This document shows positions 1 to 64,000 of a DNA stretch of 64,000 bases, piece by piece (positions within the stretch are counted from its first letter, which is position 1; every line of letters begins with the position of its first letter). A program made the position numbers and the translations under genes. The notes beneath the pieces were generated by a model. It was not told the DNA's origin. It did no database searches and saw only the letters and a program-made list of their open reading frames with translations. The stretch covers positions 1 to 64,000 of IMG/VR virus record IMGVR_UViG_3300008259_003217. One strand, written 5' to 3'. This DNA is from a virus.

Positions 1-19
1 TTTTAACAAAATCAACATT
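1..19 (-). CDS. possible start of the next operon gene (partial)
   Basis: On the minus strand an ATG at 19-17 overlaps the stop of the preceding glycosyltransferase gene in a TAATG arrangement and stays open for six codons (MLILLK) to the window edge. The same kind of stop/start overlap links other genes of this operon, and a hydrophobic start fits a glycosyltransferase Rossmann strand. Nothing more can be said from six codons. Confidence 0.3.
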
Positions 20-842
20 ACTTATTATTTATTATTTTTTCCCAGTAACTAACAAAGTCATCGACAGTTTTGTGTGAGTTTTTATCCATCTCACTTAAAT
101 GATCTCTCATTAGAGGTCTGGTTTTAATTGACTCGTCTACTTCTTCAAAACCGTAAGCAACCCCATACTTAAATAATGGCATTTCATTTTTAAAATTTGG
201 TTTTTTGTTTTCATAAAGTATAACTGATTTACACCCACATAAAGTAGATATAACTGAAAAAAATGTTGCGTCATCATACGTTAAAAAATATTCTTTAGTA
301 TTAAACTTGTTTATTAACCAATCCCAACCGTTTCTAAGAAACCCATGAAATAAGTCTTCAGATCTATAATTAGTAATAATTTTAAAATCATTAGGTGTCT
401 TATCAGGTCTGTATATATGACAATAACCTTCCCTTTCTAGTCCAAAATCTTTAAGATCGTCTAATCTAAATTCATAACAATTTAACATTAGTTTTTCTCT
501 TTTACGTTTTGTCTTAAAAAAGTCATTATAATAAAAGTAAACGTCAGTTTCGGACCAAGTCATTTCCTCATTCTTCGTGTGATATAATATCCATCTAACA
601 ACATGTTTACCATTATAAGGATTACCCGTAACAATTTCTGGGTATATAACAATTACTTTATCCATATTTAAATTACTAGTATCGGATATTAAAATTGAGT
701 TCCCGACCATAAAATTATTATGAAGTACATATACGGTGTGACCCCTATCGGATAACATGGACACTAATTTTTTTAACGCGGTTAATCCACCACTTTTGTC
801 AGCTGGATGACTATGAACAAATCCTAATAAAAATTCTATAAT
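18..842 (-). CDS. GT-B-like glycosyltransferase with non-AUG start
   Basis: Predicted glycosyltransferase. The segment YPEIVTGNPYNGKHVVRWIL (just past the N-terminal Rossmann strand) is typical of a group of GT-B fold sugar transferases in surface-polysaccharide loci. The first ATG is at 764, but the frame stays open upstream to 842 and reads FLLGFVHSHPADKSGGLTAL, a convincing glycosyltransferase N-terminus (GG-L..L, then RGHTVYVL). No ATG, GTG or TTG lies between the upstream gene's stop and that segment, so initiation at ATT 842 or ATA 839, or a mutated start, is implied. A GTG at 770 or the ATG at 764 would give a protein lacking the first beta-alpha unit. Acceptor and donor are unknown. 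Last full gene of the minus-strand sugar operon in this window. Confidence 0.7.
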   Translation of the reverse strand: MIEFLLGFVHSHPADKSGGLTALKKLVSMLSDRGHTVYVLHNNFMVGNSILISDTSNLNMDKVIVIYPEIVTGNPYNGKHVVRWILYHTKNEEMTWSETDVYFYYNDFFKTKRKREKLMLNCYEFRLDDLKDFGLEREGYCHIYRPDKTPNDFKIITNYRSEDLFHGFLRNGWDWLINKFNTKEYFLTYDDATFFSVISTLCGCKSVILYENKKPNFKNEMPLFKYGVAYGFEEVDESIKTRPLMRDHLSEMDKNSHKTVDDFVSYWEKIINNK

Positions 843-1589
843 TTAAAATAATTTTGTGTTTAATATATATTCTGGTAATGGTTTTAATGTAGGTAAAAAT
901 TTAGAAACCATTGTATTAATCAAGTCTTTAGATTCTGTTGAGTATCTAAAAGTAACATTCTCATAAATTTTATTTGTCATCTTGTTATTTTCCAATATTA
1001 TTTGTTGACAACATCTACCAATATCAATTAAAAAAATGTCATCAGAAATTTTATTTGAGTTTTTATTGTGTCTACCCCCACTCCAGGTGTATTTTTTATT
1101 TAAAACACAAGTTTTTGAATGCCAGGTATTATCAAAAATACAGTACTTCCTCTGGTCCAAAATTTTATCATTAGGATCTATATACCCCTCACTTGAGTTT
1201 GGGATTATTACAATACCTGACGGGGTTATGTAGTCTATTATATTATTTAATATATAATTCCTCAAATCATGGTGATAAATAATCTCATCGATATCAACAT
1301 AAACAACAATATAGCCTTGATTAATGAATTGATTTAAAGTTTCATTCTGTATTTTCAAAATTTGATCTACAGTACCAAAATGATTATTTGGTACTGGTTT
1401 GAGATTTTCATTTGTGAATTTTTTACTTAGTAGGTAATCTCGTACCAGATCAAATTGTGAATCTAATATTAAAAAATAAAATTCTTCAGAGTTAAAAAAA
1501 TTTAAATAGTACTTAATGAATATATCAGATAAAATATTTGACCGATCAATGTAGGTTATTATTTTTATTTTTTGTTCAGTACCTATCAT
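843..1589 (-). CDS. GT-A-like glycosyltransferase (GT2/GT92-like)
   Basis: A 248-residue protein whose centre reads YIVVYVDIDEIIYHHDLRNY, a DxD-type nucleotide-sugar/metal site (VDIDE) following a predicted beta strand, as in GT-A glycosyltransferases of the Glyco_tranf_2_4/GT92 type. Downstream DNTWHSKTC and YTWSGGRHN fit the acceptor-side half of such folds. The start overlaps the stop of the acyltransferase gene by four bases (ATGA), suggesting translational coupling. Substrate unknown; family assignment moderate. Confidence 0.65.
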   Translation of the reverse strand: MIGTEQKIKIITYIDRSNILSDIFIKYYLNFFNSEEFYFLILDSQFDLVRDYLLSKKFTNENLKPVPNNHFGTVDQILKIQNETLNQFINQGYIVVYVDIDEIIYHHDLRNYILNNIIDYITPSGIVIIPNSSEGYIDPNDKILDQRKYCIFDNTWHSKTCVLNKKYTWSGGRHNKNSNKISDDIFLIDIGRCCQQIILENNKMTNKIYENVTFRYSTESKDLINTMVSKFLPTLKPLPEYILNTKLF

Positions 1590-2161
1590 ATTTTTTTCAC
1601 TGGTAACCCAACGTAAATTCCCGGTTCGGTTATGTTTTTAACCACACCGGAATTTAACCCAATAGTTACATTACTGTTTATTTTTAATTTTTCTCTTATC
1701 GATGAATTGTTACCCATATATACATAGTCACCTAGATCACAATTACCCGATACGATAGACCCTGGCATACCACTAAAATAATCACCGATTTTGGTATCGT
1801 GACCAATATGTACGGATCTGTTTAATATTGAGTGTTTACCTATTGACACGTTTGTGGTTATAATCGAGTAAGCTCCGATAAATGACCCCTCACCAATTTT
1901 TACATTGTCATCCATAATTAAAACTGTATCGTGTATAAATGTAAAAAATTTAGTATTTTTTGGTAATTTTTTTATTACGTTATACCTATCTAATGGATTC
2001 GATATTGTGACCATAACCATATACTGATTAATATCTAATGAGGATAATGGTAGTGTATTTTCATTTACATACTCATCACTAACAAAACATGGTAATTTTT
2101 CACCCATTTGACACATTACCTCTCTAGAGTGTCCCCCGTAACCAATCAAAGCTTTCTTCAT
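1586..2161 (-). CDS. PglD/NeuD-like sugar O/N-acyltransferase
   Basis: The N-terminus MKKALIGYGGHSREV is the Rossmann-like nucleotide-sugar-binding motif of PglD/NeuD-family acyltransferases. The C-terminal half is a left-handed beta-helix of imperfect hexapeptide repeats (VKIGEGSFIGAYSII, VSIGKHSIL, TKIGDYFSGMPGSIV, LGDYVYMGNNSSI). His residues in VHIGHDTKIG match the usual catalytic region. The family transfers acetyl or other acyl groups to amino or hydroxyl groups of activated sugars. I chose the ATG at 2161 because it forms an ATGA overlap with the upstream stop and starts exactly at the Rossmann strand; an ATG at 2185 would add eight unconserved residues. It probably tailors a sugar made or transferred by this operon, alongside the DegT-like gene at 3538. 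Confidence 0.85.
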   Translation of the reverse strand: MKKALIGYGGHSREVMCQMGEKLPCFVSDEYVNENTLPLSSLDINQYMVMVTISNPLDRYNVIKKLPKNTKFFTFIHDTVLIMDDNVKIGEGSFIGAYSIITTNVSIGKHSILNRSVHIGHDTKIGDYFSGMPGSIVSGNCDLGDYVYMGNNSSIREKLKINSNVTIGLNSGVVKNITEPGIYVGLPVKKI

Positions 2162-2916
2162 AACCAAAAATCTAAATCTAACCATTCATCACCAACATTG
2201 TGAGCGTCTATTGGTTCTTGTAAGGTGTTAATTTTTTTACTCTCTTCATTGATTATACTAATTATACCATCAAAAGTTTTGTATGTGATAAAATTGGGAA
2301 ACTCCATTCTTTGTACGTTGTTGGTATATGGGTTTTTAAATATGGTCTTCCTACCCATAAGTCCTAATTCTATCACTGTTGACAACCCAGACCCCTCAGT
2401 TAGATTAATATTTAAAAAACAATTATCATAATAGTTTGATTTTAGGTGGTCAATACTATAATAGTCATTGAGTGTGTTATGGTCAGTGGTTATAATTTCA
2501 TAATTAATTCTTTTTTGTATTTCATTAATAAATTCTTCATGTAACAAGTTGTTTCCTTTTTTAAATCCACTGTATACGTAGATTTTATCACCCAATTTGT
2601 TTGGTTTAAACATGTCGTAGTCTTTTATTCTGGGGGTGATACTTTTTCTAATTACATTCTGGGGTAATCTACAATTTTCTGAACACACAAATAATGTCTT
2701 ATTATAATTACGAATTACTGGGAAATCTAATGGCATACATGGTAAAATAATTTTATACCCCTTGTGTTTCTCAATAAATTGACTAGATTCATAAGCACCA
2801 AAAAAAACCGCGGGTTCATATATATCGTTATACTCTACCAAGTTGGTAACTTTTAGAAAATTATCTTTAAAGAATCCAATTGACGGTGAAACAAAAGCTT
2901 GTCTTATTTTTGACAT
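2158..2916 (-). CDS. GT-B-like glycosyltransferase (C-terminal donor-site motif)
   Basis: A 252-residue protein with the segment NINLTEGSGLSTVIELGLMG near residue 170-190, followed by RKTIFKNPY. This is the E-rich donor-binding loop seen in GT-B glycosyltransferases (GT1/GT4-like). IYVYSGFKKGNN at about residue 110 looks like the start of the second Rossmann domain. It is short for a complete GT-B enzyme (usually 350 or more residues), so the N-terminal acceptor domain is minimal. It sits four bases after the methyltransferase gene and overlaps the acyltransferase gene. Function is a fold-level inference. Confidence 0.55.
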   Translation of the reverse strand: MSKIRQAFVSPSIGFFKDNFLKVTNLVEYNDIYEPAVFFGAYESSQFIEKHKGYKIILPCMPLDFPVIRNYNKTLFVCSENCRLPQNVIRKSITPRIKDYDMFKPNKLGDKIYVYSGFKKGNNLLHEEFINEIQKRINYEIITTDHNTLNDYYSIDHLKSNYYDNCFLNINLTEGSGLSTVIELGLMGRKTIFKNPYTNNVQRMEFPNFITYKTFDGIISIINEESKKINTLQEPIDAHNVGDEWLDLDFWL

Positions 2917-2920
2917 ATCA

Positions 2921-3541
2921 CTAATCTTTTATGTAAACTGAAAAATCAACGTGATCGCTCATTAGGTGACAACTGTTAATTAAATGATTATTTATTGAAT
3001 TTTTAACTCCAACCCATGTTATATCATCCATTATTATATACCCACCTTTTTTTACCAGTGGTAGGTAGTTAAGAATGTCTTTACTGACATATTCTTCGTC
3101 ATGATTTCCATCAATATGTAACACATCAATCGACTCGGATTTTATGTTTTGGTAGTAATTCTCTGATTTATCCCTAATTAGTTTAACCACATTATTTAGT
3201 TTATTTTCTTCAATAATTTGTGTTAGGTTTGAGTACAAATTGTCTAATGTTGTCTGTTCCTTAAATAAAACATTATATATAATATGACTAACTTGTTTAT
3301 TTGGAATTTCATTTTTTAATGATTCTATTTCATATGGGTCGATTCCAATCACTTTACCCCCAGTTTCCTGTAAGGCTTCAGCGAAGTATAGTAATGATGA
3401 TCCCTTGAAGACACCAATCTCAACACATAATTTAGCATTAGAGTCCTTAACTAGGGACTTTATTACATTTCCTTTAGGTTCAGTGCACAACCCACCGATA
3501 TCATACTGGTCGTTAGTAATTAATTTGTGTAAATTTTTCAT
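2921..3541 (-). CDS. class I SAM-dependent methyltransferase (Methyltransf_24-like)
   Basis: Motif I is CVEIGVFKGSSLLYFAEAL. Motif II contains KVIGIDPYE, the acidic strand binding the SAM ribose. Then IDVLHIDGNHDEEYVSKDI and VKKGGYIIMDDITW form the HIDGxH and post-motif region typical of Methyltransf_24 enzymes found in polysaccharide and glycan loci. Length 206 residues is normal. The start overlaps the stop of the DegT-like gene by ATGA. In this context it most likely O-methylates a sugar or a glycan end, which can cap chains; the substrate cannot be read from sequence. Confidence 0.85.
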   Translation of the reverse strand: MKNLHKLITNDQYDIGGLCTEPKGNVIKSLVKDSNAKLCVEIGVFKGSSLLYFAEALQETGGKVIGIDPYEIESLKNEIPNKQVSHIIYNVLFKEQTTLDNLYSNLTQIIEENKLNNVVKLIRDKSENYYQNIKSESIDVLHIDGNHDEEYVSKDILNYLPLVKKGGYIIMDDITWVGVKNSINNHLINSCHLMSDHVDFSVYIKD

Positions 3542-4167
3542 CCTTGATATATTTTAAATTTAGATAGATCTGGGTATGGTAACTCTAAGTCATCATTTTC
3601 TTTTGGTGTCCCGTCTGGTTTATAAAATTGGTTCATTAATAATAATCCCCTAGCAGCTAATTCTGGCATCATATAAAAATTCCACCCCAACATGTCGAAG
3701 TGATCATCATGGTATGAACATTCTCTTCGTCCACTATACCTAGCTCTTTTAAACCAAAGATACGCGTCATAATCATCAGTCAATATTGCACCACCTTTTG
3801 ATAGTTTAAAATGTTTATAGGGTCCGGTAAATGAGATACACATATGGGTATCGGGTATGTACATGTTACTTGTAAATCGTAAAGCTGAATCCCATACTTT
3901 GGTTGGTAACAATTGGTACGCCCCTTTTAATGTTTTACCATTTACTGGTTTAAATTTGACTTTAGCTCCAGCATGTATAATCTCACATGGTACGGATGGG
4001 TAAGTCCTAGATGGTATTTCTATTTCTTGACCTGAAACTTTTTCGTACATTAAAGCTAAAAACAAAGCGTTACTTTGATTGTCAACAGTAACCACATATT
4101 TAGCTCCAGTATAATCCGATAGAGCTTTTTCAAAATCCTCAGTTATTTTATAAATCCCATTTGCCAT
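3538..4167 (-). CDS. shortened DegT/DnrJ/EryC1-like aminotransferase
   Basis: The N-terminus matches sugar aminotransferases of the DegT/DnrJ/EryC1 (AHBA synthase) family: FEKALSDYTGAKYVVTVDNQSNAL resembles the opening cofactor-binding segment, EIEIPSRTYPSVPCEIIHAG the next strand-helix, and SFTGPYKHFKLSKGGAI the segment carrying the PLP lysine. At 209 residues it covers only the large domain; family members are about 350-400. The C-terminal small domain is missing and no remnant follows before the next gene. It may act on nucleotide sugars as a reduced enzyme, or may have lost activity. Embedded between a methyltransferase (ATGA overlap) and a two-domain glycosyltransferase. Confidence 0.7.
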   Translation of the reverse strand: MANGIYKITEDFEKALSDYTGAKYVVTVDNQSNALFLALMYEKVSGQEIEIPSRTYPSVPCEIIHAGAKVKFKPVNGKTLKGAYQLLPTKVWDSALRFTSNMYIPDTHMCISFTGPYKHFKLSKGGAILTDDYDAYLWFKRARYSGRRECSYHDDHFDMLGWNFYMMPELAARGLLLMNQFYKPDGTPKENDDLELPYPDLSKFKIYQG

Positions 4168-4170
4168 ATC

Positions 4171-5685
4171 TTAAGATGTTAATATTATTTTTGTTTTTAT
4201 TTTTTCCCAATTATTTTTAATGTGGGGTAATAAATTATTTAAGTAATCAATTTTTAATTTTGATAAATTCTCTGGATCCCCATTTCTAGTTTTTGACTCA
4301 TAATGATAAGCGACACACTCACCACATAAATAATTTTTAAGACCGGAGGAGATTAGGTCAATGTTTAAGTGTACATCCTCAAAACATGATATATAGTTTT
4401 CATTAAAATACCCAACCTTCTCAAATAAATTTTTACGAATCATTAATAAACCACCAGTATTTCCAATAACTTCAGTTGTTCGGTTGTGATAGTTATAATA
4501 ATGTTTTAAATTTAAATGACTAACACTAACGTGACCGTTATTTCTGCCTAACCCAATAAATATCCCATCGTGTTGTACCGTATTGTCCTCAAAATGTAAC
4601 CTACACCCAACGGATCCAGTCCTAACTTGAGTGTTAAAAATGTTTAACATTCCACTTATAACGTCGTTTAATATTTTTATATCGTTATTTGAGAATAGTA
4701 AAAATTCGTATGTACTATCAATATAATTTCTAACAACCTCATTATTTATTTTAGCGAAATTATAATAATCAAATTCAATTAATGTTATGTTGTCATGGTT
4801 AGATATAAAATTTTTTATATTATTTTTTTCATCGTCGGTTGATCCTGTGTCAGCTATAAAAATATCAAAGATTTTGGTATCACAGTTATCAATGTACGAA
4901 GTTATACAATCAAATAATAAATTAAGGTTACTTTTTGTTGGTATAATTATAGCTACTTTACCAAACTTATTAAATTTTTTTCTTTTTATTTCCGGGGTGT
5001 GTACATTTTTTGGTTTTAAGTCCAGAGGTAATTTGTCACCCCATTTTTCCACAAACTTAACCCGAGAATCAAAAAATTCTTGGTTTGGCTTTCCTAAAGA
5101 TTTGTGAGTTATTTCAAACGAAGATGTTACACCTATTTTAATATCGTCAAGGTAATTTGGGATACAAAAACCGTGATCATAAAAATGAAACACACCCAGG
5201 CTTTCATCAAATTTATGTTTAATTTTTGTTTTGTCAAATGAAATAAACAATCCGTCAATGGTTACCACCGGTATTAAAAAGTCAAATTTTGGTGAGTATC
5301 TACTTAAAAATTTTTTACCGTCTTCTGGGTGGTGGTACACTTGACCTACCATTGTTTGTGATAATCTTTCCCAGTAAACACCAGACTCTGGAAAATAACA
5401 TGAACCAGCTTTACCAATTATACCATAATCTTGGTTAGTATTGAAGTCGTTTAATAAATTTTTACCCCACCCAGACTCAAGTTTTATGTCATTATGACAA
5501 CAAACTACTATATCATATATTGATTCGGTAATTCCAGAATTATATACATTAGCTAATGAATGTTCATTATTATTTTCATACTCCAATATTTGAGGATTAG
5601 GAACACCGACAGTTTGTGACAAATGTTGTCTAAATTTGTTATTGTATTCTGAGTCTTTATGTGTTGAGTAAATAATAGTAATCAT
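4171..5685 (-). CDS. two-domain glycosyltransferase (tandem GT2-like domains)
   Basis: A 504-residue protein with two GT-A domains. Residues 1 to about 225 begin MITIIYSTHKDSEYNNKF and carry DIVVCCHNDIKLESGWG as the D-rich donor site and GVFHFYDHGFC near the catalytic end. From about residue 243, VAIIIPTKSNLNLLFDCI opens a classical GT2 domain with ADTGSTDDE, LLFSNNDIKIL (NND donor site), IGNTGGLLMIRK and ISCFEDVHLNIDL (ED catalytic pair), a rhamnosyltransferase-like pattern. Two fused transferases can add alternating or successive sugars. Encoded in the middle of the sugar operon, two bases from the next gene. Confidence 0.85.
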   Translation of the reverse strand: MITIIYSTHKDSEYNNKFRQHLSQTVGVPNPQILEYENNNEHSLANVYNSGITESIYDIVVCCHNDIKLESGWGKNLLNDFNTNQDYGIIGKAGSCYFPESGVYWERLSQTMVGQVYHHPEDGKKFLSRYSPKFDFLIPVVTIDGLFISFDKTKIKHKFDESLGVFHFYDHGFCIPNYLDDIKIGVTSSFEITHKSLGKPNQEFFDSRVKFVEKWGDKLPLDLKPKNVHTPEIKRKKFNKFGKVAIIIPTKSNLNLLFDCITSYIDNCDTKIFDIFIADTGSTDDEKNNIKNFISNHDNITLIEFDYYNFAKINNEVVRNYIDSTYEFLLFSNNDIKILNDVISGMLNIFNTQVRTGSVGCRLHFEDNTVQHDGIFIGLGRNNGHVSVSHLNLKHYYNYHNRTTEVIGNTGGLLMIRKNLFEKVGYFNENYISCFEDVHLNIDLISSGLKNYLCGECVAYHYESKTRNGDPENLSKLKIDYLNNLLPHIKNNWEKIKTKIILTS

Positions 5686-5686
5686 T

Positions 5687-6388
5687 TTAATCTTGTATAA
5701 TACAATTATCGTTATACGTATAGAATTCCTCTATTTTTCTATCACGTACTACTTTATTTGAGTCCCCTCTTTTAATTTTCTCTTTAAATTCTGGTAAACT
5801 TCTTGCCCATATGTGTTTTAACCATATTGACTCACTAGTGTGTGGCCCAATGGGTGAATTTACCTCTCTACCTAATTCGTCTATAAATCTACCATTTATT
5901 GATGGACAATGTGGGTCTGAAAAATATTTAATAGTTTTTGGGTCTATAAAACTTTTAATATGATCACTATTGTGGTAATATGTATATTCACTTATTGGTT
6001 TTCTATCCATATAGTATGGTTCTGGTTTGCCATATAATCTCCAGTAAATCCCTAACCCACTAAATTTACCGAAATTATTTGTTAAGTTTCTAATATCCTC
6101 TTTTATGTTCATGGTGCTTGACACATAAAATTCATCAGTATCAAAAAACCCAATGTAGTCAAAATTTTTATTATTCAAACAACAGTCCTTATAAGCTTTA
6201 TTTTGAGCACCAAATTTTTCATTATCCCATAGAATAACATCAACATCCTCGTCGTTAGACTTGATCGGAATATAACTATTGTTGTCATATACGAAAAATC
6301 TATCAACACCTAGTTTTCGATAGTAAGATAACCATTCATCCAAATAGTCATTCTCATCTTTAATTATTAAACAAATACCTATTTTCAT
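5687..6388 (-). CDS. GT92/Glyco_tranf_2_4-like glycosyltransferase
   Basis: The N-terminus MKIGICLIIKDENDYLDEWL followed by GVDRFFVYDNNS and YIGFFDTDEFYV is the standard signature of the Glyco_tranf_2_4/GT92 group, with DTDEF as the metal/donor site. WRLYGKP and SIWLKHIWARS-type segments downstream also fit. Length 233 is typical. The start overlaps the stop of the upstream methyltransferase gene by ATGA. It probably transfers a hexose to a glycan intermediate; exact sugar unknown. Confidence 0.85.
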   Translation of the reverse strand: MKIGICLIIKDENDYLDEWLSYYRKLGVDRFFVYDNNSYIPIKSNDEDVDVILWDNEKFGAQNKAYKDCCLNNKNFDYIGFFDTDEFYVSSTMNIKEDIRNLTNNFGKFSGLGIYWRLYGKPEPYYMDRKPISEYTYYHNSDHIKSFIDPKTIKYFSDPHCPSINGRFIDELGREVNSPIGPHTSESIWLKHIWARSLPEFKEKIKRGDSNKVVRDRKIEEFYTYNDNCIIQD

Positions 6389-6948
6389 TTCTTATAAATT
6401 AACCAAGAGCTATCATCATATTGTTTATCTGGAAGACCTAACATTTCCTCCACCGCTAATTTAACACCCTTAATGTGGGGGTTTCGATTACAAAAATCAA
6501 TGTCTGGATAATAATCGTGACCAGACATTATTTTTTTAACAAATGGTAACCAATGGATAATATCATTTTTAACACATTCATATTTATGACAAGCGTCAAT
6601 ATATACCATATCACACTCAAAACCAAAACTAGTTGATAAACCTTTTATTTTTGTGATGTTATTAACCAAATTCATTCTAAGATCAAATTGATGTTCGATT
6701 TCATTATAATTCGAAAAACTACATGAATCTAATCTATCAAACCCACCTTCCCAGGAATCGATACATATTATTTTTCCATTAGGGAACGCTTCCGCGATAA
6801 TTAAACTACTTTCACCCATATATGACCCAAGTTCAACAATAGTCGGAGAGTCTCCAATTATTTCTCTAGCGTCATCACACATTTTTTTAAGTGCTAAGTC
6901 TGACCCAGACCCAACCATTCTCATTTCTTGTTTTAATTTATTATCCAT
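6385..6948 (-). CDS. class I SAM-dependent methyltransferase
   Basis: Contains motif I as TIVELGSYMGESSLIIAEAF, then KIICIDSWEGG (acidic ribose-binding residue) and CDMVYIDACHKYECVKNDI (the IDxxH-type strand), followed by MSGHDYYPD, which lines the active site in the Methyltransf_24 class. At 187 residues it is a minimal catalytic domain. It is the second methyltransferase of the operon and differs clearly from the one at 2921. Likely sugar O-methylation, inferred from neighbours. Confidence 0.8.
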   Translation of the reverse strand: MDNKLKQEMRMVGSGSDLALKKMCDDAREIIGDSPTIVELGSYMGESSLIIAEAFPNGKIICIDSWEGGFDRLDSCSFSNYNEIEHQFDLRMNLVNNITKIKGLSTSFGFECDMVYIDACHKYECVKNDIIHWLPFVKKIMSGHDYYPDIDFCNRNPHIKGVKLAVEEMLGLPDKQYDDSSWLIYKK

Positions 6949-6960
6949 AATATTAATTTT

Positions 6961-7557
6961 TTAAATTCCAGTACTACCAAAACCTTTATCAGATCTATCT
7001 TTGTCTTCTACATTTTTAACCTTTTTTAATGTAATCCATTTACCACAAACAACCGGTGATAAGACACCCTGAGCTATTTTTTGACCCTTACTAATATCAA
7101 TCAATTCTTGTGTCGTGTTAAAGATAATCACTTTAATTTCACCAGTATATCCTTGGTCAACAGTTCCAGGTGAGTTTAACACCATTAACCCTTGATTAAG
7201 AGCTAATCCACTTTTTGATCTGATTTGTATTTCATACCCATCTGGAATGTCAATATGTAATCCGGTCGGTACTAATGTCCTACTGAATGGTTCTATACGT
7301 ACATTTTCGGTTGAGTGTAAATCAAACCCGGAGTCTGTTGGGTACACGTATTTTGGGTCAACTGATTCGTCCGAGGATACACTATAATGTAATAATAGCT
7401 TGTTATTTGATTTTGACATCTCTTCTTCAAGTTCCCTTATATCAAACCCATGTCTATCAATAACATCATTAACCACTAGGTTTTCAATCTCGTCACTAAA
7501 TAATTTTTGTAACTCGTCAATTTCTTTTTTTAGATCGTCTAAATTATTATTGTCCAT
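6961..7557 (-). CDS. dut: dUTP pyrophosphatase with N-terminal coiled-coil extension
   Basis: All five trimeric dUTPase motifs are readable: motif 1 DSGFDLHST (residues 75-83), motif 2 IRSKSGLAL (112-120), motif 3 GTVDQGYTGEIKVIIFN (131-147), motif 4 KGQKIAQGVL (157-166) and motif 5 DKGFGSTG (190-197). The enzyme hydrolyses dUTP to dUMP and pyrophosphate, keeping uracil out of phage DNA and feeding dTMP synthesis. Unusual is a 50-residue, highly charged N-terminal extension (DDLKKEIDELQKLFSDEIEN) predicted to be helical or coiled coil, absent from minimal dUTPases. It is co-oriented and directly adjacent to the exonuclease gene. Confidence 0.95.
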   Translation of the reverse strand: MDNNNLDDLKKEIDELQKLFSDEIENLVVNDVIDRHGFDIRELEEEMSKSNNKLLLHYSVSSDESVDPKYVYPTDSGFDLHSTENVRIEPFSRTLVPTGLHIDIPDGYEIQIRSKSGLALNQGLMVLNSPGTVDQGYTGEIKVIIFNTTQELIDISKGQKIAQGVLSPVVCGKWITLKKVKNVEDKDRSDKGFGSTGI

Positions 7558-8277
7558 TTATACTAATTCTTTTAATTTTTTAATGGTGTCAACCAATACT
7601 ACAACATCCCTTTCACAATATTCTGAAATTTCTTTTAACATGTTTCTTTCCCAGTAACATTCATGTACTTTATCACCTGTAACCTCACCACCTTTTGGTG
7701 TCGGGATGTCCAATGACGTACACATAAGATCTAATGATCCTATAGCTGTATAAGCTCCGTATTGCCAAATTTCACGAGTGTCTAGTGCTTTAACTTCCCA
7801 CGGTTTTGTATCAAATGAAGGTAATATTGATGGTGGATTTAAACCATTAATTATCATTCTTTTAGCCATCATCGGTATGTCAAAATTTTTAAGGTTGTGA
7901 CCACAAAGGTAGAAGTCTAACTTACCACACCTGTCTAACAATTTTTGGACATCGAGTAATAACTGTTTTTCGTCATCGTTTGAAAACGTTTGTTGTTTTA
8001 TTTCACCCTTATCGGTAACAAAAGCCATGGAGACACAAACAATCTTAGCAAATTCAGGTACCAAAGCTGTCCTGGTTGAAAACACAATATTTTTACGTTG
8101 AATTTCGTTTTCACCCTTCACCGAATCTTCTGGAAACCTTTTTAAAAACCAATCAAAATATTTATCAAATTGACTGGCTAATCTTGGGTTTGATTCTAAA
8201 CAAGAATCATAATCCCTGGTTATTCCAACAGTCTCTATGTCTAGGAATAAAATTTTTGTAATTGGTATAGTTATCAT
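7558..8277 (-). CDS. DEDDy-type 3'-5' exonuclease (PolB-exo-like)
   Basis: A free-standing exonuclease domain related to the proofreading domain of family B polymerases (DNA_pol_B_exo2 type). Exo I is ILFLDIETVG (DxE), Exo II is CGHNLKNFDIPMMAKR (N-x-x-x-FD), Exo III is YCERDVVVL (YxxxD, the DEDDy class). The family degrades DNA or RNA 3' ends in a two-metal reaction. In T4-like phages such genes complement the polymerase or process DNA during recombination. It directly abuts the dut start codon, so the two DNA-metabolism genes form a pair inside an otherwise sugar-related operon. Confidence 0.88.
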   Translation of the reverse strand: MITIPITKILFLDIETVGITRDYDSCLESNPRLASQFDKYFDWFLKRFPEDSVKGENEIQRKNIVFSTRTALVPEFAKIVCVSMAFVTDKGEIKQQTFSNDDEKQLLLDVQKLLDRCGKLDFYLCGHNLKNFDIPMMAKRMIINGLNPPSILPSFDTKPWEVKALDTREIWQYGAYTAIGSLDLMCTSLDIPTPKGGEVTGDKVHECYWERNMLKEISEYCERDVVVLVDTIKKLKELV

Positions 8278-8279
8278 TA

Positions 8280-9494
8280 TTATTTAATTAAGGATTTGTA
8301 AAATTCAGCTCTCTCTTTTGTTACGTTATTTAAATCATAACGGTCTTTAACAGTTTCATATAACCTTTCACCCAAGTCAGTGATCATGTTAGGGTTATTA
8401 ACTAGTTTTTTAATATACTTAGACCAGTCACCGTGGTTTCTATGTTCGTCCACCAATAGAGCGTTACCATCGGTAAATTCACCATTTTTTAAAGCGTGTT
8501 TCAAGTCAATCGTATATGGACCAACATTTGAAGCTATAATAGCTTTTTTATAAAACCCAGCTTCAATCACCTTTAATTGTGATTTCATTCTATTGAATAC
8601 GTGGTTTTTAATTGGTGCTAGTGAAATGTCAAATTTGGAATAGTTTCTAGCGTAGTTATTTACCGGCCTGGTCCAAACCCTAACGTAGTTTTCTTTTTCT
8701 ACACCAGGGTAATCATTTTCTGTAAAGGTATTTAAATAGTCTTTGTATTTTGGTGTGATGATTTTATAATTGTCAGTAAATATTTCCTCATATTTAACCC
8801 ATACAGTCTCTTCTGGTTTTATTGGTCTTTGTGTTTTTTGACCTGTTTGTTTGTTAATTTCGGTTACTTGACCTCTAGTGTCAAAACCACAAACAAAAAA
8901 TTGTACTTTATCGTGTACTGATGATAGTTTTGGTACCATCCCATCAAGTAGTTTTAAATCGTGTAAATGTGATGAACCACCTAACCAACCAATTCGGATC
9001 TTGTCTGAAGGTTGTGTTACCTCAGTAAATTGTGGATCTTTAGGGTCAATAGCGTTAGGGAAAACCACTACGTTTTTATTAATTTTTTTTATTTCATCAG
9101 CAAAAATTTCAGTCGTGGTTATCACATAAGACGAAGCTTTTAAATTATTTTTAATTTTCTCGTGAACTTTGTTTTGTAATATTAACTGATGAATCGGGTG
9201 TTCTGGAGTTGGTAACCAATAATCGTCGATGTCAGCCACAACTATAATCCCAAGAGATTTTAAATTCTCAATTATACTAACACAGTTGTCATAATCTTGT
9301 CCGATATTCCTATGGAAGTGTACAATCTGATATTTCTTCCAGTAATTTTGATCATTGATTCTCGGATTATAATCAATATCTACATGAAAGTCATTAGGGT
9401 ACATATTTTGTAGTTTAACATGTGGGTCAACACTTCTAAATTTTCCAACACCAGATTGGTCTGATGGTAATACTAATACATTTATTTTTTCCAT
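8280..9494 (-). CDS. GT4-like glycosyltransferase, first gene of the sugar operon
   Basis: A 404-residue GT-B enzyme. The N-terminal half has VLVLPSDQSGVGKFRS, YQIVHFHRNIG and VVADIDDYW. The second Rossmann domain starts at KIRIGWLGGSSHLHDL, and the donor-binding motif is KVIEAGFYKKAIIASNVG, the E-containing loop of GT4. I chose the ATG at 9494 (MEKINVLVL); an alternative ATG at 9557 adds 21 hydrophobic residues that overlap the terminator of the upstream operon and looks non-coding. It is the promoter-proximal gene of the operon, and its leader lies just downstream of the hairpin at 9560-9583. Donor sugar unknown. Confidence 0.85.
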   Translation of the reverse strand: MEKINVLVLPSDQSGVGKFRSVDPHVKLQNMYPNDFHVDIDYNPRINDQNYWKKYQIVHFHRNIGQDYDNCVSIIENLKSLGIIVVADIDDYWLPTPEHPIHQLILQNKVHEKIKNNLKASSYVITTTEIFADEIKKINKNVVVFPNAIDPKDPQFTEVTQPSDKIRIGWLGGSSHLHDLKLLDGMVPKLSSVHDKVQFFVCGFDTRGQVTEINKQTGQKTQRPIKPEETVWVKYEEIFTDNYKIITPKYKDYLNTFTENDYPGVEKENYVRVWTRPVNNYARNYSKFDISLAPIKNHVFNRMKSQLKVIEAGFYKKAIIASNVGPYTIDLKHALKNGEFTDGNALLVDEHRNHGDWSKYIKKLVNNPNMITDLGERLYETVKDRYDLNNVTKERAEFYKSLIK

Positions 9495-9550
9495 AATATT
9501 TTTTGTTCTTGTAAAAGTATACCAAGAAAAAACGAAAATATCAATGGTTA

Positions 9551-9583
9551 AAAACAAAAAACCCCAACCATTCGGTTGAGGTT
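9551..9583 (-). terminator. rho-independent terminator of the 12363-9608 operon
   Basis: Read on the minus strand, a 10-bp stem (AACCTCAACC pairing with GGTTGGGGTT, one G-U pair) closes a 4-nt loop and is followed by a T-rich tract (TTTTGTTTT). It lies 25 nt beyond the stop of the last gene of the preceding operon and separates it from the glycosyltransferase operon. Confidence 0.85.
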
Positions 9584-9607
9584 ACAAATATACAATTTAT
9601 TTTTATA

Positions 9608-10180
9608 TTACTGCTGTATTTTTTTAATTCTTGTTAATTTACCTTCGAATATATGTTTCCCAACTCTAAATTTAAAGGTTTCATTACTTTTAGTTTCAGA
9701 TTCAGTTATTAAACCGTTTTCCCTAAGTACATCTTCAATTACCTCACGGATTACGGATTTTAAATCTGATGAAACACCAGGTGATGACTTTCTAACTTCT
9801 GACATTAATTCACCGTTAGCTTTGGTATTCATTAACCTGGAAGCTTTTTCAACCAACTCTTCCGTTAATACGGATTCAGTTGGTGTCCCCATACTTGGTT
9901 GTTGGATTGGGTGTTCAATCATTAATTGTTTAATCTCGTCAGGTAAATTGGATTTTAAAATTCTATCACTTGATGGGATTTCACTACTACGTGTTTGTGG
10001 TTTACTTTCCATCATCAATTCTTCCGGAATATTATATTTACCGTTGACCCCTTGAAAGTCCTCAACCTGTGGTGACGATAATCTACTTTCACTAACACTT
10101 CCTCGATTAATTGTGTTGTGTTTTTCCATTATTTTTTTGGAAATCATTAATTTTTGTAACAGTTCTTGTTCTGAATTCAT
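9608..10180 (-). CDS. hypothetical phage protein with conserved-looking C-terminal beta segment
   Basis: I do not recognise this 190-residue protein. The N-terminus (MNSEQELLQKLMISKKIME) is helical, the middle is polar and probably disordered (many Ser, Pro, Gln), residues 130-155 form an amphipathic helix (KSVIREVIEDVLRENG), and the end (FKFRVGKHIFEGKLTRIKK) looks like a short beta hairpin. Last gene of a five-gene minus-strand operon that opposes the virion genes; followed by the terminator at 9551-9583. A structural or assembly role is possible but not shown. Confidence 0.75.
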   Translation of the reverse strand: MNSEQELLQKLMISKKIMEKHNTINRGSVSESRLSSPQVEDFQGVNGKYNIPEELMMESKPQTRSSEIPSSDRILKSNLPDEIKQLMIEHPIQQPSMGTPTESVLTEELVEKASRLMNTKANGELMSEVRKSSPGVSSDLKSVIREVIEDVLRENGLITESETKSNETFKFRVGKHIFEGKLTRIKKIQQ

Positions 10181-10181
10181 A

Positions 10182-10643
10182 TTATACTACATTTTGTTCT
10201 GGTCCTCCAGGTTCTTCCGGTTGTTGTGGTTGTTCTGGCTCAGGTTCTTCCGGTTGAACGTTGTCAAACTTAGCGTTTATTATTACTCTAATCATACTTT
10301 TATCCCCAAGTGGATTATAGTCCGGTCTTGGTTCGTTAAATGTCTCGGTTGTCGGTTTCAAAGTGATTATTTTATCCAATCTAAACATCCTCCAACTAGG
10401 TAATGGTTTCTCACCTAAATAAGCTCTATGTGATGAACCTTCAATATCCCAAGCTCTGAGTACCGGATTATCTGATTTACTATAACCAAAACACACCGGT
10501 TCCACAATTCTAAGTCCACGACCACCAGGTTCATCACCCTCATAATAGATGATAACTCGTTTTCGTTCCCTAATAGCTTTAACTACGGAATCGATAGAAG
10601 CTACCTCAAGGATAAGATTATTTAGAGTATTGTAAAGTTTCAT
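10182..10643 (-). CDS. WYL-domain-like protein
   Basis: Residues 20-95 resemble a stand-alone WYL domain: VVKAIRERKRVIIYYEGDEP, then RIVEPVCFGYSK, VLRAWDIEG (position of the W-Y-L strand), and SWRMFRLDKIITLKP, which matches the characteristic R-x-F-R-L-D-K-I strand. WYL domains sense ligands or nucleic acids and regulate transcription or defence enzymes in bacteria. Here there is no helix-turn-helix, so it is not a conventional repressor. The C-terminal 25 residues are a Pro/Glu/Gln-rich tail. It starts in a TAATG overlap with the upstream gene. Confidence 0.75.
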   Translation of the reverse strand: MKLYNTLNNLILEVASIDSVVKAIRERKRVIIYYEGDEPGGRGLRIVEPVCFGYSKSDNPVLRAWDIEGSSHRAYLGEKPLPSWRMFRLDKIITLKPTTETFNEPRPDYNPLGDKSMIRVIINAKFDNVQPEEPEPEQPQQPEEPGGPEQNVV

Positions 10644-10930
10644 TACGCTGTTGGTGTTGTGTAAGGTTTTGTTTTTTGATATTCATTAATTTTAATTTCA
10701 TTGATTCTTTCTATGTTATCCACAGATGAACCACCATTAGTAGTGTCCAAAAAAGATCCAGTACCCTTACCATATTCATCACCATCACTAATCGCGTCTT
10801 TGTTTGTGGACGAATAGGGATTAACACTTTTATAGTCGTTTTTAGGTATTAATTTTTGTCTTTGTTGATCAGCGATTTGTGACAACTCATTATTTGGTTG
10901 ACTAAAATCTAAATGTTCTGTTGTAGCCAT
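10643..10930 (-). CDS. small hydrophilic hypothetical protein
   Basis: 95 residues, rich in Asn, Ser, Asp and Thr and without hydrophobic core or membrane segment (for example NPYSSTNKDAISDGDEYGKG), so probably intrinsically disordered. No recognisable family. Its stop overlaps the start of the WYL-like gene by one base and it begins one base after the preceding gene, so it is clearly part of the operon and likely translated. Confidence 0.65.
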   Translation of the reverse strand: MATTEHLDFSQPNNELSQIADQQRQKLIPKNDYKSVNPYSSTNKDAISDGDEYGKGTGSFLDTTNGGSSVDNIERINEIKINEYQKTKPYTTPTA

Positions 10931-10931
10931 G

Positions 10932-11402
10932 TTAAATTATTTTTTTCATTATTTCGTTTATCCTCCTAAGAGATTCGGTTATTTGTAATTCGTCAGTTAA
11001 GTTACTATGTTCTTTTGACGGTCTAACCATATCACCCAACCACCCAAGATCATCTATCAATCCTTGGTTAACATCATCTGGTACATAATCTTGTCTAATC
11101 TGTTTATATTGATTATCATCATTTCTCATATTTCCCAATGTGTTATCAACCCAGGATCTCATATAATCAGCACCATTTAAAATAAAGGGAGCGTCTTTCC
11201 CGTCCCCGGTATAATTGTCAAACCAATTTTTAATTCTACCAAGTTGTTGGTAAGTTACCATACCAGTATCACGAAGTTCCTTGTTTCTCATGTGTCCCTC
11301 AGTTGATGAGTTTGAGTCTGGGAACATGTCAAAACACTTTTGTAGATATTCAGTTATTTCTTTTGGTAACTCAATTTCCTTTCCGTATAAATCTTTATTC
11401 AC
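10932..11402 (-). CDS. hypothetical protein
   Basis: 156 residues, mostly helical by composition, with several aromatic-rich segments (LGRIKNWFDNYTGDGKDAPF, YMRSWVDNTLGNM). No family recognised. It overlaps the end of the upstream LETM1-like gene by eight bases, indicating translational coupling, and lies in the five-gene operon ended at 9551. No signal peptide or membrane helix. Confidence 0.7.
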   Translation of the reverse strand: MNKDLYGKEIELPKEITEYLQKCFDMFPDSNSSTEGHMRNKELRDTGMVTYQQLGRIKNWFDNYTGDGKDAPFILNGADYMRSWVDNTLGNMRNDDNQYKQIRQDYVPDDVNQGLIDDLGWLGDMVRPSKEHSNLTDELQITESLRRINEIMKKII

Positions 11403-12363
11403 TTTTTTTAAAGTATTGGATTAGTTTATTAACACTTATACCTTCTTTTTCGGCTATTTTTTTAATGGAGTCAATATTTCTTTTTAATATCCTTGATATT
11501 GTGTTCTCTTCGTTTTTCCCAACAACGTCATCAGATTTATTTTTTTTGTTTAGAATTACCTCGTCTATAAGTTTTACCATTTTATTTTTTTCCAATTCGG
11601 TTAACTTTCTTTTGGTGAAACATTTTTTACATCGACCACGTTTTTTTTCTTGTTTTAATTCTTTATCTAAGTTTCTGTCAAAACCTAAAACTTTTAATCT
11701 ATGATATCTTTCCTCGGGATCATCAATACCCATTTTTTTTAAAATTCGATTAGCTTGATTCCAAGTCGACGCGTTTTTAGTTTCCAAAAACCCAAAAGCT
11801 TCTGATTTATCGTCTTCATCTAATAATTTATTTGGTTCATCTATTTCAGATTCACCATAATATTTTCTCATATATGGCCATTGGTTTGTTCTAGCCATTC
11901 TAACAGTTTGGTCCATAGTTTTTCTTGGGTGTAACAATTGATTTAAAATTGGGTAACTGGAACTACTAAACGTTCCGTCGGGTCCAATTACCTCATCTAT
12001 TTCACCATCAGATTTTTCTGGTTTGTTTTTATATTTCTCAGGAACCTTACTATTCAATTTAATCCCAAGTTTTTTACTTAATTCAATAATAAATGGTGTA
12101 GCTAATGAAGATCCTGGTAAAATTTGAAAAATAATTAATGGTAATATTTTTAATATGTCCGTTGATTGATCCTTAATGAATTTTTTATCTTCATCAGTTA
12201 AATTAAATTTACCTTCCTTTTTATAGTCAACAATAGCTTTAGATAGTATCTTACCTAACACCCTAGTTTCAGACATCTCATTTTTAGCACCATCAAGGTA
12301 TTTTTTAAAATATCCAGTGATAGATTTTTGATTAACCTCACTATTTTTATTATTCTCGCTCAT
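11395..12363 (-). CDS. protein with LETM1-like segment
   Basis: 322 residues. Residues 40-105 (LSKAIVDYKKEGKFNLTDED, then DILKILPLIIFQILPGSSLA and TPFIIELSKKLGI) resemble the core of LETM1-like domains, in which a helical segment with IVP/ILPGS precedes PF-E-L. Such domains occur in ribosome-binding mitochondrial proteins and in uncharacterised bacterial and phage proteins; the phage role is unknown. The C-terminal half is basic, with a CKKC pair (RGRCKKCFTKRKL, possibly half of a metal site) and a final helical KEGISVNKLIQYFKKSE. First gene of the operon. The LETM1 relationship is a moderate inference. Confidence 0.6.
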   Translation of the reverse strand: MSENNKNSEVNQKSITGYFKKYLDGAKNEMSETRVLGKILSKAIVDYKKEGKFNLTDEDKKFIKDQSTDILKILPLIIFQILPGSSLATPFIIELSKKLGIKLNSKVPEKYKNKPEKSDGEIDEVIGPDGTFSSSSYPILNQLLHPRKTMDQTVRMARTNQWPYMRKYYGESEIDEPNKLLDEDDKSEAFGFLETKNASTWNQANRILKKMGIDDPEERYHRLKVLGFDRNLDKELKQEKKRGRCKKCFTKRKLTELEKNKMVKLIDEVILNKKNKSDDVVGKNEENTISRILKRNIDSIKKIAEKEGISVNKLIQYFKKSE

Positions 12364-12394
12364 TGATTAAACGTAATTCAATTTAGTTTTTAAA

Positions 12395-12402
12395 TATAAA
12401 TA
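12395..12402 (+). promoter_or_regulatory. TATAAATA, T4-late-promoter-like box
   Basis: Exact match to the T4 late promoter core 31 nt before the ATG at 12434. In such AT-rich spacers the octamer is expected a few times by chance, so the assignment rests on its position in a divergent intergenic region. Confidence 0.4.
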
Positions 12403-12415
12403 CTTTCATTTATTG

Positions 12416-12422
12416 TATTTAT
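12416..12422 (+). promoter_or_regulatory. TATTTAT motif, 11 nt before ATG
   Basis: GTATTTAT followed by the A-rich TATTAAAAAG directly before the start at 12434. One of eight sites of the same form at 11-16 nt from a start codon (see findings). Confidence 0.45.
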
Positions 12423-12433
12423 TATTAAAAAGT

Positions 12434-14665
12434 ATGGCTCAACAGAATATTAATCAATATGTTTATCAGAAATATAAGATAAATCTTATATCTGACAGTA
12501 TGGATATGTCATTAACATCTGATGAACGTGATTACGATGAAGAAGTTTTATTTTCACCTTACTTAATAGCTGAAACATATGGAAATAAATTACCTATATA
12601 TTTTGACACAAATAATTTTTTAACAACAACACAACCAAATCTTATTTGGAAAAATTACAATTATAATAATGTATTTGTATCTCAAAACTTTTATAATCCA
12701 GATAACATAAATTTTTGTAACTATTCATCATCAACCTCATGTGATATTGGGTTGACTGGTATTGACAATGGTTTAGTTGATGTGATGACGGGAATTAGTT
12801 TAAATTACACGAATGGTTTATATGTTGATCCATTTAAATTTAATAGATTATTTTACGATCGAAGAATGAAAATGTTTCAGGTTACCGGACATACAAAACA
12901 ATATGATATTTTTTCGGGTAGACCACAAAACACATTGTATGAGATAGTAAGTAAAAACCACCCAAATTATGGATATTACCATGAATTGTATGGTGGATTT
13001 TATCAAGGGTTTTATAAACTTTTTGGTTATGACTATGACATATTACCAGAACGTATGAGTAAGGGTTGGTCGGTTGAGATGTTGTTAAGACCTAGATTCT
13101 GTGATGAGTATCCGGTATCATCTGGTGAGACAACCTTAAATATTTTATACCCAAACAATAAAAATACATTTTTTTATTTTGGTACCAGAGCTGAAAATAA
13201 ATTTTATCATTACGCTGACGGGTCCCCAAAATGTTTAACCGGGTATACTCGTGTAACAACACCACTAGCTGATTGTCTACAAACTTGTGCTTGTTGTTCG
13301 GTCGAAGCGGTATTTACAACAGGAATCACACCTGATTATGTTTTAGAAAATATTACAAACAGTAGATGTATATTTGTTTACCCCCCAAGATCTAAAGATG
13401 GAAAACATGATCCACATTTAAATTATGGATGTGATCTTTGTGGTGGGGATAAAGAAAAAAGATTAACTTGTGGTTGTAGTTGTGGTGAAGACCCATGTGA
13501 AACTTGTGGGTGGGAATGTAGAACACACAAATGTTTTACCACGAAATACCCAACACCCACACCAACACCCACACCTAGTCCAACCCCTAATTGTGAATAC
13601 CAAGTACCGGTTTGTACACCAAGTTGTACGACGTGTAAAACATGTACTGATTGTACAGATTGTTCAACAAATGAGGGGATTAAATCAATTGAGGATACGT
13701 GTGAAAAGGATCCATTGTGGGATTCGTTATCAAACGCTATGTCTATTAAATTTTCTGGTGATCCCAAAAATCCAAAAATTTGTGTTAGGGTTTTAAAATT
13801 AACGGGAACTTGTGAAACAACTGGAACTACTGTCACAGGTTTAACATTTACAACAGGATATACGGTTGTTAATTATTGTTCACCAAATGGGGTTTATGAT
13901 TATTGTGAAAAACGTAATATTGGATTTTTAGATATCGAGAAGTGGTTACAAGTTGATGTCGTGTGGAGTCGGTATACATTTTTAGATTTCTGTGATCTAA
14001 AATACTTTGGTGGTCTTGGGGATATTAGTGAGGTTAAATATTTGGATTCATTAGCTAATGATACTGTTAAATTAATTTCACCCCCAGTTACTAATGGTAT
14101 TAAAACACCACAAACTGTAGAACTTGTTAATTTAAATAAAAAGTGGTTAGATGATGTAAAATATCGAATGGGTAGATTAAAGATCTATGTGAACGGTAAA
14201 CGGTTCTTCACTATTGAGGACTTTGAGGAAGTAATTCCTAGAGCTTTACATACCGATAAAGAAAAACAAGTTGGTGTTCCTTTTAATATCTCTTGGGGTG
14301 GGGGTACACAAGGATTACATGAGAACTTAACATTCTCTTCCTGTACCGGATTAACATCAAATTATATTCAGGATCCAGAATGTTTTCCAAATAATATATT
14401 AAGTGGTACAACATTTTCAAAATTAAAAACTAACATTTTACTAGAACAAAATTTTGGTGGTTACTTTGAGGGTGGGATAACTCAATTTAGAATGTATGTT
14501 GAACCATTAAACTCGTCGGAAGTTAAACATAATTTTAATTTATTAAAAAATAAATTTGAAATGTTTGATCCAGACTGTCCAAATTGTGATACAAAATATT
14601 GTGAAACTAATGATTTAACATATACCATAAACGATTACACAACAACAACCACAACAATTATATAA
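12434..14665 (+). CDS. virion surface protein with Cys-rich region and PT linker
   Basis: 743 residues from the ATG at 12434 (MAQQNINQ); an ATG at 12413 would overlap the TATTTAT motif. Residues 1-260 are aromatic- and Asn-rich beta structure. A Cys-rich stretch follows (CACCSVEA, CDLCGG, CGCSCGEDPCETCGWEC), then a TPTPTPTPSPTP linker, then a second Cys cluster (CTPSCTTCKTCTDCTDC). The C-terminal part (about 430-720) has LQVDVVWSRYT, MGRLKIYVNGKRFFTIEDF and FNISWGGGTQG, which look like a LamG/concanavalin-type jelly roll (a lysyl-isotype YVNGK strand). Probably a tail fibre or surface adhesin. First gene of the large plus-strand fibre region. Confidence 0.7.
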   Translation: MAQQNINQYVYQKYKINLISDSMDMSLTSDERDYDEEVLFSPYLIAETYGNKLPIYFDTNNFLTTTQPNLIWKNYNYNNVFVSQNFYNPDNINFCNYSSSTSCDIGLTGIDNGLVDVMTGISLNYTNGLYVDPFKFNRLFYDRRMKMFQVTGHTKQYDIFSGRPQNTLYEIVSKNHPNYGYYHELYGGFYQGFYKLFGYDYDILPERMSKGWSVEMLLRPRFCDEYPVSSGETTLNILYPNNKNTFFYFGTRAENKFYHYADGSPKCLTGYTRVTTPLADCLQTCACCSVEAVFTTGITPDYVLENITNSRCIFVYPPRSKDGKHDPHLNYGCDLCGGDKEKRLTCGCSCGEDPCETCGWECRTHKCFTTKYPTPTPTPTPSPTPNCEYQVPVCTPSCTTCKTCTDCTDCSTNEGIKSIEDTCEKDPLWDSLSNAMSIKFSGDPKNPKICVRVLKLTGTCETTGTTVTGLTFTTGYTVVNYCSPNGVYDYCEKRNIGFLDIEKWLQVDVVWSRYTFLDFCDLKYFGGLGDISEVKYLDSLANDTVKLISPPVTNGIKTPQTVELVNLNKKWLDDVKYRMGRLKIYVNGKRFFTIEDFEEVIPRALHTDKEKQVGVPFNISWGGGTQGLHENLTFSSCTGLTSNYIQDPECFPNNILSGTTFSKLKTNILLEQNFGGYFEGGITQFRMYVEPLNSSEVKHNFNLLKNKFEMFDPDCPNCDTKYCETNDLTYTINDYTTTTTTII

Positions 14666-14705
14666 AAAAAATTTAGTCGAATAAAAATTTTCCCAAGATA
14701 TTAAC

Positions 14706-14712
14706 TATTTAT
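14706..14712 (+). promoter_or_regulatory. TATTTAT motif, 37 nt before ATG
   Basis: CTATTTAT followed by AGAAAAGTAA in the 84-nt gap before the IGGG-repeat gene at 14750. Same form as the other sites but farther from the start, leaving room for a longer leader. Confidence 0.3.
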
Positions 14713-14749
14713 AGAAAAGTAAATAAACAACTTAAAAAAAAAATTAATA

Positions 14750-16390
14750 ATGGCAATTATAATTCAAGGTATAGGACCTGGGTCAACACTAAGAGATTCG
14801 AACACTAACCTATCGAACGGAAGCTGTAGTACCGTAGCTGGTGGTCAATTAAATACGTCACAATTAACTGAAACTATCGTCGGTGGTGGTTGTAAAAATA
14901 CCGCTGGACCAGTATGGTCAACTATCGGTGGTGGAGCGTGTAACCGAATATCAACAACAAAAGCTTCTGGGTCAGCACCTTGTAGTACAATTGTTGGTGG
15001 TTGGAGAAACGTAATTAATGTGAACAGTGAGAGATCAACTATTGGTGGTGGAGCGTGTAACAATATCAGTGGTATTGAAGGTTTCATTGGTGGTGGTATC
15101 TGTAACAATATTATTACTGGTGTTGACAACACTATTGCTGGTGGTTCAAGTAACTCTATACGAGAATCAAATGTGACAATAGGTGGTGGTCAACTTAATA
15201 GGGCTTTTGCCATTAACTCTGTAATCCTTGGGGGTAACTGTAACCTAACACAATCAATAAGTAGTGTTATTGGTGGTGGTGATAATAACACAATACTACC
15301 AAGTGTTGATGGAAAAGGAAATATAAACGTTATTGGTGGTGGTGCAAGAAACACCATTGACCCGTTTGGTATATTTAGTTACTCAACAATTCTAGGTGGT
15401 CAGTGTAATTTCACTAGTGGTGCTAACACAGTAATTGGTGGTGGAACAAATAACACGGCTTTACAAATAAACTCAATCGTTGGTGGTGGTTCTTTTAACT
15501 TAGCTAATGCTGCTTCACCAGCAATTGGTGGTGGGGTTCGTAATACAACACTTGGTCAAATATCTTCGATTGGTGGTGGTAGTGGGAACACAATAACAAC
15601 GACAGCTTGTTCATCAACAATCGGTGGTGGATTTGGTAATACAATAACTGGACAAAGATCAGCAATCTTAGGTAGTTCATCAAATAAAATTACAGGTAAT
15701 GATTCATTCATAATCGCTACAAGTTCAAGTGTTAGTGCTAACCGAAGTGTAGCTTTGGGTGGATCTAACGTTAACGTAACTGTTGATGATTCGGTTTACG
15801 TACCAAAACTTAACATTAGAAGTTTTCCAAACACTTCACCAATATACGGATTAGCGGTTGACGCTAACGGATTTGTTGTACCATCAACTAATCCAGGTGT
15901 TAACTTTGTGGTTGACGCTTTCTTATCGGAAGGTTCACCAGATCCAGTAAATAGTGTGTCTTCTGGTTTAGGTAATGATTTATCAAACTCATTGGTTGCG
16001 GTAACACAAACACCGACATTACAATATAATGATTACATCGGGTCATATGATAACGCTACTGGTATTTGGACATGTCCACAAAGTGGTAGATGGAACATGA
16101 GTTTTTATGTTCATTTAACTGGTCCAGACGCGGTTAATGGGTGGTATTCATTAGCTGAGGGTATGATTTACGCTGGTATTGTTGATGTTGTTACTGGTGA
16201 GGTTTACGCTTCAAGTACATTCTACACGTCAAACATTCAAAAATACGCTGATATTAACGGTGGACAATGGGGTGTGTTACTAAACGCTGGTGACCAATTA
16301 TGTGTTAGAGTACTTAATACAACAGGATTAAACTACACAACTGTAGCACCTGATGATTATGTTAGGTTCTCAACACAAAGAGTTGGATAA
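14750..16390 (+). CDS. IGGGxxN-repeat fibre protein with C1q-like head
   Basis: 546 residues. Residues 20-340 consist of about twenty repeats of the form S-x-I-x-GGG-x-x-N-x-I (for example STIGGGACNNIS, FIGGGICNNI, TVIGGGTNNTA), spaced about 13-18 residues, which would stack as a beta-roll or beta-helix shaft. Cys often precedes the Asn. After a connector (residues 340-385, VYVPKLNIRSFPN), the last 150 residues read like a C1q/TNF jelly roll (NDYIGSYDNATGIWTCPQSG, RWNMSFYVHLTG, LLNAGDQLCVRVLN). Shaft plus C1q-like head is a classic receptor-binding architecture. It is followed by the protease-like gene and a paralogous repeat protein. Confidence 0.85.
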   Translation: MAIIIQGIGPGSTLRDSNTNLSNGSCSTVAGGQLNTSQLTETIVGGGCKNTAGPVWSTIGGGACNRISTTKASGSAPCSTIVGGWRNVINVNSERSTIGGGACNNISGIEGFIGGGICNNIITGVDNTIAGGSSNSIRESNVTIGGGQLNRAFAINSVILGGNCNLTQSISSVIGGGDNNTILPSVDGKGNINVIGGGARNTIDPFGIFSYSTILGGQCNFTSGANTVIGGGTNNTALQINSIVGGGSFNLANAASPAIGGGVRNTTLGQISSIGGGSGNTITTTACSSTIGGGFGNTITGQRSAILGSSSNKITGNDSFIIATSSSVSANRSVALGGSNVNVTVDDSVYVPKLNIRSFPNTSPIYGLAVDANGFVVPSTNPGVNFVVDAFLSEGSPDPVNSVSSGLGNDLSNSLVAVTQTPTLQYNDYIGSYDNATGIWTCPQSGRWNMSFYVHLTGPDAVNGWYSLAEGMIYAGIVDVVTGEVYASSTFYTSNIQKYADINGGQWGVLLNAGDQLCVRVLNTTGLNYTTVAPDDYVRFSTQRVG

Positions 16391-16416
16391 TATAAACTAA
16401 AAAAATAACAATAACA

Positions 16417-17862
16417 ATGGTCACAGACTCAATTAAGGAAAAATTAAAGTCTATATATAAATCAAACATTGATAAAGTTGGTGTTGGGTTCGGATTGAAA
16501 ATTAAAGATGGTCAATTAACAAATGAAAAATCATTTACGTTAATTGTTAAAGAAAAGAAACCTTTGAGTTCTTTATCTAGTGGTGAAGTATTCCCAAAAG
16601 AAATGACAGTTGATGGAGTTACTTACCCCACAGATGTTGTAGCTTTTTCAGAGGCGGAACCATACGCATTTTATTGTGCCGGACCAAACCCGGACCTAAG
16701 TCCAACTTGTTGGAACTGGACGATTACCCCACCAGCAAATAGGAACTATTTAAGGCCGTTACAAGGTGGTATTTCTTTAGGTCCTTCAAATATAGCTGGT
16801 TCTGGAACATTAGGTTTGATAGCTGTGGATGGAGAAACAGGTTGTTATGTTGGTTTAACTAATAACCACGTTGTAATAAACGACCCATTCTATACTGGTG
16901 ATAGACAATTAAATGGTGGTATTTCAAACGTAACTTACCCAAGTGGCGTGGGTTCCGCGATAAACGCTTATCAACCTGGGTTATCGGATCCATTTGTTGG
17001 TACCAACTTTGACAGGTCATTTGGGATTGTACTTAGGTATGTTCCTGTATTTAGTAATGTTTTTCCTGTTGATGGTATAAATATTTCAGATGCTGCAATT
17101 GTCAGTATCGATCAATTTGACGCACAAGGAAATCAAACTATAAGTACTTCAGGTCCGAACGCTTCTTGGAGACAGTTGGGTTTATCCTCAATAACAGCTC
17201 CTCAACCATTCGCTACCAACTTGGAAATAAATTCATTAACTCCAGCTGATTCGATTATAAGTGCTGGTAGAACTTCCGGAGGTAAAGAAGGTGTTTGTTC
17301 GCTACGAATACATCTACTGAGTGTGATTTACGAATACACCCAATCAATGCAGGGGTTACAAACCCCGATTATATATCAAGATTTGATGAGTTTTGCTAGA
17401 TATTCACCAACTGGTGAGTTATGTGCTTTTCCAGGTTTTAAAGGTGATTCTGGTTCAGCTATGTTCGCTCAATTTGGTGGTACTTGGAAAGTAATTGGTT
17501 TAATACAGGCTGGTAGTCCAAATAAACAACCACTATTAAATCCAAATACAACTTGGTATGTTAATAACACGATAAACCCAATCAATTATCCACCATTTGT
17601 TGGACCTATAGTTGGTTTTGGTCCAGCTTTAATTGGTAACGCTTCTTGGCCATATATGTTTGGTTGTAAAATAACTAACATAGCTTCACAATTAAATATT
17701 CAAGCTTGGGACGGGACACCTAAGTGTCATATAGATCCGAACCCACATACTGTAACAGCTTGTGGTAAAAGTTTTAACCCAACTGTAGTTTGTAGTGGTG
17801 ATACGTACTGGCAAGTAGGATTAACTAATGATCCTTCATTATTAAATCCATGTACCCCATAA
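16417..17862 (+). CDS. trypsin-like (S1-fold) serine protease
   Basis: 481 residues with a chymotrypsin-fold catalytic triad: His151 in VGLTNNHVVIND, a candidate Asp225 in NISDAAIVSID, and Ser345 in FPGFKGDSGSAMF (the GDSG oxyanion motif). The N-terminal 80 residues (DKVGVGFGLKIKDGQ, SFTLIVKEKKP, TYPTDVVAFSEA) match the prodomain-like leader of a group of bacterial trypsin-like proteins. There is no signal peptide, so if it acts outside the cell it is presumably carried on the virion. It lies between two IGGG-repeat fibre genes with gaps of 26 and 23 bases, suggesting co-expression; it may process the fibres, release them from receptors, or cut host surface proteins. Catalysis itself is inferred from motifs. 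Confidence 0.8.
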   Translation: MVTDSIKEKLKSIYKSNIDKVGVGFGLKIKDGQLTNEKSFTLIVKEKKPLSSLSSGEVFPKEMTVDGVTYPTDVVAFSEAEPYAFYCAGPNPDLSPTCWNWTITPPANRNYLRPLQGGISLGPSNIAGSGTLGLIAVDGETGCYVGLTNNHVVINDPFYTGDRQLNGGISNVTYPSGVGSAINAYQPGLSDPFVGTNFDRSFGIVLRYVPVFSNVFPVDGINISDAAIVSIDQFDAQGNQTISTSGPNASWRQLGLSSITAPQPFATNLEINSLTPADSIISAGRTSGGKEGVCSLRIHLLSVIYEYTQSMQGLQTPIIYQDLMSFARYSPTGELCAFPGFKGDSGSAMFAQFGGTWKVIGLIQAGSPNKQPLLNPNTTWYVNNTINPINYPPFVGPIVGFGPALIGNASWPYMFGCKITNIASQLNIQAWDGTPKCHIDPNPHTVTACGKSFNPTVVCSGDTYWQVGLTNDPSLLNPCTP

Positions 17863-17885
17863 TAAAAAAAAGAAAAAAATAAATT

Positions 17886-19994
17886 ATGACAGAAATAATT
17901 ATAACAGATGTGAATGGTGGGAGCACCACAACAGTGAGAGACAGATTAGGTAATATTAGTCTTGGTTCTTACTCAACAATATCTGGAGGTGGTAAAAATA
18001 CATCAAACGGTGTTAGATCAACCGTATTGGGTGGTTATGGCAATACATTGGTTGGTAATGACTCGGTAGCTGGTGGTTATGATAATTTTTCACAGTCCGA
18101 CTTTACAGTAATTTCTGGTGGTAAATCAAATAGAATATCTGAAAATAGTTCTAGTTACTCGGTTATAATTGGTGGATCTAATAATATTATAACTGGTTCG
18201 ACTAGTGTGATAAACAATGGGTTGAATAATAACCTATTTGGTAACTACTCGACAATCTCTAACGGTTTAACAAATACAGTAAATTCGAACTATTCAACGG
18301 TAACAAATGGTATCGGTAATATAGTTACTGGTGATCATAGTTTAGTAGGTGGTGGGTCGTCAAATGTTATCTCAAAATCATCGTCAGTAATACTGAATGG
18401 ACAGGGTAACACCGTAAACTCACAAAACGGATCAATTTTAAATGGTGTGTCGAATACTGTTAACGGATCACTTTCGTCAATCGGGAATGGATTTAGAAAT
18501 CAAATTTCCGGAGAACAATCAGTTATTAATAATGGTATTTGTAATATAATCACATCAAGTAATTCATCAATAAACACCGGTATAAATAACTCAATATCTT
18601 CTGATCTATCAGTTATTGGTGGTGGGTATTTAAATGAAATTAAATCCGAATCATCATTCATTGGTGGTGGATCATTAAATATGATTGAGGGTGGGTCTTC
18701 GGTAATCGCTGGTGGTATGGACAATAAAACTGTTTTAGAATATTCATCCGTACTTGGTGGTAGATTTAATACAGTCGAAGGTGTTGGATCAACAGTTGGT
18801 GGTGGAATATACAACACTGTTTTAGGTTCCACGTCATCGTCTGTTGGATACGGTAACTTTGTATCTGGAGATACTTCACATGTTTTGTCAAATAATTCCT
18901 ACCTAGTTGGTAATAATTCTGTGATTCTTGGTGGTAGTAACATTAGTGGTTTTTCGGATAATACAGTATATGTTGATCAATTAAATTTATTTAACAATAG
19001 TGACCCAACATCTGTAACATATACAACTATACCAGTACCATTATCGGGTATTGACCCTATTGGGGTTGATGGTGATGGGTTTGTTAGGGTTTTTGAATTC
19101 CCAAAAACAACTTACATTACTAGTGGGTCATATGATAACACCACTGGTACTTTAAATTTAAGATATGATAACAATCAAGATATAATTGTCACTGGTTTCA
19201 CTGACGCTGATTGTTGTATAACAGGTGGGACATATTCTGGTAGAACCGGGGATATAATTTTAAATCCCGACGGACCAACACCAATCCCAATAACTGGAAT
19301 TACCAAAGTTGGTGGTGAAAGTGTGGTATTTGGTGACTACTCATCCGTTGGTGCAGGTAAAGATAATACAATATATTCCAATAACTCATTTATCGGTGGG
19401 GGTAGATTTAATTCAACTTCTGGGGACACATCAACAATTTTGGGTGGATCGAGGAATAGTGTAGTTGGAGCTGGGTCATCTGTTTTTGGTGGTGCAAGTA
19501 ACGACATAACTGGTGAAACATCTCATGTACTTGGTGGGCTAGGGAATACAATCGTTGGGGATGGATCAAATACTGTCGGGGGTAGTGGTAATCTAGTGTT
19601 AACTAATGATGTAGTATTAATTAACACAAGTAGTTTGACCGCAACAACCCCAAACACTGTGTACCTTGGTGAAACACAATTTACTGGACCAGTAAATTAT
19701 AAAACAACAATGGTTGACGCGTTAGCGGATCCGAATTTAACGGATAACGATAGTATTGTATTTTATAACACTTCAGGACCTGGTGGTACCATTTATCTAC
19801 CAACAGCTAGAGATGGTAAAGAGGTTATTCTAATTAGAACTAATAACACTAACAGTGCTTTTGTTGTTGGTAGTGGAGGAGCTAAAATAAATGGGGTTGG
19901 TATAGCTCAAAACTTACCAACAGCTGTATATACTAAAACAACATTTATTAGTAATGGTACTGACTGGTACGCTAACGACTCAGCACCATTCTAA
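17886..19994 (+). CDS. IGGGxxN-repeat fibre protein (second paralogue)
   Basis: 702 residues. Residues 25-340 and about 475-590 are repeats such as STISGGGKNTS, SVIGGGYLNEI, SFIGGGSLNMI and STILGGSRNSV, here mostly with Ser/Asn in place of the Cys of its paralogue. The two repeat blocks are separated by a non-repeat insert with TYITSGSYDNTTGTLNLRYD and ITGGTYSGRTGDIIL, elements also found in the fibre proteins at 23653 and 33957. The C-terminus (GGTIYLPTARDGKEVILIR) is a short beta domain seen at the ends of tail-fibre proteins. The very high Ser/Thr/Asn content makes it a plausible acceptor for the glycosyltransferases immediately downstream. Confidence 0.82.
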   Translation: MTEIIITDVNGGSTTTVRDRLGNISLGSYSTISGGGKNTSNGVRSTVLGGYGNTLVGNDSVAGGYDNFSQSDFTVISGGKSNRISENSSSYSVIIGGSNNIITGSTSVINNGLNNNLFGNYSTISNGLTNTVNSNYSTVTNGIGNIVTGDHSLVGGGSSNVISKSSSVILNGQGNTVNSQNGSILNGVSNTVNGSLSSIGNGFRNQISGEQSVINNGICNIITSSNSSINTGINNSISSDLSVIGGGYLNEIKSESSFIGGGSLNMIEGGSSVIAGGMDNKTVLEYSSVLGGRFNTVEGVGSTVGGGIYNTVLGSTSSSVGYGNFVSGDTSHVLSNNSYLVGNNSVILGGSNISGFSDNTVYVDQLNLFNNSDPTSVTYTTIPVPLSGIDPIGVDGDGFVRVFEFPKTTYITSGSYDNTTGTLNLRYDNNQDIIVTGFTDADCCITGGTYSGRTGDIILNPDGPTPIPITGITKVGGESVVFGDYSSVGAGKDNTIYSNNSFIGGGRFNSTSGDTSTILGGSRNSVVGAGSSVFGGASNDITGETSHVLGGLGNTIVGDGSNTVGGSGNLVLTNDVVLINTSSLTATTPNTVYLGETQFTGPVNYKTTMVDALADPNLTDNDSIVFYNTSGPGGTIYLPTARDGKEVILIRTNNTNSAFVVGSGGAKINGVGIAQNLPTAVYTKTTFISNGTDWYANDSAPF

Positions 19995-20017
19995 AATAAA
20001 AAAAAATAATTATGAAG

Positions 20018-20043
20018 ACCCCCACTTTAAATGGGGGTTTTTT
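20018..20043 (+). terminator. rho-independent terminator after IGGG-repeat gene
   Basis: ACCCCCA (20018-20024) pairs perfectly with TGGGGGT (20032-20038) around a 7-nt loop, followed directly by TTTTTT. It closes the 14750-19994 fibre/protease unit and separates it from the glycosyltransferase block. Confidence 0.93.
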
Positions 20044-20086
20044 ATTTTAATAATGACATTTTCCCAATAATGTTTATTATTAATTT

Positions 20087-20830
20087 ATGTTTGTATCAGT
20101 ATGTAATAAGGACTATCTAATTGGTTTTGAGGTAATGTTAAAATCATTAGTGGAAAACAATCCCAGGGTTGTTGATGAAAATATACCATTTATGGTGATC
20201 AGTAATGATTTAACTTCGGATGATCTGATAACCTCTAGGAAAATACATAATAATATTTCATTAAAAAATTATGACCAGTCAAAGTACGGTAATATTGACG
20301 AATTAAAATCAGACCAGACTGGGTTTGGTGATTACACAAAGTATGAGATATTTTCAATTAGTGATGTTGATAAAATAATATTTTTAGATTCAGATATTGT
20401 TGTTCTTGGTAATATCGATTACCTGATTGATTATTCACATTCGTTCGGGTGTGTCCGGGAATTATATATTGACCAATATAATACGGGTGTTATGGTTATC
20501 GACAAAAAATATTTGTCAGAAAAAATAACAAATGATTTAATTAATCTAACATTAATATATGGTATTACTGAACACTTTGATCAGGATATTATTAATTTGT
20601 ACTTTAGTGACGTAATTAGTACTATTCCAATCGAGTATAATTACTTAAAGACGTACTCTAAACAAATTTTCATAAATACAGGTCTACCAAAATATATTAA
20701 AATATTACATTTTATAGCTAAAAAACCTTGGCAAAATAAACCGTTAGTCTCACTTGAGGAAGGTACATTGTGGCAAGAAAGATATTGGTTTGATTATTAT
20801 TCTAAAATTTTAAAACTTAAAAATGGTTAA
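20087..20830 (+). CDS. GT8-like glycosyltransferase
   Basis: 247 residues with the GT8 pattern: MFVSVCNKDYLIGFEVMLKS at the start, KIIFLDSDIVVLGNIDYLID as the DxD donor/metal site (DSDIVVLG), QYNTGVMVIDKK (the N-G-V acceptor loop), HFDQDIINLYF, and ILHFIAKKPWQNKP (the H-x-x-x-x-K-P-W product-site motif). GT8 enzymes are retaining and use UDP-Glc, UDP-Gal or similar donors. It overlaps the following heptosyltransferase-like gene by eight bases, so the two are coupled. Confidence 0.88.
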   Translation: MFVSVCNKDYLIGFEVMLKSLVENNPRVVDENIPFMVISNDLTSDDLITSRKIHNNISLKNYDQSKYGNIDELKSDQTGFGDYTKYEIFSISDVDKIIFLDSDIVVLGNIDYLIDYSHSFGCVRELYIDQYNTGVMVIDKKYLSEKITNDLINLTLIYGITEHFDQDIINLYFSDVISTIPIEYNYLKTYSKQIFINTGLPKYIKILHFIAKKPWQNKPLVSLEEGTLWQERYWFDYYSKILKLKNG

Positions 20831-21734
20831 ACGACATTACGAAGAAGAGGAATTATTAAAGTACATACAGTTAGATCCAAATATTACAAATTTTAATGGT
20901 CGTACGTTACTACTTCATTTTGACTCATTTTGTTTGGGTGATACAATATGTTTTTCATCTTTCATTGATCCGTTTATTGAATACCACAAACCCAAAAAGA
21001 TTTACATATCAACCTTTTTTCCACATTTATTCCAATCTAAAGATGTTGATAGGTGTGAATTTATAAAAGCTAATAATCCGGTTTATATTGAGGTTGATAG
21101 ATTGTTGGACATTGGTTATGATAAAGGTAATTTAAAACATACCCTAAATGGTATGATGTACGCTACCAAAGATACCATGATGTTACCACAAGATACTAAA
21201 CCCGGAAAATGTCCGGTTATCCCATATAAAATTAACAAAAAAAATAATAAAATTTCAATCGCACCGGAATCATTAAAGAAAATAGCTAGGTGGGATTATG
21301 ATAATGGGTGGCAGGAAATTGTTAACAGATTGACCTCATCTGGGTATGAAGTGACAAATGTATCATATGAGAATACACTAAATCTTGAAGGTGTGACAAA
21401 TTGTAACGGTTTCGATGATATTACGGTGTCCTTAAACCACATACTCGAATCTAGGATTTTTATTGGGTTGTCCTCTGGTTTATCTTGGTTAGCTTGGGCG
21501 TATGACATACCGGTGGTTATGATATCTAACTTTACAAAAAAACAAAATGAATTTGATTGTTTTCGTGTGTTAAACCCAAATGTGTGTAATGGATGTTTTA
21601 ATATGTTTATGAACATTAAAACACATTGTCCGGTATTTTTGGGGACCGGTAGGGAAAATGAATGTCATTTAAAAATAACCCCAGATATGGTCTGGGAAAA
21701 AATAGAATTAGCTTTGTCGTTTACAAATAAATAA
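20823..21734 (+). CDS. TibC/BAHT-like protein O-heptosyltransferase homologue
   Basis: 303 residues. The C-terminal third reads FIGLSSGLSWLAWAYDIPVV, then ISNFTKKQNEFDCFRVLNPN, a four-cysteine set CNGC...HC...EC (C255, C258, C269, C281) and a terminal LKITPDMVW. This order (GL-SGLSWLAWA, pVV-IS-F, E-F, R-lNP, CxxC, CP, EC, IT) is the signature I associate with bacterial autotransporter heptosyltransferases (TibC/AAH, the BAHT family), in which four cysteines hold an iron atom and the enzyme O-heptosylates serines in beta-helix adhesin repeats. The N-terminal half is a divergent GT-B domain (LLLHFDSFCLGDTICFSSFI). It is shorter than TibC (about 400 residues). Immediate neighbours are a GT8 and a GT9-like gene, and repetitive beta-roll fibres lie upstream. 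Confidence 0.8.
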   Translation: MVKRHYEEEELLKYIQLDPNITNFNGRTLLLHFDSFCLGDTICFSSFIDPFIEYHKPKKIYISTFFPHLFQSKDVDRCEFIKANNPVYIEVDRLLDIGYDKGNLKHTLNGMMYATKDTMMLPQDTKPGKCPVIPYKINKKNNKISIAPESLKKIARWDYDNGWQEIVNRLTSSGYEVTNVSYENTLNLEGVTNCNGFDDITVSLNHILESRIFIGLSSGLSWLAWAYDIPVVMISNFTKKQNEFDCFRVLNPNVCNGCFNMFMNIKTHCPVFLGTGRENECHLKITPDMVWEKIELALSFTNK

Positions 21735-21753
21735 AACAGTTATATAATTTAGT

Positions 21754-22638
21754 ATGGAAAAAAAATATAGTTTATTTCACATTGAGGGTGGTTTGGGTAA
21801 GCACGTTCTAGCTACAGCGGTAGCCCAATGTATAAAAAATAATCACCCGGACAGAGAATTAATAATTGTTTGTGCTTACCCAGAAATATTTCTAAACTTA
21901 GATTTTGTTGATCGAGTATATAGACTTGGTATGACACCATATTTCTACGACGATTTTATTAATAATAAAGATACTATGGTATTTAAACATGAACCATATT
22001 TTACCGATGATCACATACACAAAAGATTACATTTATTGTTAAATTGGTGTAAACTACATAATTTAAAATATAATAACGAACAACCTGTTTTAAAATTCAA
22101 TATTAGACAATTACAAATAGCACATGGTAAATGGTTAAGAGAAAAACCGGTAATGGTTATTCAAACAAATGGTGGTCCGTTACAAGAACAACCACACACA
22201 TATTCATGGACTAGGGATATTCCATATGAAGTAGCTCAAAAAATTGTTGAGGTATTTTCCGAGAAATATCATATAATCCAAGTTTGTCGACATGAACACA
22301 ACTCTTTACCCAATGTTGAGGTTGTACATGAACCATTATCAAATATGGAATTATTTTCAATGTTATTAGCTTCAGAAAAAAGATTATTAATTGATTCATC
22401 ACTACAACACGCTTCGGCAGCTTTAGGTCTCCAGTCAACAGTTCTTTGGGTTGGGACATCTCCGGTTGTGTTTGGGTATGGGTTACACAAAAATATAGTG
22501 GCTACATTACCAAATACTGTTAAATTACCAGATAGTTATTTATTTGACTACGACTTCAATGGTACAACACATGAATGTCCTATGTTCGATAATAATATTT
22601 TTAATTTGGATGAGATTGTCGAGTCCTTACAAAATTAG
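21754..22638 (+). CDS. GT9-like (ADP-heptosyltransferase-fold) glycosyltransferase
   Basis: 294 residues. FHIEGGLGKHVLATAVAQCI is the opening glycine loop of GT9-like GT-B enzymes. PVMVIQTNGGP opens the C-terminal Rossmann domain, and LLIDSSLQHASAALGLQSTV corresponds to the D-S-x-x-x-H-x-A-A-A-L-x donor site of heptosyltransferase-fold enzymes. VLWVGTSPVVFGY follows it. Third gene of the block 20087-22638, 19 bases after the BAHT-like gene. A heptose or hexose donor is plausible. Confidence 0.75.
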   Translation: MEKKYSLFHIEGGLGKHVLATAVAQCIKNNHPDRELIIVCAYPEIFLNLDFVDRVYRLGMTPYFYDDFINNKDTMVFKHEPYFTDDHIHKRLHLLLNWCKLHNLKYNNEQPVLKFNIRQLQIAHGKWLREKPVMVIQTNGGPLQEQPHTYSWTRDIPYEVAQKIVEVFSEKYHIIQVCRHEHNSLPNVEVVHEPLSNMELFSMLLASEKRLLIDSSLQHASAALGLQSTVLWVGTSPVVFGYGLHKNIVATLPNTVKLPDSYLFDYDFNGTTHECPMFDNNIFNLDEIVESLQN

Positions 22639-22669
22639 AATTAGAAAAGAAAATTACTAAACCTGGGGG

Positions 22670-22676
22670 TATTTAT
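22670..22676 (+). promoter_or_regulatory. TATTTAT motif, 11 nt before ATG
   Basis: GTATTTAT ending 11 nt before the ATG at 22688. Here the surrounding bases could also fold (GGTAT at 22668-22672 with ATACC at 22683-22687), which would place the start codon at the foot of a weak hairpin. Confidence 0.45.
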
Positions 22677-22687
22677 GGTTATATACC

Positions 22688-23644
22688 ATGAGTCAAAGTA
22701 TAACCATAGATAGTATAAATTTTGACGGTGAATTAGCTACCGTTATTTTTAAACCGGATAATGATAATGTTGTCATTAATCTAGGTCAAGTTACGTTACC
22801 GTTTATTTTTTTCCCGGACTTATTAGTACCACCAAGGGAAGTGTACGGTGTCTATACGATACTAGTTGAGAATGGGGATTGTCCGAATATATTAAATGTT
22901 CCAAGACCTACCCCCACACCAACACCAACTGTGACTCCGACAAGGACACAAACACCTACACCAACACCAACTGTAACACCAACACCAACATTTGATCCTT
23001 GTAAGGTACCAACCCCAACACCAACGAACACACCAACGAATACCGTTACCCCAACTGTAACACCAACACCAACTGAAACTTGTACAAGTCCTTGTGGATG
23101 TCCACATCCAAGTAATACACCAACCCCAACAAAAACACCAACACCCACACCAACATATCAAATATGTAAATCAACACCTACACCTACACCAACAGTTACT
23201 CCAACAAACACAGTTACTCCAACAAATACTATGACACCTACCCCTACCAATACTACCACACCAACGAATACACCAACACCAACACCTAGTAGTTCACCGG
23301 AACCAGACTTACCAGGAATTTATTTTGGTAAATTTAGTGGTTCGTCAATAACTAGTGGGGACTCTTCACTTCTTACTTTCGAGTATACAAATGACCCAAC
23401 AGATGATTATGTTACATTTACGAGTAGTGTTACACCATACTGGGGATACATTTTAATACCGATATCGTTACCACAACCAACAGGATTTAGAAATAGTACG
23501 ATTGGTTGTAATGGATTTAACATACCAACAAACAATATAGGTACAATAATTATAGTAGATGGAAATGGATTCCAGATAAATTACAATGTCTACAGAACCT
23601 TTAATGACTTCTTGGGTACTGTTGATTGTTGGTTATGTAGTTAA
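22688..23644 (+). CDS. mucin-like Thr/Pro-repeat virion protein
   Basis: 318 residues. Residues 1-70 are a compact beta domain ([20 protein letters not shown]). Residues 72-205 are almost pure [12 protein letters not shown]-type sequence interrupted by short Cys-containing islands ([27 protein letters not shown]). Residues 210-318 form a second domain ([33 protein letters not shown]). Thr-Pro alternation gives an extended stiff linker and is the classical acceptor context for mucin-type O-glycosylation. It lies directly after the glycosyltransferase block, 49 bases from the GT9-like gene. Confidence 0.8.
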
Positions 23645-23652
23645 AAAATATT

Positions 23653-25560
23653 ATGCCAAGTTTTAGTTTTTCAGGTGGGGTTGAGGTTCTGGGATTTATT
23701 TCCCCCACGGATACAAATGATACATACCCAGTAATTGACCCATTGTATGGTATTGACGGTTTACGAAATGTTAATACTATAACCGAATTAAACTCAATAA
23801 CAAATCAAAGGAGACGACCTGGGATGGTTGTTGGTGTGAATGACGGTTCAATATATTACAAATTAAATTCGCCACCATGGAATGGATCATTAAGTGATTG
23901 GTCAATATTCCAAAGTGGGGGTGGTGGTGGTACCTTTACTGGGGGTACAATAAGTGGGGATACAATATTCACACAGGGAGTTACAGCTACAACATTAAAT
24001 GTTAACGGTGTGAGTATTACTGGTGATACATATACTACGGGTGGAACTTATTCATCTGGTATTTTAAATTTTTATTATAATACTGGTGGTGGGTATCAAA
24101 TTAGTGGATTAGACACAACTAATACATATATTACAGGATTTACATATGATAATATAAATACATTTAGTATTGATGATAACTCTGGAAATACATTTTCATC
24201 ATCTATAAACGTATTATCAGCGACAACAATAAGTGGTGGAACATTTTACGGGGACGGATCTAATTTAACCAATACACCAGATAAATATATAACGGATTTA
24301 TCATTTAACAATTCAAATTATAATTTAACGGTAACAAGAAACGATTTGTGGAGTGATACAGTTAGTTTATCAATATTATCTAGTGATATGACTATAACTG
24401 GTGGTACATATAATTCTGGTAGTGGTGTCGCGACATTTACAAATAATTCAGGTGGGACATTTAATGTTTCTGGTTTTTTAGTTGGGTATACTGATCACTA
24501 TGTAACCGGGTATACATATGATGACTCAAATACTTTTAACATCTATGATAATTCTGGGAATACTTTTTCAGCGTCAATAAACACGATGACCGGTTTAACG
24601 GTAAATGGGACTTTATCCGCGACAACATATTTGAATTTACCGGTAACTACAGATACAAACTTTGCAAATACCGATTTAACATTTACTGGTTATAGGGTTC
24701 ACGATTTGGATGGTTACGGGGTGTATTTGTCAACTGATGGTACATCCTATAGTGAAGGTTATTTAGGTATTGATACCTCATCTGTTTCTTTGGGAATGTT
24801 AACACCTAGCGGATCCTCAATCATATATCAAACCGTAAATCCAACAACACCTGGTATTATCGAATACTCAGCGGGTGAGGAGATTAGAAAACACACAATA
24901 ACAGAATCAATATTTTATGTTTATCAAGACCGTAATTTTGTTATTAGAGATGATAACGATAATCATGATTTTCTAACGGTTGATGGTTTACAAGATGAGG
25001 TTAATATTAAGGGAAATTTTAATGTTAGTGGGAACACAATAATGTCTGGAAGTTCTCAGAATGTATTAACAATTATTGGTTCCGGGAATACATCGTCACC
25101 ACCAATTTTTAGTGTTCAAGGATCTAACGGAGAATTATTTAGTGTAAATGATAGTCTAATCGGATCGTTGTTTAGTGTAAATGATATTTCCGGAATACCA
25201 ATATTTGAGGTGTTTTCAGATAACACAATACTAATGGGTTCATACCTTGCCCCATCATTAAATACAACGGTTAGGGTTTTACCACCTGTGGGTACTACAA
25301 ACGTATACTCTTTACCATTGAGTGCGTATACCGGAGCTTGGTTTGAGTATACTGTTAAAAGTACTACCGGAGCTAGGTCAGGACAAATAATGTCAATCTT
25401 TAGTGGTACAACCGTTAACATTACTGAAACTACAACCACTAGTATAGGTGTTACGACACCAATAACATTTAACATGATTTCTAACGGTACTAACGCTACT
25501 CTTAGAGTATCTGTTATTTCCGGTACCTGGGAGGTTAGAGTTATAATAAGAAGTATTTAA
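23653..25560 (+). CDS. tail-fibre protein with repeated GGTY beta modules
   Basis: 635 residues. An N-terminal attachment-like region (residues 1-90) contains INDGSIYYKL-like text typical of fibre bases (MVVGVNDGSIYYKLNSP). The middle carries repeated segments GGTYSSGILNFYYNTG, ITGGTYNSGSGVATFTNNSG and YVTGYTYDDSNTFNIYDNSG, each a beta hairpin pair; the same modules occur at 17886 and 33957. The C-terminus (about 535-635, TTVRVLPPVGTTNVYSLPL and WFEYTVKSTTGARSG) is a compact beta domain. Codon use and position match the other fibres. Likely a distal adhesin. Confidence 0.78.
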   Translation: MPSFSFSGGVEVLGFISPTDTNDTYPVIDPLYGIDGLRNVNTITELNSITNQRRRPGMVVGVNDGSIYYKLNSPPWNGSLSDWSIFQSGGGGGTFTGGTISGDTIFTQGVTATTLNVNGVSITGDTYTTGGTYSSGILNFYYNTGGGYQISGLDTTNTYITGFTYDNINTFSIDDNSGNTFSSSINVLSATTISGGTFYGDGSNLTNTPDKYITDLSFNNSNYNLTVTRNDLWSDTVSLSILSSDMTITGGTYNSGSGVATFTNNSGGTFNVSGFLVGYTDHYVTGYTYDDSNTFNIYDNSGNTFSASINTMTGLTVNGTLSATTYLNLPVTTDTNFANTDLTFTGYRVHDLDGYGVYLSTDGTSYSEGYLGIDTSSVSLGMLTPSGSSIIYQTVNPTTPGIIEYSAGEEIRKHTITESIFYVYQDRNFVIRDDNDNHDFLTVDGLQDEVNIKGNFNVSGNTIMSGSSQNVLTIIGSGNTSSPPIFSVQGSNGELFSVNDSLIGSLFSVNDISGIPIFEVFSDNTILMGSYLAPSLNTTVRVLPPVGTTNVYSLPLSAYTGAWFEYTVKSTTGARSGQIMSIFSGTTVNITETTTTSIGVTTPITFNMISNGTNATLRVSVISGTWEVRVIIRSI

Positions 25561-25561
25561 G

Positions 25562-26020
25562 ATGAGTTATCATTTTTTCCCAAATATAGTTACGGATGGT
25601 TTGGTGTTTCATATAGACGCACAAAATTCTAAATCGTACAATAATATAGGTACCGAAGCTTATTCACTTGTAAAACGTGAAAATGGGTCAAACTTTAGAA
25701 GATTAACAATTCAAAGTGGGGTGACAATTCAGTCAATGAATGATATTAGTTATTTTTTTTTAAATGGAGTAAACTATCTATCGTCGACTGGTTTCGGAAC
25801 CCCAATGGTTAACATACCCCCAAACATAACTTACGCTAGTTGGTTTAGTCATGATAGAAGTTTATCTCAAGGTAGTGTGTTATTTTTACCTGGTACCGGA
25901 GCGTCAATTAATAGAACTTGGTTATACCCATTTGGTAATAGTATTAATTTTGCACTAACAGATATTTTCCAAATGAATTTAATTATGTGGTGGCTACATG
26001 TCAATTGGAGCCTAGTTTAA
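25562..26020 (+). CDS. LamG-like virion protein, N-terminal part (frame broken)
   Basis: 152 residues, opening with IVTDGLVFHIDAQNSKSYN, a very typical start of concanavalin/LamG-like phage surface proteins (GLV-x-x-DA-x-N). The natural fold should continue with a YINGNL strand, but this frame runs into MWWLHVNWSLV and stops at 26020. The missing half is encoded in the overlapping ORF 25987-26259. Joining them requires a one-base shift near 25966-25971 (GATATTTTCCAAATG), after which the text becomes NEFNYVVATCQ. An indel in a short T run, a true mutation or recoding are all possible. Confidence 0.7.
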   Translation: MSYHFFPNIVTDGLVFHIDAQNSKSYNNIGTEAYSLVKRENGSNFRRLTIQSGVTIQSMNDISYFFLNGVNYLSSTGFGTPMVNIPPNITYASWFSHDRSLSQGSVLFLPGTGASINRTWLYPFGNSINFALTDIFQMNLIMWWLHVNWSLV

Positions 26021-26259
26021 CAGCCAGTACTTTATCGATATATATCAATGGTAATTTAGTAAGACAACTAACAAATCAAGGTAGAGTTTCAGGTAGACCA
26101 TCTGGACCAAATGAACCAGATATTGGTAGGGGTTCTAGTGCTGGTAGTACTAGATTTAACGGAAAAATAGCTACAGCTTCAATATATAATAAATGTTTAA
26201 GTTTAGACGAAATAAGACAAAACTATAATACTTTAAAAGGTAGATTTAATCATAATTAA
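25987..26259 (+). CDS. LamG-like virion protein, C-terminal part
   Basis: 90 residues in a different frame from the preceding ORF; its only start in that stretch is a GTG at 25987. STLSIYINGNLVRQL, then FNGKIATASIYNKCLSLDEI and RQNYNTLKGRF are the hallmark C-terminal strands and helix of LamG/concanavalin-like domains. The reading frame remains coding-like upstream of the GTG (PNEFNYVVATC), which supports that it is the tail of the gene at 25562 and not an independent gene. Confidence 0.7.
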   Translation: MVATCQLEPSLTASTLSIYINGNLVRQLTNQGRVSGRPSGPNEPDIGRGSSAGSTRFNGKIATASIYNKCLSLDEIRQNYNTLKGRFNHN

Positions 26260-26260
26260 A

Positions 26261-26557
26261 ATGGCACATCAAGTAATAATTTCTGGAACAACGGGTACGT
26301 CACCTTACGAAATACAAGTTTGTGATATAACAAACACATATTGTTATTTGGTATCTAGTGGTGAGACAATACCCCCAGCATATATTTTTTATGTACCACC
26401 GCCATTAGATGTTGTTGAATCATTTTTATTAAAAATAATAGATTCGAATGGGTGTGAGAGATTTGAATTGTTAACTTGTCCGGTGGAAAATAAAATGTTT
26501 GAGGACGGTATTTTCTTTTTATTCGAGGATGGGGTTGAGTATATTTTTGAGGGATAG
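26261..26557 (+). CDS. small beta-rich virion-associated protein
   Basis: 98 residues: MAHQVIISGTTGTSPYEIQV, then CDITNTYCYLVSSGETIPPA and LLKIIDSNGCERFELLTCP. It reads as an Ig-like or small beta sandwich with paired cysteines, and the DSNGCE-F pattern recurs in small proteins beside phage fibre genes as far as I recall. No enzymatic motif. It begins one base after the LamG C-terminal ORF and precedes the beta-helix fibre gene. Confidence 0.65.
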   Translation: MAHQVIISGTTGTSPYEIQVCDITNTYCYLVSSGETIPPAYIFYVPPPLDVVESFLLKIIDSNGCERFELLTCPVENKMFEDGIFFLFEDGVEYIFEG

Positions 26558-26569
26558 ATATTTATTGGT

Positions 26570-28036
26570 ATGCCACAACAAAGACTTACAGATAGAACCT
26601 TAGCTCCTTACGTTGATAAGGATACTTTAATTCATATTGTTAACACTGGGGACACCATACAATATAGTGGTGGATCCTCATATAAAACAACTTTAGAGAA
26701 TTTAATTCCAATATTTTCTGGTAATTCAGGTTCTTTTGTTACCGGTGGTACGTATAACAACACCACAGGAACGTTAACATTAATTAATAGTACCGGTGGT
26801 ACAAATTCAATCACAGGGTTTACAACTGGTGGTACTTCGACAAGTTATGGAATATTTGGTATATCCGATAGTTTAGGTGAATACACATACTATTCAACGT
26901 TACAATCAGCTATAAACGCTGCTTCATCCGGTGATGTGATACAAATGTTTGCTAACGTTACTGAATCTTCACCTGTTACCGTAATTTTAAAGGATGGTGT
27001 TGATTTAAATATGAATGGGTACACATACACTCTAGACAGAAACTCCACAGACCATTGTTTAACTGATAATAATCTTACGGTTAATTGTAAAATATATAAT
27101 GGTAATATTGTTAGAAGTAATGTGTCATACGTTAATGATACAACATCACTTTGTCTATATGTTCAAAATACTAATACCGTAATTGAAACTGTGGGTGTTT
27201 ATTTCATATCACCAGCGACAACCGGAATAAATAATAACGGTACGGTTAGAGGGTCTTTAGTTGAATCCTACACTAGGGGGGTTGTTAATAGTGGCAAACT
27301 ATATTCATTAAATGTTATAGCTACACTTGAAACTGCGATATATTGTAACTCGATTACTTCCGAGGTTTACGATTGTATTGGTAGATCAAACGGTTTAGGT
27401 TTTGGTATTGGTATGTTGATGCCGTCATTTGCTGGGTCAATAACAAATTCAGTCGGGTACTCCCTCGGAAACGCTGGAATATATGCCGCTAACGTAAATA
27501 GAATACAGTCTTGTGTTGGTTATAGTACAGCAAGTGATGGAATGGCCATCCTCAACTCAATAGCTCAAGACTGTAAGGGTTATTCAAGTGGTGGTATCGG
27601 TATGGATTTGGAGAACGTGTATTTGGGTACGAATATGTTGGGGTATTCATACACATTTCTTGGTGTTAATGTTTCAGTACCAACTAATGGTGTGAATTCC
27701 AAATTAGAAAATTTAACATCTAGTTCAGCCACCAACTATAGTTGTGGGTTAAGTGCTTTAGGTACCGCGTCATTGGTGGTTAAAAATTTACAATCAACCT
27801 CATTATTGTCTGGTGGATCCGGATACGCTTGTACTGTAAGTGGGAATAATAATATAAAAATAATGGGTGGTTCATTAGACGTTTGGAACTCGGCTGAGTG
27901 TTTAACGTCAAGTCTACCAATAACGGTAGCTTTTGTTAATTTGTCATTTAAAACATCAGCGACCCCACCAGTGAATACCAACATATCACAGGGAAGTTTG
28001 GGCCTTATAGATAGTTATGGAAATATAAAAGTTTAA
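26570..28036 (+). CDS. pectate-lyase-fold right-handed beta-helix tail protein
   Basis: 488 residues. N-terminal 60 residues (LTDRTLAPYVDKDTLIHIVN, SYKTTLENLIPIF) are a short attachment module similar to those at 33303 and 33957, followed by GGTYNNTTGTLTLINSTGG. From residue 110, YYSTLQSAINAASSGDVIQM and LKDGVDLNMNGYTYTLD are the standard start of pectate-lyase-like beta-helices (periplasmic copper/PL type). The helix body has about 22-residue coils (SEVYDCIGRSNGLG, GSITNSVGYSLGNAGI, AQDCKGYSSGGIGM). Such folds are typical of tailspikes with glycan depolymerase activity; no catalytic residues can be assigned by eye. Confidence 0.8.
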   Translation: MPQQRLTDRTLAPYVDKDTLIHIVNTGDTIQYSGGSSYKTTLENLIPIFSGNSGSFVTGGTYNNTTGTLTLINSTGGTNSITGFTTGGTSTSYGIFGISDSLGEYTYYSTLQSAINAASSGDVIQMFANVTESSPVTVILKDGVDLNMNGYTYTLDRNSTDHCLTDNNLTVNCKIYNGNIVRSNVSYVNDTTSLCLYVQNTNTVIETVGVYFISPATTGINNNGTVRGSLVESYTRGVVNSGKLYSLNVIATLETAIYCNSITSEVYDCIGRSNGLGFGIGMLMPSFAGSITNSVGYSLGNAGIYAANVNRIQSCVGYSTASDGMAILNSIAQDCKGYSSGGIGMDLENVYLGTNMLGYSYTFLGVNVSVPTNGVNSKLENLTSSSATNYSCGLSALGTASLVVKNLQSTSLLSGGSGYACTVSGNNNIKIMGGSLDVWNSAECLTSSLPITVAFVNLSFKTSATPPVNTNISQGSLGLIDSYGNIKV

Positions 28037-28048
28037 TAATATTACACA

Positions 28049-28228
28049 ATGAAAGATTTACAACAAATAGTGGTTCAATTAACAAATAGTCCTGATGTTA
28101 GATCAATACTACAGTATGGTAATGATTTTTTACCTGAATCACAAACCTTAGTTAAATACGACGATTTAAATCAAGACGAAAAGGATATTTGGGATAATTT
28201 TATACTAATGTTAAAAACTAAAGTATAG
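28049..28228 (+). CDS. small hypothetical protein
   Basis: 59 residues beginning MKDLQQIVVQLTNSPDVRSI and ending DIWDNFILMLKTKV. It has two predicted helices joined by a loop (NDFLPESQTL), acidic and soluble. It starts 12 nt after the beta-helix gene and its stop lies in the hairpin at 28215-28231. Codon use matches its neighbours. Similar tiny helical proteins often sit beside phage tail-fibre genes; function unknown. Confidence 0.65.
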   Translation: MKDLQQIVVQLTNSPDVRSILQYGNDFLPESQTLVKYDDLNQDEKDIWDNFILMLKTKV

Positions 28229-28241
28229 TTTATTTTTTTTT
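28215..28241 (+). terminator. possible AT-rich terminator
   Basis: AAACTA (28215-28220) pairs with TAGTTT (28226-28231) around AAGTA, followed by A and nine T residues. The stem is short and AT-only, so termination may be partial. It sits before the second glycosyltransferase block. Confidence 0.45.
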
Positions 28242-28270
28242 GTTTCATGATATATTTTAAATAAAAAATC

Positions 28271-29518
28271 ATGAAGATATTCATTCAAATCGCTTCATAT
28301 AGGGATCCACAATTAGTCCCGACAATAGAAGACGCTATTAGTAAATCAAAACATCCTAAAAATTTAGTATTTGGTATCGCTCGTCAATACCACCCAGAAG
28401 ATAAATTTGATGATCTTTCATCTTATGAAGAAGATAAAAGATTTAGAGTTCTAAATATTCCACACGAGGAATCTAAAGGTGTTTGTTGGGCTCGTAATCA
28501 AGTACAACAACTGTACGGTGGTGAGGAATATACACTACAGATTGATTCACACATGAGATTTGATCAAGACTGGGATCAAACATTAATAGATATGTTATCT
28601 GATCTACAGGATAAGGGATATAAAAAACCCCTATTAACCGGATATGTATCATCTTTCGATCCAGAAAACGATCCAGATGGTCGGGTTGTTGACCCTTGGA
28701 GGATGGTTTTTGATCGGTTCACCCCAGAGGGTTGTGTTTTCTTTTTACCGGAGACAATTCCTGGGTGGAAAGATTTAACCGAACCGATAACATCTAGATT
28801 TTACTCAGCTCATTTTTGTTTTACTCTTGGTCAATTTAGTGTTGAGGTACAACACGACCCGGAATATTACTTTCATGGTGAGGAAATTTCTATAGCTGTT
28901 AGAGCTTATACACACGGTTATGATTTGTTTCATCCCCATAAAACTGTTATTTGGCACGAATACACCAGAAAAGGTAGAACAAAACAATGGGACGATGATA
29001 AAGTTTGGTACTTAAAAAATGAATCTTCACACAAAAAAAACAGGGAGGTATTAGGTGTGGATGGTGAAGTATATAACGGTGACCTTGGTAAATATGGTTT
29101 TGGTACCGAAAGAACAATTAAGGATTATGAAAAATATTCCGGTGTTTTATTCTCTAAAAGAGCTGTACAAAAATACACCATAGATAAGAAATACCCACCA
29201 AATCCATACGACTTTGAAACCGAAGAGGATTGGGTTGAGAGTTTTTCATCAATTTTTAAACACTGTATTGATGTATCCTTTTTACAGGTACCGGAAAACG
29301 ATTACGAATATTGGGTGGTTGCTTTTCACGATAAAACAGATGAAACAATCTATAGACAAGACGCTAGTACAGATGAGATAAAAATGATGATGACTGATCC
29401 AGACGGATATTGTAAAATATGGAGACAATTTAACACTAAAGAAAAACCGGCTTATTGGGTTGTTTGGCCATACTCAAAATCAAAAGGTTGGTGTGATCGT
29501 ATAACAGGAAATTTATAA
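28271..29518 (+). CDS. GT60-like polypeptide N-acetylglucosaminyltransferase homologue
   Basis: 415 residues. MKIFIQIASYRDPQLVPTIE, then HPKNLVFGIARQYHP, GVCWARNQVQQLYGGEEYTL and QIDSHMRFDQDWDQTLIDML reproduce in order the motifs of the GlcNAc domain family (Skp1 hydroxyproline GlcNAc-transferase, GT60), including the DSH metal site. Downstream SAHFCFTLGQF, YYFHGEEISIAVRAYTHGYD (GEE-x-x-x-A-R) and VIWHEY complete the GT-A core. The characterised eukaryotic member modifies hydroxyproline in Skp1, and the family is related to mucin-type GalNAc-transferases. The C-terminal 120 residues are an extra domain (YWVVAFHDKTDETI). Given the Thr/Pro-repeat virion proteins on both sides, peptide glycosylation is a reasonable hypothesis, not shown here. 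Confidence 0.88.
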   Translation: MKIFIQIASYRDPQLVPTIEDAISKSKHPKNLVFGIARQYHPEDKFDDLSSYEEDKRFRVLNIPHEESKGVCWARNQVQQLYGGEEYTLQIDSHMRFDQDWDQTLIDMLSDLQDKGYKKPLLTGYVSSFDPENDPDGRVVDPWRMVFDRFTPEGCVFFLPETIPGWKDLTEPITSRFYSAHFCFTLGQFSVEVQHDPEYYFHGEEISIAVRAYTHGYDLFHPHKTVIWHEYTRKGRTKQWDDDKVWYLKNESSHKKNREVLGVDGEVYNGDLGKYGFGTERTIKDYEKYSGVLFSKRAVQKYTIDKKYPPNPYDFETEEDWVESFSSIFKHCIDVSFLQVPENDYEYWVVAFHDKTDETIYRQDASTDEIKMMMTDPDGYCKIWRQFNTKEKPAYWVVWPYSKSKGWCDRITGNL

Positions 29519-29523
29519 TAAAT

Positions 29524-30369
29524 ATGAAAACATTAATTTACACGTCAATATACTCAAATTTATGGGGAACTGAATTTGGTGGTAGACCGTCGAGACATTA
29601 TCACTACAGATCTTCATTAAAAAATATTTTAAACTTAGAAGCTAATAAATTTATTTGTTTTGTACCGCAAGAAGAGTTGAATGATTTAAAAAATCATTTT
29701 TATAATAACTGGGGTGTTTCACCAGAAAAACTTGAGTTTATTGTTTTTGATTTACATGACACTAAATATTTTAATCAGATTAGATCTTTAAAAGATTTAG
29801 AACTTATGAAGACTATTGACCGATGTTTTGAAGTTCAGTATAATAAATTTTTTTGGTACGATATGTTAGAGAATAAAAACCAATATGATAGAATATATTG
29901 GTTTGACGCTGGACTATCACATAGTGGGTTATTCCCCGAAAATTTAGCTTACGGTACTGGTTATGATAGGTATTACTCATTCACATCATTTAATAGTGGA
30001 TTTTTAAATAAACTTAATGATATGTCAGATGAAAAATTTATTTTGGTTGGGAAGAATAATACCGGTAGATTTTTCTGGTCACAAACCTTACCAACCAAGT
30101 ATTATATAGATTACCAAAGGGATCACCATGTTATAGGTGGATTTTTTGGTGGGAAACCTGAATTATTTTCAAACTTTAGGGATCAATTTGAGAACTTACT
30201 GGTTGAGTTACTCAATAGTGAGAAGGAGTTATATATGGAAGAACAAATACTATCTTGTTTATTTTATAACAATAATAACGGTATTAATTTAATTTCTTTT
30301 GATGACTGGTATAGAAGACCTGAACACACTGACGATAGTATAAAATATTTTTACAATATATTTGATTAA
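29524..30369 (+). CDS. HtrL/WlaTC-like glycosyltransferase
   Basis: 281 residues related to the N-terminal half of the next gene. LIYTSIYSNLWGTEFGGRPS opens it, DRIYWFDAGLSHSGLFP contains the W-F/I-DAG acidic site, and HHVIGGFFGGKPELFSNF corresponds to the GGFFGG loop. These match HtrL/YibB (WlaTC) glycosyltransferases, a GT-A-like family in LPS and capsule loci. The stop overlaps the start of the next gene by one base, so the pair is co-translated. Substrate unknown. Confidence 0.75.
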   Translation: MKTLIYTSIYSNLWGTEFGGRPSRHYHYRSSLKNILNLEANKFICFVPQEELNDLKNHFYNNWGVSPEKLEFIVFDLHDTKYFNQIRSLKDLELMKTIDRCFEVQYNKFFWYDMLENKNQYDRIYWFDAGLSHSGLFPENLAYGTGYDRYYSFTSFNSGFLNKLNDMSDEKFILVGKNNTGRFFWSQTLPTKYYIDYQRDHHVIGGFFGGKPELFSNFRDQFENLLVELLNSEKELYMEEQILSCLFYNNNNGINLISFDDWYRRPEHTDDSIKYFYNIFD

Positions 30370-32045
30370 TGAAAACAACTTTAGTTACTGGATTGTGGGA
30401 TATTGGTCGTGGTGATATGTCTGAAGGATGGTCCAGGTCATTTGATTATTATTTAGAAAAATTCACGGAATTATTAACCATTGATTGTAATCTTATAATT
30501 TTTGGTGATGAAAATTTAATGGAGTTTGTTTTCAAACATAGATCCAGGGAAAACACCCAATTTGTTTTAAGAGACCTTACTTGGTTTAAAAACAATGAAT
30601 ACTATGATAAAATCCAAACGATTAGAAACAACCCCGATTGGTATAATCAAGTCGGATGGTTATCTGATTCGACACAAGCTAAGTTGGAGATGTATAATCC
30701 ATTAGTAATGTCTAAAATGTTTTTATTACATGACGCAAAAATTTTAGACAGATTTGATTCAGATAAATTATTTTGGATTGACGCTGGTATAACAAATACC
30801 ATTCATTTAGGTTATTTTACAAAGGATTTAGTTTTATCTAAAATAGATAGTGAATTAAGTAAATTTAATTTTATATGTTTCCCATATGAAACTAACTCGG
30901 AAATACACGGATTTACATTTAGTAAAATGTGTGAGATGACAAATGATAACCCTAATATTGTGGCTAGAGGTGGATTTTTTGGTGGGGATAAGGAGTTGAT
31001 AACAGAACTAAATACATTATATTATAATATTTTAACTCAAACATTGAGTGAGGGGTTCATGGGTACTGAGGAAAGTTTATTTACTATATTGTTATACCAT
31101 AACCCGGATGTGATAAACTATTACGAGATTGAGGGTAATGGTTTATTATATAAATTTTTTGAAGATGTTAAAAACAATAATTTAGTTTTAAAAACAAAGA
31201 ACAAAAAAGAACCAAATGACTATTCTAATGATAATGGTTCTGTGGGTTTATATGTCATCACTTTTAATTCACCAAAACAATTCGAAACCTTGATTGAGTC
31301 CATACTGGAGTATGACTCTGATTTTATTTTTAGTACTAAAAAATTTCTACTTAATAACTCGACCGATCTAACGACTACGGATGAATATGTTAGGTTATGT
31401 GAAATGTATGGTTTTGAACATATAAAAAAAGATAACATCGGAATTACTGGTGGTAGACAGTTTATATCTGAACATTTTAATGACCAAGAAGATCTATCCT
31501 TTTACTATTTCTTTGAGGATGATATGTTTTTTTATAATGGTGTTGATCAAACATGTAAAAACGGGTTTAACAGAAAAGTTAAAAACTTATTTAAAAAATC
31601 ATTATTAATTCTAAAAAAAGAGGGGTTTGATTTTTTAAAATTAAACTTTACCGAATTTTTTGGGAGTCACGATAAACAATGGTCTTGGTATAATGTACCA
31701 CAACATTTTAGAGAAAGTCATTGGCCTAACAACAGATCACTGCCTTTAATTGGACTGGACCCAAACTCACCTGATTTAGAATTTAAACACATAAAATCGT
31801 ATGGTGGTATTCCATATGTATCTGGGGAGATATACCTATCAAATTGGCCTATTCTAATGTCAAAAGTGGGTAATTATAAGTGTTACTTAAAAACAAAATT
31901 TAAACATCCTTACGAACAGACATTAATGTCTAATTGCTATCAAGAAACAATTAAGGGAAATATTAAACCTGGATTGTTGTTGTTAACACCAACAGAACAC
32001 AATCGATTTGATTTTTATGATGGAAATTTAAGAAAAGAATGTTAA
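30369..32045 (+). CDS. HtrL/YibB-like domain fused to a GT2-like domain
   Basis: 558 residues. Residues 1-265 are a clear HtrL/YibB-like domain: TTLVTGLWDIGRGDMSEGWS, LLTIDCNLIIFGDENLMEF, KLFWIDAGITNTIHLG and ARGGFFGGDKELITEL. Residues 285-558 form a second GT-A domain: VGLYVITFNSPKQFETLIES, NSTDLTTTDEYVRLCEMYGF and SFYYFFEDDMFFYNGVD (EDD donor site), ending with EQTLMSNCYQETI. Such bifunctional transferases occur in large aquatic phages as far as I recall. It is the last gene of the second glycosyltransferase block, 27 bases before a Thr/Pro-repeat virion gene. Confidence 0.85.
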   Translation: MKTTLVTGLWDIGRGDMSEGWSRSFDYYLEKFTELLTIDCNLIIFGDENLMEFVFKHRSRENTQFVLRDLTWFKNNEYYDKIQTIRNNPDWYNQVGWLSDSTQAKLEMYNPLVMSKMFLLHDAKILDRFDSDKLFWIDAGITNTIHLGYFTKDLVLSKIDSELSKFNFICFPYETNSEIHGFTFSKMCEMTNDNPNIVARGGFFGGDKELITELNTLYYNILTQTLSEGFMGTEESLFTILLYHNPDVINYYEIEGNGLLYKFFEDVKNNNLVLKTKNKKEPNDYSNDNGSVGLYVITFNSPKQFETLIESILEYDSDFIFSTKKFLLNNSTDLTTTDEYVRLCEMYGFEHIKKDNIGITGGRQFISEHFNDQEDLSFYYFFEDDMFFYNGVDQTCKNGFNRKVKNLFKKSLLILKKEGFDFLKLNFTEFFGSHDKQWSWYNVPQHFRESHWPNNRSLPLIGLDPNSPDLEFKHIKSYGGIPYVSGEIYLSNWPILMSKVGNYKCYLKTKFKHPYEQTLMSNCYQETIKGNIKPGLLLLTPTEHNRFDFYDGNLRKEC

Positions 32046-32051
32046 TTAATA

Positions 32052-32058
32052 TATTTAT
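32052..32058 (+). promoter_or_regulatory. TATTTAT motif, 14 nt before ATG
   Basis: ATATTTAT then ATTAAAAACATTAA and the ATG at 32073. It lies 6 nt after the stop of the upstream glycosyltransferase gene. Confidence 0.45.
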
Positions 32059-32072
32059 ATTAAAAACATTAA

Positions 32073-33290
32073 ATGGAGTTTTTCATTAAAAAAAATGCCA
32101 CACTACCGGTTTTAAAATTACAAGTAGTGAAGGATGGTCGTAGTGATTACAATAAGATGATGGATCTTATTGAGGAATCGTCCATTTTCTTCTCTATGAT
32201 TGATACTGAAAATGGGATACCAAAGTTAGTAACTAGACCAGCTGGGTTTGTAAATAAAATAATGTTAGACCCAAACGCTAGTCCAGAATATTATGTGTAT
32301 TACCAGTTCACAAATAAAGACACAAATCGTGTTGGTAGGTATGAAGGACAATTTTTATTAAAAACAAATGAGGGTAATTTAATATTACCAATCAGGGAAA
32401 AATTATATATAACAGTTCAGGATAGTTTTATCTCTGACGATTTGATGTACGACTCATGTTATGTTTCGGAATTTCCTTGTTGTGTACCGTCTAACCCGGT
32501 GATAACAACGACAACAACTCAATTTTGTTTTATAAACCCCGAAACACCAACGGAATTGACATTGGTGGTTACGGTATTACCCGGGTCGGTAAACATAACG
32601 TATAATCTATTTTCTAATAAACCCGTAATTATCGATACCACATTAAATTTTACACACAATTTAGGTGTATTTAGTGGTTTACCAATAACAATAACTACCG
32701 GTGTTACCATATCACAGGGTAGTAATTTTGGTTCTACAGTAATTAACCTGGGTGAGGATTACTCTAATTTAACTCGTGTGGATCAATTTACAGATGTGAC
32801 TACGGACCCGTCAAATTTAAATTGGCAAATTGAGGAAATATTTCCAATATCACCTACACCAACAAATACACCTACCGTAACACCAACTGTAACGCCAACA
32901 AATACACCAACTGTAACGCCAACAAATACACCAACTGTAACACCAACTGTAACACCAACTGTAACACCAACTGTAACACCAACAAATACCATAACACCAA
33001 CTGTAACACCAACTGTAACACCAACAAATACTATAACACCAACTGTAACACCAACAAATACACCTACCGTAACACCAACAAATACACCTACCGTAACACC
33101 AACAAATACTATAACACCAACTGTAACACCAACTGTAACACCTACCGTAACACCAACAAATACTATAACACCAACCCCAACTGTAACCCCAACATCCACA
33201 TATTATATTATCGATCCAATTATAGTTGGCAGTGATACGTATCTAAATGTGGGTTTAAACAATTACTTAAAATATAATAACCCAATATAA
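32073..33290 (+). CDS. mucin-like VTPTNTPT-repeat virion protein
   Basis: 405 residues. Residues 1-140 form a folded N-terminal domain ([40 protein letters not shown]), which resembles a virion attachment module. Residues 150-258 ([20 protein letters not shown]) are a beta domain. Residues 260-373 are over 100 residues of [12 protein letters not shown] repeats, and the end ([20 protein letters not shown]) is a short capping strand pair. The repeat is encoded by near-identical DNA (32852-33196), so its length should vary by recombination. It follows the HtrL-like glycosyltransferases, and its Thr density makes it a candidate acceptor. Confidence 0.8.
32852..33196 (+). repeat. tandem DNA repeat encoding VTPTNTPT units
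   Basis: Alternating units ACACCAACTGTA and ACACCAACAAATAC (roughly 12 and 18 nt higher-order mixture) repeat for about 345 nt with only scattered synonymous changes (CCTACCGTAA, ACTATAACACC). The near-identity at DNA level, beyond what protein repetition needs, suggests recent expansion. Confidence 0.9.
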
Positions 33291-33293
33291 ATA
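33286..33293 (+). promoter_or_regulatory. TATAAATA, T4-late-promoter-like box
   Basis: Exact octamer overlapping the stop codon of the preceding gene, 9 nt before the ATG at 33303. A start this close would give an almost leaderless transcript. Chance occurrence cannot be excluded. Confidence 0.3.
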
Positions 33294-33302
33294 AATAAGA
33301 TT

Positions 33303-33920
33303 ATGTCACTAACAGGAAAAACAATCGGTGAATTACCAGTACTCACTAATATAACTGAGGATACCCTATTCCCCATCGAATTAACCGGAACAACTTATCA
33401 CACTCCATTTTCATCAATAACCGAATATTTACAGTTCCCATATTGTAAAATAAACATTAATGGTTCTTCTGGTTTGTCTAATACGACCAATGGTGTTGAG
33501 TTTTTAGTCCCGTATAATAATACCGTAATTAACACTTCTCCGTCGGTTTTTAATCCAACCAGCAGTAAAATAGAACTAATATTACCCGGTAGATATTTAA
33601 TTAAAGCTAGGTACTCTAGTTACGATATGACTGACGGAACTGACTTTTTGAGGTTGGCCTTGATAACCTCAACAACATCAAGTAGTGGGGATCTAGGTAC
33701 AAAGATTGAATACTTAGATCAAGGTTTCATTGGTACAACCGGGAATGGTGAGTCAACAAAATCCGGTTCAAAAATATATACATCATTAGGTAACGAATGG
33801 ATCGGGATCGTTTGTTTACATGGTGGTGCTAGTGGTGGTGTAGGTAATCAAGGGTACCCAGTATTTGATAATACATTTTTTAACCAGCCGTATTTTGAGG
33901 TGGTTAGGATTGGGGAGTAA
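33303..33920 (+). CDS. small fibre protein with attachment module and jelly-roll-like domain
   Basis: 205 residues. The first 40 (SLTGKTIGELPVLTNITEDT, TYHTPFSSITEYL) belong to the same N-terminal attachment module found at 26570 and 33957 (K-x-I-x-x-L-P, then T-x-x-T-x-x-P-x-x-x-I). The rest (VEFLVPYNNTVINTSPSVFN, IELILPGRYLIKARYSSYD and FEVVRIGE) reads as a TNF/C1q-like jelly roll, with LPGRYLIKARYS matching the G-x-Y-x-I-x-A strand. Probably a trimeric head protein attached beside the other fibres. Confidence 0.72.
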   Translation: MSLTGKTIGELPVLTNITEDTLFPIELTGTTYHTPFSSITEYLQFPYCKININGSSGLSNTTNGVEFLVPYNNTVINTSPSVFNPTSSKIELILPGRYLIKARYSSYDMTDGTDFLRLALITSTTSSSGDLGTKIEYLDQGFIGTTGNGESTKSGSKIYTSLGNEWIGIVCLHGGASGGVGNQGYPVFDNTFFNQPYFEVVRIGE

Positions 33921-33937
33921 TTTTTAATTATAATTAA

Positions 33938-33944
33938 TATTTAT
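33938..33944 (+). promoter_or_regulatory. TATTTAT motif, 12 nt before ATG
   Basis: ATATTTAT then ATAATAAAGAAC and the ATG at 33957. The gap between genes is 36 nt, so the motif occupies most of the available space. Confidence 0.45.
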
Positions 33945-33956
33945 ATAATAAAGAAC

Positions 33957-36683
33957 ATGGCAGATAAAAGAATATCACAGTTACCTTACGTTGGGAACAC
34001 AGGCTACACAACTAATGACATAATAGCTATAGTAAACTATGATGTATTTAGTGGTACGACAAAACATACACCATTAAGTCAGTTTTTACCTTATGTTTTA
34101 AGTGGGGTTACTTCTGGCGGGGATATTGTAAGTGGGACATATTTCCCATCTTCAGGATTACTACAATTAAATAACTCAACCGGTGGTACGATAACTATAC
34201 CTGGATACCAATACGTTGTCGGTGGGTCATATAATGACATTACCGAAGAATTAACATTAACAAATAATGATGGTAGTAATTTTCTCATAACTGGATTTAC
34301 TGACACATATTTCACTGGACTAACATTCCAAACTCCAGCGATGGATTTGACAATAACTAGAAATGATGGGTTTAGTGATACTGTAAGTCTGTTGCCTTTA
34401 CTTGGTGATACTTTTGTGACAGGAGGTACTTACGATTTAAATACTGGCGATGTTGAATTTACAAACAGTACTGGTGGTACATTTACTGTAACCGGATTTG
34501 TGACTGGGTATACAGATCACTATGTAACTGGTGGAACTTATGACATAACAACTGGTACATTAGATTTAAATACACAAACAACTACGGCATCAATAGCTGG
34601 GATAGACATTTTACATGAGGTTGGTACTGGTATTAATTCCACACAAAGAATAAATGTAAATTCTAATTCTTTTGGTGATTGTTCTTCAGTACTTGGTGGT
34701 GAGGGTAATACCTCTTATACTATATATAGTAACGTGACTGGTGGGTATTATAACACATCTGTAGGTTGTTCCACAACAATCGGTGGTGGGTATTGTAATA
34801 CCGCTTCAGTTTGTTTTTCGGTAATTGGTGGTGGAATATCAAACACATCAAACGGTAGATGTTCAGTCATAGCTGGCGGTGGTTCTAATACTGCGATTGG
34901 TACTTTGTCAACAATCGGTGGTGGTGATAATAACACAATCGAGACCGGTGGTAATATTGGTGGTGGTAGTGGAAACATTATTACATCAAATGGTATTGGT
35001 TCGGTTATTACCGGTGGAATTTTTAATGTATCTGAGGGAACGGTTAGTTCCATAAACGGAGGTAATTCAAATGTGGTTTGGGTATCGTCTGGAGGGGCTG
35101 TTATTGGTGGTGGAAATGACAACACCATCTTATCCACTAATGGTACAATTGCTGGTGGGTGTTTAAACACAATTTGGGGGACTAGTGATTGTTCAGTAAT
35201 TGGTGGTGGATGTCAAAATAAAATAATGTGTCCTACTTCAAAGAGTGTAATATCTGGTGGTATTTTAAATTACAGTGAAGGTGTATTAAATACGATAGGT
35301 GGTGGAGAATGTAATACATCGTACTCTTTTTGTTCAGTAATTAATGGTGGTTGTAAAAACACAATATGGTCAACAGGTACAAAATCTTTGATTGGTGGTG
35401 GTATTTGTAATACATCATGTGGTGGTAGTTCTGTCATTTCCGGAGGGGAAAAGAACTTAACCAAATTAAACTCTTGTTGTTCATTTATTGGTGGTGGTTG
35501 TAATAACATAACAGATAATTGTTATTCATCAATTGTTGGTGGGTATTGTAATCAATCTTGCGGTCAATATTCATTTGTTGGTAATGGTTTAGGTAATCAA
35601 TCATTAGGTGGTTGTAGTGTTATTGTTGGTGGTCAAAGTAATCAAAACATTGGTAACCATTCTTCAGTTTTAGGTGGATTACTTAATAACCTTAGAGGAT
35701 CCAGATCTGTTATTGGTGGTGGATCAACAAATACAGTAATGTCCACGGATAGTGTTATTGGTGGTGGGGTATCAAACTGTTTGAATGGTGATCATGGATT
35801 TATAGGTGGGGGTAGTGGGAACACGGTAGCATCATCCTCGTGTTTTTCAAACATTAATAGTGGGGCTAAAAATACGGTATTTACAGGAACAACGGGGTCA
35901 TCAATTAATGGTGGTATACATAATACAATTAGTTGTTCATCGATATATGGTATAATTAATGGTGGTGTTTGTAATACAATTTTGTCAAATTCTAGTATAA
36001 TTGTCGGTGGTGCATTAAATTACATTTTTAGTGGTGGATGTGTTAATATGATCGGTAATGGTCAACTTAATTTTATATCTGGGGGGACTTGTTATAGTAC
36101 AATAATTAACGGAATACAAAATAGAATATCCTCAAATTCCACTTATAGTTCAATAATTGGTGGTAGATGTAATACAGTACAATCAGAATATAGTACAGCT
36201 TATGGTTGTGGTGCTTTAACATCCAGATATGGTCAACAAAGTTTATCGATAGGTACGTTTTCAAATCCGGGAGATAATCAAAAGGTAGAGTTTTTACTTT
36301 CAAATAAAACTAATACAGCAACACCAACTAAATTATTTTTAGATTACCCAACAAGTACAGTAGGGTTAACAGTACCTAGTGGTAAAGCTTTATTTTTAAC
36401 GGTATCAATTTCAGCTGTTCAAGAAAACGCAACATTCCCATGTGGTGTTGGTTGTTCAGCTCATTATATTAGAAAAGTTGCTGTTAAAAATGTTGGTGGG
36501 AACACCACACTTATTGGGGCGGTTTCAACAGTGGGTACCGACGTTGAAAATAATACTGCTTGGAATGTTTCTATTTCCGCAAATAACACTTTAGATCAAT
36601 TAGAAATTTTAGTGACTGGGGTTGCTAGTGATAATATTAGATGGACAGCTCATGTGACTGGGGTTGAAATGTCTTGGATTTAA
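33957..36683 (+). CDS. large IGGGxxN-repeat fibre protein (third paralogue, Cys-rich repeats)
   Basis: 908 residues. Residues 1-45 (ADKRISQLPYVGNTGYTTND, KHTPLSQFLPYVL) are the shared attachment module. Residues 50-215 carry GGTYDLNTGDVEFTNSTGG and VTGYTDHYVTGGTYDITTG modules. Residues 230-760 hold about thirty repeats such as TIGGGYCNTASVC, SVIGGGCQNK, SFIGGGCNNITDNC and SVIVGGQSNQNIG, in which Cys occurs at fixed places before Asn and before Ser, suggesting a ladder of stacked cysteines. The last 140 residues (FLTVSISAVQENATFPCGVG, IRWTAHVTGVEMSWI) are a beta-sandwich head. Longest of the three repeat proteins and last gene of the fibre region. Confidence 0.85.
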   Translation: MADKRISQLPYVGNTGYTTNDIIAIVNYDVFSGTTKHTPLSQFLPYVLSGVTSGGDIVSGTYFPSSGLLQLNNSTGGTITIPGYQYVVGGSYNDITEELTLTNNDGSNFLITGFTDTYFTGLTFQTPAMDLTITRNDGFSDTVSLLPLLGDTFVTGGTYDLNTGDVEFTNSTGGTFTVTGFVTGYTDHYVTGGTYDITTGTLDLNTQTTTASIAGIDILHEVGTGINSTQRINVNSNSFGDCSSVLGGEGNTSYTIYSNVTGGYYNTSVGCSTTIGGGYCNTASVCFSVIGGGISNTSNGRCSVIAGGGSNTAIGTLSTIGGGDNNTIETGGNIGGGSGNIITSNGIGSVITGGIFNVSEGTVSSINGGNSNVVWVSSGGAVIGGGNDNTILSTNGTIAGGCLNTIWGTSDCSVIGGGCQNKIMCPTSKSVISGGILNYSEGVLNTIGGGECNTSYSFCSVINGGCKNTIWSTGTKSLIGGGICNTSCGGSSVISGGEKNLTKLNSCCSFIGGGCNNITDNCYSSIVGGYCNQSCGQYSFVGNGLGNQSLGGCSVIVGGQSNQNIGNHSSVLGGLLNNLRGSRSVIGGGSTNTVMSTDSVIGGGVSNCLNGDHGFIGGGSGNTVASSSCFSNINSGAKNTVFTGTTGSSINGGIHNTISCSSIYGIINGGVCNTILSNSSIIVGGALNYIFSGGCVNMIGNGQLNFISGGTCYSTIINGIQNRISSNSTYSSIIGGRCNTVQSEYSTAYGCGALTSRYGQQSLSIGTFSNPGDNQKVEFLLSNKTNTATPTKLFLDYPTSTVGLTVPSGKALFLTVSISAVQENATFPCGVGCSAHYIRKVAVKNVGGNTTLIGAVSTVGTDVENNTAWNVSISANNTLDQLEILVTGVASDNIRWTAHVTGVEMSWI

Positions 36684-36715
36684 TTTGATTTAATTATTTT
36701 TTTATTATATCTTTG
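36684..36715 (+). promoter_or_regulatory. Bacteroidetes-type promoter upstream of DNA polymerase
   Basis: TTTG at 36684-36687 and TATCTTTG at 36708-36715, spaced by 20 nt, match the -33/-7 promoter consensus (TTTG and TAnnTTTG) of the Bacteroidetes housekeeping sigma factor. Transcription would begin about 5-10 nt downstream, leaving a leader of roughly 45-50 nt. This implies early transcription of the polymerase by host RNA polymerase, unlike the flanking virion genes. Confidence 0.75.
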
Positions 36716-36728
36716 TGGTCAAGGTAAA

Positions 36729-36747
36729 TATCGTAAAGGTTACGATA
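36729..36747 (+). promoter_or_regulatory. inverted repeat in DNA polymerase leader (candidate operator)
   Basis: TATCGTAA-AGG-TTACGATA is a perfect 8-bp inverted repeat located between the promoter and the ATG at 36771. As RNA it forms a hairpin ending 23 nt before the start codon; as DNA it is a dyad just downstream of the transcription start. T4 DNA polymerase (gp43) is known to repress its own translation through a hairpin operator in its leader, which makes this site a candidate for analogous autoregulation, though the sequences differ. Confidence 0.55.
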
Positions 36748-36770
36748 GCTAATACACCAAAATTTAACAA

Positions 36771-39728
36771 ATGATATCACAAGAAGAAATTAAAAATTTC
36801 CTAGAAGGAAACGACCCGGAAGAATATATTGTTTCCGTAGAGTTTGATCACAAATCAGATCACATTTACAAAATTAAAGAAGTACCCGGTAAGGGTAAAA
36901 CAGTCCAACGAGACACATTAATAGCGTTCGCTTGGGTGGGTGACTTAAGAGGTTTAAACTTCTACAACTCGTCAAAGGATTTACAAAAACAAGCTATGAC
37001 CAAGTACGGTATAATGATTGAAAAATTACGTACCGATGGGAATGAAAGACTGGAATCTGGATTAACATTCATGGTTAAATCATTAAAAGGTTACAGGTCC
37101 TTGATTCAGTTCTTTAGAGATGGTGGATTGGATCCTTGGGGTGAAAATACTAAGGATAGAATATTAGTTCTAAATCCGGTAGAACAATACTTAATATCAA
37201 AAGAAAAAAGATTATTTAAAGGTTTTGAAGAATACAATGATATCACTAGACTTGTATTCGACTTGGAGACGACCGCTCTAGAACCTAAAGACGGTCGTAT
37301 ATTCATGATAGGAATTAAAACAAATAAAGGATACAAAAAAGTAATTGAGTGTTCTGATGAGGATGAAGAAAGAAGAGGAATTACCGAATTCTTTAGAATT
37401 ATTGACGAGATTAAACCATCAATAGTAGCTGGGTACAACTCATTTAACTTTGACTGGAATTGGATATTTGAAAGGTGTAAAATGTTAAACTTAGATATTA
37501 AAAGAATATGTAAGTCATTGTCCAAAGATAAATCAATATCACAAAAAGATTCATTACTAAAATTAGCTAATGAGGTTGAGAAATTCCCCCAGACTCAGAT
37601 ATGGGGTTATAATGTTATTGACATACTACATTCAGTTCGTAGAGCTCAAGCGATTAACTCAAACATTAAGGAAGCCGGTCTTAAGTATATCACAAAATTT
37701 ATTGACGCTGAAGCTGAAGATCGAATCTATATTGACCATACTAGAATTGGTCCAATGTATAGGGATAAGGAAGAATATTGGTTAAACATTAAAAATGGTA
37801 ATTATAAAAAGGTTGGTGTTGATCCGAATGTCGATGAGGTGTGTGAAAGAAGGTCTGACACATACATAAAAACAACTGGTGATGATATTGTTGAGAGGTA
37901 TCTTGATGATGACTTAGAAGAAACATTATTGGTTGATGATGAATATAATCAGGGATCTTTTCTTCTCGCGTCATTACTACCAACCACATATGAGAGGGTG
38001 TCCACCATGGGTACCGCTACTCTATGGAAAATATTAATGTTGGCTTGGTCATATAAAAATGGATTAGCTGTTCCAGGTAAACAAGAAAGACGTGAATTTG
38101 TCGGTGGATTATCTAGGTTAATAAAAACCGGGTACTCCAGAAATGTATTAAAACTTGACTACTCTTCACTATACCCGTCAATCCAATTAGTTCACGATGT
38201 ATTCCCGGAGTGTGATGTGACTGGAGTTATGAAAGGTTTATTATCTTACTTTAGGAACTCTCGTATTATGTATAAAAACTTAGCTGAAGAGTATTCAACA
38301 ATAGATAAGAAAAAATCATTATCATTTGACCGTAAACAATTACCAGTTAAGATTTTCATTAACTCCATGTTTGGTGCGTTATCAGCTCCACAAGTATTTC
38401 ACTGGGCTGATATCGATAAAGGTGAAATGATCACATGTACCGGTAGACAATATCTTCGTATGATGATCCATTTCTTCATGGATCGTGGGTATGTCCCGTT
38501 GGTGATGGATACCGATGGTATTAACTTTTCGGTACCTGATGGTACTGAATCCAGAAGATACGTCGGTAAGGGGTTAAACTGGAAAGTCGTTGAGGGTAAG
38601 GAATATGTTGGTGAGGAAGCTGATGTGATGGAGTTTAACGACCTAGCGATGAGAGGTGAAATGGCTCTAGACACTGATGGTCAATGGCCAGCGTGTATTA
38701 ATTTATCTAGAAAGAACTACGCTCTTATCACAGCTAAAGGAAAAATAAAGTTAACTGGTAATAGTATTAAGTCTAAGAAGATGCCAAAATACATTGAGGT
38801 ATTCTTAGAAAAAGGTATTAAGTTATTATTAGATGGTAAGGGTCAGGAATTTATTGAGTGGTACTATGAGTACTTACAAAAGATTTGTGATCAGAAAATA
38901 CCATTATCTGAGATCGCTAATAAGGGTAGGATAAAACAAACCGTAAAGGATTACAAAATACGTAGTACACAAAGAACAAAAGCTGGTAGTTTAATGTCTA
39001 GACAAGCTCACATGGAACTTGTTATTAAAGATAATTTAAATGTAAGTCTAGGTGATGTTATTTATTATGTTAATAATGGAACAAAAGTTTCCCAGGGGGA
39101 TGTTCAGAAAGTTAATAGACCAAAGAGGGGGTGGAGTGAGGAACAGGTAAGATTGTTCTTTTCAGAAGGTGAAAGATCTGATTATAAGAATAAAGAACAA
39201 TACTTATTAAACAATGGTTGGGAAAAATCCTGGTCAGACGATAACTGGGTACGTAGTGACTCTAAAAATAAAGAATCTAACACCGGAGTACCAACAGATG
39301 TAGCGTATAGATCGTCTAGTTCAGATTCGGTTATACAACTTAATTGTTATAGAATTGATCCGTCAGACTTGGAAAATAATCCGGGAATGTTAGGGGAATA
39401 CAACATACCAAGAGCTGTATCTACATTTAACAAACGAGTGGAACCACTACTAGTTGTGTTTAAAACAGAAATCCGTGATTCCATATTGGTAACAAAACCT
39501 GAAGATAGATCTTTCTTTACTAAAGAACAATCCCAACTAATAAACGGTCAACCATTTGAACAGAAAGATCAGGATGATCTAGATAGGGATGTTATGTATA
39601 TAACAAAAGATGAAAGATTTTTTTGGGAAAAAGTGGGTGTTAGTCCTTACCACATGTACAAAGACGCTGACCCAGTTATGTTAAAATATGTGGATGAGGG
39701 TGACTTAATCTATCTTCAGTCCATCTGA
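36771..39728 (+). CDS. DNA polymerase family B (T4 gp43-like replicative polymerase)
   Basis: 985 residues. Proofreading domain: Exo I VFDLETTALEPKDG (D164, E166) and Exo II AGYNSFNFDWNWIFERC (D228). An Exo III-like acidic Tyr motif lies in VERYLDDDLEET (about 375-385). Polymerase domain: motif A LKLDYSSLYPSIQL (D463), motif B KQLPVKIFINSMFGALSA (K-x-x-x-NSxxG), motif C VPLVMDTDGINFS (D580, D582). Motif C is DTDG, not the common DTDS. It replicates phage DNA 5' to 3' with 3'-5' proofreading. The last 170 residues are an extra C-terminal thumb/tail region. It sits alone between fibre and neck genes with its own host-type promoter, and its 3' end overlaps the convergent gene by 24 bases. Confidence 0.97.
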   Translation: MISQEEIKNFLEGNDPEEYIVSVEFDHKSDHIYKIKEVPGKGKTVQRDTLIAFAWVGDLRGLNFYNSSKDLQKQAMTKYGIMIEKLRTDGNERLESGLTFMVKSLKGYRSLIQFFRDGGLDPWGENTKDRILVLNPVEQYLISKEKRLFKGFEEYNDITRLVFDLETTALEPKDGRIFMIGIKTNKGYKKVIECSDEDEERRGITEFFRIIDEIKPSIVAGYNSFNFDWNWIFERCKMLNLDIKRICKSLSKDKSISQKDSLLKLANEVEKFPQTQIWGYNVIDILHSVRRAQAINSNIKEAGLKYITKFIDAEAEDRIYIDHTRIGPMYRDKEEYWLNIKNGNYKKVGVDPNVDEVCERRSDTYIKTTGDDIVERYLDDDLEETLLVDDEYNQGSFLLASLLPTTYERVSTMGTATLWKILMLAWSYKNGLAVPGKQERREFVGGLSRLIKTGYSRNVLKLDYSSLYPSIQLVHDVFPECDVTGVMKGLLSYFRNSRIMYKNLAEEYSTIDKKKSLSFDRKQLPVKIFINSMFGALSAPQVFHWADIDKGEMITCTGRQYLRMMIHFFMDRGYVPLVMDTDGINFSVPDGTESRRYVGKGLNWKVVEGKEYVGEEADVMEFNDLAMRGEMALDTDGQWPACINLSRKNYALITAKGKIKLTGNSIKSKKMPKYIEVFLEKGIKLLLDGKGQEFIEWYYEYLQKICDQKIPLSEIANKGRIKQTVKDYKIRSTQRTKAGSLMSRQAHMELVIKDNLNVSLGDVIYYVNNGTKVSQGDVQKVNRPKRGWSEEQVRLFFSEGERSDYKNKEQYLLNNGWEKSWSDDNWVRSDSKNKESNTGVPTDVAYRSSSSDSVIQLNCYRIDPSDLENNPGMLGEYNIPRAVSTFNKRVEPLLVVFKTEIRDSILVTKPEDRSFFTKEQSQLINGQPFEQKDQDDLDRDVMYITKDERFFWEKVGVSPYHMYKDADPVMLKYVDEGDLIYLQSI

Positions 39729-40064
39729 TGATAGTATGTACCAATTACCATCGACAAAAAATAATTGTACACACGAACCTTTTTCCATCATTAGTTCGTC
39801 CCACTCCTCATCAATTTTACCAATGTCAGGTTTAACCAATACCGTTGTTAATGACTTAACGATAATCATGTGATTATCTACCGAGTTTAAAGTTATTGTT
39901 GATTCTTGGGTACCTCGAACAATTAATAAAGTTTCATTTGATACTTTATATTCTGGTGTGTCAACTACTTTACTAACCGGTTTTTTATTTACTGGTACAC
40001 TTATACTTTGTGGTCCTCTCATTACGGTTTTTCTTGGTGATATGTTTGTTATTTTAAATGACAT
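39705..40064 (-). CDS. small beta-rich hypothetical protein
   Basis: 119 residues: VSNETLLIVRGTQESTITLN and HMIIVKSLTTVLVKPDIGKI, then a helix EEWDELMMEKGSC and a hairpin VQLFFVDGNWYILSSDG. This is a strand-rich fold like those of virion decoration or C-terminal fibre domains (the closing VQL-F-DG-WYI resembles fibre ends that contact solvent). No enzyme motif. Co-oriented with the neck-like gene (overlap of 11 bases) and convergent with the polymerase. Confidence 0.65.
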   Translation of the reverse strand: MSFKITNISPRKTVMRGPQSISVPVNKKPVSKVVDTPEYKVSNETLLIVRGTQESTITLNSVDNHMIIVKSLTTVLVKPDIGKIDEEWDELMMEKGSCVQLFFVDGNWYILSSDGLKID

Positions 40065-41181
40065 AAATTTGACTTGGCATTGCTCTAAACTTCATTGATT
40101 TGTTTAGATTTTCAGCGATTAAAGCCTCACGTTCCATAACCTTTTCTGGTTTAAGTCTGGTTAATCTACCTTCAGCTCCAATAAGTTCCTCGATTAATTT
40201 TGTTTTCTCATCTTTAGCTTCGGTAGCTAATGAAGTGTAATCCATCGTTAAATCACCATCCGGAGTTTTTAAATTCCCACTAAACTTACCACGTACCCTA
40301 GCTAAAGTTTCTTTACAATAAGCAATAAACCATCTTCTAACCCAGATCTGTGATGGGTTATTTAAGTCAACCCAACTCATCCTATCAAACGGTACGTCAG
40401 ATGGCATTGTAATGATGTCTGGATTTAATTTTAAACATTTGTCCCTATCTTCAGGACCAACGTCATAATACCAATACCAAACTTTACCTCTAGTGAGTGT
40501 TGAGTTACCGAAGTCAAACTTACCACCTGGTGTATTCATTAAGTGAATAGCTTTTTTACCATCAGGTAAAGCTGTAACTCTATACGTTAAATCACCAACA
40601 ATTATTCTTCTTTGAATGTTAATTTCCTGCATTCGTAATAACATATCAAATACCGGCATCATAAAGTAACTACCACCCATATTACCCATCTGTGCTAGTC
40701 CACCACCACCACCTAGTCCACCACCGACACCTAAAGCACCAAATGACCAAGGGTCAAACATAGTGTTATTTAACTCAGCTGGTGTAAACCAAAGTAACTC
40801 ATTTAATTCCCTATTAGCTGGGATTTCATATATTTGTTGATTAGGTACTAATTGGATGTAATCTTTTTTCAAAACGTAATCACCACCGGCCTGAAGACCA
40901 ACTATTTTTGAATAAGCGTAAGTATATCTTGTTTCATAATCTAAACTTCTAGTTGTGAACGCTCTTGACAATGACTGAGTATCCATGTTTAGATTATATA
41001 AATTTGTCCATTGGGATTCAATTAACCAGTCTTGGATGTATTGTGAATATTCATCGATTGAGAATTCCAACAGTGTGTCCATTTGTTCGTCCTCCAACTC
41101 AACACTTCTTTGTGGAGCACCAAGTAAATGTCTTATTTGGGTGTACAATTTACTTCTTTCAGGTTCTTGAATTATTGCCAT
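40054..41181 (-). CDS. neck protein, T4 gp13-like
   Basis: 375 residues. The N-terminus SKLYTQIRHLLGAPQRSVEL followed by EDEQMDTLLEFSIDEYSQYI is the helical start pattern of head-completion/neck proteins of the gp13 type (short linear motif LGAP then a helix with D-x-Q-x-x-x-x-x-x-x-x-A/S-I-x-x-Y). A mid-protein Gly-rich loop (residues 150-167, GVGGGLGGGGGLAQMG) may be flexible or contact the portal. QIWVRRWFIAYCKETLARVR is a long amphipathic helix. In T4-like virions gp13 with gp14 forms the neck ring below the portal. The assignment relies on the N-terminal pattern and the nearby gp14/gp15-like genes. Confidence 0.6.
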   Translation of the reverse strand: MAIIQEPERSKLYTQIRHLLGAPQRSVELEDEQMDTLLEFSIDEYSQYIQDWLIESQWTNLYNLNMDTQSLSRAFTTRSLDYETRYTYAYSKIVGLQAGGDYVLKKDYIQLVPNQQIYEIPANRELNELLWFTPAELNNTMFDPWSFGALGVGGGLGGGGGLAQMGNMGGSYFMMPVFDMLLRMQEINIQRRIIVGDLTYRVTALPDGKKAIHLMNTPGGKFDFGNSTLTRGKVWYWYYDVGPEDRDKCLKLNPDIITMPSDVPFDRMSWVDLNNPSQIWVRRWFIAYCKETLARVRGKFSGNLKTPDGDLTMDYTSLATEAKDEKTKLIEELIGAEGRLTRLKPEKVMEREALIAENLNKSMKFRAMPSQIYVI

Positions 41182-41196
41182 GATACTTGTTTTTAT

Positions 41197-41203
41197 ATAA
41201 ATA
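41197..41203 (-). promoter_or_regulatory. TATTTAT motif, 15 nt before ATG
   Basis: On the minus strand ATATTTAT is followed by ATAAAAACAAGTATC and the ATG at 41181. It occupies the 24-nt gap after the superoxide dismutase fusion gene. Confidence 0.45.
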
Positions 41204-41205
41204 TC

Positions 41206-42303
41206 TTATTGTTTTGTTCTAAGAAGGTATAACTCATTAACAAATCCCCAATTAACGTGATTCCAAAACTTTTTAATATATTCATCACGTTTGTTTTGGT
41301 ATTTTAAATAATAAGCGTGTTCCCATAAATCTAAACCTAAAATTGGGTACCCCCCATCTTTAACTGTATTCATTAATGGGTTATCTTGGTTGGGTGTAGA
41401 TACAATTTTCAATCTATTTGTTTTGGTTAATACCAACCAAACCCATCCAGATCCGAATCGATCTTTAGCTACCGATTCAAATTCATCTTTCATTTTTTTA
41501 ATATTCCCGTATTGTTTTGTGATTTTCTCGTAAACTTCACCTTTTGGTACTTGTTTCTTTGGTGATAACATTTTCCAGAACAACGCGTGATTAAACGCAC
41601 CCCCAGCGTTGTTCCTAATTGTATCGTTATACTTACTTATGGTTCTAATAATACTTTCCAATTCTAAATCACCTTTGTAGTTTTTTTTGGACAACGCGTC
41701 ATTAAGTTTTTTAACATACCCTTTATAATGTTTGTTATAATGGATGTCCATTGTTTTTGGATCCACAAATTGACTCATTGATGAATATGAATATGGTAAT
41801 CTTTCTATACCAATTTTTTTCATTTCCATAAGTAATTCAGATCTTAAATTTGTTTTTTCCTGAATCACTAATTGTTCACTGATTAGGTTAAGTTTTTTTT
41901 CAACCCCATATAAACTTTCATAAACTAAATTTTCGTATTGTGGGTAGTCCCTTTCAAACATTTTAACCAGTCGACCAGCGTACGCGTTAGCTTCGTCTTC
42001 GTTTTGTCCACCAATATCCTCACCACGTTCACGTTTCAAAACATCTCGTTGGTATTCGTGAACCCATTCATGAGCTAATGTTCTTAATATGTCCCGGTTT
42101 AATCTATTTTTTGTTAGAACTTTTATACCTCGTTCTGGGTGGTGACCACCAGTTGACATACTACCAATTCTTTCACCAACAAAATTTATGGTAATTTCAC
42201 GTTTAATCGGAATTTTTTTCTGTAGGTATCTGATAAAGTCGTCGGTTAATTTTCTATCTTCCGAAGACATATCACATTTAATATGTTTGACATTAACTTT
42301 CAT
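41206..42303 (-). CDS. zinc-metallopeptidase-like domain fused to Mn-type superoxide dismutase
   Basis: 365 residues in two domains. Residues 1-130 contain LRTLAHEWVHEYQRD (HExxH at 78-82) and GGQNEDEANAYAGRLVKMF (third-ligand Glu at about 102-104), a zincin pattern. Residues 165-365 form a complete Fe/Mn superoxide dismutase: metal ligands H188 (MDIHYNKHYKGY), H239 (NNAGGAFNHALFW), D325 and H329 (GLDLWEHAYYL), gateway H192, and the Mn-type glutamine Q306 in STPNQDNPL; FGSGWVWLV is the core strand. The SOD converts superoxide to H2O2 and O2. No frameshift separates the domains and the linker (131-164) is helical. It sits between neck and helicase genes, so a virion or assembly role is possible. 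The fusion is unusual to my knowledge. Confidence 0.93.
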   Translation of the reverse strand: MKVNVKHIKCDMSSEDRKLTDDFIRYLQKKIPIKREITINFVGERIGSMSTGGHHPERGIKVLTKNRLNRDILRTLAHEWVHEYQRDVLKRERGEDIGGQNEDEANAYAGRLVKMFERDYPQYENLVYESLYGVEKKLNLISEQLVIQEKTNLRSELLMEMKKIGIERLPYSYSSMSQFVDPKTMDIHYNKHYKGYVKKLNDALSKKNYKGDLELESIIRTISKYNDTIRNNAGGAFNHALFWKMLSPKKQVPKGEVYEKITKQYGNIKKMKDEFESVAKDRFGSGWVWLVLTKTNRLKIVSTPNQDNPLMNTVKDGGYPILGLDLWEHAYYLKYQNKRDEYIKKFWNHVNWGFVNELYLLRTKQ

Positions 42304-42335
42304 TAATGATAAATATTACCAATAATAAAAGATGA

Positions 42336-44147
42336 CTATCTACGTTTGTTTATTAGATTTAAAATTTCCTCAACCATGTCACCACTAGTTTGTTCTATTT
42401 CCCCATCACCCATTACGGTTCTAATAACTTGTTTTTTATTATTTAATATATCATATATGATACCTTCTATTGTGTTGTCAAATAGGGGGTAGTAAACAAT
42501 GACATTATTCTTTTGACCGTATCGGTAAGCTCTGTCCTCAGCTTGGGAGTGTTCCGCCGGTACAAATGACAAATCGTTCATTATGACAACCTCAGCGGAT
42601 GTTAAAGTTAAACCAACACCAGCAGCTTTTAAATTCCCAACAAAAACTTTTATTTTTTCATTTTCCTGGAACTGATCAACGGAGTGTTGTCTTTGTTGTT
42701 TTGAACAACTACCGTCAAGATATACCGATTCTTTTTTGAAGTGGTTGTGTATTAACTGGAGTGTGTCTGTAAAGTTTGTGAAAATAATAACTTTCTTACC
42801 TTGTTCAATAATGTTTTCAGCAATCTCAATTGTTTGGTTAACTTTTTCATTCGCGATGATTTTTCTAACCTTCATTAATTTAGAAAACTGTACAGTTAAC
42901 GATGAAGATTCGTCTGGATTTTTATCATACCAATCATAGTATTCACCCATAACTTCCTCATACTCTTTTGATTTTAATCTTAAATAAATTGGGGATATTA
43001 TTTTTTCAGGTAAATCCAACACATCCTCCTTTAATCGTCGTAAAACTTGTTTTGATGTTCGGTCACGTAATTCTTCCAGGTTTGAGGCTCCCGAAACATT
43101 CCATACTTTCCTGTTACCAGCTCTGAATTGGTATCCCTGACAATACCTTATGGCGTACGCCATCCAGTTTTGAGCTACCGGACTTTCAATTATCGATAAC
43201 AAATTATAATAATTCATAGGTCTGGATGTCATTGGTGTACCAGTCAATAACCAAACATACTTAATTCCTTTCACAAAATTATTAATAACTTTGGTTCTTT
43301 GTGCTTGGGTATTTGAAATCATGTGTGCTTCATCCATAATAACCAAATCAAAATTTGACTGAGTAATTAACGACTCGTTTGGATTCTTGGGATCGTGGAA
43401 ATTTTTTATAATGTCATAGTTAACAATAACAAAATCGTGTTCGGTTGAAAATTTCTTACCTTCACAGATATAAACACTTCTGTCTGAATAATTCTCGATC
43501 TCTCTCTGCCAATTTATTTTTAACGACGCTGGACACACTATCAGTATCTTTTTGGATCCTGTTTCAAGTGCTGCGATGATGGTTGATGTTGTTTTACCAA
43601 GACCCATATCGTCAGCTAAAATATATCTTCTGGACCCAACAAGTTTTTCAATCGCTTCTTTTTGATGTTGTAGGGGTGGTCTATGTGAATACTTTGAGTA
43701 ATCTATAGTTACGTCCTTTGTGGTTTGTGATTTAATTAGTGATGATTTTGGAACCCAAAACTCACTTAGTTGATCCTCCTCAAAGAATTTAGCCCATATA
43801 TGGTACGATTTATCTTTCTCAACAAGAAGTTTCTCTACGTATACCTTTTCTGGTACCTTTAATAGATATTTTTCCTCTGAAAATTTTTGTGCGAAGTATG
43901 TATCCAACTCAACCCATTTTCTAGCCACTTTTGGTATGGTGTCAAAATAATTTACAATGTAGTCAGCTTGAGTTCTAGTCGGGTAAAATTTTTTATTTGT
44001 TTCTTTTTTGTTTTTTAAAAACAATATATAATTATTCGACCCGGAATACACGTCGAGTAAGTCTAAAGCTTTGTGTTCTATTAGTTGTTGTCCGATATCC
44101 AAAATACCTTTTATTTTAAAAATAACAAAAATTTTAATATTTATCAA
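42336..44147 (-). CDS. SNF2-family DNA helicase/translocase
   Basis: About 600 residues. N-terminal region (1-150) is a divergent DNA-binding or accessory part. Helicase motifs follow: I YILADDMGLGKTTSTI (K185), Ia ILIVCPASLKINWQ, II LVIMDEAHMI (272-275), III WLLTGTPMTSRPMNYYNL, IV KKVIIFTNFTDTLQLIHNHF, V VGNLKAAGVGLTLTSA and VI QAEDRAYRYGQKN. It is SMARCAL1/HepA-like in layout and would remodel or anneal DNA, playing a role like T4 UvsW in replication restart. No ATG precedes motif I: the start is TTG 44147 or TTG 44102, so the N-terminus is uncertain. The start lies 13 bases from the divergent gene at 44161. Confidence 0.92.
   Translation of the reverse strand: MINIKIFVIFKIKGILDIGQQLIEHKALDLLDVYSGSNNYILFLKNKKETNKKFYPTRTQADYIVNYFDTIPKVARKWVELDTYFAQKFSEEKYLLKVPEKVYVEKLLVEKDKSYHIWAKFFEEDQLSEFWVPKSSLIKSQTTKDVTIDYSKYSHRPPLQHQKEAIEKLVGSRRYILADDMGLGKTTSTIIAALETGSKKILIVCPASLKINWQREIENYSDRSVYICEGKKFSTEHDFVIVNYDIIKNFHDPKNPNESLITQSNFDLVIMDEAHMISNTQAQRTKVINNFVKGIKYVWLLTGTPMTSRPMNYYNLLSIIESPVAQNWMAYAIRYCQGYQFRAGNRKVWNVSGASNLEELRDRTSKQVLRRLKEDVLDLPEKIISPIYLRLKSKEYEEVMGEYYDWYDKNPDESSSLTVQFSKLMKVRKIIANEKVNQTIEIAENIIEQGKKVIIFTNFTDTLQLIHNHFKKESVYLDGSCSKQQRQHSVDQFQENEKIKVFVGNLKAAGVGLTLTSAEVVIMNDLSFVPAEHSQAEDRAYRYGQKNNVIVYYPLFDNTIEGIIYDILNNKKQVIRTVMGDGEIEQTSGDMVEEILNLINKRR
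44138..44144 (+). promoter_or_regulatory. TATTTAT motif, 16 nt before ATG
   Basis: ATATTTAT then CAATAAAAAGTTGACA and the ATG at 44161. It overlaps the 5' end of the divergent helicase gene if that gene starts at 44147. Confidence 0.45.
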
Positions 44148-44160
44148 TAAAAAGTTGACA

Positions 44161-44673
44161 ATGTCGAATAAAATTCCAATAACAAGGTTAGGAAAATTTT
44201 TTGGTGATAGTGATTATGACCTTGAAATTTCCATGGGTGAGGAGTGGTTAGTTGGTGATATGAACTTCACCTGTATACTATATCGAATTGATAGAACAAA
44301 AACAAAAACTGATGATGTGTACGGTGAGACGGTATCTGATGGGATAAAATTTCTACCTCCGGTTGAGTTTAACGCTTACGTCGGTATAGCAGCTCCTGAG
44401 AATAAATCATTGGGTACAACCAAAATGGATCAGATGGAACCTGGGAATATTACGGTATCGGTGTATCAAAAAACATTGGAGAATTTGGAAATTGACATTA
44501 GTTTTGGGGATTACATTGGGTACTATGAAAGTGAGACTTTTGTTAGATATTACACAGTGGTAAATGATGGTCGTGTTGTTTCCGACACAAAACATAACTA
44601 TAGGGGGTATAAACCATTCTATAGAACAATAATTGGTTCACCTGTTGGACCTAACGAATTTAGAGGATTGTAA
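44161..44673 (+). CDS. neck protein, T4 gp14-like
   Basis: 170 residues from the ATG at 44161 (MSNKIPITRL); an in-frame ATG at 44071 would read through the helicase gene and the promoter-like motif. EEWLVGDMNFTCILYRIDRT, then KTDDVYGETVSDGIKFLPPV and NAYVGIAAPENKSLG follow the order of gp14-type neck proteins (D-x-x-Y-GE, hydrophobic strand, beta barrel). VYQKTLENLEIDISFGDYIG and YYTVVNDGRVVSD complete a small barrel. It starts the plus-strand tail operon, two bases before the gp15-like gene. Moderate confidence in the T4 equivalence. Confidence 0.6.
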   Translation: MSNKIPITRLGKFFGDSDYDLEISMGEEWLVGDMNFTCILYRIDRTKTKTDDVYGETVSDGIKFLPPVEFNAYVGIAAPENKSLGTTKMDQMEPGNITVSVYQKTLENLEIDISFGDYIGYYESETFVRYYTVVNDGRVVSDTKHNYRGYKPFYRTIIGSPVGPNEFRGL

Positions 44674-44675
44674 AA

Positions 44676-45713
44676 ATGGGATTACCTAAAAAAATAAAGA
44701 AGAATATAGATCTTATTGATAAGAAAACTTTATTACCTAGAAGACATGAAATGGCTGACATGATTTCTATGGATGGTACTTACCTACCAAAAAGTTTATT
44801 ACACGCTGATTTAGATCGGGGGTTTTTAGATTTTGTACGTGATGAGTTAAGATGTGTAGTTGAGGGTAGTGTTGTACCGATGGTTGATATACTTTTAACG
44901 ACACAGAATTGGTCTCAGTTTACCGAGTCTTGGGACTTTCAAAATATAGATAAAAACGCTGAACCCCCATTTATAACGGTAATAAGAACACCGGAAGTTA
45001 AATTTGGTACCAATCCAGCTACACTATATAACATACCAAATAGAAGAATGTACTATTACGCTCAGGTTCCAACATGGGATGGACAAAGACATGGGATGGA
45101 CATTTATAAAATACCACAACCAGTCCCGGTAGATATTAAATATACGGTAGCTATTGTATGTAATAGAATGAGGGAGTTAAATAAATTTAATCAAATTATT
45201 ATCGAGAAGTTCGCGTCAAGACAAGCGTACCAAGTAATTAAAGGACATTATATTCCAATTATTAATGACGACATACAAGACGAATCGGTTATGGATATGG
45301 AAAAAAGAAAATTCTATATTCAAAAATACAACTTCACATTACTTGGATTTTTAATTGATGAAGATGAGTTTGAGGTGAAACCAGCTTTAACACGAGTATT
45401 TCAAATGTATGAAACGGATACAAAAGTTAAAAGGAAAAAAATAAGAAAAGAAATCCCCCCAACCCCAGGTACGTCCTTGTTTACTTATCCGGTCGGTAAT
45501 TTGGTTAATGAGAAGACTTACGATTACGTCGTTAATTTACATTATGTTAGTGACAAAAATGTTGACAGTTACCAGGTATTCATAAATGATGATTTTTATG
45601 GTAACGATATTACGGAAATTCAAATCAATAATGGGGATCTTGTTAGGGTTGTTATTACAAAATTAGATAACACACAACCGTCTGAGATTATATTTAATGA
45701 AGAATTAATTTAA
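44676..45713 (+). CDS. tail terminator/completion protein, T4 gp15-like
   Basis: 345 residues. The core MYYYAQVPTWDGQRHGMDIY, PVPVDIKYTVAIVCNRMREL and NKFNQIIIEKFASRQAYQVI, then GFLIDEDEFEVKPALTRVFQ reads as a tail-terminator fold (pVdi-Y-v-i-t-r-r-eLn-f-q-I). In T4, gp15 caps the tube and sheath and joins tail to neck. The last 95 residues (TYDYVVNLHYVSDKNVDSYQ) are an Ig-like beta extension. Order gp14-like, this gene, then sheath agrees with T4. It converges with the ribbon-helix-helix gene, overlapping by four bases. Confidence 0.6.
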   Translation: MGLPKKIKKNIDLIDKKTLLPRRHEMADMISMDGTYLPKSLLHADLDRGFLDFVRDELRCVVEGSVVPMVDILLTTQNWSQFTESWDFQNIDKNAEPPFITVIRTPEVKFGTNPATLYNIPNRRMYYYAQVPTWDGQRHGMDIYKIPQPVPVDIKYTVAIVCNRMRELNKFNQIIIEKFASRQAYQVIKGHYIPIINDDIQDESVMDMEKRKFYIQKYNFTLLGFLIDEDEFEVKPALTRVFQMYETDTKVKRKKIRKEIPPTPGTSLFTYPVGNLVNEKTYDYVVNLHYVSDKNVDSYQVFINDDFYGNDITEIQINNGDLVRVVITKLDNTQPSEIIFNEELI

Positions 45714-45871
45714 TTTTCACCGTAAATATCCTTTTTATCTTTACACTTCTCCATTATTAAATTTTCCAAAAACTTATACATTTTAATACCTCGTTTATCA
45801 CAGTATTTTTTTAATACAGAATGTACCTCTGGTGATATCTTTAAGTTCTTTATTTTCTTGTTGTTATCCAT
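45710..45871 (-). CDS. ribbon-helix-helix (Arc/MetJ-type) DNA-binding protein
   Basis: 53 residues from the ATG at 45871 (MDNNKKIKNLKISPEVHSVL); an ATG at 45949 would add a hydrophobic 26-residue leader that overlaps regulatory repeats and looks non-coding. KIKNLKISPEVHSVLKKYC is the ribbon followed by helix A, and KRGIKMYKFLENLIMEKC is helix B, the classical RHH arrangement. Such proteins bind DNA as dimers at inverted or tandem operators. It sits opposite the tail genes, facing the sheath promoter, with tandem and inverted repeats directly upstream (45872-45927), so autoregulation and control of the sheath gene are plausible. Confidence 0.82.
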   Translation of the reverse strand: MDNNKKIKNLKISPEVHSVLKKYCDKRGIKMYKFLENLIMEKCKDKKDIYGEN

Positions 45872-45893
45872 GGTAGAAAAAAGGTAGAAAAAA
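45872..45893 (-). repeat. tandem 11-bp repeat before RHH gene start
   Basis: On the minus strand TTTTTTCTACC occurs twice in direct tandem, ending one base before the ATG at 45871. Tandem operator half-sites are typical binding targets of RHH repressors; the site could also set translation efficiency. Confidence 0.5.
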
Positions 45894-45905
45894 ATCATAC
45901 CAATA

Positions 45906-45927
45906 TATAAATACTTATTGATAAGTA
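45906..45927 (+). promoter_or_regulatory. TATAAATA box overlapped by a 16-bp palindrome
   Basis: TATAAATA at 45906-45913 (T4-late-promoter-like) overlaps TACTTAT-TG-ATAAGTA at 45912-45927, a perfect 7-bp dyad. It lies 76 nt before the tail-sheath ATG, divergent from the RHH gene, so it could be a promoter with a built-in operator. Confidence 0.5.
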
Positions 45928-45989
45928 AAGTTTTTACAAAAAACGTCAATATTTAGTATTAAAATAAAAGAATAAACAATTAATAGAAA

Positions 45990-48900
45990 ATGGCTACTAA
46001 CAGTAAAGTATTTGTACCAATATTCGTTAGAAATTACGATGAGTTCCAGACTTACTTTGGGGGTACAACACCTGAAAAATTTATAAACACACAAATCCCT
46101 AAATATGAAGCGGCTTATATAGCTAAAGCTTATTTACAACAATCAAATCAATTGTTTGTAACTAGAGTATTGGGTTTATCTGGTTATGACGCTGGACCAT
46201 CTTGGTCAATCATGACTAAAGCTAATGTTGATCCTAACACAATTGGTAGATATTGTACCGATCCAGTTATCGTGGATTGTTTACCAGCTTGTAATGAGTA
46301 TGAAAAAATTGGATATACATTCAATTTTACAGCTTGTACAAATTCAACTGGTCAATCAACATTTGATGTGTCTGGAATTGATCCTTTAATTTTAGAAAAA
46401 TTAAATCTACAGTTTGAACAATTCAACGGGTCCACCTCATCAATAAACGATTATTTAAATGATTTAATATATGACGTTATAGGATCTGTCGATCAGTCAT
46501 TAGCTGAAGCTACAACAATTAGTTACTTCGGATCAATTGATACTGAGGATTATAATATACTATCACCTGTGTTTACAGCTGAAACAAATGTATATGGTGT
46601 TCCTGATGTATCACTAAATGATACTGATTTGGAATCAGCGTTTAACGACCCTTGGTATTATTCACAATTTGATAATACAGGTAATGGTGAGTATTCAGGA
46701 TTCTCATTCTTTTCATATATTACTGGATTAACAAATGTTACACCTGTGACAACAACAACTACACAACCTGTACCACCACCCCCACCACCACCAGACCCTT
46801 GTGTTACACCTATTCCGACCCCAGTTCCAACAGCTACACCAGTTCCACTAATTGTTGAGTGTTACACTGGTTCGTTGATTGGTGTAATTTACACATATAC
46901 CGGTACTTCATATACTGAGTATGATGATTTAGTTATCGCTACTTTAAGATCTAGAGGTTTATCAAATTATACATCTAGTGAAAACCCAGGTTATGAAGTT
47001 TCAAACATTAATAACGTAACTTTAAATGTATCTGGGATTTATTCTGGAGCTACCAAAAATCCATATTTACCATTTGCTGTCAATGTAACAAATGATAATG
47101 GAACTAACTTTACATTTGAAACATCTTTCAGTATATCTGACTCAAACTACGTAACTAAAGTATTTGGTACCGACAACTTTGGTAAACCTAAAGGTGTTGT
47201 TCCTGTATTTTTAGAGGAGAGGTTCCAATCTTTATTGAACTTTGGTTTTAGAAAAGGATACATTAGGGGTATTAATTCTGAATTAGTAGCTTTAGATTCA
47301 GCTCAAAGTGAAACTTCGGATTCAATAGGGTGGTATTTAGATAGATATCAATCAGCTAACTCACCTTGGGTTGTTTCCGAATTGAGGGGTACTAAAGTGT
47401 ATAATCTATTTAAATTCTACACAGTATCTGATGGTGACGCAGCGAATACACAAGTAAAAATATCAATTATTAATATATCATTTAATAATTTAACATTTGA
47501 TGTTTTAGTTAGGGATTACTATGATACGGATTCAAACCCCGTGGTTTTAGAAAAGTTCACAAACTGTTCAATGAATCCAAATGAAAATAGTTTTGTAGCT
47601 AAAAAAATTGGTACACTTGACGGTGAGTACGAATTAAATTCAAAATACATAATGATTGAGATTAATGAGGACGCACCTAATGATTCACTACCTTGTGGTT
47701 TTGATGGGTATAATTTCCGTCAGTACGATGGTGTTAGATCTCCATTCCCTATCATCAAAACAAAATATTTCTTCCCTGGTGAAGTTTTCTTTAACCCACC
47801 ATTTGGATTTGCTAATGGTAATGATGACGCTACCACAGAACCTGGTGATAATATTCGAAGAACATATCTAGGTATCTCAAATAGTTTTGGGTATGACAGT
47901 AGTTACTACGAATATAAAGGTAAACGAAATCCTAGTTCTTCTTGTGACATTGATGGTGTTGAGTGGTCCTATTTAAGTAAAGGATTCCACATGGATAAAA
48001 ACGCTAGTGGAATTACAATCTCAAACGGATTCTCAACAAGTGGAACACCTAGATTCTATGTTGGTGACGCTTCGTTTAGTAGTGAACCAACAGATACCGC
48101 AAACCCATATTATAGACTGTACGCTCGTAAATTTACTTTATTAGTACAAGGTGGTTTTGATGGTTGGGATATCTATAGAGAATATAGAACAAATAAGGAT
48201 GAGTTTGTTTTAGGTAAATCCGGATTCTTGAATGGAGCTTGTCCTAGTGATAGGTACCCTAACGCATCTGGATGGGGAGCGTTTAAACAAATCTCTGTTG
48301 GTGATGGTACAACTGAATTCGCTAACACAGATTATTACGCTTACCTATTAGGTATTAAAACATTCTCCAATCCAGAATCTGTTAACATTAATGTATTTGT
48401 TACCCCTGGTATTGATTATGTAAATAATAGTAATTTGGTTGAGTCAGCGATAGATATGATCGAGAACGACAGAGCGGACTCTTTGTATATCACAACAACA
48501 CCAGATTATAATTTATATTTACCAACAACCACCGGAACGGATGGATTAATATACCCACAGGAAGCGGTTGATAATCTTGAGTTAATCGGACTTGATTCGA
48601 ATTACACAGCTACTTATTACCCTTGGGTATTAACAAGAGATACGGTAAACAATACACAAATTTACATACCACCTACAGCTGAGGTTACAAGAAACTTAGC
48701 TTTAACTGACAACATAGCGTTCCCATGGTTCGCAGCGGCAGGTTACACGAGAGGTATTGTTAACTCAATTAAAGCTCGTAAAAAATTAACACAAGAAGAT
48801 AGAGACGTGTTATATACGGGTAGAATTAACCCAATCGCTACCTTCGCTGATGTTGGTACAGTTATATGGGGTAATAAAACTTTACAGGTACGTGAATCAG

Positions 48901-49217
48901 CACTTGATAGAATTAACGTTAGACGATTACTACTACAAGCACGTAAATTGATTTCTGCGGTATCTGTAAGGTTATTGTTTGACCAAAACGATGAACAAGT
49001 TAGACAAGATTTCTTAAACTCAGTAAATCCAATCTTAGACGCAATTAGAAGAGATAGAGGTTTATATGACTTCCGAGTTACAGTATCATCAGATACTTCT
49101 GACTTAGATAGAAATCAGATGACTGGTAAAATATACATTAAACCAACAAGATCTCTTGAGTTTATTGATATAACATTCTATATCACACCAACCGGAGCTT
49201 CGTTTGATGATGTATAA
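45990..49217 (+). CDS. tail sheath protein, T4 gp18-like, with large inserts
   Basis: 1075 residues, far longer than T4 gp18 (659). The N-terminus starts almost directly in the domain (VFVPIFVRNYDEFQTYFGGT), without the usual N-terminal arm (PGVy-x-E) that links neighbouring subunits. The C-terminal sheath core is clear: PWFAAAGYTRGIVNSIKARK, LYTGRINPIATFADVGTVIW, GNKTLQVRESALDRINVRRL and LEFIDITFYITPTGASF. Inserts include TTTTTQPVPPPPPPPDPC followed by IPTPVPTATPVP at about residue 255-290, a rigid Pro/Thr linker projecting from the sheath. It forms the contractile sheath around the tube. Upstream sits a candidate operator/promoter; downstream a terminator at 49241. Confidence 0.93.
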   Translation: MATNSKVFVPIFVRNYDEFQTYFGGTTPEKFINTQIPKYEAAYIAKAYLQQSNQLFVTRVLGLSGYDAGPSWSIMTKANVDPNTIGRYCTDPVIVDCLPACNEYEKIGYTFNFTACTNSTGQSTFDVSGIDPLILEKLNLQFEQFNGSTSSINDYLNDLIYDVIGSVDQSLAEATTISYFGSIDTEDYNILSPVFTAETNVYGVPDVSLNDTDLESAFNDPWYYSQFDNTGNGEYSGFSFFSYITGLTNVTPVTTTTTQPVPPPPPPPDPCVTPIPTPVPTATPVPLIVECYTGSLIGVIYTYTGTSYTEYDDLVIATLRSRGLSNYTSSENPGYEVSNINNVTLNVSGIYSGATKNPYLPFAVNVTNDNGTNFTFETSFSISDSNYVTKVFGTDNFGKPKGVVPVFLEERFQSLLNFGFRKGYIRGINSELVALDSAQSETSDSIGWYLDRYQSANSPWVVSELRGTKVYNLFKFYTVSDGDAANTQVKISIINISFNNLTFDVLVRDYYDTDSNPVVLEKFTNCSMNPNENSFVAKKIGTLDGEYELNSKYIMIEINEDAPNDSLPCGFDGYNFRQYDGVRSPFPIIKTKYFFPGEVFFNPPFGFANGNDDATTEPGDNIRRTYLGISNSFGYDSSYYEYKGKRNPSSSCDIDGVEWSYLSKGFHMDKNASGITISNGFSTSGTPRFYVGDASFSSEPTDTANPYYRLYARKFTLLVQGGFDGWDIYREYRTNKDEFVLGKSGFLNGACPSDRYPNASGWGAFKQISVGDGTTEFANTDYYAYLLGIKTFSNPESVNINVFVTPGIDYVNNSNLVESAIDMIENDRADSLYITTTPDYNLYLPTTTGTDGLIYPQEAVDNLELIGLDSNYTATYYPWVLTRDTVNNTQIYIPPTAEVTRNLALTDNIAFPWFAAAGYTRGIVNSIKARKKLTQEDRDVLYTGRINPIATFADVGTVIWGNKTLQVRESALDRINVRRLLLQARKLISAVSVRLLFDQNDEQVRQDFLNSVNPILDAIRRDRGLYDFRVTVSSDTSDLDRNQMTGKIYIKPTRSLEFIDITFYITPTGASFDDV

Positions 49218-49240
49218 AAAACAAATAGTTTAAAAAAATT

Positions 49241-49271
49241 AAGGGGGATATTTGATTATCTCCCTTTTTTT
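49241..49271 (+). terminator. rho-independent terminator of tail-sheath transcript
   Basis: GGGGGATA (49243-49250) pairs with TATCTCCC (49257-49264), with one G-U pair and a TTTGAT loop, followed by a T7 run. It overlaps the -33 element of the next promoter. Confidence 0.9.
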
Positions 49272-49282
49272 ATTTATATTTG
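49251..49282 (+). promoter_or_regulatory. Bacteroidetes-type promoter of HAD-phosphatase gene
   Basis: TTTG (49251-49254), 20-nt spacer, TATATTTG (49275-49282). Identical spacing to the DNA polymerase promoter, giving a short leader of about 13-15 nt before the ATG at 49303. The TTTG lies in the loop of the preceding terminator. Confidence 0.75.
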
Positions 49283-49302
49283 TTAACCTTTAAAATTAAT
49301 TT

Positions 49303-50118
49303 ATGAAAAATATCACCGATTTTGGATTGAAGTATTACGCTTTTGATTGGGATGACAATATATTAAAAATGCCAACAATGGTTTATTTGAAAACAAAGGA
49401 TGATCGTGTCGTTGGTATGCCAACATATGAATACTCGTTTAAGAAATCTATAATCGGTAAAAGACAATTTAAATTTAATGGTAATTTAATTGTTGGGTAT
49501 GATAATGAACCGTTTAGGGATTTCCTACAGGGCGGTGACGATAGATTTATGATGGACATTAAGAAAGCTAAGATAGCTTCATCAGATATTTGGAAAGACT
49601 TTGTTGAGGCCATAAACAACGGATCAATATTTTCAATTATTACTGCTAGGGGTCACAACCCAGAAACAATTAAAAATGGTATAAAAAATCTTATAGATAT
49701 ATCATACGAGGGAATTGACAGGGATAAATTGATAAATAATCTAATTGGGTATCATATAATAACCAACTCAAAATTTAATAATGATTATGACTGGTTAATT
49801 AAGGATTATTTGGATAAGTGTAGGTTCTACCCAATAACTTATCTACATGGTACAATGTCGGATCCATCGGAGGGTAAAGTTAAAGCGATGAATGATTTTT
49901 TAAATTACATTGAGGAACAATCAAAAAAAGTAAGGATTAGTCTTGTTTCTTACGTTAATTTGGATTTTAACATTAAACCATCAATAGGATTTTCAGATGA
50001 TGATATAGATAATGTTAATTTAATTCGAGATAAAATTTTCCGGGAGGACTTCAATATTAGTATTTACCACACAAAAAACGGTAAAAAAGTTAAGATTGAC
50101 CTAGCAAAAGCTAATTAA
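49303..50118 (+). CDS. HAD-superfamily phosphatase-like protein
   Basis: 271 residues. HAD motif I is YYAFDWDDNILKMPT (the DxD nucleophile pair), motif II is FSIITARGHNPETI (Thr in ITAR), and motif IV is SIGFSDDDIDNVNL (acidic metal site). KVKAMNDFLNYI supplies the usual Lys. HAD enzymes remove phosphate from nucleotides, sugars or polynucleotide ends; the insert between motifs I and II (residues 30-85) is a cap. In phages such genes often occur in DNA repair or nucleotide metabolism. It has its own host-type promoter between late tail genes, suggesting early expression. Confidence 0.82.
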   Translation: MKNITDFGLKYYAFDWDDNILKMPTMVYLKTKDDRVVGMPTYEYSFKKSIIGKRQFKFNGNLIVGYDNEPFRDFLQGGDDRFMMDIKKAKIASSDIWKDFVEAINNGSIFSIITARGHNPETIKNGIKNLIDISYEGIDRDKLINNLIGYHIITNSKFNNDYDWLIKDYLDKCRFYPITYLHGTMSDPSEGKVKAMNDFLNYIEEQSKKVRISLVSYVNLDFNIKPSIGFSDDDIDNVNLIRDKIFREDFNISIYHTKNGKKVKIDLAKAN

Positions 50119-50220
50119 TTATTATAATTTATTAGCAGCTAGCTAATTAATTATTATATTTATATATCTTTTATTAGCAGCTAGCTAATTATTATTAATA
50201 TAAAAAGCTAGCTTGCTGGC
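50109..50220. repeat. AT-rich direct repeats with AGCTAGCT cores
   Basis: TTATTAGCAGCTAGCTAATTA occurs twice with 42-bp spacing (50129-50149 and 50171-50191), preceded by GCTAATTAATTATTATA (50110-50126 and 50142-50158). A third, diverged AGCTAGCTTGCTGGC lies at 50206-50220. Each core is nearly palindromic (TTAGC-AGCTA-GCTAA). The repeats start inside the last codons of the HAD gene. They could be protein binding sites, RNA hairpins, or a replication/recombination site; none can be shown by reading. Confidence 0.7.
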
Positions 50221-50225
50221 AATTA

Positions 50226-50233
50226 TATAAATA
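50226..50233 (+). promoter_or_regulatory. TATAAATA, T4-late-promoter-like box
   Basis: Exact octamer 81 nt before the tail-tube ATG, comparable to the 76 nt between the same octamer and the sheath start. A TATTTAT also occurs at 50274-50280, 34 nt from the ATG. Confidence 0.4.
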
Positions 50234-50314
50234 AAAAAAATAAAAGTCAATAGAATAAAAAATTTTTTTGGTATATTTATTATATGAAAATAAACAAGAC
50301 TAAAAAAATTTACT

Positions 50315-50803
50315 ATGGCTGATTTATTAATGAAAATGCCTATACCCTATGAACCTAAACGTGAGAACCGTTGGATTCTTAGATTCCCATCATCTTTAGG
50401 TATCAATGAATGGTACGTAGAGAGTACTTCAAGACCGAAACTTAAAATAGCTTCGACTGAAATCCCGTTCTTAAATACCTCAACATATGTAGCTGGACGA
50501 TTCAACTGGGAAGAAATCCCCGTTAAGTTTAGAGATCCAATTGGACCTTCAGCTTCACAAGCGGTTATGGAATGGATTCGTTTATGTGCTGAATCAGTTA
50601 CAGGTCGTATGGGTTACGCAGCTGGTTACAAAAAGAATGTTGATCTTGAAATGTTAGACCCAACTGGAGTTGTGGTTGAAAAGTGGATTTTGGAGGGAGC
50701 GTTCTTACTTGGTTACGATGGTGGAACACTAGATTATTCAAGTGACAAAATAGCTGGAATCTCAGCTAGTATCCGTATGGACCGTTGTATATTAGTTTAC
50801 TAA
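50315..50803 (+). CDS. tail tube protein, T4 gp19-like
   Basis: 162 residues, the normal length. PIPYEPKRENRWILRFPSSL, then WYVESTSRPKLKIASTEIPF, FLNTSTYVAGRFNWEEIPV, KFRDPIGPSASQAVMEWIRL and LEMLDPTGVVVEKWILEGAF match the gp19/Hcp-fold tail-tube pattern, where YVAGRF- and W-E-I-x-V-x-F strands build the inner barrel. It polymerises in hexameric rings inside the sheath. Located after the sheath as in T4, although a HAD gene and a repeat region intervene. Followed by a strong terminator. Confidence 0.95.
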   Translation: MADLLMKMPIPYEPKRENRWILRFPSSLGINEWYVESTSRPKLKIASTEIPFLNTSTYVAGRFNWEEIPVKFRDPIGPSASQAVMEWIRLCAESVTGRMGYAAGYKKNVDLEMLDPTGVVVEKWILEGAFLLGYDGGTLDYSSDKIAGISASIRMDRCILVY

Positions 50804-50822
50804 ATAATATTTACTTATATTG

Positions 50823-50858
50823 AAATCCGTGTACTATATTAGTGTATGCGGATTTTTT
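50823..50858 (+). terminator. rho-independent terminator after tail-tube gene
   Basis: AAATCCGTGTAC (50823-50834) pairs with GTATGCGGATTT (50844-50855), with two wobble pairs and a 9-nt loop, ending in TTTTTT. A strong terminator here would set tube mRNA apart from the downstream genes. Confidence 0.88.
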
Positions 50859-50887
50859 ATTATAATAAAACCTAATTTCAAATAACA

Positions 50888-51655
50888 ATGGAAACAAATG
50901 ATATAGTTAATTACGGTCAGACTGACTTTAATCTTCCACACGACGTGTTGGAATTACCTTCTGGTGGAATATTTTATAAATCTAAAAAGAAAAGTGTTAA
51001 GATTGGATATCTAACAGCTTCAGATGAAAACATTTTACTAAATAACGATAGTCGTAAATCAATAAAGGAAGCTATTGTTTTACCATTACTTAGAAATAAG
51101 TTATATGAGAGAGAACTTAGACCCGAAGAACTTTTAGAAGGTGACGTTGAATCAATATTAATATTTTTAAGAAATACATCATTTGGTCCTGAATATAAAT
51201 TAAGTGTTGAGGATCCAAAAACCGGTAAACAATTTGAAACATCAATAATGTTAGATAGGATGAATATTGTTCAATCTAAAGAGAAACCAAATGATGACGG
51301 TACATTTACCCTAACATTACCATTTTCAAAGAATACGGTTAAAGTTAAATTTTTGTCACTTTATGACACAATTGAAATTGATAAAATTCTAGATAGTTAC
51401 CCAGCTGGTCGTGTAACACCAACAGTAACCACAAGATTAAATAGAATGGTTGTGGAGTTAAATGGTAATCCAGATCGAAACGATATATCCACATTCTGTG
51501 AAAATATGCCAATCGGAGATTCAAAACACATTAGAAATTTTCTAAGAGACAACGAACCAAGATTAGACCTAAAAAAAGAAATTGTAGCCCCGTCTGGAGA
51601 AAAGGTGACCGTGAGTCTTGCCTTTGGGGTGGAATTTTTTCGGCCTTTCTTCTGA
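50888..51655 (+). CDS. gp26-like baseplate hub/tail-chaperone protein, zero-frame product
   Basis: 255 residues in the T4 gp26-type baseplate-hub family: DVLELPSGGIFYKSKKKSVK, VKIGYLTASDENILLNNDS, AIVLPLLRNKLYERELRPEE and LLEGDVESILIFLRNTSFGP follow the family pattern (LPS-G-x-Y, TA-x-DE-x-iL, LL-GD-x-x-iL-x-x-R-x-x-s-G), with a later domain through residue 250. It stops shortly after an unusual run GAA-TTT-TTT-CGG at 51632-51643. The coding pattern continues in the +1 frame to 51794, giving the missing C-terminal 45-50 residues. Gene position between tube and tape measure is where tail-assembly chaperones with programmed frameshifts normally lie. Confidence 0.85.
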   Translation: METNDIVNYGQTDFNLPHDVLELPSGGIFYKSKKKSVKIGYLTASDENILLNNDSRKSIKEAIVLPLLRNKLYERELRPEELLEGDVESILIFLRNTSFGPEYKLSVEDPKTGKQFETSIMLDRMNIVQSKEKPNDDGTFTLTLPFSKNTVKVKFLSLYDTIEIDKILDSYPAGRVTPTVTTRLNRMVVELNGNPDRNDISTFCENMPIGDSKHIRNFLRDNEPRLDLKKEIVAPSGEKVTVSLAFGVEFFRPFF

Positions 51656-51794
51656 TTACTCAAAAGTTATATTAGACGAATATTATTATCTTGCCAAACA
51701 CCTGGGAGTACAGTACGGTGAATTCTTTAAAATCCCAACGTATGTTCGTAAATATCTTCTTGAAAAAATATTTAATGAAGGAAAACGAAACTAA
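51636..51794 (+). CDS. gp26-like C-terminal extension in +1 frame
   Basis: 52 codons without their own start codon: FFGLSSDYSKVILDEYYYLA, then KHLGVQYGEFFKIPTYVRKY and LLEKIFNEGKRN. This resembles the normal C-terminus of gp26-like proteins (a helix with LxLD-E-x-x-x-L, then mP-x-x-x-R-x-x-L). Joining to the upstream frame needs skipping one T in TTTTTT, exactly where the P-site TTT can re-pair with TTC and the next zero-frame codon is CGG. Either programmed +1 frameshifting or an assembly/indel error explains it. No stop separates this frame from the shift point. Confidence 0.7.
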   Translation, partial: FFGLSSDYSKVILDEYYYLAKHLGVQYGEFFKIPTYVRKYLLEKIFNEGKRN

Positions 51795-51797
51795 AAA

Positions 51798-51804
51798 TAT
51801 TTAT
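51798..51804 (+). promoter_or_regulatory. TATTTAT motif, 16 nt before ATG
   Basis: ATATTTAT then CATTAAATATTATTAA and the ATG at 51821; begins 4 nt after the stop at 51794. Confidence 0.45.
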
Positions 51805-51820
51805 CATTAAATATTATTAA

Positions 51821-53677
51821 ATGGCTATATCAAGTACTTCCACCCTAGATCCAGAATTTGAGAAATTTAAAGGGTATCAAAAATACCAATCAACAATGTC
51901 ACGAGCTTTTGATTTGAATCAATCGTTCGTTAGTAGTATGGGTGATTTGGTAAATGTAACCAAAAGTATGGAAAAAATACTTGAGATATCAGCTGACTCA
52001 ATTACCGAACTTAATTCCTTAAAATTTTTAGATGAAGAAGCCACAAAAATACAAAACGCTTTTGGTGTAAGTAAACAAAGATTGAGTGAATTTAAAACAT
52101 TAATCGCTGACACCACACCTGAATTGATTAAAATGGGTTTTAGTCAAGAAGAATCTACCCAAGCCGTAATAGACATTACCAAAAGTTTAGGGACAAACGC
52201 TATGGTTGGGAAAGAGGCCGTTGTTGAGTTATCAGCGGTAAGTAGGTTAACCGGTGAAGATATCACAACACTTGCGTCTAGTTTTAGAGACGTTGGTGTG
52301 TCAATATATGACGCTGGTGATAGAATGAAGGAAGTTATTGATTACGCTAAAAACGTGGGTGTTAGTGTACAAGCGGTATCAAAAGGTGTTTTGACTAATC
52401 TAGACAAAATGAATCTTTACAATTTTGAAAACGGTGTTAAAGGTTTAGCTAAGATGGCAGCTCAAGCTTCTAGACTAGGTGTTGATATGTCACACGTATT
52501 TGCTATTGCTGAGAAGGTATTTAACCCGGAAGGTGCGATTGAGTTGGCAGCTGGGTTACAAAGATTGGGGGTTACAGCTAATGGTCTTTTAGACCCATTA
52601 AGAGCTATGGATTTAGCACGTAATGACCCAGAACAATTGGAAAAGGAATTAGTTAATATTACTAAAGAATGGACAACGTTTAATGAAAAAACCCAACAAT
52701 TTGAAATATTACCAGGTGCTAAAAGTAGGATTAGGGAAATAGCTAGTGAATTGAATATACCAGCTTCAGAATTGACAAAAATGTCAATAAGAGCTGCCGA
52801 CTTCGATAAAAAACTACAACAGATTAAATTTCCATCATTAGTTGGTACAGAAGACGAACAAACTCGAGAAATGATCGCTTCATTAGCAACACTATCAGGT
52901 GGAACCGCGGTTATTAAGGTTAGGGATGAACAAGGTAAAGAAGTCACTAAAAAAGTGGAAGATTTACTACCACAAGAAATTGAACAACTAAGAGAACAAG
53001 CTGCCGACCAAAATAAAAGTTTGGAGGAATTAGCTTATGATCAATTAAACACATTAGACGCTATAAACGCTAATCTTGGTTCTTTGTTGGGTAAATTAAC
53101 ACTTGGTAAAGCTACCGCAGCACCCGTCCAACGTGTTTTTGATGCTTTAACTAAAGTCCAAACAAAATACACCGAAATAGCTACCAGAGATGTAACAACA
53201 GAAACTATTAGAACTGGTGTTGATCAGTTTAGTGGGTTATTAGAAGATGCGGCTTTAAAATTAGCTAAAGGAGATGAGACAGGATCTTTTGAAGCTTTTA
53301 AAAACGCTTTCACATCTATGGGTAATTTAGAAAAAAATTTCCAAACGGGTGTTAAAAATAAGTTTGACGAATTTATCAAAGAATATCGACAAGAGTTAAC
53401 AAAAACGTACGAAAACCAATTAAACCCAAAACCAAAAAAAACCCAAGCTGAGTTAATTGTTGAGGAATTGAATGCAAAAAAAGAAGTTATTGAAAAGAAA
53501 GAGATAATAACAAAATCAACAGTTAACGCTAACATAACAATAACAGGTTCCGGTACATTAACAAACATGTCAACAACCGAGATCCAAAACACAATTAACA
53601 ACTGGTTAAGTACAGCTGAAGGAAAATCTTGGTTAAATAAATTGTTTGAGGTGAAAGATAGTGGATTAAGAAACTAA
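51821..53677 (+). CDS. tape measure-like tail protein
   Basis: 618 residues, nearly all helical with coiled-coil and Ala-rich stretches: DEEATKIQNAFGVSKQRLSE, LARNDPEQLEKELVNITKEW, LAKMAAQASRLGVDMSHVFA and GTNAMVGKEAVVELSAVSRL. Alternating Ser/Thr/Ala helices of this kind match tail tape measure proteins that run inside the tube and set tail length. The C-terminal 120 residues become charged and Lys/Glu-rich (PKPKKTQAELIVEELNAKKE). It follows the chaperone gene, matching the usual order tube, chaperone, tape measure. If it sets length at about 0.15 nm per residue, the tail would be near 90-95 nm, similar to T4. Confidence 0.8.
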   Translation: MAISSTSTLDPEFEKFKGYQKYQSTMSRAFDLNQSFVSSMGDLVNVTKSMEKILEISADSITELNSLKFLDEEATKIQNAFGVSKQRLSEFKTLIADTTPELIKMGFSQEESTQAVIDITKSLGTNAMVGKEAVVELSAVSRLTGEDITTLASSFRDVGVSIYDAGDRMKEVIDYAKNVGVSVQAVSKGVLTNLDKMNLYNFENGVKGLAKMAAQASRLGVDMSHVFAIAEKVFNPEGAIELAAGLQRLGVTANGLLDPLRAMDLARNDPEQLEKELVNITKEWTTFNEKTQQFEILPGAKSRIREIASELNIPASELTKMSIRAADFDKKLQQIKFPSLVGTEDEQTREMIASLATLSGGTAVIKVRDEQGKEVTKKVEDLLPQEIEQLREQAADQNKSLEELAYDQLNTLDAINANLGSLLGKLTLGKATAAPVQRVFDALTKVQTKYTEIATRDVTTETIRTGVDQFSGLLEDAALKLAKGDETGSFEAFKNAFTSMGNLEKNFQTGVKNKFDEFIKEYRQELTKTYENQLNPKPKKTQAELIVEELNAKKEVIEKKEIITKSTVNANITITGSGTLTNMSTTEIQNTINNWLSTAEGKSWLNKLFEVKDSGLRN

Positions 53678-53705
53678 TCAAACATTAAAAAATGAACCCA
53701 AATCG

Positions 53706-53712
53706 TATTTAT
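53706..53712 (+). promoter_or_regulatory. TATTTAT motif, 14 nt before ATG
   Basis: GTATTTAT then AAAATAAAAGGAGA and the ATG at 53727. The AGGAG is too close to the start (2 nt) to be a normal Shine-Dalgarno site. Confidence 0.45.
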
Positions 53713-53726
53713 AAAATAAAAGGAGA

Positions 53727-56700
53727 ATGTCAAGTTCACTATCATTTGTATCAACAGAATCTTTTAGGAATAACCTATTAGTTAAAAACTTACCACCATA
53801 CTCTGTTACTGGGGTTTTTGGTCCGGTAACAAACGTTGTACAACAAACAAATTTAAATGTTTTTAGTGTTGTTGATTCACCAAACAATCTAGTATCCACA
53901 AATCAATTCGCTAATTCGGTTTACCCACTAAATGAGTATGGACCCGATGGTGGGTTTGATAACCCAATAAATGTCAATAATTTATTACCCGTTGACCCAA
54001 ATCAAGGTCCTTACGATATAAACGACTCAAATCTAGAGTTGGTTAATGAATTTTTTATTGATTCAGCTTATGTAAAAAACATATTTGGTCCAGAAGATGG
54101 GTATAAAGATTTATATATTGTAACAGATAACTATAACGTTAATCAATATTTCCTACCGTACGCCGACATGTTTATCAATTCATCGTACAGTACGTTCTCA
54201 ATGATATTCCAGGACAACCCAACAGGATCTAATGGTTTGTTATCACAAGATAGTTTTATTGTTAAAATAGGATCAACACAACTAAAGGGTGCTTTCCAAG
54301 AAAGGATTGCCGCTGAAATATCACAAGCTACTGTAGGTAGATTTAATTTAGACACATTACAAGATCCGTTCACAGCTGCTATGGTGGCGACAGGTAAACA
54401 ACCTTTTTTTGATAAGGATTGGAAAATTACCGTACCCGAATCACCAGTATTAGCTGCTGTATCATTAGCTAATAGATTGACTGGAACTTATTTTCCGGTA
54501 TCATTTATTCCTGGTGATTATTTTAATGACCCAGACCCAATACAAAGTCCCCAGGTTGAATCAGCACTTGGTGTGGTGAATAAACTCACAGGTGGATTCT
54601 TAGGTCCGGTATTAAACAAATTTAGAAACCCGTCAGAGACTTTCGTACAAAATACAGGTAACGGTCAACGATCTGTATTATTTAAAAGTTTAGATTATAA
54701 TAGATATAAACCAGCTTATAACCGAGGACTAACCCAAGGACTAACAACCGCTATTGGTCGTTTATTTGATGAAGATAGACCAAATACCGGTGGGTATTAT
54801 GTCGGTAGTCAAGACGCTGAACCTTCACAAATAACATCACCAGCTAATCAGGTACCCGTAGATAGATTTGGTAAACAAACCCAATCATTAGTATACGGTC
54901 CATCTGAACTTGGTATTTTATATGAAGGTAATGAAAGTAAATTAAACTTCGGATTAAAAGGTAAATCGTACTCTAACGATGGGGGTATTACCGGTCAAAT
55001 GGTTTGGACATCACCAAAGTACAAGGGTGACGCTGGACTTAGAGTTGGTAAAAATGGTAAGAAAGGTAGTTTAGATCCTGGGTTTGAAAGTTTAACCACT
55101 CAGTATAATCAGTACCAATCTACCGAAGTGGGTGAATTTAAACCAGGATCCATTTTGGATAACACACAAAGGTTAATCGACTCAGCTGATAACGTTTCTG
55201 GTATAGCTAGATTAAAACATGTGGGTAACGCAATTAACCAGGTCTCAAAGGTGTTTAACGATGGGTATAAGGAACTAACCAAAGGATCACAAGTACTTTC
55301 ATATACAAACGACACAACAGGTGTTGAGGAGGGTATTGAGTATTGTAGAGTTTTCACTAAAGATACCCCGTATTTTACATATGATGACTTACAAAAGACT
55401 GAAGGTATAACAATAGCCAATAGACGATTTAGTTACTCTGTGTTGGATAATACATACAATTTAAATATAGCTCCATTAAAAAATCCAGGATCAACTAACA
55501 TTATTGATAATAAAGTTAAAAAGTATATGTTCTCGATTGAGAATTTAGCTTGGAGAACCTCAGATAAACCGGGATACACCGTTAGTGAATTACCTGTTTG
55601 TGAACAAGGACCAAATGGGGGTAGAATCATGTGGTTCCCACCGTATGATTTACAATTCTCCGATGATAGTAAACCTGATTTTAATCAAACAAATTTCCTT
55701 GGACGACCTGAACCAATATACACATATAAAAACACAAGTCGTAGTGGAACGATTAGTTGGAAAATAGTTGTTGACCACCCCCAAATAATGAATAAAATTG
55801 TTACGGAACAATTAAAAAATATACCAAAAGAACGAATTGATTCAATAATGGATTCATTTTTCGCTGGTTGTGTTAAATATGATTTGTATGAATTAGCGGC
55901 TAAATTCAATCAAATACCAGTAAGTGACTTATATACTTATCAAGACATACTTAAGAGTCCAAGATTAACCGATGAGGAACTACAATCAGTAGCGGTCGAA
56001 ATAAGACCCGATCCGGTTATAAACATTTTAATAAAAGAAAACGCTGAAGGTGCCGCTGGTACGAATCAGGATGGAGTTGGGGGTAATGGAACAATTACCG
56101 AAGAACAAACAGTTGATAAAGATGTGAGTAGTGAATTTAATGACATTATAGATTTAGGTTTCTATTTTGACAATAACTGTCCTACTTGTAAAAATGATAC
56201 CGGTACCGACGGTAAAGAACCATATAACAAGTGGTATGATTTATATGTTGGTAAAAAGGATACATATATAAACAACGCACCCTATGAAGTTAGAACTGAT
56301 AAAACATATTCTGGATCATCTGTACCTGACTTCTTCAATAAAGTTGTTGAAGCCAACTATAAAAAAATCCAAGATGTTTTAATACCTAAAATAACAAAGG
56401 TGGTATCAGAACAAAAAGGTACATTTGAATTAAAGTTAATAGCTTCAGCTTCATCACCAAATACTGACGATTATAATATAAACATATCAATAAGAAGAGA
56501 TGACGCGGTAAAACGTTGGTTTAGAGCTCAAAAAATCGGTGAAAAAACATTCGCTGAATGGGAGAAAGACGGAAAAATCACATTCTTAAAGAGTGATACT
56601 CTTGGTGAGGGAACTGTAATAGCTAAAGCTATTGACGCTACTTTAACACCAGACCCTAATAACCCAGAATTAAATGACGTAATACCACCACAACAAGATG

Positions 56701-58742
56701 TTAATTGTAGAACCCCAATAGTTAGTTATGACTCCAACGGTGTTAAAATGACATCCCAGTCAGCTGGTAAAAAATATTCTATACCAGCTATGGCTTGTCG
56801 TAGGGTTGTTATCTCACAAATAAAAGCGGTTGTGAAAGAAGTTGTAAAACCAGTTGAAACGGTACAAACAACCACAGCACCCGAAATTACAGTTGATGTC
56901 CCACAAGTGAACACCCAACCAATTAAACCACTACCAACAAAAACCATCCAACAAAAAATTAAAGATGGGATATCTAAAAAAGTAGTTAGAACATTATTTT
57001 CTGAGTGTGATTATTTTGAGGTGATCAAAAAAGAAAGTCCGATGGTGTTTGATAGTATTAAGGAAAAAATAAAATACTTTAATCCAACCTTTCATTCAAC
57101 AACACCGGAAGGGTTAAACTCCAGATTAACATTCTTAAATCAATGTGTTAGGCCTGGACAATCAATACCGGTTATTGGTACTGACGGTAGACCAAAAACA
57201 AATGACGCACTTAACACATCGTTTGGTACACCACCAGTACTAGTACTTAGAATTGGTGACTTCTACCACACTAAAATAATCCCAACTAACCTCAGTATAA
57301 CGTATGATCCGTTGATTTACGATATGAACCCTGAAGGTATTGGTGTACAACCAATGATAGCTAAGATAAGTTTAGGATTTAACTTTATTGGTGGTCACGG
57401 ACTAAAAGAACCGGTAGACCAACTACAAAACGCACTTTCATTTAATTATTACGCTAATACCGAAGTTTATGATGAAAGAGCTACAGCTACCGACATCGAA
57501 AGTCAAACAACATTAGATAATTTGGTTGTTAATAGGATATTAGAATTAAAGAAAAAAGTAACCACAAAGGATATTGTAAACCAAGAACCTAAAAAAGGTG
57601 GGGAAACAATTGGTAAAATAATTGATGGTGTGACAGCCGGTACAATATCATATGATGTAATTCTTACAAAATTAAATGAACAACTTATAGATTACTTTAA
57701 GATAGTACCCAATTCATTAAGTACATTATTAAAAACAACAAACTACGGTATTGTACAATTAACTAATAGTAAAAGAAATTATATTGATGGTGTAATATCC
57801 GAATTTACTACCGGGATACTATCACCAAGACCAACTAAGTTATATGGTAAACCTAATTCTTTTGAAAAATTTGTGGATGATTTAGTTGAAGACGTAGTTA
57901 AAGATGTAACCGATAATAAAGACCCAATTACGATGGCTATTAAATCTAATCCATCTATGGATAAAAAAGTTTTACGAGAGGTAACGGAAAAATTAATCAC
58001 CAAAGTAAACACAAGAAAGGAATTTTTAAAAGAAGTAATAACAACAACCTCAAATCAAATTGTCAAAGTTGAAGAGAATTTAATATATTCACTAAGAAAG
58101 ATGGACGTTGTGATGAATAAACTTGACGGAGTGTTAACACAAAATAATGAACCACAATCATATGATTTAAGTGGTGATACATATTTTAAACAGGGTGGTA
58201 AATTGGATTTATCCTATAGGTTAGGTGTGTCAAATATATTAAAAAACTTCTATGAGTTTTTAGAAGCTTTTATTTTAAAACCAAGTAAGTACGATCCAAA
58301 AACATCAACCTCATCATATTATAAAAATCCTTTTCCTGGTGAAGAAGCTAATAGATTTTATTTGTCAATGTCTGATTACTTTTTAGATGATAGTAAGTAT
58401 AATTTATTTGTGACAGATTTAACAAATGGGAATGAAGTTAAAACAAAAAATGCGGCCAATAAAATTAAAGAATTATGTGATTTTTTAAAAAACATATATA
58501 CAACAATACACAACAATGAGGTTAGTGAAATTGACACATTATTATTTAAAACTGAATCATACCAAAAATATTTAAATTACAATATTGAAAATACAACAAA
58601 TATACCAGGAAATACCGTGAATTATAAAACACCACCAACTACCGATTTAAACTCAAAAAATAAACTAATAAAAGAGTTATATTCAAATCTTAATTTGAAT
58701 CAAGATAAAAAAACATTTAATGGTAAAGTTAAATTAAATTAA
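53727..58742 (+). CDS. giant tail/baseplate protein (gp48/gp54-like core) with OmpA-like insert
   Basis: 1671 residues. The first 330 residues are an extended beta domain (YSTFSMIFQDNPTGSNGLLS, KDWKITVPESPVLAAVSLAN). Residues 625-700 contain KKYMFSIENLAWRTSDKPGY, RIMWFPPYDLQFSDDSK and YTYKNTSRSGTISWKIVVDH, the baseplate tail-tube type core (gp48/gp54-like, P-Y-x-L-x-F). Residues 870-960 look OmpA-like (FELKLIASASSPNTDDYNIN, ISIRRDDAVKRWFRAQ), a peptidoglycan-binding fold. A later region has FYHTKIIPTNLSITYDPLIY and FNFIGGHGLKEPVDQLQNAL, another baseplate tube repeat. The C-terminal 400 residues are helical. Probably joins tube, baseplate hub and cell wall. Three bases before the gp53-like gene. 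Confidence 0.75.
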   Translation: MSSSLSFVSTESFRNNLLVKNLPPYSVTGVFGPVTNVVQQTNLNVFSVVDSPNNLVSTNQFANSVYPLNEYGPDGGFDNPINVNNLLPVDPNQGPYDINDSNLELVNEFFIDSAYVKNIFGPEDGYKDLYIVTDNYNVNQYFLPYADMFINSSYSTFSMIFQDNPTGSNGLLSQDSFIVKIGSTQLKGAFQERIAAEISQATVGRFNLDTLQDPFTAAMVATGKQPFFDKDWKITVPESPVLAAVSLANRLTGTYFPVSFIPGDYFNDPDPIQSPQVESALGVVNKLTGGFLGPVLNKFRNPSETFVQNTGNGQRSVLFKSLDYNRYKPAYNRGLTQGLTTAIGRLFDEDRPNTGGYYVGSQDAEPSQITSPANQVPVDRFGKQTQSLVYGPSELGILYEGNESKLNFGLKGKSYSNDGGITGQMVWTSPKYKGDAGLRVGKNGKKGSLDPGFESLTTQYNQYQSTEVGEFKPGSILDNTQRLIDSADNVSGIARLKHVGNAINQVSKVFNDGYKELTKGSQVLSYTNDTTGVEEGIEYCRVFTKDTPYFTYDDLQKTEGITIANRRFSYSVLDNTYNLNIAPLKNPGSTNIIDNKVKKYMFSIENLAWRTSDKPGYTVSELPVCEQGPNGGRIMWFPPYDLQFSDDSKPDFNQTNFLGRPEPIYTYKNTSRSGTISWKIVVDHPQIMNKIVTEQLKNIPKERIDSIMDSFFAGCVKYDLYELAAKFNQIPVSDLYTYQDILKSPRLTDEELQSVAVEIRPDPVINILIKENAEGAAGTNQDGVGGNGTITEEQTVDKDVSSEFNDIIDLGFYFDNNCPTCKNDTGTDGKEPYNKWYDLYVGKKDTYINNAPYEVRTDKTYSGSSVPDFFNKVVEANYKKIQDVLIPKITKVVSEQKGTFELKLIASASSPNTDDYNINISIRRDDAVKRWFRAQKIGEKTFAEWEKDGKITFLKSDTLGEGTVIAKAIDATLTPDPNNPELNDVIPPQQDVNCRTPIVSYDSNGVKMTSQSAGKKYSIPAMACRRVVISQIKAVVKEVVKPVETVQTTTAPEITVDVPQVNTQPIKPLPTKTIQQKIKDGISKKVVRTLFSECDYFEVIKKESPMVFDSIKEKIKYFNPTFHSTTPEGLNSRLTFLNQCVRPGQSIPVIGTDGRPKTNDALNTSFGTPPVLVLRIGDFYHTKIIPTNLSITYDPLIYDMNPEGIGVQPMIAKISLGFNFIGGHGLKEPVDQLQNALSFNYYANTEVYDERATATDIESQTTLDNLVVNRILELKKKVTTKDIVNQEPKKGGETIGKIIDGVTAGTISYDVILTKLNEQLIDYFKIVPNSLSTLLKTTNYGIVQLTNSKRNYIDGVISEFTTGILSPRPTKLYGKPNSFEKFVDDLVEDVVKDVTDNKDPITMAIKSNPSMDKKVLREVTEKLITKVNTRKEFLKEVITTTSNQIVKVEENLIYSLRKMDVVMNKLDGVLTQNNEPQSYDLSGDTYFKQGGKLDLSYRLGVSNILKNFYEFLEAFILKPSKYDPKTSTSSYYKNPFPGEEANRFYLSMSDYFLDDSKYNLFVTDLTNGNEVKTKNAANKIKELCDFLKNIYTTIHNNEVSEIDTLLFKTESYQKYLNYNIENTTNIPGNTVNYKTPPTTDLNSKNKLIKELYSNLNLNQDKKTFNGKVKLN

Positions 58743-58744
58743 TT

Positions 58745-59068
58745 ATGGGATCACAATATTATAACAGATATAATGAATTTTTAATTAACGGTGAACAAAC
58801 CGTGGTTCCGTATATTACTTTACCATCAAAGTCATCCGATAAAAAACATATTTACGTAGCTAATCAATCTAGGTTAGATAAAATATCCCAACAATACTAT
58901 GGAACACCATTCTTTGGATGGCTAATTCAAACAGCTAACCCCCAACTTGGAGGACTAGAAAGTAATATTCCTGACGGTACAGTATTGACAATTCCATTTC
59001 CATTAGTAAGTTCTTTACAAGACTATAAAACTCAATTAGACAATCATTTCTTCTATTATGGTAGGTAA
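58745..59068 (+). CDS. baseplate wedge protein, T4 gp53-like (LysM-like)
   Basis: 107 residues. YYNRYNEFLINGEQTVVPYI is the wedge N-terminus. The core KKHIYVANQSRLDKISQQYY, then GTPFFGWLIQTANPQLGG and NIPDGTVLTIPFPLV is a LysM-like fold (Y-V-x-x-x-x-R-L-D-x-I-S-x-x-Y-Y-G-x-P), matching gp53, which carries a LysM-type domain in the T4 baseplate. It overlaps the next gene by 11 bases, showing tight coupling. Confidence 0.9.
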   Translation: MGSQYYNRYNEFLINGEQTVVPYITLPSKSSDKKHIYVANQSRLDKISQQYYGTPFFGWLIQTANPQLGGLESNIPDGTVLTIPFPLVSSLQDYKTQLDNHFFYYGR

Positions 59069-62000
59069 CGGTGAAAATATATTAGTAGAATACGACTACG
59101 ACAACATAACCGTAATAGACCCAAATAAAGTAATTGATGATTTAGGGAATGTTTCGGAAAGATTTGTTAAACAAGAAGATTTAGTTTTTTACGCTAACCT
59201 AGAGTGTAATGTATTACCAAGAACTAAACTAGCGTTAGGTACCGCGGTTAATGATCAAGTTAGGACAATTTCAGTTGGTAAAATTAATTTTCTAAACCCA
59301 GGATTTAAAACATTTTTAGATAATTCATACACCGATGAGGTAACAGGTAAGGGATCCTTAACCGGACAAGGAGTGAACCAACCTAAATTAAATTCAATAC
59401 AAAACCCAAATAAAGAGGGTGATTATTATATTACACAAGAAACGTATAGTAACGGTAAACCAGGATCAATTGATAATGGATTACTTGGTATTGTTGACAT
59501 AAATGTTTCAGTTGGACTAGACTATTTACCGGTTATTGATATTACATTAGAGGACGTTAAGGGTAGAGCTTTATTTGAAGGGGGGGACAACTCACCATAC
59601 GCCGCTTTCTTTCAATTACCATACCCCCAATTTACACTAACACTTAAAGGGTATTATGGTAAAGCGGTTAAGTACCCTATAATGTTACAGTCCTTCACAT
59701 CGACATTCCAACCGTCCAGTGGAAACTTTGTAATTAAATTAAAATTTTATGGTTATAAATACACATTACTTTCGTATATAAATTGGGCTTCATTAATGTC
59801 GGTACCACATATGTACAACAGTAATGTTAGTACAGTTAAATTCACAACGACAGATAATCAAACAAACGTATCAAGTATCAGTAAAAAAACGGTTAGTCGT
59901 GGGTACCAAAAAATAAAAGAAGTTTATTCGGAATATAAATCAAAAGGTTTAATTGGTGACGATTTCCCAGAGATAACACTAAAACAATTAAAATCCAGAT
60001 TAGATTTATTCATAACCGATGTTTTAAACAGTTTCTCAAAACAAAATTTCGCTGTACTAACCGAAATAGATAACTATTCAAGAATTATCTACGAGTACAA
60101 TCAAAAAGTGTTTCAGTCACAAACAGAATCGTGGTTTAATAAATTTATGGATACCACAAATTATCTAGTTATTAAAAACACAGATGTTAAGGTATATCAA
60201 TTTAAAAAAGAATTAAACACTGAAACATTAAGAACTGAAGCTATAACCATATTAGAAGGATACATAACTGAGTATAATAAAAAATTGTCCGACAATCCGG
60301 TACTTGGTAAAAACGGTAGGGTAACAATAAATGTCAATGAAGTACAAAAAACAGTTCCCGTTGACATATCACTACAAACATTTAAGTACCCAATAACTGT
60401 TGATGATATTAATTTTGAACAGAGTTACCTACAAAGAAACCCAACAGTAAAAAATTCTTCAGGTCCCGTTTATGATAAATTTGTTACAGATAGTAAGAAT
60501 GAATTTTTTTCAGCTGGGACAACACAATCAACGTTTTATTATTTTGAAGGTAAAAATTCGTTTAGGGATAAAATAATAACCATAGAAAAAACAGTTTTGG
60601 AAATTAGGAATCTAATTGAGGAGGATATGACCAAAGCTATTACCAGTAAATTAAATGATAAAAATAACAAACTAGGATTTAAACCATCCATTAGAAATAT
60701 TTTAGCTGTGTTCTACGCTCAGGGTGAAGCTTTCATTAGATTACTTGACGATGTACATATAAAAGCTTGGGGGTTAAACAATAACAAGTATAGAAAAGAA
60801 TTAATATTTAGTAACACAACTGTTAAAAGTGTTGACTTTAAAGATACATCCCAAAACGATACACCAATATACCCTTGGCCACAAGTAATTAAAGAAACCA
60901 TCGGTGAAGACAGAGAAGAAAAATTTGAACTAATATATCCAGGTGACCCATCAGTGTCAACAACAGCTAGAGCTTTCTCACCTGAAATTTGGCCGGAGGT
61001 TGAGTTTGTTGAAGAATGGATTAAAGGATTTACAACTAGGGAGGAAGAAATTCCGGATCCAGGTCCACTATCTAACTCAGATGGTAGACCAAATAGATCT
61101 AGTTTAAATGGTATTGAATTTCCGGTGTCAAACCAAGTTTTCCAGAATAAAGAAGAAGTTAAATTTTTCTTTGAAATATATGAAAGAATATTTCTAAATA
61201 GTTTTTACAGTAAACTAAGTAGAATTTCTGGATATGACTCTGGTGTTTACACTGTTGAATCTGAATGTGAGAAAGTTAATATTGTTAATAGTTTGGGTGA
61301 TGATAATCCATTCCTAATAAAAACATTAAGAGAATACCAATTAAACCAAACAAATTTTTTACCATTTTTAAGACACATATCAAATAGTGGGGAAGGTGAG
61401 AGTTGGCAAAAATATATCAGAGGTGAATTTGTCACACCATACATTCAAAATTTTGTGGACTCACCTTACGGGTTGTTTAATTCAGATATAATTGGGAATC
61501 AAAAATCACAACCGGATGTCAGTCTAATCGATAAAACGGAAACTAATATTACTGAGTATGTACAAAATCAAACCACATCAAACAGTTTTGATTTTTCGGA
61601 TATGTACCCAATAACAAATTTATTTTGGGACAACAACTATCTCGCTAATGGCAAGACAGTACTATTAAGTGAAAACGCTTATAATACGAAGAATACTCTA
61701 AAATATAACCCAACGTTAAAAACTATTACGAATTTTTTAAATGATTATAATTTTAATACTTGTAGACCAATAACCAATTTTAATTATAAAAATAATGTAT
61801 TTAGTCAGGAAATTAATTTATCTAATTTAAAATCATTTTATGAAACTAGGAAATATGAGAACCAGTTTATCACGGAAGGTAATTTAAATTATGTCAATTA
61901 CAGTGGTACTGTAAGTAGTAATCAAACCACGTCAATTTTTAACACCCCATATTTTATAAACTCTATACAGAAAGGTGTATACAATTTCAGGTATGAAACA

Positions 62001-64000
62001 CTTAATTTATACCCATTTAAATCGGCAGCGTTTTTATTTTTAAATAGTTTACCATTATCAACTCTTAGGGAGAAATATAAAAACTTTGATGATACAAACA
62101 ATAGTACAACTGATTTAGATTATTTAATATCCACATTTAAAAAGTTTGGAGCGGTACATAAATTACCATACGCTTGGGTATTAAAGTACGGATCAATTTG
62201 GCACAGATATAAAACATGGAATGAAACTGGGGTTGATATACTAGATGAGGTGTGGAAAGATTTTGATTATAAGTTTAGTTATAACCCATACACACCATCA
62301 GCTACATCAAAAACCTTTACCGTTAATATTGAAAACACACCAACAAAAATTGTTCTACAAGATGAAATATTGAATTTAACAAAAACTAACACGATAATAA
62401 ATACGGGATTTTACCCACAATTAATTGACGACTTTAACACATTTTTTCAAGGAACCAGATTATTTTCTGGAACAACCCAAGTAATTGGTAAGGGTAAAGT
62501 GAGTGGTACAACATTTACAGTTAGTGAGATAAATGTAAACGAATTACTTACAGGATCAACAATTGTTCTTTCTGGGGTTACTACTGGGTTTACAATCGTA
62601 AATCAAATTTCTGGACCAGCAAATGGGATTGGTGAATATACAATTAACACAACTTTACCAGACATCGAACAAAAATCCTTTTATGTTACAAATTTAAGTG
62701 TTGACCCATATCAAGACACAAACTTACAGGGTTTAATTGATACTGGTGGTATAATATTAACAAATACACAAGATACAAAAATTCTAGAGGAAATTGGATT
62801 TGACCCGAATGATCCATTACGAACATTAAAATTAACACCTTGGAGTGTTTTAGCTAAAAAAAGTGAAACAGAATACTATGTGTTACCATCGTTTGGAACT
62901 ACTGTTAGTCAAATTAAAGGTGAACTATTTAAAGTTGGTAAAATGAAATTTGAGGTTGTCGACAATACTTCACTTTACAACGGATCGGTTAGGTTATTCT
63001 GGGGAGCACCTAATTTTGGGTTTTTTGATAATAGTAGGGTTGTTAAATCATCACCAGATAGTTACTTTAAACATATATTATCCGGTCAGTCAATACAACA
63101 AAATTTTTTAATTGACGGTGACGTTAACAACTATACAAAAATTAGTGAAATTTTTACAACCTTTGAAAAAGGTATATTAGATTTATTTGAATCAGAATTT
63201 TTAAATTTCAGTAGAAGTGTATATGATTATAAACAAACAATAAGTCCAACCCAAACAACCGAAACTGAAACTGAAATCACAAATAAAAATTTCCAACAGT
63301 TAATGAGAAAAATGTTTGTGGTAAAAAAACCAACCGGTACTACTGGGGATTTAATAATTTCTGAAACAGTATCAAACCAAAAGCTAACCTTTGAATCCTA
63401 CTTTAAACAATTTATTGAGTATGACACGGTTTTAAAAATCGGAAACCCAACAATGTTCAATAGACGGGTATTCTATACATTCTCAAATAAGTTTTTTGTG
63501 GACCCGATTAGTTATTTGGGGTACAACCAAACAACACCTGGATTTTTACCAACAAGTGGTGGAACAATAACTTTAGCTCAATCCAAATCAATATATCCAG
63601 AAACATGGAAAGATTTGGAATTATATGTTGGTTTCTCAGAAATACCTGAATTACAATATAAAGATTCCGGATCATACATCACAGATTTTTTTGTTGATTT
63701 AAATGTACAATTTAATTCAAAAAATATTATTGATTTCGCACCGATTATTAAAATATACGCAACACAAAAATTAAAAGACCCGACATTAGATTATATTAAA
63801 TTTTATGATTTAATGAATAAATATTTAGATTCATCTGAGAAATATTTAAATGATTCACTTGAAGTACTTATGACCTCAGTTAGAAAAGATTTACCAGGTG
63901 TGGTGACGATATCAATTGAAGACCAAAGTAAATTTAAGGAATATCAAGGTGAACAAACTAGATTTGAATTATGGGAATTATTTAAAACATTAAATGATAC
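59058..64000 (+). CDS. giant baseplate-region protein, 3' end outside window
   Basis: Open from the ATG at 59058 (MVGNGENILVEYDYDNITVI) to the window end, at least 1647 residues. The N-terminal 250 residues contain LLGIVDINVSVGLDYLPVID, ITLEDVKGRALFEGGDNSPY, FQLPYPQFTLTLKGYYGKAV and SFTSTFQPSSGNFVIKLKFY, a repeated G-Y-Y-G strand pattern typical of baseplate tube/wedge parts. The rest is a mixture of helical (IITIEKTVLEIRNLIEEDMT) and beta segments with no recognisable enzyme motif; VYDKFVTDSKNEFFSAGTTQ and LSTLREKYKNFDDTNN are examples. Large multidomain proteins occupy this place in some big T4-like phages. Overlaps the gp53-like gene by 11 bases. Confidence 0.85.
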   Translation, partial: MVGNGENILVEYDYDNITVIDPNKVIDDLGNVSERFVKQEDLVFYANLECNVLPRTKLALGTAVNDQVRTISVGKINFLNPGFKTFLDNSYTDEVTGKGSLTGQGVNQPKLNSIQNPNKEGDYYITQETYSNGKPGSIDNGLLGIVDINVSVGLDYLPVIDITLEDVKGRALFEGGDNSPYAAFFQLPYPQFTLTLKGYYGKAVKYPIMLQSFTSTFQPSSGNFVIKLKFYGYKYTLLSYINWASLMSVPHMYNSNVSTVKFTTTDNQTNVSSISKKTVSRGYQKIKEVYSEYKSKGLIGDDFPEITLKQLKSRLDLFITDVLNSFSKQNFAVLTEIDNYSRIIYEYNQKVFQSQTESWFNKFMDTTNYLVIKNTDVKVYQFKKELNTETLRTEAITILEGYITEYNKKLSDNPVLGKNGRVTINVNEVQKTVPVDISLQTFKYPITVDDINFEQSYLQRNPTVKNSSGPVYDKFVTDSKNEFFSAGTTQSTFYYFEGKNSFRDKIITIEKTVLEIRNLIEEDMTKAITSKLNDKNNKLGFKPSIRNILAVFYAQGEAFIRLLDDVHIKAWGLNNNKYRKELIFSNTTVKSVDFKDTSQNDTPIYPWPQVIKETIGEDREEKFELIYPGDPSVSTTARAFSPEIWPEVEFVEEWIKGFTTREEEIPDPGPLSNSDGRPNRSSLNGIEFPVSNQVFQNKEEVKFFFEIYERIFLNSFYSKLSRISGYDSGVYTVESECEKVNIVNSLGDDNPFLIKTLREYQLNQTNFLPFLRHISNSGEGESWQKYIRGEFVTPYIQNFVDSPYGLFNSDIIGNQKSQPDVSLIDKTETNITEYVQNQTTSNSFDFSDMYPITNLFWDNNYLANGKTVLLSENAYNTKNTLKYNPTLKTITNFLNDYNFNTCRPITNFNYKNNVFSQEINLSNLKSFYETRKYENQFITEGNLNYVNYSGTVSSNQTTSIFNTPYFINSIQKGVYNFRYETLNLYPFKSAAFLFLNSLPLSTLREKYKNFDDTNNSTTDLDYLISTFKKFGAVHKLPYAWVLKYGSIWHRYKTWNETGVDILDEVWKDFDYKFSYNPYTPSATSKTFTVNIENTPTKIVLQDEILNLTKTNTIINTGFYPQLIDDFNTFFQGTRLFSGTTQVIGKGKVSGTTFTVSEINVNELLTGSTIVLSGVTTGFTIVNQISGPANGIGEYTINTTLPDIEQKSFYVTNLSVDPYQDTNLQGLIDTGGIILTNTQDTKILEEIGFDPNDPLRTLKLTPWSVLAKKSETEYYVLPSFGTTVSQIKGELFKVGKMKFEVVDNTSLYNGSVRLFWGAPNFGFFDNSRVVKSSPDSYFKHILSGQSIQQNFLIDGDVNNYTKISEIFTTFEKGILDLFESEFLNFSRSVYDYKQTISPTQTTETETEITNKNFQQLMRKMFVVKKPTGTTGDLIISETVSNQKLTFESYFKQFIEYDTVLKIGNPTMFNRRVFYTFSNKFFVDPISYLGYNQTTPGFLPTSGGTITLAQSKSIYPETWKDLELYVGFSEIPELQYKDSGSYITDFFVDLNVQFNSKNIIDFAPIIKIYATQKLKDPTLDYIKFYDLMNKYLDSSEKYLNDSLEVLMTSVRKDLPGVVTISIEDQSKFKEYQGEQTRFELWELFKTLND

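Follow-up and report, generated by a model that had tools for sequence, protein, structure and literature searches.

A predicted NAL1-like serine protease between two fibre genes of a virus, and a tail motif on the gene just upstream in its relatives

Tailspike and fibre depolymerases of phages place an enzyme within an exchangeable host-recognition cassette and cut polysaccharide. Most of the enzymes described so far on phage fibres, to our knowledge, cut sugars. The protein analysed here has its best PDB match, by both sequence profile and fold, in rice NARROW LEAF 1 (NAL1), with which it shares, as do short-type bacterial and phage relatives, a putative N-terminal domain, a predicted chymotrypsin-like domain, the His-Asp-Ser order and the GDSG box. 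PMC10317195 describes NAL1 as a trypsin-like serine protease and reports that it promotes the breakdown of the FZP protein. On the viral side, the protease family as such is already known: the proteins match PHROG 20754, an entry that, as shown, is annotated just as 'protease', and an unannotated structural relative exists in Virus NIOZ-UU157 (A0A7S9XDX3, uncharacterized; TM 0.78/0.84, 31% identity over 511 alignment columns). The words 'trypsin' and 'chymotrypsin' are absent from the main text of a review of 224 jumbo phages (PMC7824862). Among the literature matches listed, no title or abstract opening reported a NAL1-like protease in phages, and none described the fibre cassette, the extensions or the tail set out below, most subscription papers being outside the reach of this search.

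The protease gene, its family and its predicted fold

The window, that is, the whole stretch of 64,000 nucleotides analysed, corresponds to positions 1-64000 of a 159,868-base IMG/VR virus record and has a G+C content of 33%. A Shine-Dalgarno core was found upstream of just 2 of its 45 complete open reading frames (ORFs) of at least 150 aa; such scarcity would presumably suit a host of the Bacteroidota type, which we take as a candidate and not as an established host. The virus is predicted to have a contractile tail, because a tail sheath gene is present. The main features are as follows, where L048 is a sister virus and fractions of 57 refer to the alignment of distinct phage proteins described below.

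12434-14665, + strand: gene two places upstream of the protease; 90% identical to its L048 counterpart, ends TTTTTTII
14750-16390, + strand: IGGG-repeat fibre 1, 546 aa; 49% identical to its L048 counterpart, with a possible C1q-like stretch at the C-terminus
16417-17862, + strand: predicted NAL1-like serine protease, 481 aa, from triad conservation and the AlphaFold2 (AF2) fold
16417-16650, + strand: N-terminal domain, about residues 1-78 (the boundary is our own), putative counterpart of the NAL1 N-terminal domain, from PF25608 in relatives and the family profile against rice NAL1
16753-17715, + strand: chymotrypsin-like protease domain, residues 113-433, the range aligned to S1 proteases
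16867-16869, + strand: His151 codon, invariant in 57/57
17089-17091, + strand: Asp225 codon, invariant in 57/57
17443-17457, + strand: GDSGS box, with the Ser345 codon at 17449-17451; G343, D344, S345 and G346 invariant in 57/57
17806-17820, + strand: YWQVG element close to the C-terminus; Q466 in 57/57 and W465 in 55/57, with long extensions starting after it in 16/57
17886-19994, + strand: IGGG-repeat fibre 2, 702 aa; LbR_Ice_bind match, 53% identical to its L048 counterpart
33957-36683, + strand: third IGGG-repeat protein; 37% identical over 373 columns and 41% over 269 columns to the two L048 fibres, respectively
45990-49217, + strand: tail sheath; phrog_23 at 1.9e-48, tblastn matches to gp18-type sheaths

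The tail sheath protein is 1075 aa long, and the PHROG sheath profile spans residues 784-1072 only, so that a long N-terminal part lies outside the profile. Downstream of the fibre region, a glycosyltransferase is encoded at 28271-29515 (phrog_24687, 4.6e-162). The near-identical contigs L046 and L047 have a single intact ORF of 247 aa where the window, at 25562-26259, has two overlapping ORFs of 152 and 90 aa; from about base 25964 onward the window differs in sequence from these contigs and is shorter by 46 bases, and the gene is thereby split.

An earlier note, made from the sequence alone, had described a protease with a complete His-Asp-Ser triad, situated between two repeat-fibre genes and lacking a signal peptide. 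The present analysis bears this description out. The ORF lies between the repeat genes 14750-16390 and 17886-19994, all on one strand, with gaps of 26 and 23 nt, and on inspection by eye a hydrophobic leader is not apparent at its N-terminus. H151 (in TNNHVV), D225 (in ISDAAI) and S345 (in KGDSGSA) are all invariant in the 57 distinct phage proteins, an alignment that takes in the window protein and its near-copy in L046. The order His-Asp-Ser with GDSG around the Ser is likewise present in all 57. The window protein contains 4 His, 22 Asp and 43 Ser residues, among which the sole invariant His is H151 and the sole invariant Ser is S345, and three Asp are invariant (D225, D73 and D344). With only 24 of the 481 columns invariant, and pairwise identities that have a median of 0.42 and a minimum of 0.25, conservation of the triad appears to be more than chance would give.

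By itself, the window protein matched nothing in Pfam or NCBIfam at E 1, its best PDB match was no lower than E 0.24, and a search of viral contigs returned copies of the same virus only. PHROG 20754 was matched by the window protein at 7.3e-13 (residues 6-162) and by all 57 aligned proteins (best 1.1e-23). Two further proteins, one from a jumbo phage and one from a Rhizobium plasmid, have all the triad residues when aligned with the window protein. A first profile scan of viral contigs yielded 37 loci, including the long-type relatives L011-L016, and in a second scan a relative was encoded in 209 of the 249 matched stretches. The best 80 of these 209 stretches (L046-L125) were retained and, together with the window and L011-L016, made up a first set of 87 loci, which encode the 57 distinct proteins as judged on the first 380 residues. 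Neighbour counts use 56 loci, L046 (99.8% identical to the window) being left out.

The earlier note regarded such proteases as uncommon in fibre clusters. The 209 stretches from viral contigs call for a correction of this view, while queries with the window, L011 and L075 proteins found no long-type protein in 50,697 GenBank phage records; the window query found there one distant short-type protein (LR756508.1). Two peptide-pattern scans of bacterial and archaeal genomes gave 16 and 10 pattern matches, none of them confirmed, a result that holds for proteins with the scanned patterns and not for bacteria at large. On a Rhizobium plasmid there is a short-type relative, and there (L005:3318-6867) it adjoins a radical SAM protein and a HEXXH putative peptide-modification protein amid conjugation genes. 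In a quick tree with long branches, 56 long-type and 25 short-type proteins were split by one branch (SH-aLRT 100).

Structure prediction, which had been named as a check for the chymotrypsin-like fold, agreed with it. The AF2 model, built on the 57-row alignment, has a pLDDT of 81 and a pTM of 0.86, with weak stretches at residues 83-93, 176-179 and 371-408. VIA-align superposed the model on S. griseus protease B over residues 115-431 (184 residues aligned at 2.2 A, Z 17.9) and on rice NAL1 over residues 1-437 (331 residues aligned at 3.5 A, 17% identity, Z 28.8). Foldseek placed rice NAL1 at the top (5.3e-16, TM 0.52/0.63) and bacterial S1 proteases next. The family sequence profile also had rice NAL1 chains as its top PDB matches (2.5e-7), covering the N-terminal part and the His box. 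The NAL1 N-terminal domain, PF25608, was matched at E 0.05 or better by 14 of the 57 aligned proteins (best 6.1e-7); the window protein is not among them, nor was PF25608 found in the window's own record. By its predicted fold, the window protein is a NAL1-like serine protease of the S1 (chymotrypsin-fold) type.

Fibre neighbours, extensions and divergence of the cassette

Both neighbours of the window protease are rich in IGGG-type repeats. Fibre 2 matched the LbR_Ice_bind beta-roll at 7.5e-6 with 26.4 bits, below the curated cut-off of 30. For the C-terminal stretch of fibre 1, C1q was matched at E 0.075 and phmmer against the PDB gave 0.058, and a fold prediction from two sequences reached a pLDDT of 36; the possible C1q-like end is a weak lead. 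Scans with either fibre returned same-virus copies and one near-identical stretch, nothing more. Among the Pfam, PHROG and NCBIfam matches of the two fibres and of the protease that sits between them, there was neither an S74 domain nor a prohead protease family.

The window protease is not joined to a fibre or adhesin chain, having 13 residues after YWQVG. Among its relatives, however, extensions of 182 to 857 residues past YWQxG, with Pro/Thr- or Thr/Ser-rich linkers, occur in 16 of the 57 proteins, and the extended and plain states require at least five changes on the quick tree. The extension of L011 contains DUF285- (1.1e-31), cohesin- and PKD-like modules, the latter two below their cut-offs, and that of one other member contains DUF4982; Pfam at E 0.01 found nothing in the remaining 14. 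Three of the 16 extensions resemble neighbouring non-protease ORFs: that of L011 matches ORFs of L122 and L055, that of L105 one ORF of L101, and that of L111 one ORF in its own locus and in three other loci.

Linker- or repeat-rich genes occupy the position directly upstream (-1) in 48 of the 56 loci and the position directly downstream (+1) in 15 of the 56, compared with 32 of 348 at a distance of three to six genes. When six upstream proteins were scanned, the tail-bearing protein of L104 matched a virion structural family (1.3e-96), two matched a family of unknown function, and Pfam found DUF285 in one (L055). One cluster lies immediately downstream of the protease in 7 loci, and its single scanned member, from L120, matches tail and tail-fibre families. 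Another neighbour cluster (c0) was not used, because the clustering had over-merged low-complexity proteins. In L016, small genes that are mutually homologous by clustering (7495-7971 and 9495-9974; 158 and 159 aa) flank the protease, an arrangement similar to that of the two IGGG fibres in the window; the product of the first small gene ends QLYVRYYS, near the tail motif described below.

The sister virus L048 keeps the order fibre-protease-fibre. Between it and the window, identity is 80-94% in ten genes upstream and three downstream, against 49, 42 and 53% for the fibre, the protease and the second fibre. The proportion pN is 0.33-0.37 in this cassette versus 0.04-0.11 in 12 flanking genes; pS is near saturation in both (0.56-0.66 and 0.46-0.66, respectively). 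The gene at 22688-23644 also differs from its L048 counterpart (88% identity over the first 138 residues, 65% overall), and the cassette is therefore not the sole variable spot. Among the 135 pairs of loci that have four or more further genes in common and a neighbour median of 55% or higher, pairs that share sequences with one another, the protease was below the median neighbour identity in 127; it was not in the other eight, e.g. L063/L069 (92% versus 85%).

Protease alleles have evidently been exchanged, because L014 and L113 share neighbours with differing proteases, and L107 and L113 share a protease over diverged downstream genes. In the former pair, six downstream neighbours are 93, 96, 98, 74, 98 and 96% identical and the proteases 53%. 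In the latter, pS is 0.26 in the protease versus 0.47-0.65 in five downstream genes. Taken with the neighbourhood and the C-terminal extensions, the co-divergence of protease and fibres supports a probable link of the protease to fibres.

A tail motif on the gene just upstream

The protein encoded directly upstream of the protease usually ends in xT[IVL][FYW]xx[FYIL], mostly after a linker; examples are NTIYVHVP, NTLFVHIPN, YTIWVHIE, NTVFMGFDIL and NTIYTHFESL. This tail on the upstream gene is the new element of the system. It was searched for in a slightly looser form, with a regular expression that was written after viewing the first set and left unchanged for a test set. The latter comprised 43 loci in which the protease does not exceed 90% identity to its best match in the first set; the upstream gene is complete in 39 of them. 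In the first set, the tail was present at -1 in 50 of 56 loci versus 6 of 825 other ORFs, two of these six lying upstream of the tandem proteases in L090 and L103. In the test set, the figures were 31 of 39 at -1 versus 0 of 335 elsewhere. The ORFs counted elsewhere include the proteases themselves, and since test-set members are related to each other and to the first set, the counts do not represent independent events. The tail is rare in other linker- or repeat-rich genes of the same loci (2/70 in the first set, 0/57 in the test set), internal 16-mers of the same proteins match it in 97 of 11,200 cases, and loci of short-type relatives have it in 4 of 584 ORFs. Compared outside their low-complexity parts, the 95 upstream ORFs make up 23 homology groups, a few of these being ORF-calling errors, and the tail occurs in 17 of the groups.

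Six loci of the first set lack the tail at -1 (the window, L048, L011, L013, L016 and L090). The L013 case is an ORF-calling error, the in-frame upstream protein ending NTLFVHIPNI, and in L090 a second protease lies in between and the -2 gene bears the tail. The eight misses of the test set are L145, L152, L156, L210, L216, L241, L256 and L269, of which L241 ends NSVYVHIP. More than one protease-like gene is present in each of L090, L103 and L077; in L090 and L103 a tail-bearing gene lies upstream of the protease array, and L103 has a second such gene directly before the last protease. In L055 and L057 the upstream protein carries two tandem copies of the tail. A DNA scan with one exact form of the tail found three contigs, all known protease loci by name (L089, L092 and L093), and adds little.

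We considered a DNA-level constraint as the cause of the tail. The codons vary at their third positions, with Phe as TTT or TTC and Tyr as TAC or TAT, Trp is used in 13 of 81 tails, and the distance from the motif to the protease start ranges from 29 to 54 nt, with one outlier at -8. Since synonymous positions and distance vary in this way, it is the peptide, not the DNA, that seems to be conserved.

The tail is absent from the upstream fibre of the window and from the upstream gene of L048. The body of the -2 gene of the window (12434-14665) is 57-58% identical to an L069 protein that bears a linker and the tail directly upstream of the protease, and the linker-and-tail end is missing from the window gene. 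Because a fibre gene intervenes and the tail is gone while the -2 gene resembles the tail protein of L069, the window lineage, as judged from these two lineages, looks derived.

The motif frames a direct question, namely whether the peptide binds the protease or gets cut by it. According to the main rival to the reading we favour, the enzyme is a fibre-maturation protease that cuts neighbouring fibres in assembly, and the upstream tail is a recognition or cleavage site, not a docking tag. This would account for a tail that stands on the gene directly upstream and almost nowhere else, for the two tandem tails in L055 and L057, and for the co-divergence of protease and flanking fibres, as might be seen in an enzyme and its substrate; proteases are also stated in PMC7824862 to serve phage virion maturation. 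However, the long extensions on the protease itself in 16 of 57 proteins would be needless for a maturase, the upstream proteins vary among loci (the 23 homology groups noted above), and the window and L048 retain the protease without any tail. Furthermore, one protease allele is common to L107 and L113, whose downstream genes have diverged, although the upstream gene of L113 is cut by the contig end. We regard fibre maturation as unlikely, though it deserves serious attention.

Proposed role and comparison with known systems

An intracellular protease, acting in the cytoplasm on host regulators or defence and lying in the fibre region by chance, is improbable. It would fit the lack of a signal peptide visible by eye, and two papers offer precedents: phage peptidases of patchy distribution are proposed to target host proteins (PMC7824862), and plant NAL1 is reported to promote FZP degradation (PMC10317195). 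However, the neighbourhood is far from random (48/56 versus 32/348), and the L011 extension contains adhesin-type modules. Moreover, virion proteins require no signal peptide. An inactive adhesin that retains the protease fold as a binding domain only would suit a protein sitting among binding proteins, but it is very improbable, given three catalytic residues and a GDSG invariant in 57/57 at a median pairwise identity of 42%.

We slightly favour the reading that the gene encodes an active NAL1-like protease that the adhesion fibres carry, or that is released along with them, and that acts on host surface proteins; activity, presence in the virion and substrate are all inferred. The product would be a catalytically competent component of the host-recognition cassette, borne on or released with the fibres, and would cut proteins of the host cell surface. 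Because related phages often keep the protease beside or fused to fibre-like proteins, it would probably trim host surface proteins in attachment. In our view, among the three roles proposed in the earlier note (fibre maturation, detachment from a decoy receptor, and degradation of host surface proteins), the last fits best. In relatives, the protease may be tethered by two routes: covalently, through a C-terminal extension with a Pro/Thr or Thr/Ser linker, or by docking on the C-terminal tail of the upstream protein. The window lineage has no tail partner, and its protease is flanked by an IGGG fibre on either side.

A more specific picture, which we offer tentatively and hold to be less probable, is that of a two-part surface weapon. 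The short, beta-strand-like tag xT[IVL][FYW]xx[FYIL], at the end of a fibre or another virion protein whose linker is long and flexible, would capture the protease encoded by the next gene. Exchangeable proteases, displayed at the tips of these tethers, would cut host surface proteins and so determine host range. The window lineage would then be a derived one that has lost the tag and is served by its two IGGG fibres. If the tail is a tag, it would constitute a small portable peptide-enzyme pair.

Compared with rice NAL1 and the short-type relatives, identity is 15-18%, and TM is about 0.5 (query) and 0.54-0.70 (target). The YWQxG C-terminal element, the extensions in some members and the phage fibre context set the window family apart from them. 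Phage prohead proteases and S74 self-cleaving fibre chaperones are phage proteases that act on virion proteins, whereas the predicted fold of the window protein is chymotrypsin-like instead. By inference only, the window protein works like a receptor-degrading enzyme, with a chain that is without the extension seen in some relatives. If this is true, a large protease family resides in exchangeable recognition cassettes, and many uncultured phages also attack surface proteins. The protease would be the protein counterpart of the polysaccharide depolymerase; unlike tailspike and fibre depolymerases, it would cut protein and is encoded as a separate gene, so that the likeness is one of functional analogy.

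Follow-up and report, generated by a model that had tools for sequence, protein, structure and literature searches.

A putative virion O-glycosylation island in an environmental phage, with a GT60 glycosyltransferase linked to Pro-Thr repeat proteins

Glycosylation of phage virions has already been reported in mycobacteriophages and in phage XacN1. Freeman et al. are said to have described in 2023 that mycobacteriophage virion proteins carry glycans. One source places these glycans on the C-termini of capsid and tail-tube proteins and lists four core transferases for the moraphages, a large aquatic phage lineage (PMC12619734), while at least two glycoproteins are reported for XacN1 in another (PMC5852040). 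In contrast to the mycobacteriophage case as given there, the locus described here includes a variable tailoring interval, and its predicted acceptors are the Pro-Thr repeats found in baseplate and fibre proteins.

A further point of comparison is TcOGNT1 of T. cruzi, a GT60 polypeptide transferase which, according to two reports, forms GlcNAc-alpha-Thr on Thr-rich mucins (PMC3769586; PMC9472816). The same reports name the peptide KPPTTTTTTTTKPP as a substrate of the T. cruzi activity, so that the acceptors are Thr-rich, with Pro in the test peptide, and they describe a later, strain-specific extension of the first sugar, to which the phage cassette may be likened (PMC3769586; PMC9472816). The phage enzyme belongs to the same family, as judged by its Pfam match, the parasite enzyme being classed as GT60 in CAZy; however, the latter is a eukaryotic Golgi enzyme acting on surface mucins, whereas the former would act on virion proteins with a predicted donor and acceptor. 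Among the matches listed, which consist of open-access titles and beginnings of abstracts, no report ties GT60 or Thr/Pro repeats to glycosylation of virions or of VgrG.

The DNA studied belongs to IMGVR_UViG_3300008259_003217, a bacterial virus known from environmental DNA alone, and the window comprises its positions 1–64,000. The genes named in the first-pass annotation were found where it had placed them, all on the + strand (Table 1), and a Thr/Pro protein does follow each transferase block within 50 nt (49 nt between 22638 and 22688, 27 nt between 32045 and 32073). The Thr/Pro character claimed for both proteins was likewise confirmed, with 53/59 Thr adjoining Pro in the second (TP2) and a similar count in the first (TP1; Table 1). 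The glycosyltransferase island next to mucin-like proteins is real, and four of its six transferases are firmly placed by sequence comparison, as a predicted GT8 enzyme, a TibC-like heptosyltransferase variant, a GT60 enzyme and an HtrL/YibB protein. The island is probably a virion O-glycosylation locus, in which GT60 would act on Pro-Thr repeats, accompanied by a tailoring interval, the TP2 stalk and the TibC module.

Table 1. Features of the island and its surroundings (window coordinates)
Feature	Position	Strand	Evidence or remark
IGGG-repeat fibre A, 546 aa	14750..16390	+	10 motif copies
IGGG-like repeat fibre B, 702 aa	17886..19994	+	immediately 5' of GT8-TibC-GT9 module; sub-threshold LbR_Ice_bind match
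GT8 glycosyltransferase	20087..20830	+	PF01501 1.1e-21
TibC/Aah-like O-heptosyltransferase variant without N-terminal barrel	20823..21734	+	TIGR04414 114 bits; TibC PDB 1.9e-16
"GT9-like" enzyme, weak placement	21754..22638	+	phrog_8954 7.7e-5; PF01075 in 2/6 orthologues
TP1, Thr/Pro-repeat (mucin-like) protein	22688..23644	+	repeat part: 46/54 Thr adjoin Pro
F2, Ser/Thr/Gly-rich fibre-like protein	23653..25560	+	homologues present in relatives
F3, Ser/Thr/Asn-rich fibre-like protein	26570..28036	+	no Pfam family found
GT60 (PF11397), polypeptide GlcNAc-transferase family; left constant gene of variable cassette	28271..29518	+	PF11397 2.3e-68
HtrL-like enzyme 1 (HtrL1), 281 aa; inside interval varying among relatives	29524..30369	+	hhalign
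HtrL2, HtrL/YibB-domain protein plus unassigned C-terminal domain, 558 aa; right constant cassette gene	30369..32045	+	PF09612 2.3e-20
TP2, BppU-like N-terminal anchor (~residues 1-120) plus Thr/Pro repeat	32073..33290	+	AlphaFold pLDDT 81
IGGG-repeat fibre C, 908 aa	33957..36683	+	13 motif copies
DNA polymerase B, neutral synteny anchor	36771..39728	+	PF00136 1.7e-12

Pfam profile searches upheld the proposed GT8 and GT60 assignments. The GT60 protein scores 231.7 bits against PF11397 (cut-off 21) and matches phrog_24687 at E 4.6e-162; searches of the PDB by sequence or profile gave nothing useful for it. The motifs DSH-RF and WHEYTR are invariant across 14 aligned phage members, and the conserved acidic/His motif may bind metal. 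In Dictyostelium, a GT60-type enzyme modifies hydroxyproline of Skp1; hydroxyproline was considered as an acceptor here and rejected, as the prolyl-hydroxylase domain PF13640 was not found in the record, which is possibly incomplete. Phage transferases can also glycosylate DNA, as stated in PMC12619734, and a dUTPase gene occurs in the same DNA, both of which would suit enzymes that hypermodify the phage genome. Such a role is extremely improbable, given that no DNA glucosyltransferase family appears among the profile matches of the six enzymes, that those GT60 and TibC enzymes which have been characterised modify proteins and that gene order ties the enzymes to tail proteins.

The association of GT60 with Pro-Thr repeats was counted with the strict motif TPTPTPTP. 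The Thr/Pro and EP scans comprise at least 119 and at least 120 stretches, respectively, and do not represent base rates of the whole collection. The motif is present in 31 of 43 GT60-selected records and absent in 12, as opposed to 0/50 EP-repeat records, which differ in lineage and length, and 1/35 T4-like records, added as a second control; phage records share ancestry and neither control is lineage-matched. Restricted to records of at most 80 kb, the counts are 15/24 for GT60-selected and 0/33 for control records. Conversely, PF11397 was detected in 5/50 Thr/Pro records (P 0.056 against the EP control alone), and the same search was blank in both control sets (0/50 EP, 0/35 T4-like). The linkage reappears in other phages. 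In G045, a 39%-identical GT60 lies ~57 kb from the polymerase locus of that phage and again adjoins Thr/Pro genes. In the cultured phages XacN1 and RAS14, GT60, HtrL1 and HtrL2 all lie within ~5 kb of a gene for a giant protein (3313 aa and 3138 aa, respectively) that carries Thr/Pro repeats at the C-terminus or close to it. In XacN1, the phage with at least two reported glycoproteins, the giant gene comes after two annotated baseplate wedge genes.

Among bacterial genomes, the strict motif occurs in 8/50 GT60 loci where 0.9 would be expected (P 5e-6, every match being taken as independent), and in five of the 50 genomes every strict site lies in the GT60 locus (3/3, 1/1, 14/14, 3/3 and 43/43). 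By the locus scan, it is absent from the other 42 of the 50 loci and from all 30 further loci. Since GT60 is also absent from 45/50 Thr/Pro records, which are often short, neither feature requires the other. In Burkholderiales, GT60 forms part of a type VI secretion cluster, and the spike protein VgrG encoded there ends in Pro+Ser/Thr repeats. Such a tail was seen by eye on all 12 GT60-linked VgrGs, which are orthologues of one another. A composition rule finds it on 10 of these but on 0/31 other VgrGs from these genomes; of five control tails that ran past the end of the locus, four were covered in full. Two loci from metagenome-assembled genomes (L566 and L593) encode near-identical proteins and may be phage contigs.

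These counts bear on the view that the Thr/Pro stretches serve as simple linkers, free of glycans and widespread in the tail proteins of such phages, and that their association with GT60 reflects lineage. Some TP2 homologues do continue past the stretch as a linker would, and the 45 Thr/Pro records lacking GT60 fit this view as well. However, the association recurs in XacN1/RAS14, in G045 and in bacterial genomes, and among the VgrGs read in Burkholderiales only the GT60-linked one has the tail, which makes the linker explanation decidedly unlikely. It appears evenly balanced whether GT60 enzymes are central to a mucin-type O-glycosylation system that serves contractile-injection machines in general. 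They would act in the cytosol as polypeptide HexNAc-transferases on Pro-Thr/Ser repeat stalks of phage baseplate proteins and of type VI spikes (VgrG tails) alike, with the hypervariable tailoring interval of the phages giving serotype-like virion glycans. If so, the family would also modify type VI spikes, a step in the assembly of an antibacterial weapon that is unreported among the matches listed (titles and beginnings of abstracts), and GT60 could serve as a bacterial tool for producing proteins with Thr-linked GlcNAc.

The comparison of gene order in related phages that the first-pass annotation had proposed gave a clear pattern: HtrL2 lies downstream of GT60 on the same strand in 43/47 dereplicated GT60 clusters, which is more than chance, and in 40/47 a TP2 anchor domain follows shortly after as well. 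Between the two constant genes lie 0–9 variable genes, with families including GT10, FkbM, carbamoyltransferase and nucleotidyltransferase. The arrangement of GT60, 0 to 9 glycan genes and HtrL, in most cases with a gene for a BppU-like anchor protein next, is an O-antigen-like variable cassette. Of the 39 loci anchored on the polymerase that extend 8.4 kb or more upstream, 28 have GT60 there (near-duplicates included), and the lineage itself thus offers little contrast. The claim of two HtrL-like proteins holds at different levels: PF09612 (HtrL_YibB) is matched by HtrL2 over residues 2–256 of 558 (73.7 bits, cut-off 24.1) and by all 15 of its homologues, whereas HtrL1 has no HtrL Pfam match and aligns to the HtrL domain of HtrL2 by hhalign (probability 99). 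The proposed fusion to GT2 was not borne out, as no GT2 family was found in 15 HtrL2 proteins, the weak matches being to TAGT in one (0.0027) and DUF1972 in two (0.0055). PDB searches with HtrL2 by sequence or profile gave nothing useful.

The contents of the variable interval resemble O-antigen genes, HtrL/YibB belongs to the waa region of E. coli, and envelope pathways likewise include members of the GT8, GT9 and HtrL families, with GT8 and HtrL known from LPS pathways. The transferases might therefore remodel the LPS or capsule of the infected host for superinfection exclusion or release, their fibre neighbourhood reflecting host-range genes that are swapped together. The GT8 enzyme, whose only NCBIfam match is to an LPS galactosyltransferase model far under the cut-off, would fit this role, as would a second glycan block on the minus strand (~1586-9557) with GT2, methyltransferase and sugar-modifying genes. 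We think it unlikely, though, because phages of several lineages, bacteria and T6SS clusters all show GT60 linked to Pro-Thr repeat proteins, and because the TibC-like enzyme is structurally closest to a protein heptosyltransferase (see below). As the linkage extends beyond one lineage, it favors virion O-glycosylation over work on the host envelope, at least for GT60, and supports the interpretation that this enzyme would O-glycosylate virion proteins. The earlier proposal that the phage decorates its own repeat proteins thus stands on strong comparative grounds for GT60 and on moderate ones for the TibC-like enzyme, but less so for the GT8, GT9 and HtrL families with their envelope counterparts.

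The AlphaFold model of the TP2 N-terminal domain may share the immunoglobulin-like fold of the BppU-type baseplate anchor; its BFVD/PDB matches include phage proteins named BppU and two baseplate entries from phages. The scores are modest (query-normalised TM at most 0.62, except 0.76 for an uncharacterised phage protein), antibody domains rank first in the PDB, and PDB searches by sequence or profile gave nothing useful. TP2 and its homologues may be held to the baseplate by this domain, and a glycosylated Pro-Thr stretch would form a stiff, protease-resistant stalk or a sugar brush on the virion. Many TP2 homologues are without Thr/Pro repeats although GT60 and HtrL2 persist. TP1 and TP2 adjoin the transferase blocks as the proposed pairing with neighbouring acceptors would have it, but in the records G123 and G118 a distance of more than 50 kb separates GT60 from the closest Thr/Pro genes, and the present record itself encodes further Thr/Pro proteins at 96-103 and 152-159 kb. 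GT60 would then work in trans on all of these, in the host cytoplasm during assembly, placing a HexNAc, most likely alpha-GlcNAc, on Thr/Ser of Pro-Thr repeats in baseplate and fibre proteins. The HtrL proteins and the variable genes (other transferases, methyl- and carbamoyltransferases, sugar-nucleotide enzymes) could extend and cap this first sugar into strain-specific glycans, as O-antigen loci do, with shielding, solubility or surface binding as possible benefits. If this is true, phages produce a mucin-like coat of their own from a swappable glycan locus, and the resulting virion "serotype" could determine adhesion, resistance to proteases or recognition by antibodies and grazers.

The second module, comprising the GT8, TibC-like and GT9-like enzymes, follows an IGGG fibre and may glycosylate its Ser/Thr residues, by analogy with TibC and Aah (BAHT), which act on AIDA-type adhesins. 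An IGGG fibre adjoins the TibC-like enzyme in 5/7 loci, as opposed to 1/24 loci without the enzyme; the case for fibre glycosylation is moderate and weaker than that for GT60. All three fibres described as IGGG beta-rolls are present, but the only beta-roll Pfam match, LbR_Ice_bind in fibre B, remains below threshold (26.4 bits, cut-off 30), and fibre A has no Pfam family at E 0.01. Likewise, the GT9-like label is weakly favored by two of six orthologues, which match PF01075 at E at most 0.05 (best 4e-4); the window protein has no Pfam match, and PDB searches by sequence or profile gave nothing useful.

The TibC/BAHT-like label is partly upheld. The gene product matches TIGR04414 (Aah/TibC O-heptosyltransferase; 5.8e-33) below the 200-bit cut-off and the TibC crystal sequence over residues 144-288, and its AlphaFold model is closest to TibC (TM 0.75), not to WaaC, WaaF or other GT9 enzymes (at most 0.58). 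It shares with TibC the fold of the catalytic domain, all four iron-finger Cys (255, 258, 269 and 281) and an LGD Asp, Asp40, which corresponds to catalytic Asp110 in a weak local alignment and is invariant in alignment A2. Of the sugar-site residues only Trp305 is kept, whereas Thr226 is replaced by Leu151, Lys230 aligns with Ala155 and Arg286 falls in a gap; as regards the beta-hairpin thumb, Phe265 and Val266 align with Gly190 and Val191. The N-terminal beta-barrel is missing from the 303-aa protein (TIGR04414 model positions 1-78 unmatched). The enzyme is accordingly best described as a putative BAHT relative and is not filed as a family member. A scan with the TibC protein alone returned only six viral loci, and distant BAHT-like genes were thus found only by profile, within the collected loci. 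One phage relative (L024) scores above the cut-off, with 281 bits, and its fuller BAHT domain is fused to GT4-type and FkbM domains.

The window belongs to a virus record of 159,868 bases with a GC content of 33%, which its tail sheath and family B DNA polymerase identify as a T4-like myovirus. ORF calling on the window recovered the reading frames of the first-pass annotation, positions included, and in a profile search with the window proteins GT8, GT60 and HtrL2 passed the Pfam cut-offs. That annotation had proposed that six transferases glycosylate the phage's own repetitive fibres. Support is confined to two of them: from its gene linkage, GT60 is predicted with good support to glycosylate phage repeat proteins, and the TibC-like enzyme, with moderate support, would act on the repeat fibres. 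Virion glycosylation is already known from mycobacteriophages; in titles and abstract openings of the literature, no tie was found between it and GT60, Thr/Pro repeats, the variable interval or type VI secretion system (T6SS) spikes.

Coordinates of the features discussed, on the window unless a record or locus is named; plus-strand genes run left to right
Feature	Position	Strand	Remarks
Second glycan block	1586-9557	minus	
GT1/GT4-type match in this block	8280-9557	minus	weak, below cut-off
IGGG fibre A	14750	plus	
Protease-like protein	16417-17862	plus	phrog_20754, 7.3e-13
IGGG fibre B	17886	plus	
GT8	20087-20830	plus	
TibC-like	20823-21734	plus	
GT9-like	21754-22638	plus	weakly placed
TP1	22688-23644	plus	Thr/Pro repeats
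Fibre-like protein		plus	larger, Ser/Thr-rich
Three small ORFs		plus	between the fibre-like proteins
Fibre-like protein		plus	larger, Ser/Thr-rich
GT60	28271-29518	plus	PF11397
HtrL1	29524-30369	plus	
HtrL2	30369-32045	plus	HtrL/YibB domain
TP2	32073-33290	plus	Thr/Pro repeats
205-aa protein		plus	
IGGG fibre C	33957	plus	
DNA polymerase		plus	
Superoxide dismutase-domain protein	41206-42303	minus	365 aa; Fe/Mn domain at residues 167-357
Thr/Pro-rich proteins, whole record (G000)	96089-103251; 152183-158661		
Single protein, G000	101380-103251		
TP2 homologue, L049	19177-20313		C-terminal part ends in IKNSWG
TP2 homologue, L043	13156-14220		C-terminal part ends in IKNSWG
Fused phage protein, L024	3457-6375	minus	GT4-type, TibC/Aah heptosyltransferase (281 bits, full-scoring), FkbM methyltransferase
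GT60 with repeat-tailed VgrG, Burkholderiales T6SS clusters	L600 9279-15564; L606; L587; L617; eight other loci		

The best 80 GT60 loci, retained out of 136 relatives, group into 47 clusters when an identity threshold of 95% is applied. HtrL2 lies downstream of GT60 on the same strand in 43 of the 47 clusters, and the TP2 anchor domain follows within four genes of HtrL2 in 40. The two ends of this cassette enclose 0 (8 loci), 1 (10), 2 (11), 3 (6), 4 (2), 6 (2), 7 (2) or 9 (2) genes. Proteins of the interval (167 loci) comprise 129 distinct sequences in 38 groups, the biggest of which (51) is HtrL1-like; the group representatives match GT10, GT2, GT7, FkbM and other methyltransferases as well as carbamoyltransferase, nucleotidyltransferase and epimerase families. 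By our own comparison, the cassette would resemble O-antigen loci, which likewise have constant ends and changing contents. Homologues of the protease-like protein between two IGGG fibres are found directly before GT60 in loci L067-L070.

The link to Thr/Pro repeats was assessed by a codon search for TPTPTPTP in 50 records, 43 hand-picked from the 80 GT60 loci and seven found through Thr/Pro. The motif is present in 31 of the 43 GT60-selected records, as compared with 0/50 records of a Glu-Pro control (the longer ones among the 80 listed) and 1/35 of a T4-like control (records of at least 15 kb obtained via the Microcystis phage Mel-JY01 sheath and lacking PF11397; 35 of 80 fetched loci). Among records up to 80 kb, the counts are 15/24 versus 0/33 (P 6e-8). 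Conversely, PF11397 occurs in five records from the first 50 of at least 119 Thr/Pro stretches and in none of the 50 and 35 controls (P 0.056 when only the first control is used, 0.006 with the two together). Two cultured phages, XacN1 and RAS14, whose GT60 is 47.6% and 43.5% identical to that of the window, both carry GT60, HtrL1, HtrL2 and a carbamoyltransferase (annotated in XacN1, a 766-aa look-alike in RAS14). In RAS14 the Thr/Pro repeats close a protein of 3138 aa; in XacN1 they fall within the C-terminal 230 residues of a protein of 3313 aa, whose gene comes after two annotated baseplate wedge genes. At least two glycoproteins have been reported for XacN1 (PMC5852040, which also names the deposited data set PXD008065). 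In a further record (G045), GT60 is some 57 kb away from the polymerase locus, yet is flanked on both sides by Thr/Pro genes at most 3 kb distant.

Against this linkage, GT60 was not found in 45 of the 50 Thr/Pro records, many of which are short, and more than 50 kb separates the Thr/Pro genes from GT60 in G123 and G118. GT60 also stays upstream of TP2 homologues without repeats; adjacency is therefore not required, and these exceptions suggest that further GT60 acceptors may exist. The record containing the window encodes further Thr/Pro-rich proteins, one of which (101380-103251) resembles by eye the G045 Thr/Pro protein beside GT60.

TP2 is a candidate virion protein. A conserved domain spans the ~120 N-terminal residues, and what comes after it in the homologues varies greatly: nothing, Thr/Pro repeats or a different sequence. 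In TP2 itself the repeat covers about residues 259-375. Among the BFVD matches of the AlphaFold model (16 sequences, pLDDT 81.1) are proteins named BppU and others from baseplates or tails, with modest scores; in the PDB, antibody domains rank best, and modest matches include the NF5 baseplate as well as 4v96, the TP901-1 baseplate. The papain-like IKNSWG stretch that closes two homologues hints that the anchor domain carries a peptidase there.

Bacterial GT60 loci in GTDB genomes (best 80 of 228) extend the pattern. The strict motif occurs anywhere in the genome in 34 of 50 genomes (L556-L605) and inside the GT60 locus in eight (0.9 expected, P 5e-6 with every match taken as independent), leaving 42 of these loci without it; in five genomes (G204, G209, G213, G226, G247) every strict site falls in the GT60 locus. 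The other 30 loci, where the search was confined to the locus, lack the motif. A looser rule detects a Thr/Pro-rich ORF in 12/80 loci. In a Jiulongibacter isolate (L562) and a Saprospiraceae MAG (L556), the Thr/Pro protein is divergent from GT60 and an HtrL gene follows GT60; both proteins begin with what we take to be a twin-arginine-like motif, which would suit modification before export.

In Burkholderiales, GT60 sits in T6SS clusters, with gp25 and TssG in L600 and TssF and ImpA_N in L588 (the two loci scanned); on the opposite strand, both loci have VgrG, and L600 has an RHS gene as well. RHS homologues occur in 16 and VgrG in 12 of the 80 bacterial loci. Alternatively, GT60 may itself be an effector secreted by the T6SS that these clusters encode. 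All 12 GT60-linked VgrGs end, by eye, in Pro+Ser/Thr repeats with differing units (TP, EEPPPS, PTEPP, DEEPAAS, EPSDEQP, ETPDETPD, STPEP and similar), and between these tails the units have been replaced, with Pro and Ser/Thr retained. A composition rule, fixed after viewing the tails, picks up 10/12 of them and 0/31 other VgrGs from the same 12 genomes (Fisher P 3e-8; 2e-5 with the first 13 controls alone); since the 12 are orthologues, they do not represent 12 independent events. The controls comprise 13 readable to the end from 18 first fetched, four completed and 14 added, leaving out two cut at a contig end, one 352-aa fragment, duplicates and some weak match pieces. The closest tail-less paralogue in the same genome (64% identical) has no GT60 in the surrounding 20-kb stretch.

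The TibC-like protein is clearly related to autotransporter heptosyltransferases: it matches their profile TIGR04414 at 5.8e-33, and an AlphaFold prediction built on 11 sequences (mean pLDDT 78.5) has TibC chains as its 21 best PDB matches (TM 0.66-0.75). Next in rank come WaaF, WaaC and a GT9 from Veillonella, none above 0.58. The TibC-like protein shares with TibC the catalytic Asp (by weak local alignment) and four iron-holding Cys. However, it lacks the N-terminal barrel and equivalents of Thr226 and Lys230 (residue roles from eLife 03714; PMC4358343) and is therefore termed a variant of the TibC family rather than a member. Six sibling loci encode proteins of 736-1497 aa that contain a more complete TibC domain, including STAQxKYW and the four Cys; the L024 domain scores 281 bits and is joined to a GT4-type domain and an FkbM domain. 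The GT8/TibC-like/GT9-like module is placed directly after an IGGG fibre. Among the 31 cluster representatives in which 9 kb or more precede GT60, five have enzyme and fibre, two the enzyme only (L002, whose cut fibre scores under the motif count, and L040, cut upstream), one the fibre only and 23 neither (including L033, whose cut enzyme scored under the limit used; Fisher P 7e-4, with related loci counted as independent).

The second glycan block encodes a 504-aa GT2-type protein (two GT2 matches), a GT2/GT92-like protein, two methyltransferases and a hexapeptide acyltransferase. It also encodes a short protein of DegT type, 209 aa long, whose match is confined to model positions 24-98. The superoxide dismutase-domain protein carries in its N-terminal part an HEWVH stretch, presumably a metallopeptidase motif, which makes a metallopeptidase-superoxide dismutase fusion possible.

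What the first reader, a model, noticed from the sequence alone, without database searches (positions are those of the whole stretch)
20823..21734. Phage homologue of TibC/BAHT iron-dependent adhesin heptosyltransferase
The order GL-SGLSWLAWA, VV-IS-F, EF, NP, CxxC, C and EC with cysteines C255, C258, C269 and C281 is the signature of the bacterial autotransporter heptosyltransferase family, which holds an iron atom and modifies serines of beta-helix adhesin repeats. Finding it in a phage directly beside beta-roll repeat fibres is unexpected. It is about 100 residues shorter than known members, so the N-terminal domain may differ.
Basis: partly seen in the sequence, partly recalled or inferred. 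Interest (0 to 1): 0.78.

Follow-up and report, generated by a model that had tools for sequence, protein, structure and literature searches.

The report
Phage relative of TibC-type protein glycosyltransferase
A freshwater tailed phage carries a trimmed-down relative of the iron-containing enzymes that coat bacterial adhesins with sugar, in a conserved gene set beside its repeat-built fibres, so phages of this group probably decorate their own fibres with sugars (and, in sister phages, sulphate).

Summary
Window 20823-21734 (+) encodes a 303-aa protein whose only matches among solved structures, by sequence and best by fold, are TibC (phmmer 2e-16; Foldseek E 1e-19, TM about 0.8; the GT9 enzymes WaaC/WaaF trail at E 5e-8 or worse). 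All four iron-site cysteines (C255, C258, C269, C281), the catalytic-base Asp (D40 = TibC D110) and W222 (= W305) are invariant in 89 diverse relatives. It scores 114 bits against a TIGR04414 cut-off of 200. It is therefore a sister clade, not a member of the bacterial heptosyltransferase family, and ADP-heptose as donor is doubtful. Relatives are abundant in viral contigs and already annotated in some phage records. In 24 of 27 loci of this clade the order GT8 - this gene - GT9-like is fixed, usually right after fibres built of 15-residue S-T-I-G-G-G-x-x-N repeats. In 20 of 27 a sulfotransferase lies nearby. Two distant relatives keep fibre, sulfotransferase and this gene together in another order. 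Best reading: a fibre glycosylation cassette with TibC-type chemistry on a new substrate. Substrate and donor are inferred.

The parts
20823..21734 (+). TibC-like (GT-B, GT9-superfamily) glycosyltransferase, 303 aa, barrel-less and thumb-less form
   Evidence: TIGR04414 E 5.8e-33, 114 bits, cut-off 200; phmmer TibC 2e-16; AF2 model pLDDT 94.6; Foldseek best hits 4rap/4rb4 E 1e-19, TM about 0.8
20940..20942 (+). D40, aligned with TibC catalytic base Asp110
   Evidence: phmmer alignment; invariant in 89/89; role of D110 from PMC4358343
21276..21287 (+). K152-K153-I154-A155: K152 invariant in this clade, while A155 stands where TibC has K230
   Evidence: K at this column in 38/38 bacterial and 38/38 other phage rows, A/S in 13/13 of this clade
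21465..21500 (+). GLSSGLSWLAWA motif; S217 = TibC P300 position (Ser294 in AAH), W222 = TibC W305
21585..21665 (+). Putative iron-finger: C255, C258, C269, C281
   Evidence: aligned with TibC C339/342/358/370; invariant in 89/89
20087..20830 (+). GT8 family glycosyltransferase; its end overlaps the start of the TibC-like gene by 8 bases
   Evidence: PF01501 E 1.1e-21; present next to the TibC-like gene in 24 of 27 loci, and in L110 in rearranged order
21754..22638 (+). Third glycosyltransferase, remote GT9/TibC-like C-lobe
   Evidence: hhalign of its family with the TibC-like family: probability 95%, E 2.4e-8; present in 24 of 27 loci
17886..19994 (+). Repeat fibre (702 aa) directly upstream; 15-residue beta-roll repeats, candidate acceptor
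   Evidence: PF21300 (beta roll) E 7.5e-6; 22 repeat motifs in its 100% identical copy in L003; 20 by a stricter pattern against 0.5 in shuffles
14750..16390 (+). Second repeat fibre (546 aa), candidate acceptor
   Evidence: 19 repeat motifs in its nearly complete copy in L003; 16 by a stricter pattern against 0.3 in shuffles

Best explanation
The gene encodes a soluble GT-B protein glycosyltransferase derived from the same stock as TibC/AAH. It keeps the fold, the catalytic Asp (D40), the sugar-site Trp (W222) and a four-cysteine metal finger, but has shed the N-terminal barrel and thumb that build the TibC dodecamer and has a rebuilt donor site (K152 in place of K230; no R286). It most likely starts an O-linked glycan on the Ser/Thr of the 15-residue S-T-I-G-G-G-x-x-N beta-roll repeats of the neighbouring phage fibres. 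The adjacent GT8 and GT9-like enzymes then extend or cap it, and in sister phages a PAPS sulfotransferase sulphates it. Shown by sequence and structure prediction: homology, retained and lost residues, fold, and the conserved gene set. Inferred: metal binding, fibre as acceptor, the order of the enzymes, and a donor other than ADP-heptose.
For: TibC is the best match by profile, sequence and fold. Invariant G39, D40, W163, SGL, W222, E243 and four Cys in 89 relatives. GT8 - TibC-like - GT9-like order in 24 of 27 loci with the fibre upstream; the GTs stay at 62-89% identity among non-identical loci while the fibres fall to about 30-50%. Repeat-fibre genes in the held region of 23 of 27 clade loci; by the stricter pattern in 22 of 29 clade loci against 6/65 other phage and 2/79 bacterial loci. 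Distant L110 and L111 (47-48% identity) keep a repeat fibre and a sulfotransferase beside it in different order, and L110 also a GT8, which speaks for functional rather than merely inherited linkage. Repeat consensus carries a Ser at one position in 68% of 737 repeats. The clade is one side of a branch with 100/100 support, on a long branch. Purifying selection on all three GTs.
Against: No direct evidence for acceptor, donor or metal. Three of four TibC donor-binding residues are gone, so activity itself is not proven. L017/L018/L022 have the cassette without a recognised repeat fibre, and L109 (truncated contig) shows neither fibre nor GT8. The window phage lacks the sulphate module altogether.
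Confidence: 0.6

Rival explanations
1. It is a genuine heptosyltransferase: ADP-heptose from the host is transferred to serines of the phage fibre repeats exactly as TibC does to TibA.
For: Conserved D40 and W222, the full Cys site, and Ser at the position of AAH Ser294, which goes with relaxed ADP-heptose stereospecificity. Gram-negative hosts can supply ADP-heptose (general knowledge).
Against: K230, T226 and R286, the TibC donor-contact residues, are replaced (K230 site A/S in 13/13); K230A and R286A abolish or largely diminish TibC activity (PMC4358343). No match in the phage record to TIGR02199, SIS_2 or Epimerase models.
Confidence: 0.2
2. The cassette modifies the host envelope (LPS or capsule) during infection, for example to exclude other phages; its place beside the fibres is only regional.
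For: GT8 enzymes commonly build LPS (weak NCBIfam hit to LPS galactosyltransferase); viral GT9 genes are filed as LPS heptosyltransferases in metagenome surveys (PMC8066274; PMC10747093).
Against: The TibC lineage acts on protein; the LPS enzymes WaaC/WaaF match far worse. Linkage to repeat fibres survives gene rearrangement in L110/L111.
Confidence: 0.12
3. The enzymes sugar-coat phage DNA (hypermodified bases).
For: Phage glycosyltransferases often do so (cited in PMC12619734).
Against: Located in the fibre block, not seen with DNA-modification genes; no known DNA glycosyltransferase has the cysteine finger of this family (general knowledge); fold match is to a protein glycosyltransferase.
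Confidence: 0.04

Closest known systems
TibC / AAH bacterial autotransporter heptosyltransferases (BAHT, TIGR04414; PDB 4rap, 4rb4)
   Same: Fold, catalytic Asp, WLAW motif Trp, four-cysteine site, genetic partnership with a repeat-built beta-solenoid surface protein
   Different: No N-terminal barrel, no thumb, K230/T226/R286 lost, partner is a phage fibre with 15-residue repeats rather than a TIGR04415 autotransporter, two further GTs in the same cassette
Other phage TibC-like domains (e.g. A0A6J5SVC1 'Glycosyltransferase Aah/TibC', huge phage LR756501, Microcystis phage Mel-JY01 WWT39291)
   Same: Core domain with all four Cys and D40
   Different: Mostly C-terminal modules of 670-1450 aa multi-domain proteins fused to GT4 or methyltransferase domains, or stand-alone with an extra N-terminal region; keep K230 (38/38); mostly 25-38% identical
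LPS heptosyltransferases WaaC/WaaF (GT9)
   Same: GT-B fold
   Different: Lack the cysteine finger (general knowledge); TM about 0.5, 11% identity
Virion protein glycosylation in mycobacteriophages (Freeman et al. 2023, cited in PMC12619734)
   Same: Glycans on virion proteins of phages
   Different: Capsid and tail-tube C-termini rather than repeat fibres, according to the citing text

Membership tests
BAHT (TIGR04414) | Score above the curated cut-off of 200 bits | tested here: not met
   114.3 bits, E 5.8e-33
BAHT (TIGR04414) | TibC fold | tested here: met
   Model pLDDT 94.6; best PDB match TibC, E 1e-19, TM about 0.8
BAHT (TIGR04414) | Four iron-coordinating cysteines (TibC C339, 342, 358, 370) | tested here: met
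   C255, 258, 269, 281 aligned and invariant in 89/89
BAHT (TIGR04414) | Bound ferric ion | not testable with these tools
   Needs metal analysis
BAHT (TIGR04414) | Catalytic base D110 and W305 | tested here: met
   D40, W222 invariant
BAHT (TIGR04414) | Donor-binding residues T226, K230, R286 | tested here: not met
   L/I/T151, A/S155, S/A/V203 in the 13 rows of this clade; K230 38/38 and R286 34/38 in bacterial rows
BAHT (TIGR04414) | N-terminal beta-barrel (PF21129) | tested here: not met
   No Pfam hit; TIGR04414 match starts at profile position 79; only about 22 residues precede the core
BAHT (TIGR04414) | Beta-hairpin thumb with hydrophobic tip (F265/V266) | tested here: not met
   Insertion between the V180 region and N205 absent in alignment
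BAHT (TIGR04414) | Neighbouring substrate with strand-loop-strand repeats (TIGR04415) | tested here: not met
   No TIGR04415 hit in the window fibres or the L007 fibre; positive control L077, beside a bacterial BAHT, has 26 such repeats
BAHT (TIGR04414) | ADP-heptose donor and dodecamer assembly | not testable with these tools
   Needs enzymology and EM; phage record has no hit to three pathway-related models
GT9 LPS heptosyltransferase (PF01075) | Score above gathering cut-off | tested here: not met
   14.8 bits against 22

The most novel reading that the evidence does not exclude
A phage-specific clade of iron-finger protein glycosyltransferases has changed its sugar donor and works without the dodecamer scaffold. 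Together with GT8, GT9-like and, in sister phages, PAPS sulfotransferase genes it lays a dense glycan coat on solenoid tail fibres, a protein modification not found described for phages in the literature searched here.
Probability: 0.35. Interest if true: 0.8.

Novelty: new variant of a known kind. Interest (0 to 1): 0.58.

Why it matters
It makes a testable case that whole groups of environmental phages glycosylate, and perhaps sulphate, their own fibres. That would affect host range, adsorption and stability. It also suggests that part of the viral 'heptosyltransferase / LPS biosynthesis' auxiliary genes reported from metagenomes are virion-modifying protein glycosyltransferases. The barrel-less, thumb-less enzyme with a complete cysteine finger is a natural experiment on what the iron site is for when the known dodecamer interfaces are gone.

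Tried and rejected
AlphaFold with only five close relatives gave a useless model (pLDDT 57); the 86-row alignment fixed it. PHROGs has no family for the protein. ADP-heptose pathway-related models, sulfotransferase and APS kinase were not found in the window's own record. A chance reading of the motifs was rejected on the profile and fold statistics. GT_21754 had no significant solved relative by sequence and was placed only by profile-profile comparison. Literature searches for phage TibC homologues and phage fibre sulphation found nothing on point. Host could not be determined: the tail sheath is about 30% identical to a huge phage (LR756508) and to Microcystis phage Mel-JY01 and slightly less to T4-like sheaths, and no tRNA lies in the window.

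Full report
What is there. Window 20823-21734 (+) is an intact ATG-started gene for 303 residues in a 159,868-base virus record. It lies in a run of fibre genes of a contractile-tailed phage (tail-sheath and tail-tube matches). Its start overlaps the end of a GT8 gene (20087-20830) by 8 bases, and a further glycosyltransferase (21754-22638) follows 19 bases later. Directly upstream are two fibre genes (14750-16390, 17886-19994) made of beta-roll repeats.

Identity. The protein matches TIGR04414 (hepto_Aah_TibC) at E 5.8e-33 but at 114 bits against a curated cut-off of 200. In a sequence search of all PDB chains only TibC answers (2e-16). A model from an 86-row alignment is confident (pLDDT 94.6, pTM 0.91), and Foldseek ranks the TibC chains first (E 1e-16 to 1e-19, TM about 0.8), with the LPS heptosyltransferases WaaC/WaaF far behind (E 5e-8 and worse, TM about 0.5).

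Residues. Using the TibC paper (PMC4358343) as yardstick and the alignments: the four iron-site cysteines, the catalytic base (D40 = D110) and W222 (= W305) are present and invariant in 89 non-redundant relatives from this clade, other phages and bacteria. Position 217 is Ser, as in AAH at the stereoselectivity site. But the site of K230 is Ala/Ser in all 13 rows of this clade while it is Lys in 38/38 bacterial and 38/38 other phage rows; the clade instead has an invariant Lys three residues earlier (K152). The site of T226 is mostly Leu/Ile (Thr in two rows), and that of R286 is Ser/Ala, once Val (bacterial rows: Arg in 34/38). The thumb insertion is missing, and only about 22 residues stand where TibC has its N-terminal barrel.

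Relatives. Most viral ones outside this clade are C-terminal modules of 670-1450-residue proteins with GT4, methyltransferase or other domains. Public phage records already contain some: a BFVD entry is named Glycosyltransferase Aah/TibC, and in Microcystis phage Mel-JY01 the domain is hidden in a gene called methyltransferase FkbM. The window's clade is one side of a branch with 100/100 support on a long branch of 2.37 changes per column.

Gene set. In 24 of 27 clade loci (several are near-identical contigs) the order GT8 - TibC-like - GT9-like is kept; the exceptions are a truncated contig (L109) and the two most distant members (L110, L111). Among non-identical loci the GTs keep 62-89% identity while the upstream fibres fall to roughly 30-50%. 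Repeat fibres lie in the held region in 23 of 27; under a stricter pattern they appear in 22 of 29 clade loci against 6 of 65 other phage and 2 of 79 bacterial loci. In 20 of 27 a PF13469-type sulfotransferase lies close by, and in 14 an APS kinase. L110 has fibre - sulfotransferase - TibC-like - GT8, and L111 sulfotransferase - TibC-like - fibre, so the association survives rearrangement. The window's own phage lacks sulfotransferase and APS kinase.

Acceptor. 737 repeats from sixteen loci have a dominant 15-residue period and the consensus [Y/N]-S-T-I-[G/S]-G-G-x-x-N-T-[S/A]-x-G-x, with Ser at one position in 68%. They do not match the BAHT acceptor repeat TIGR04415; a bacterial BAHT locus fetched here (L077) does have such a neighbour with 26 repeats, which shows that the test works. 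That the phage repeats are the acceptor is inferred from linkage and from what TibC does, not shown.

Verdict. Its functional call (iron-dependent heptosyltransferase) is too specific: membership features were tested and several not met. 'Works like TibC on a phage fibre, probably with another donor, as one step of a multi-enzyme decoration' is the best-supported account; metal, donor and acceptor remain to be tested.

Noticed in passing
L007:7795-9981; L017:4417-5247 and 7792-8634; L110:4540-5388; L111:2-871: Sister phages carry a PAPS sulfotransferase, and many also an APS kinase, a CTP_transf_like nucleotidyltransferase and a 147-aa DUF2061-matching protein right after the GT cassette: a possible sulphation module for virion glycans.
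   Followed up: partly
28271-29518: PF11397 glycosyltransferase (GlcNAc; E 2.3e-68), a family whose best-known members are cytoplasmic protein GlcNAc-transferases of eukaryotes (general knowledge); conserved downstream of the cassette in several sister phages.
   Followed up: no
22688-23644 and 32073-33290: Proteins with long Pro-Thr (TPTPTP) mucin-like tracts in the fibre block; relatives in sister phages; candidate acceptors for other GTs of this region.
   Followed up: no
18-9557 (- strand): A block of sugar and surface genes: GT2, GT92-like, weak GT4, two Methyltransf_24 genes, a short DegT aminotransferase-like gene and a hexapeptide acyltransferase, suggesting the phage makes or modifies further glycans.
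   Followed up: partly
16417-17862: Protease-like protein (phrog_20754, E 7e-13) between the two repeat fibres, possibly for fibre maturation.
   Followed up: no
L026:4750-8430 (Microcystis phage Mel-JY01, WWT39291): 1226-aa protein annotated only as methyltransferase FkbM, but Pfam finds GT4, weak TibC_1st and GT9-type matches: apparently a GT4 - barrel - TibC-like fusion.
   Followed up: partly

Follow-up and report, generated by a model that had tools for sequence, protein, structure and literature searches.

The window analysed here, a 64,000-nucleotide stretch of viral DNA, belongs to a 160-kb fragmentary record with two larger relatives of 304 kb and 296 kb. On its minus strand, between the genes for a helicase and a neck protein, lies one reading frame that joins a zincin-like domain, a linker and a complete Mn-type superoxide dismutase (SOD) (Table 1). 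The minus-strand frame contains no internal stop from 42303 to 41206, and the plus strand across 41206-42303 contains many. A first, sequence-only reading had already described one continuous frame with two domains; this description was borne out, with correct coordinates, and lacked only the strand.

Table 1. Window coordinates of the zincin-SOD gene, its parts and its two neighbours.
Feature	Position	Strand	Basis or remark
Whole ORF, zincin-like domain + linker + Mn-type SOD	41206..42303	minus	365 codons, ATG start
Zincin-like domain, residues 1-128	41920..42303	minus	AlphaFold2 and structural alignment
HEWVH motif, residues 78-82	42058..42072	minus	conserved motif
EDEAN, residues 102-106, candidate third zinc ligand (E102 or E104)	41986..42000	minus	putative ligand role
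Linker, residues 129-160	41824..41919	minus	lowest model confidence; resembles the peptide that leads zincin-less relatives at their N-terminus
Candidate cleavage site 1, LVYE/S, P1 = E129	41917..41928	minus	invariant E
Candidate cleavage site 2, LISE/Q, P1 = E143	41875..41886	minus	invariant E; cf. capsid precursor FLINE/A
Candidate cleavage site 3, LLME/M, P1 = E160, immediately before SOD	41824..41835	minus	invariant E
Fe/Mn-family SOD, Mn-type, residues 161-365	41209..41823	minus	Pfam; ligands H188, H239, D325, H329; Q306
Upstream neighbour, SNF2-type helicase (phrog_62)	42336..44147	minus	in 80/80 loci
Downstream neighbour, gp13-like neck protein (phrog_211, head-tail adaptor Ad2)	40054..41181	minus	PHROG match

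Two domains in one reading frame

The identical 365-aa protein is encoded on four other contigs (L002, L003, L004 and L006). A scan of IMG/VR with the whole protein gave 342 relatives, and the best 80 of these 342 are all two-domain proteins in one frame, each aligning in a single piece from residue 1 to at least residue 362, with the HEW[VI]H and GGAFNH motifs sharing a frame in 80/80. Because the protein is identical on four other contigs and of one piece in all 80 kept relatives, the fusion is not a product of chance or assembly; an artefact of assembly or frame that joined two genes, for which nothing was found in favour, is contradicted by the same observations and has practically no chance of being correct. 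A scan with the zincin-like domain alone gave 408 matches, and among the best 80 of these 408 the SOD motif lay in frame in 77, the frames of the other three running off contig ends first. One of the 77 motif-bearing loci, L204 (2501-3481), has an in-frame gap of ~38 residues at the SOD start that removes the first metal ligand, and represents either a dead SOD or an assembly error. Counts drawn from the best 80 of 342, of 408 and, in a survey described below, of at least 599 relatives are biased towards close relatives; the set of distinct proteins used throughout comprises 82 proteins from 160 loci. In a phage genome collection, no record had a region covering 80% of the query, and partial matches were found in 30 records. 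The one plasmid record above this level, with 87% of the query covered, holds an ordinary SOD gene of 207 codons whose frame is extended by chance, and was set aside. As to whether such a fusion is common in host proteins, a question raised by the sequence-only reading, one scan of genome contigs by exact peptide patterns, which distant host homologues could escape, returned a single zincin-like fragment without SOD. At L084:1-234, a zincin-like fragment begins a Flavobacteriales-bin contig and stops after ENILYGEE, at about the position of the first linker glutamate of the phage protein; it adjoins ordinary bacterial genes and may represent either a relative on the host side or the end of a chimeric contig.

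The N-terminal domain is called zincin-like here on account of its invariant HEW[VI]H motif, the invariant EDEAN on the next helix and its predicted fold. HEW[VI]H is present in 80/80 kept relatives and 82/82 distinct proteins, and EDEAN, including E102-D103-E104, is invariant in 20/20 aligned relatives. AlphaFold2 modelled residues 1-130 with a pLDDT of 89 and a pTM of 0.86, and predicted helices at 69-87 and 100-119 that place the HExxH on a helix and the downstream Glu on a second one. The sequence-only reading had pointed to HEWVH and to a downstream E-x-E in a helix, and both were recovered, with E102-D103-E104 at the start of the predicted helix 100-119. In structural alignment with VIA-align, the top Z scores were 9.5 (1oz9), 9.1 (ERAP2) and 8.9 (Wss1), and the top rows were mostly zinc hydrolases. 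A Foldseek search with the domain returned nothing at E<=0.001, and Pfam Peptidase_M76 (PF09768) reached 16.2 bits against a cut-off of 25.2, which falls short of membership of family M76. A stand-alone relative of the domain occurs in cyanophage B23 (L082:4827-5201); it starts with a T4-like targeting peptide, MNYKQFLRESTEK, resembling the start of T4 IPIII, MKTYQEFIAEA (T4 record), and matches a PHROG annotated as metallo-protease (5.3e-5).

The SOD part matches Pfam Sod_Fe_N (PF00081; residues 167-247, 2.4e-19, 70 bits against a cut-off of 27) and Sod_Fe_C (PF02777; residues 253-357, 2.3e-39, 134 bits against 20.9). The four metal ligands and the Mn-type Gln, assigned by the sequence-only reading to H188, H239, D325, H329 and Q306, were found at exactly these residues and are invariant in 20/20 aligned rows; we take Q306 to be the Mn-type glutamine of the SOD family. 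The best PDB match was 6gsc (4.6e-60), and the NCBIfam Mn-type model ranked top of three with 197.9 bits, under its equivalog cut-off of 363. Judged by its sequence, the SOD part is thus a complete Mn-type SOD and is predicted to be active. It shares all four metal ligands and the Mn-type Gln with bacterial Mn-SODs, and its identity to those encoded on bacterial plasmid records reaches up to 47%. Unlike them it is phage-borne, is preceded by a leader and in most cases also by a zincin-like domain, and has a fixed position next to a neck gene. The best BFVD structural match, UniProt A0A6J5L953 (501 aa, from an uncultured Caudovirales phage), shows 62% identity over 236 columns and is very likely a relative of the fusion family, although it is annotated as 'superoxide dismutase' only; the family is therefore very likely already in databases under a SOD name. 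Elsewhere in the window's own phage genome (G000), positions 125952-126546 (L088:3452-4046) hold adjacent thioredoxin-like (WCGPC) and glutaredoxin-like (CPYC) ORFs, both named from their letters.

The linker and related leaders

In the full-protein model, residues 129-166 were the least confident part, with pLDDT below 50. Within the linker, E129 and E143 are present in 82/82 distinct proteins and E160 in all 81 that reach it. Segmentation by pattern succeeded for 75/82 linkers; the seven left out were later read by eye, and comprise six truncated or shortened proteins (L191, L193, L199, L201, L204 and L207) and the full-length L211, which has EMKRIGI. In 75/75 segmented proteins a hydrophobic residue stands two places before each glutamate, the three contexts being [VMI][YF]E/[GSNDC], [IL][NKST]E/[QENSD] and [IL]xE/M. 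The [LIVMF]xE pattern occurs 11.0 times per 100 aa in the linker, compared with 1.9 for the zincin-like domain and 1.2 for the SOD; shuffled linkers gave 5.9, and none of 1000 shuffles exceeded 6.9. Density by itself was nevertheless rejected as decisive: 44-aa windows with at least five [LIVMF]xE occur in 12/154 ORFs of the window's record, 32/375 of G001 and 25/366 of G003, the G003 SOD protein being among these 25. As dense windows are not rare in these genomes, we place the weight on the invariance and context of the glutamates. On this reading of the letters, the linker sites look like the hydrophobic-x-E pattern of T4-type prohead proteases, and cleavage would occur after the glutamates.

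SODs without a zincin-like domain carry a comparable peptide at their N-terminus. In 12/13 such proteins a linker-like stretch of ~30 residues, ending in the hydrophobic-x-E pattern, is followed directly by the SOD, as in MKNLESKAELLKEEIILQEKKDNQNFLITE/MKRIGID; the leader of L337 ends in LIEE. The thirteenth, L315, has a linker-like stretch with no ATG ahead of it in the frame read. The putative targeting peptide is thus internal in the window protein and N-terminal in its zincin-less relatives. A linker HMM, built from 53 distinct linkers, was tested on 10/13 leaders (8 distinct; L315, L334 and L339 were omitted) against 260 shuffled leaders and the ORF N-termini of three genomes. Seven of the 10 leaders (5/8 distinct) outranked every control, the seventh marginally (0.033 vs 0.036), and 3/10 failed to do so. 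All 10 tested leaders keep E160. A tblastn search of the phage genome collection with a 22-aa leader found nothing, a result of little weight for so short a query.

Components of a T4-type head are encoded in the same phage group. An S77 prohead protease (PF03420) and a gp23-type capsid protein (PF07068) scored over cut-off in the same 4/7 records with the gene, and the window's own 160-kb fragmentary record matched neither model. In the PDB, the group's protease has its match in 5jbl (3.8e-13), the prohead core protease T4 gp21. In 4/4 records, the capsid precursor begins with 60 residues ending SFLINE/A, ~10 residues ahead of where the alignment with mature gp23 starts, and T4 gp23 itself reads SFLTE/A at 65/66 (T4 record). 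T4 gp23 is described as losing 65 residues (PMC9958956); by analogy, the capsid protein of the relatives would be cut at FLINE/A.

Leaders are found beyond the SOD locus as well. Three leader families, MKKVIRLTESDLTRIVKRVINE, MKIIITENQYKLIKE and MKELIRHIIKE, head 49 mostly small proteins in the 304-kb (G001; L101-L116) and 296-kb (G003; L117-L132) relatives and end in the T4-type cleavage pattern. Leader-bearing ORFs number 26/375 in G001 and 23/366 in G003, far from a random yield given a mean of at most 0.03 per pattern in shuffled N-termini, and 2/154 in the window's own record. Four leader patterns were tried, all written after seeing sequences; one of them, L3, had no match in any genome scanned, and leaders are clear only in the two larger relatives, with the patterns written afterwards. 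The first leader regex gave no enrichment in the window's own record (4 vs 1.14, shuffle maximum 6), and T4-type late promoter strings were not enriched either (15 vs 16.2 expected). Two genes after the capsid gene of G001, there is an ORF with such a leader inside its sequence. One leader-bearing protein (L101:11931-13181) has HEIKH and is perhaps a second packaged metallopeptidase. Other proteins of these genomes also drew attention. DnaK-like and DnaJ-like proteins were recognised by their N-terminal letters at G000 148998-150851 (L089:6998-8851) and L087:18229-19146. Long proteins with repeated 'IGGGxxNT'-like units, perhaps fibre proteins, lie at window positions 14750-16390, 17886-19994 and 33957-36683, and Thr/Pro-rich stretches at 22688-23644, 32073-33290 and 45990-49217, of which one lies within a tail sheath protein that, at 1075 aa, is longer than the 659-codon gp18 of T4.

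C-terminal modules and the place between helicase and neck gene

The window protein is a member of a modular series with swappable C-terminal modules, a point missed by the sequence-only reading. Among the 82 distinct fusions, 43 exceed 370 residues and carry added C-terminal modules. The 40 distinct tails of more than 40 residues fell into three clusters, one of 18 with type A, one of 19 in which types B and D are joined because long chains carry both, and one of 3 with type C; the tail pattern missed L163 and L174. L163, the longest chain with 958 aa, reads zincin-SOD-D-D-B by eye. Zincin-less proteins have a fifth type, E, behind their SOD, as tested with L341 and L328. All five types exist both fused and as separate genes, with fused-separate identities of 41-84%: 45.6% for type A (separate gene in L253), 60.2% for type B (L337), 41.1% for type C (L343), 83.9% for type D (G003) and 59.2% for type E (L317). 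Read by eye, the leaders of these five separate proteins end in VLNE, LINE, RLTE, LIKE and VLSE, respectively. In general, fused modules are preceded by [LIVT]xE junctions, and separate module genes mostly have leaders ending in hydrophobic-x-E or TE. Type A was fused in 42/43 loci found and type B in 13/13.

The separate and fused forms can be compared within G003, where the SOD gene stands among five separate type-D genes, all fitting M[KR]III[TS]E[NS]QYK[LRS][IL][KN]E, and the fused type-D copy reads KKPLNE/SISLKEKLLGLIKK. A leader was found in 9/11 separate type-D genes of this genome, the remaining two (49859 and 77055) having no recognisable one. The five genes round the SOD gene are leader-bearing paralogues of ~150 aa at ~238754-242671 of the 296-kb relative; one more is fused to the SOD and others are scattered over the genome.

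As for function, D-x(n)-[EQ]xK stretches in several of the modules recall, as we read the letters, PD-(D/E)XK nucleases, and a distant relative of module B gave a sub-threshold match to RE_MjaI (17 vs 22.7 bits). The nuclease idea for the modules stems from these short motif stretches and this one sub-threshold match, and library searches did not confirm it. Modules A-D had no Pfam match over cut-off and no PHROGs match at E<=0.1, the separate B, C and E proteins had no Pfam match over cut-off, and module E had none among PDB sequences at E<=1. Four proteins searched with PADLOC gave no match at E<=0.01.

The gp13-like neck gene, which has the same product name as T4 gp13, follows downstream in 74/80 loci, and the contigs of the remaining 6 stop within 107 bases; in a few loci, such as G003, further genes lie between the SOD and the neck gene. 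A survey anchored on the neck gene, for which 80 of at least 599 relatives were kept, found zincin-SOD at the helicase-neck place in 61/80, a SOD without zincin in 13/80 and other cargo in 6/80. The fusion is conserved in this T4-like jumbo-phage group (80/80 best relatives). In G007, a 281-kb record, the helicase directly adjoins the neck gene and the place is empty, so the protein is not essential group-wide; a family-alignment search of G007, run without a positive control, found nothing. The helicase frame of G007 (L346:2630-4093, minus) has, on reading by eye, an intein-like end (YVTEHCIVTHN then TTSTII) at the P-loop region. The sequence-only reading had argued for a virion link from the position among neck genes. 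That link is supported, and the argument from position is weaker than it was put, since the other neighbour is a helicase (80/80 loci) and the place can be empty; the prohead-protease-type linker sites and the linker-like leaders on zincin-less SODs give the link a better footing than position does. The roles which that reading had suggested for the peptidase part, a scaffold or a metal store, gained no support.

Proposed packaging, alternatives and meaning

In phage T4, the head holds ~1000 internal protein molecules whose short N-terminal targeting peptide is removed by gp21, and IPI and Alt are described as acting in the new host (PMC9958956, PMC3012670). The ejected enzyme Alt has its cleavage sites at ITE-6 and LTE-619 (PMC5694885), and T4 IPs are reported to inhibit restriction enzymes (PMC12373910). 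The targeting of T4 internal proteins, the gp21 removal and the Alt cuts lead us to regard the linker as a probable targeting propeptide, and to expect that the head protease frees the domains and that they are ejected. On balance, we favour reading the gene product as a modular polyprotein that a T4-like jumbo phage packs into its head, cuts at head maturation and probably ejects, the SOD being one cargo. The linker or leader would act as a capsid-targeting propeptide that draws the chain into the prohead core, and the prohead protease would cut after the conserved glutamates, so that within the head the zincin-like domain, the SOD and, where there is one, the C-terminal module come free. Once matured, the proteins would remain with the DNA and be ejected together with it, like the T4 IPs and Alt, which would transfer the zincin-SOD protein into the host at infection. 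The SOD may remove superoxide from packaged or newly injected DNA and in the early infected cell; its task could be to protect the DNA while in the head, to protect the cell early in infection, or to help oxidatively stressed bacteria, as proposed for freshwater phages (PMC6802176). The zincin-like domain may trim injected or host proteins, and the C-terminal modules, of which several have D-x(n)-[EQ]xK stretches of nuclease-like appearance, may be accessory effectors against the host or competitors. A more elaborate version, which we put forward tentatively and hold to be possible rather than probable, is that one precursor is cut by the head protease into a peptidase, a SOD and a swappable nuclease-like part, all injected with the DNA, so that a multi-cargo polyprotein would have arisen from targeting-peptide genes strung together at one place.

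Two known systems resemble the proposed arrangement. As with T4 IPI-IPIII and Alt, the leaders and junctions end in hydrophobic-x-E (Alt being cut near both ends at [IL]TE; PMC5694885), diverse cargo has only the leader in common, and a T4-type protease and capsid are present in related genomes. The proteins described here differ in having several cargo domains per chain, a SOD as cargo and, in the fused form, an internal leader, and in that they are predicted to be packaged. The internal position of the leader speaks against packaging, as the fused chain itself starts without one, whereas T4 targeting sequences are N-terminal; the C-terminal propeptide of Alt is the nearest exception. The second system is that of the polyvalent proteins, multidomain phage proteins predicted to be injected, in which a zincin-like domain is a common hub (Iyer et al. 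2017, PMC5512222). With at least two domains of unrelated activity in one phage protein, zincin included, the zincin-SOD chain shares their domain build; in contrast, the words 'superoxide' and 'dismutase' are absent from the main text of PMC5512222, and cleavage is here assigned to the prohead protease.

Apart from packaging, three other explanations deserve consideration. The protein might be a bifunctional, cytoplasmic auxiliary enzyme of the stress type that stays outside the virion, with the linker as an uncut flexible tether and the SOD protecting the infected cell. Freshwater phages are described as having many oxidative-stress genes, including SODs, that were proposed to protect infected hosts (PMC6802176), and such an enzyme would agree with the thioredoxin-like and glutaredoxin-like ORFs read by letters in the window's genome and with a helicase gene as the constant upstream neighbour. 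It would, however, leave unexplained why three glutamates are invariant in an otherwise variable linker, and why zincin-less SODs and separate modules carry leaders with the same ending, and we regard it as unlikely. Proteolysis without the prohead protease is a further option, in which the zincin-like domain would itself cut the linker, as proposed for zincin domains of multidomain injected proteins by Iyer et al. (PMC5512222). The invariance of HEW[VI]H is what such autoprocessing would lead one to expect, but SODs without a zincin-like domain keep a similar leader and its terminal glutamate, and HExxH occurs in only 1/49 leader-bearing ORFs of G001 and G003, which makes this a rather remote explanation.

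The free SOD could also arise without any proteolysis, by an internal translation start at Met161 (ATG AAA AAA...). M161 is invariant in 75/75 segmented fusions and MKKI resembles a former gene start, yet in the zincin-less L337 the corresponding position is Ala and the glutamate before it is kept, so that a start at Met161 seems to us slightly less credible still than autoprocessing. Simple SD words, found at 0/160 gene starts and 11/72 internal sites, are uninformative on this point. Packaging into the head and cleavage by the prohead protease, suggested by the sequences and by analogy with T4, thus remain the reading that we prefer.

A literature search, judged by titles and abstract openings, recognised no description of the fusion or of the leaders. 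The parts are covered by known kinds (T4 internal proteins, polyvalent proteins and Mn-SOD), and what is new is their combination and the cleavable modular build. If packaging and cleavage are confirmed, the SOD would be virion cargo rather than the product of a routine metabolic gene, an antioxidant enzyme delivered by the virion itself, and would therefore have its task either on the DNA in the head or in the opening minutes of an infection. The variants seen at the place, from empty through a module alone, leader-SOD and SOD with module to added zincin and chains of up to five parts, may then show how phages build multi-domain injected proteins, and the leader families would offer a simple means of predicting from sequence which proteins uncultured T4-like jumbo phages pack into their heads.
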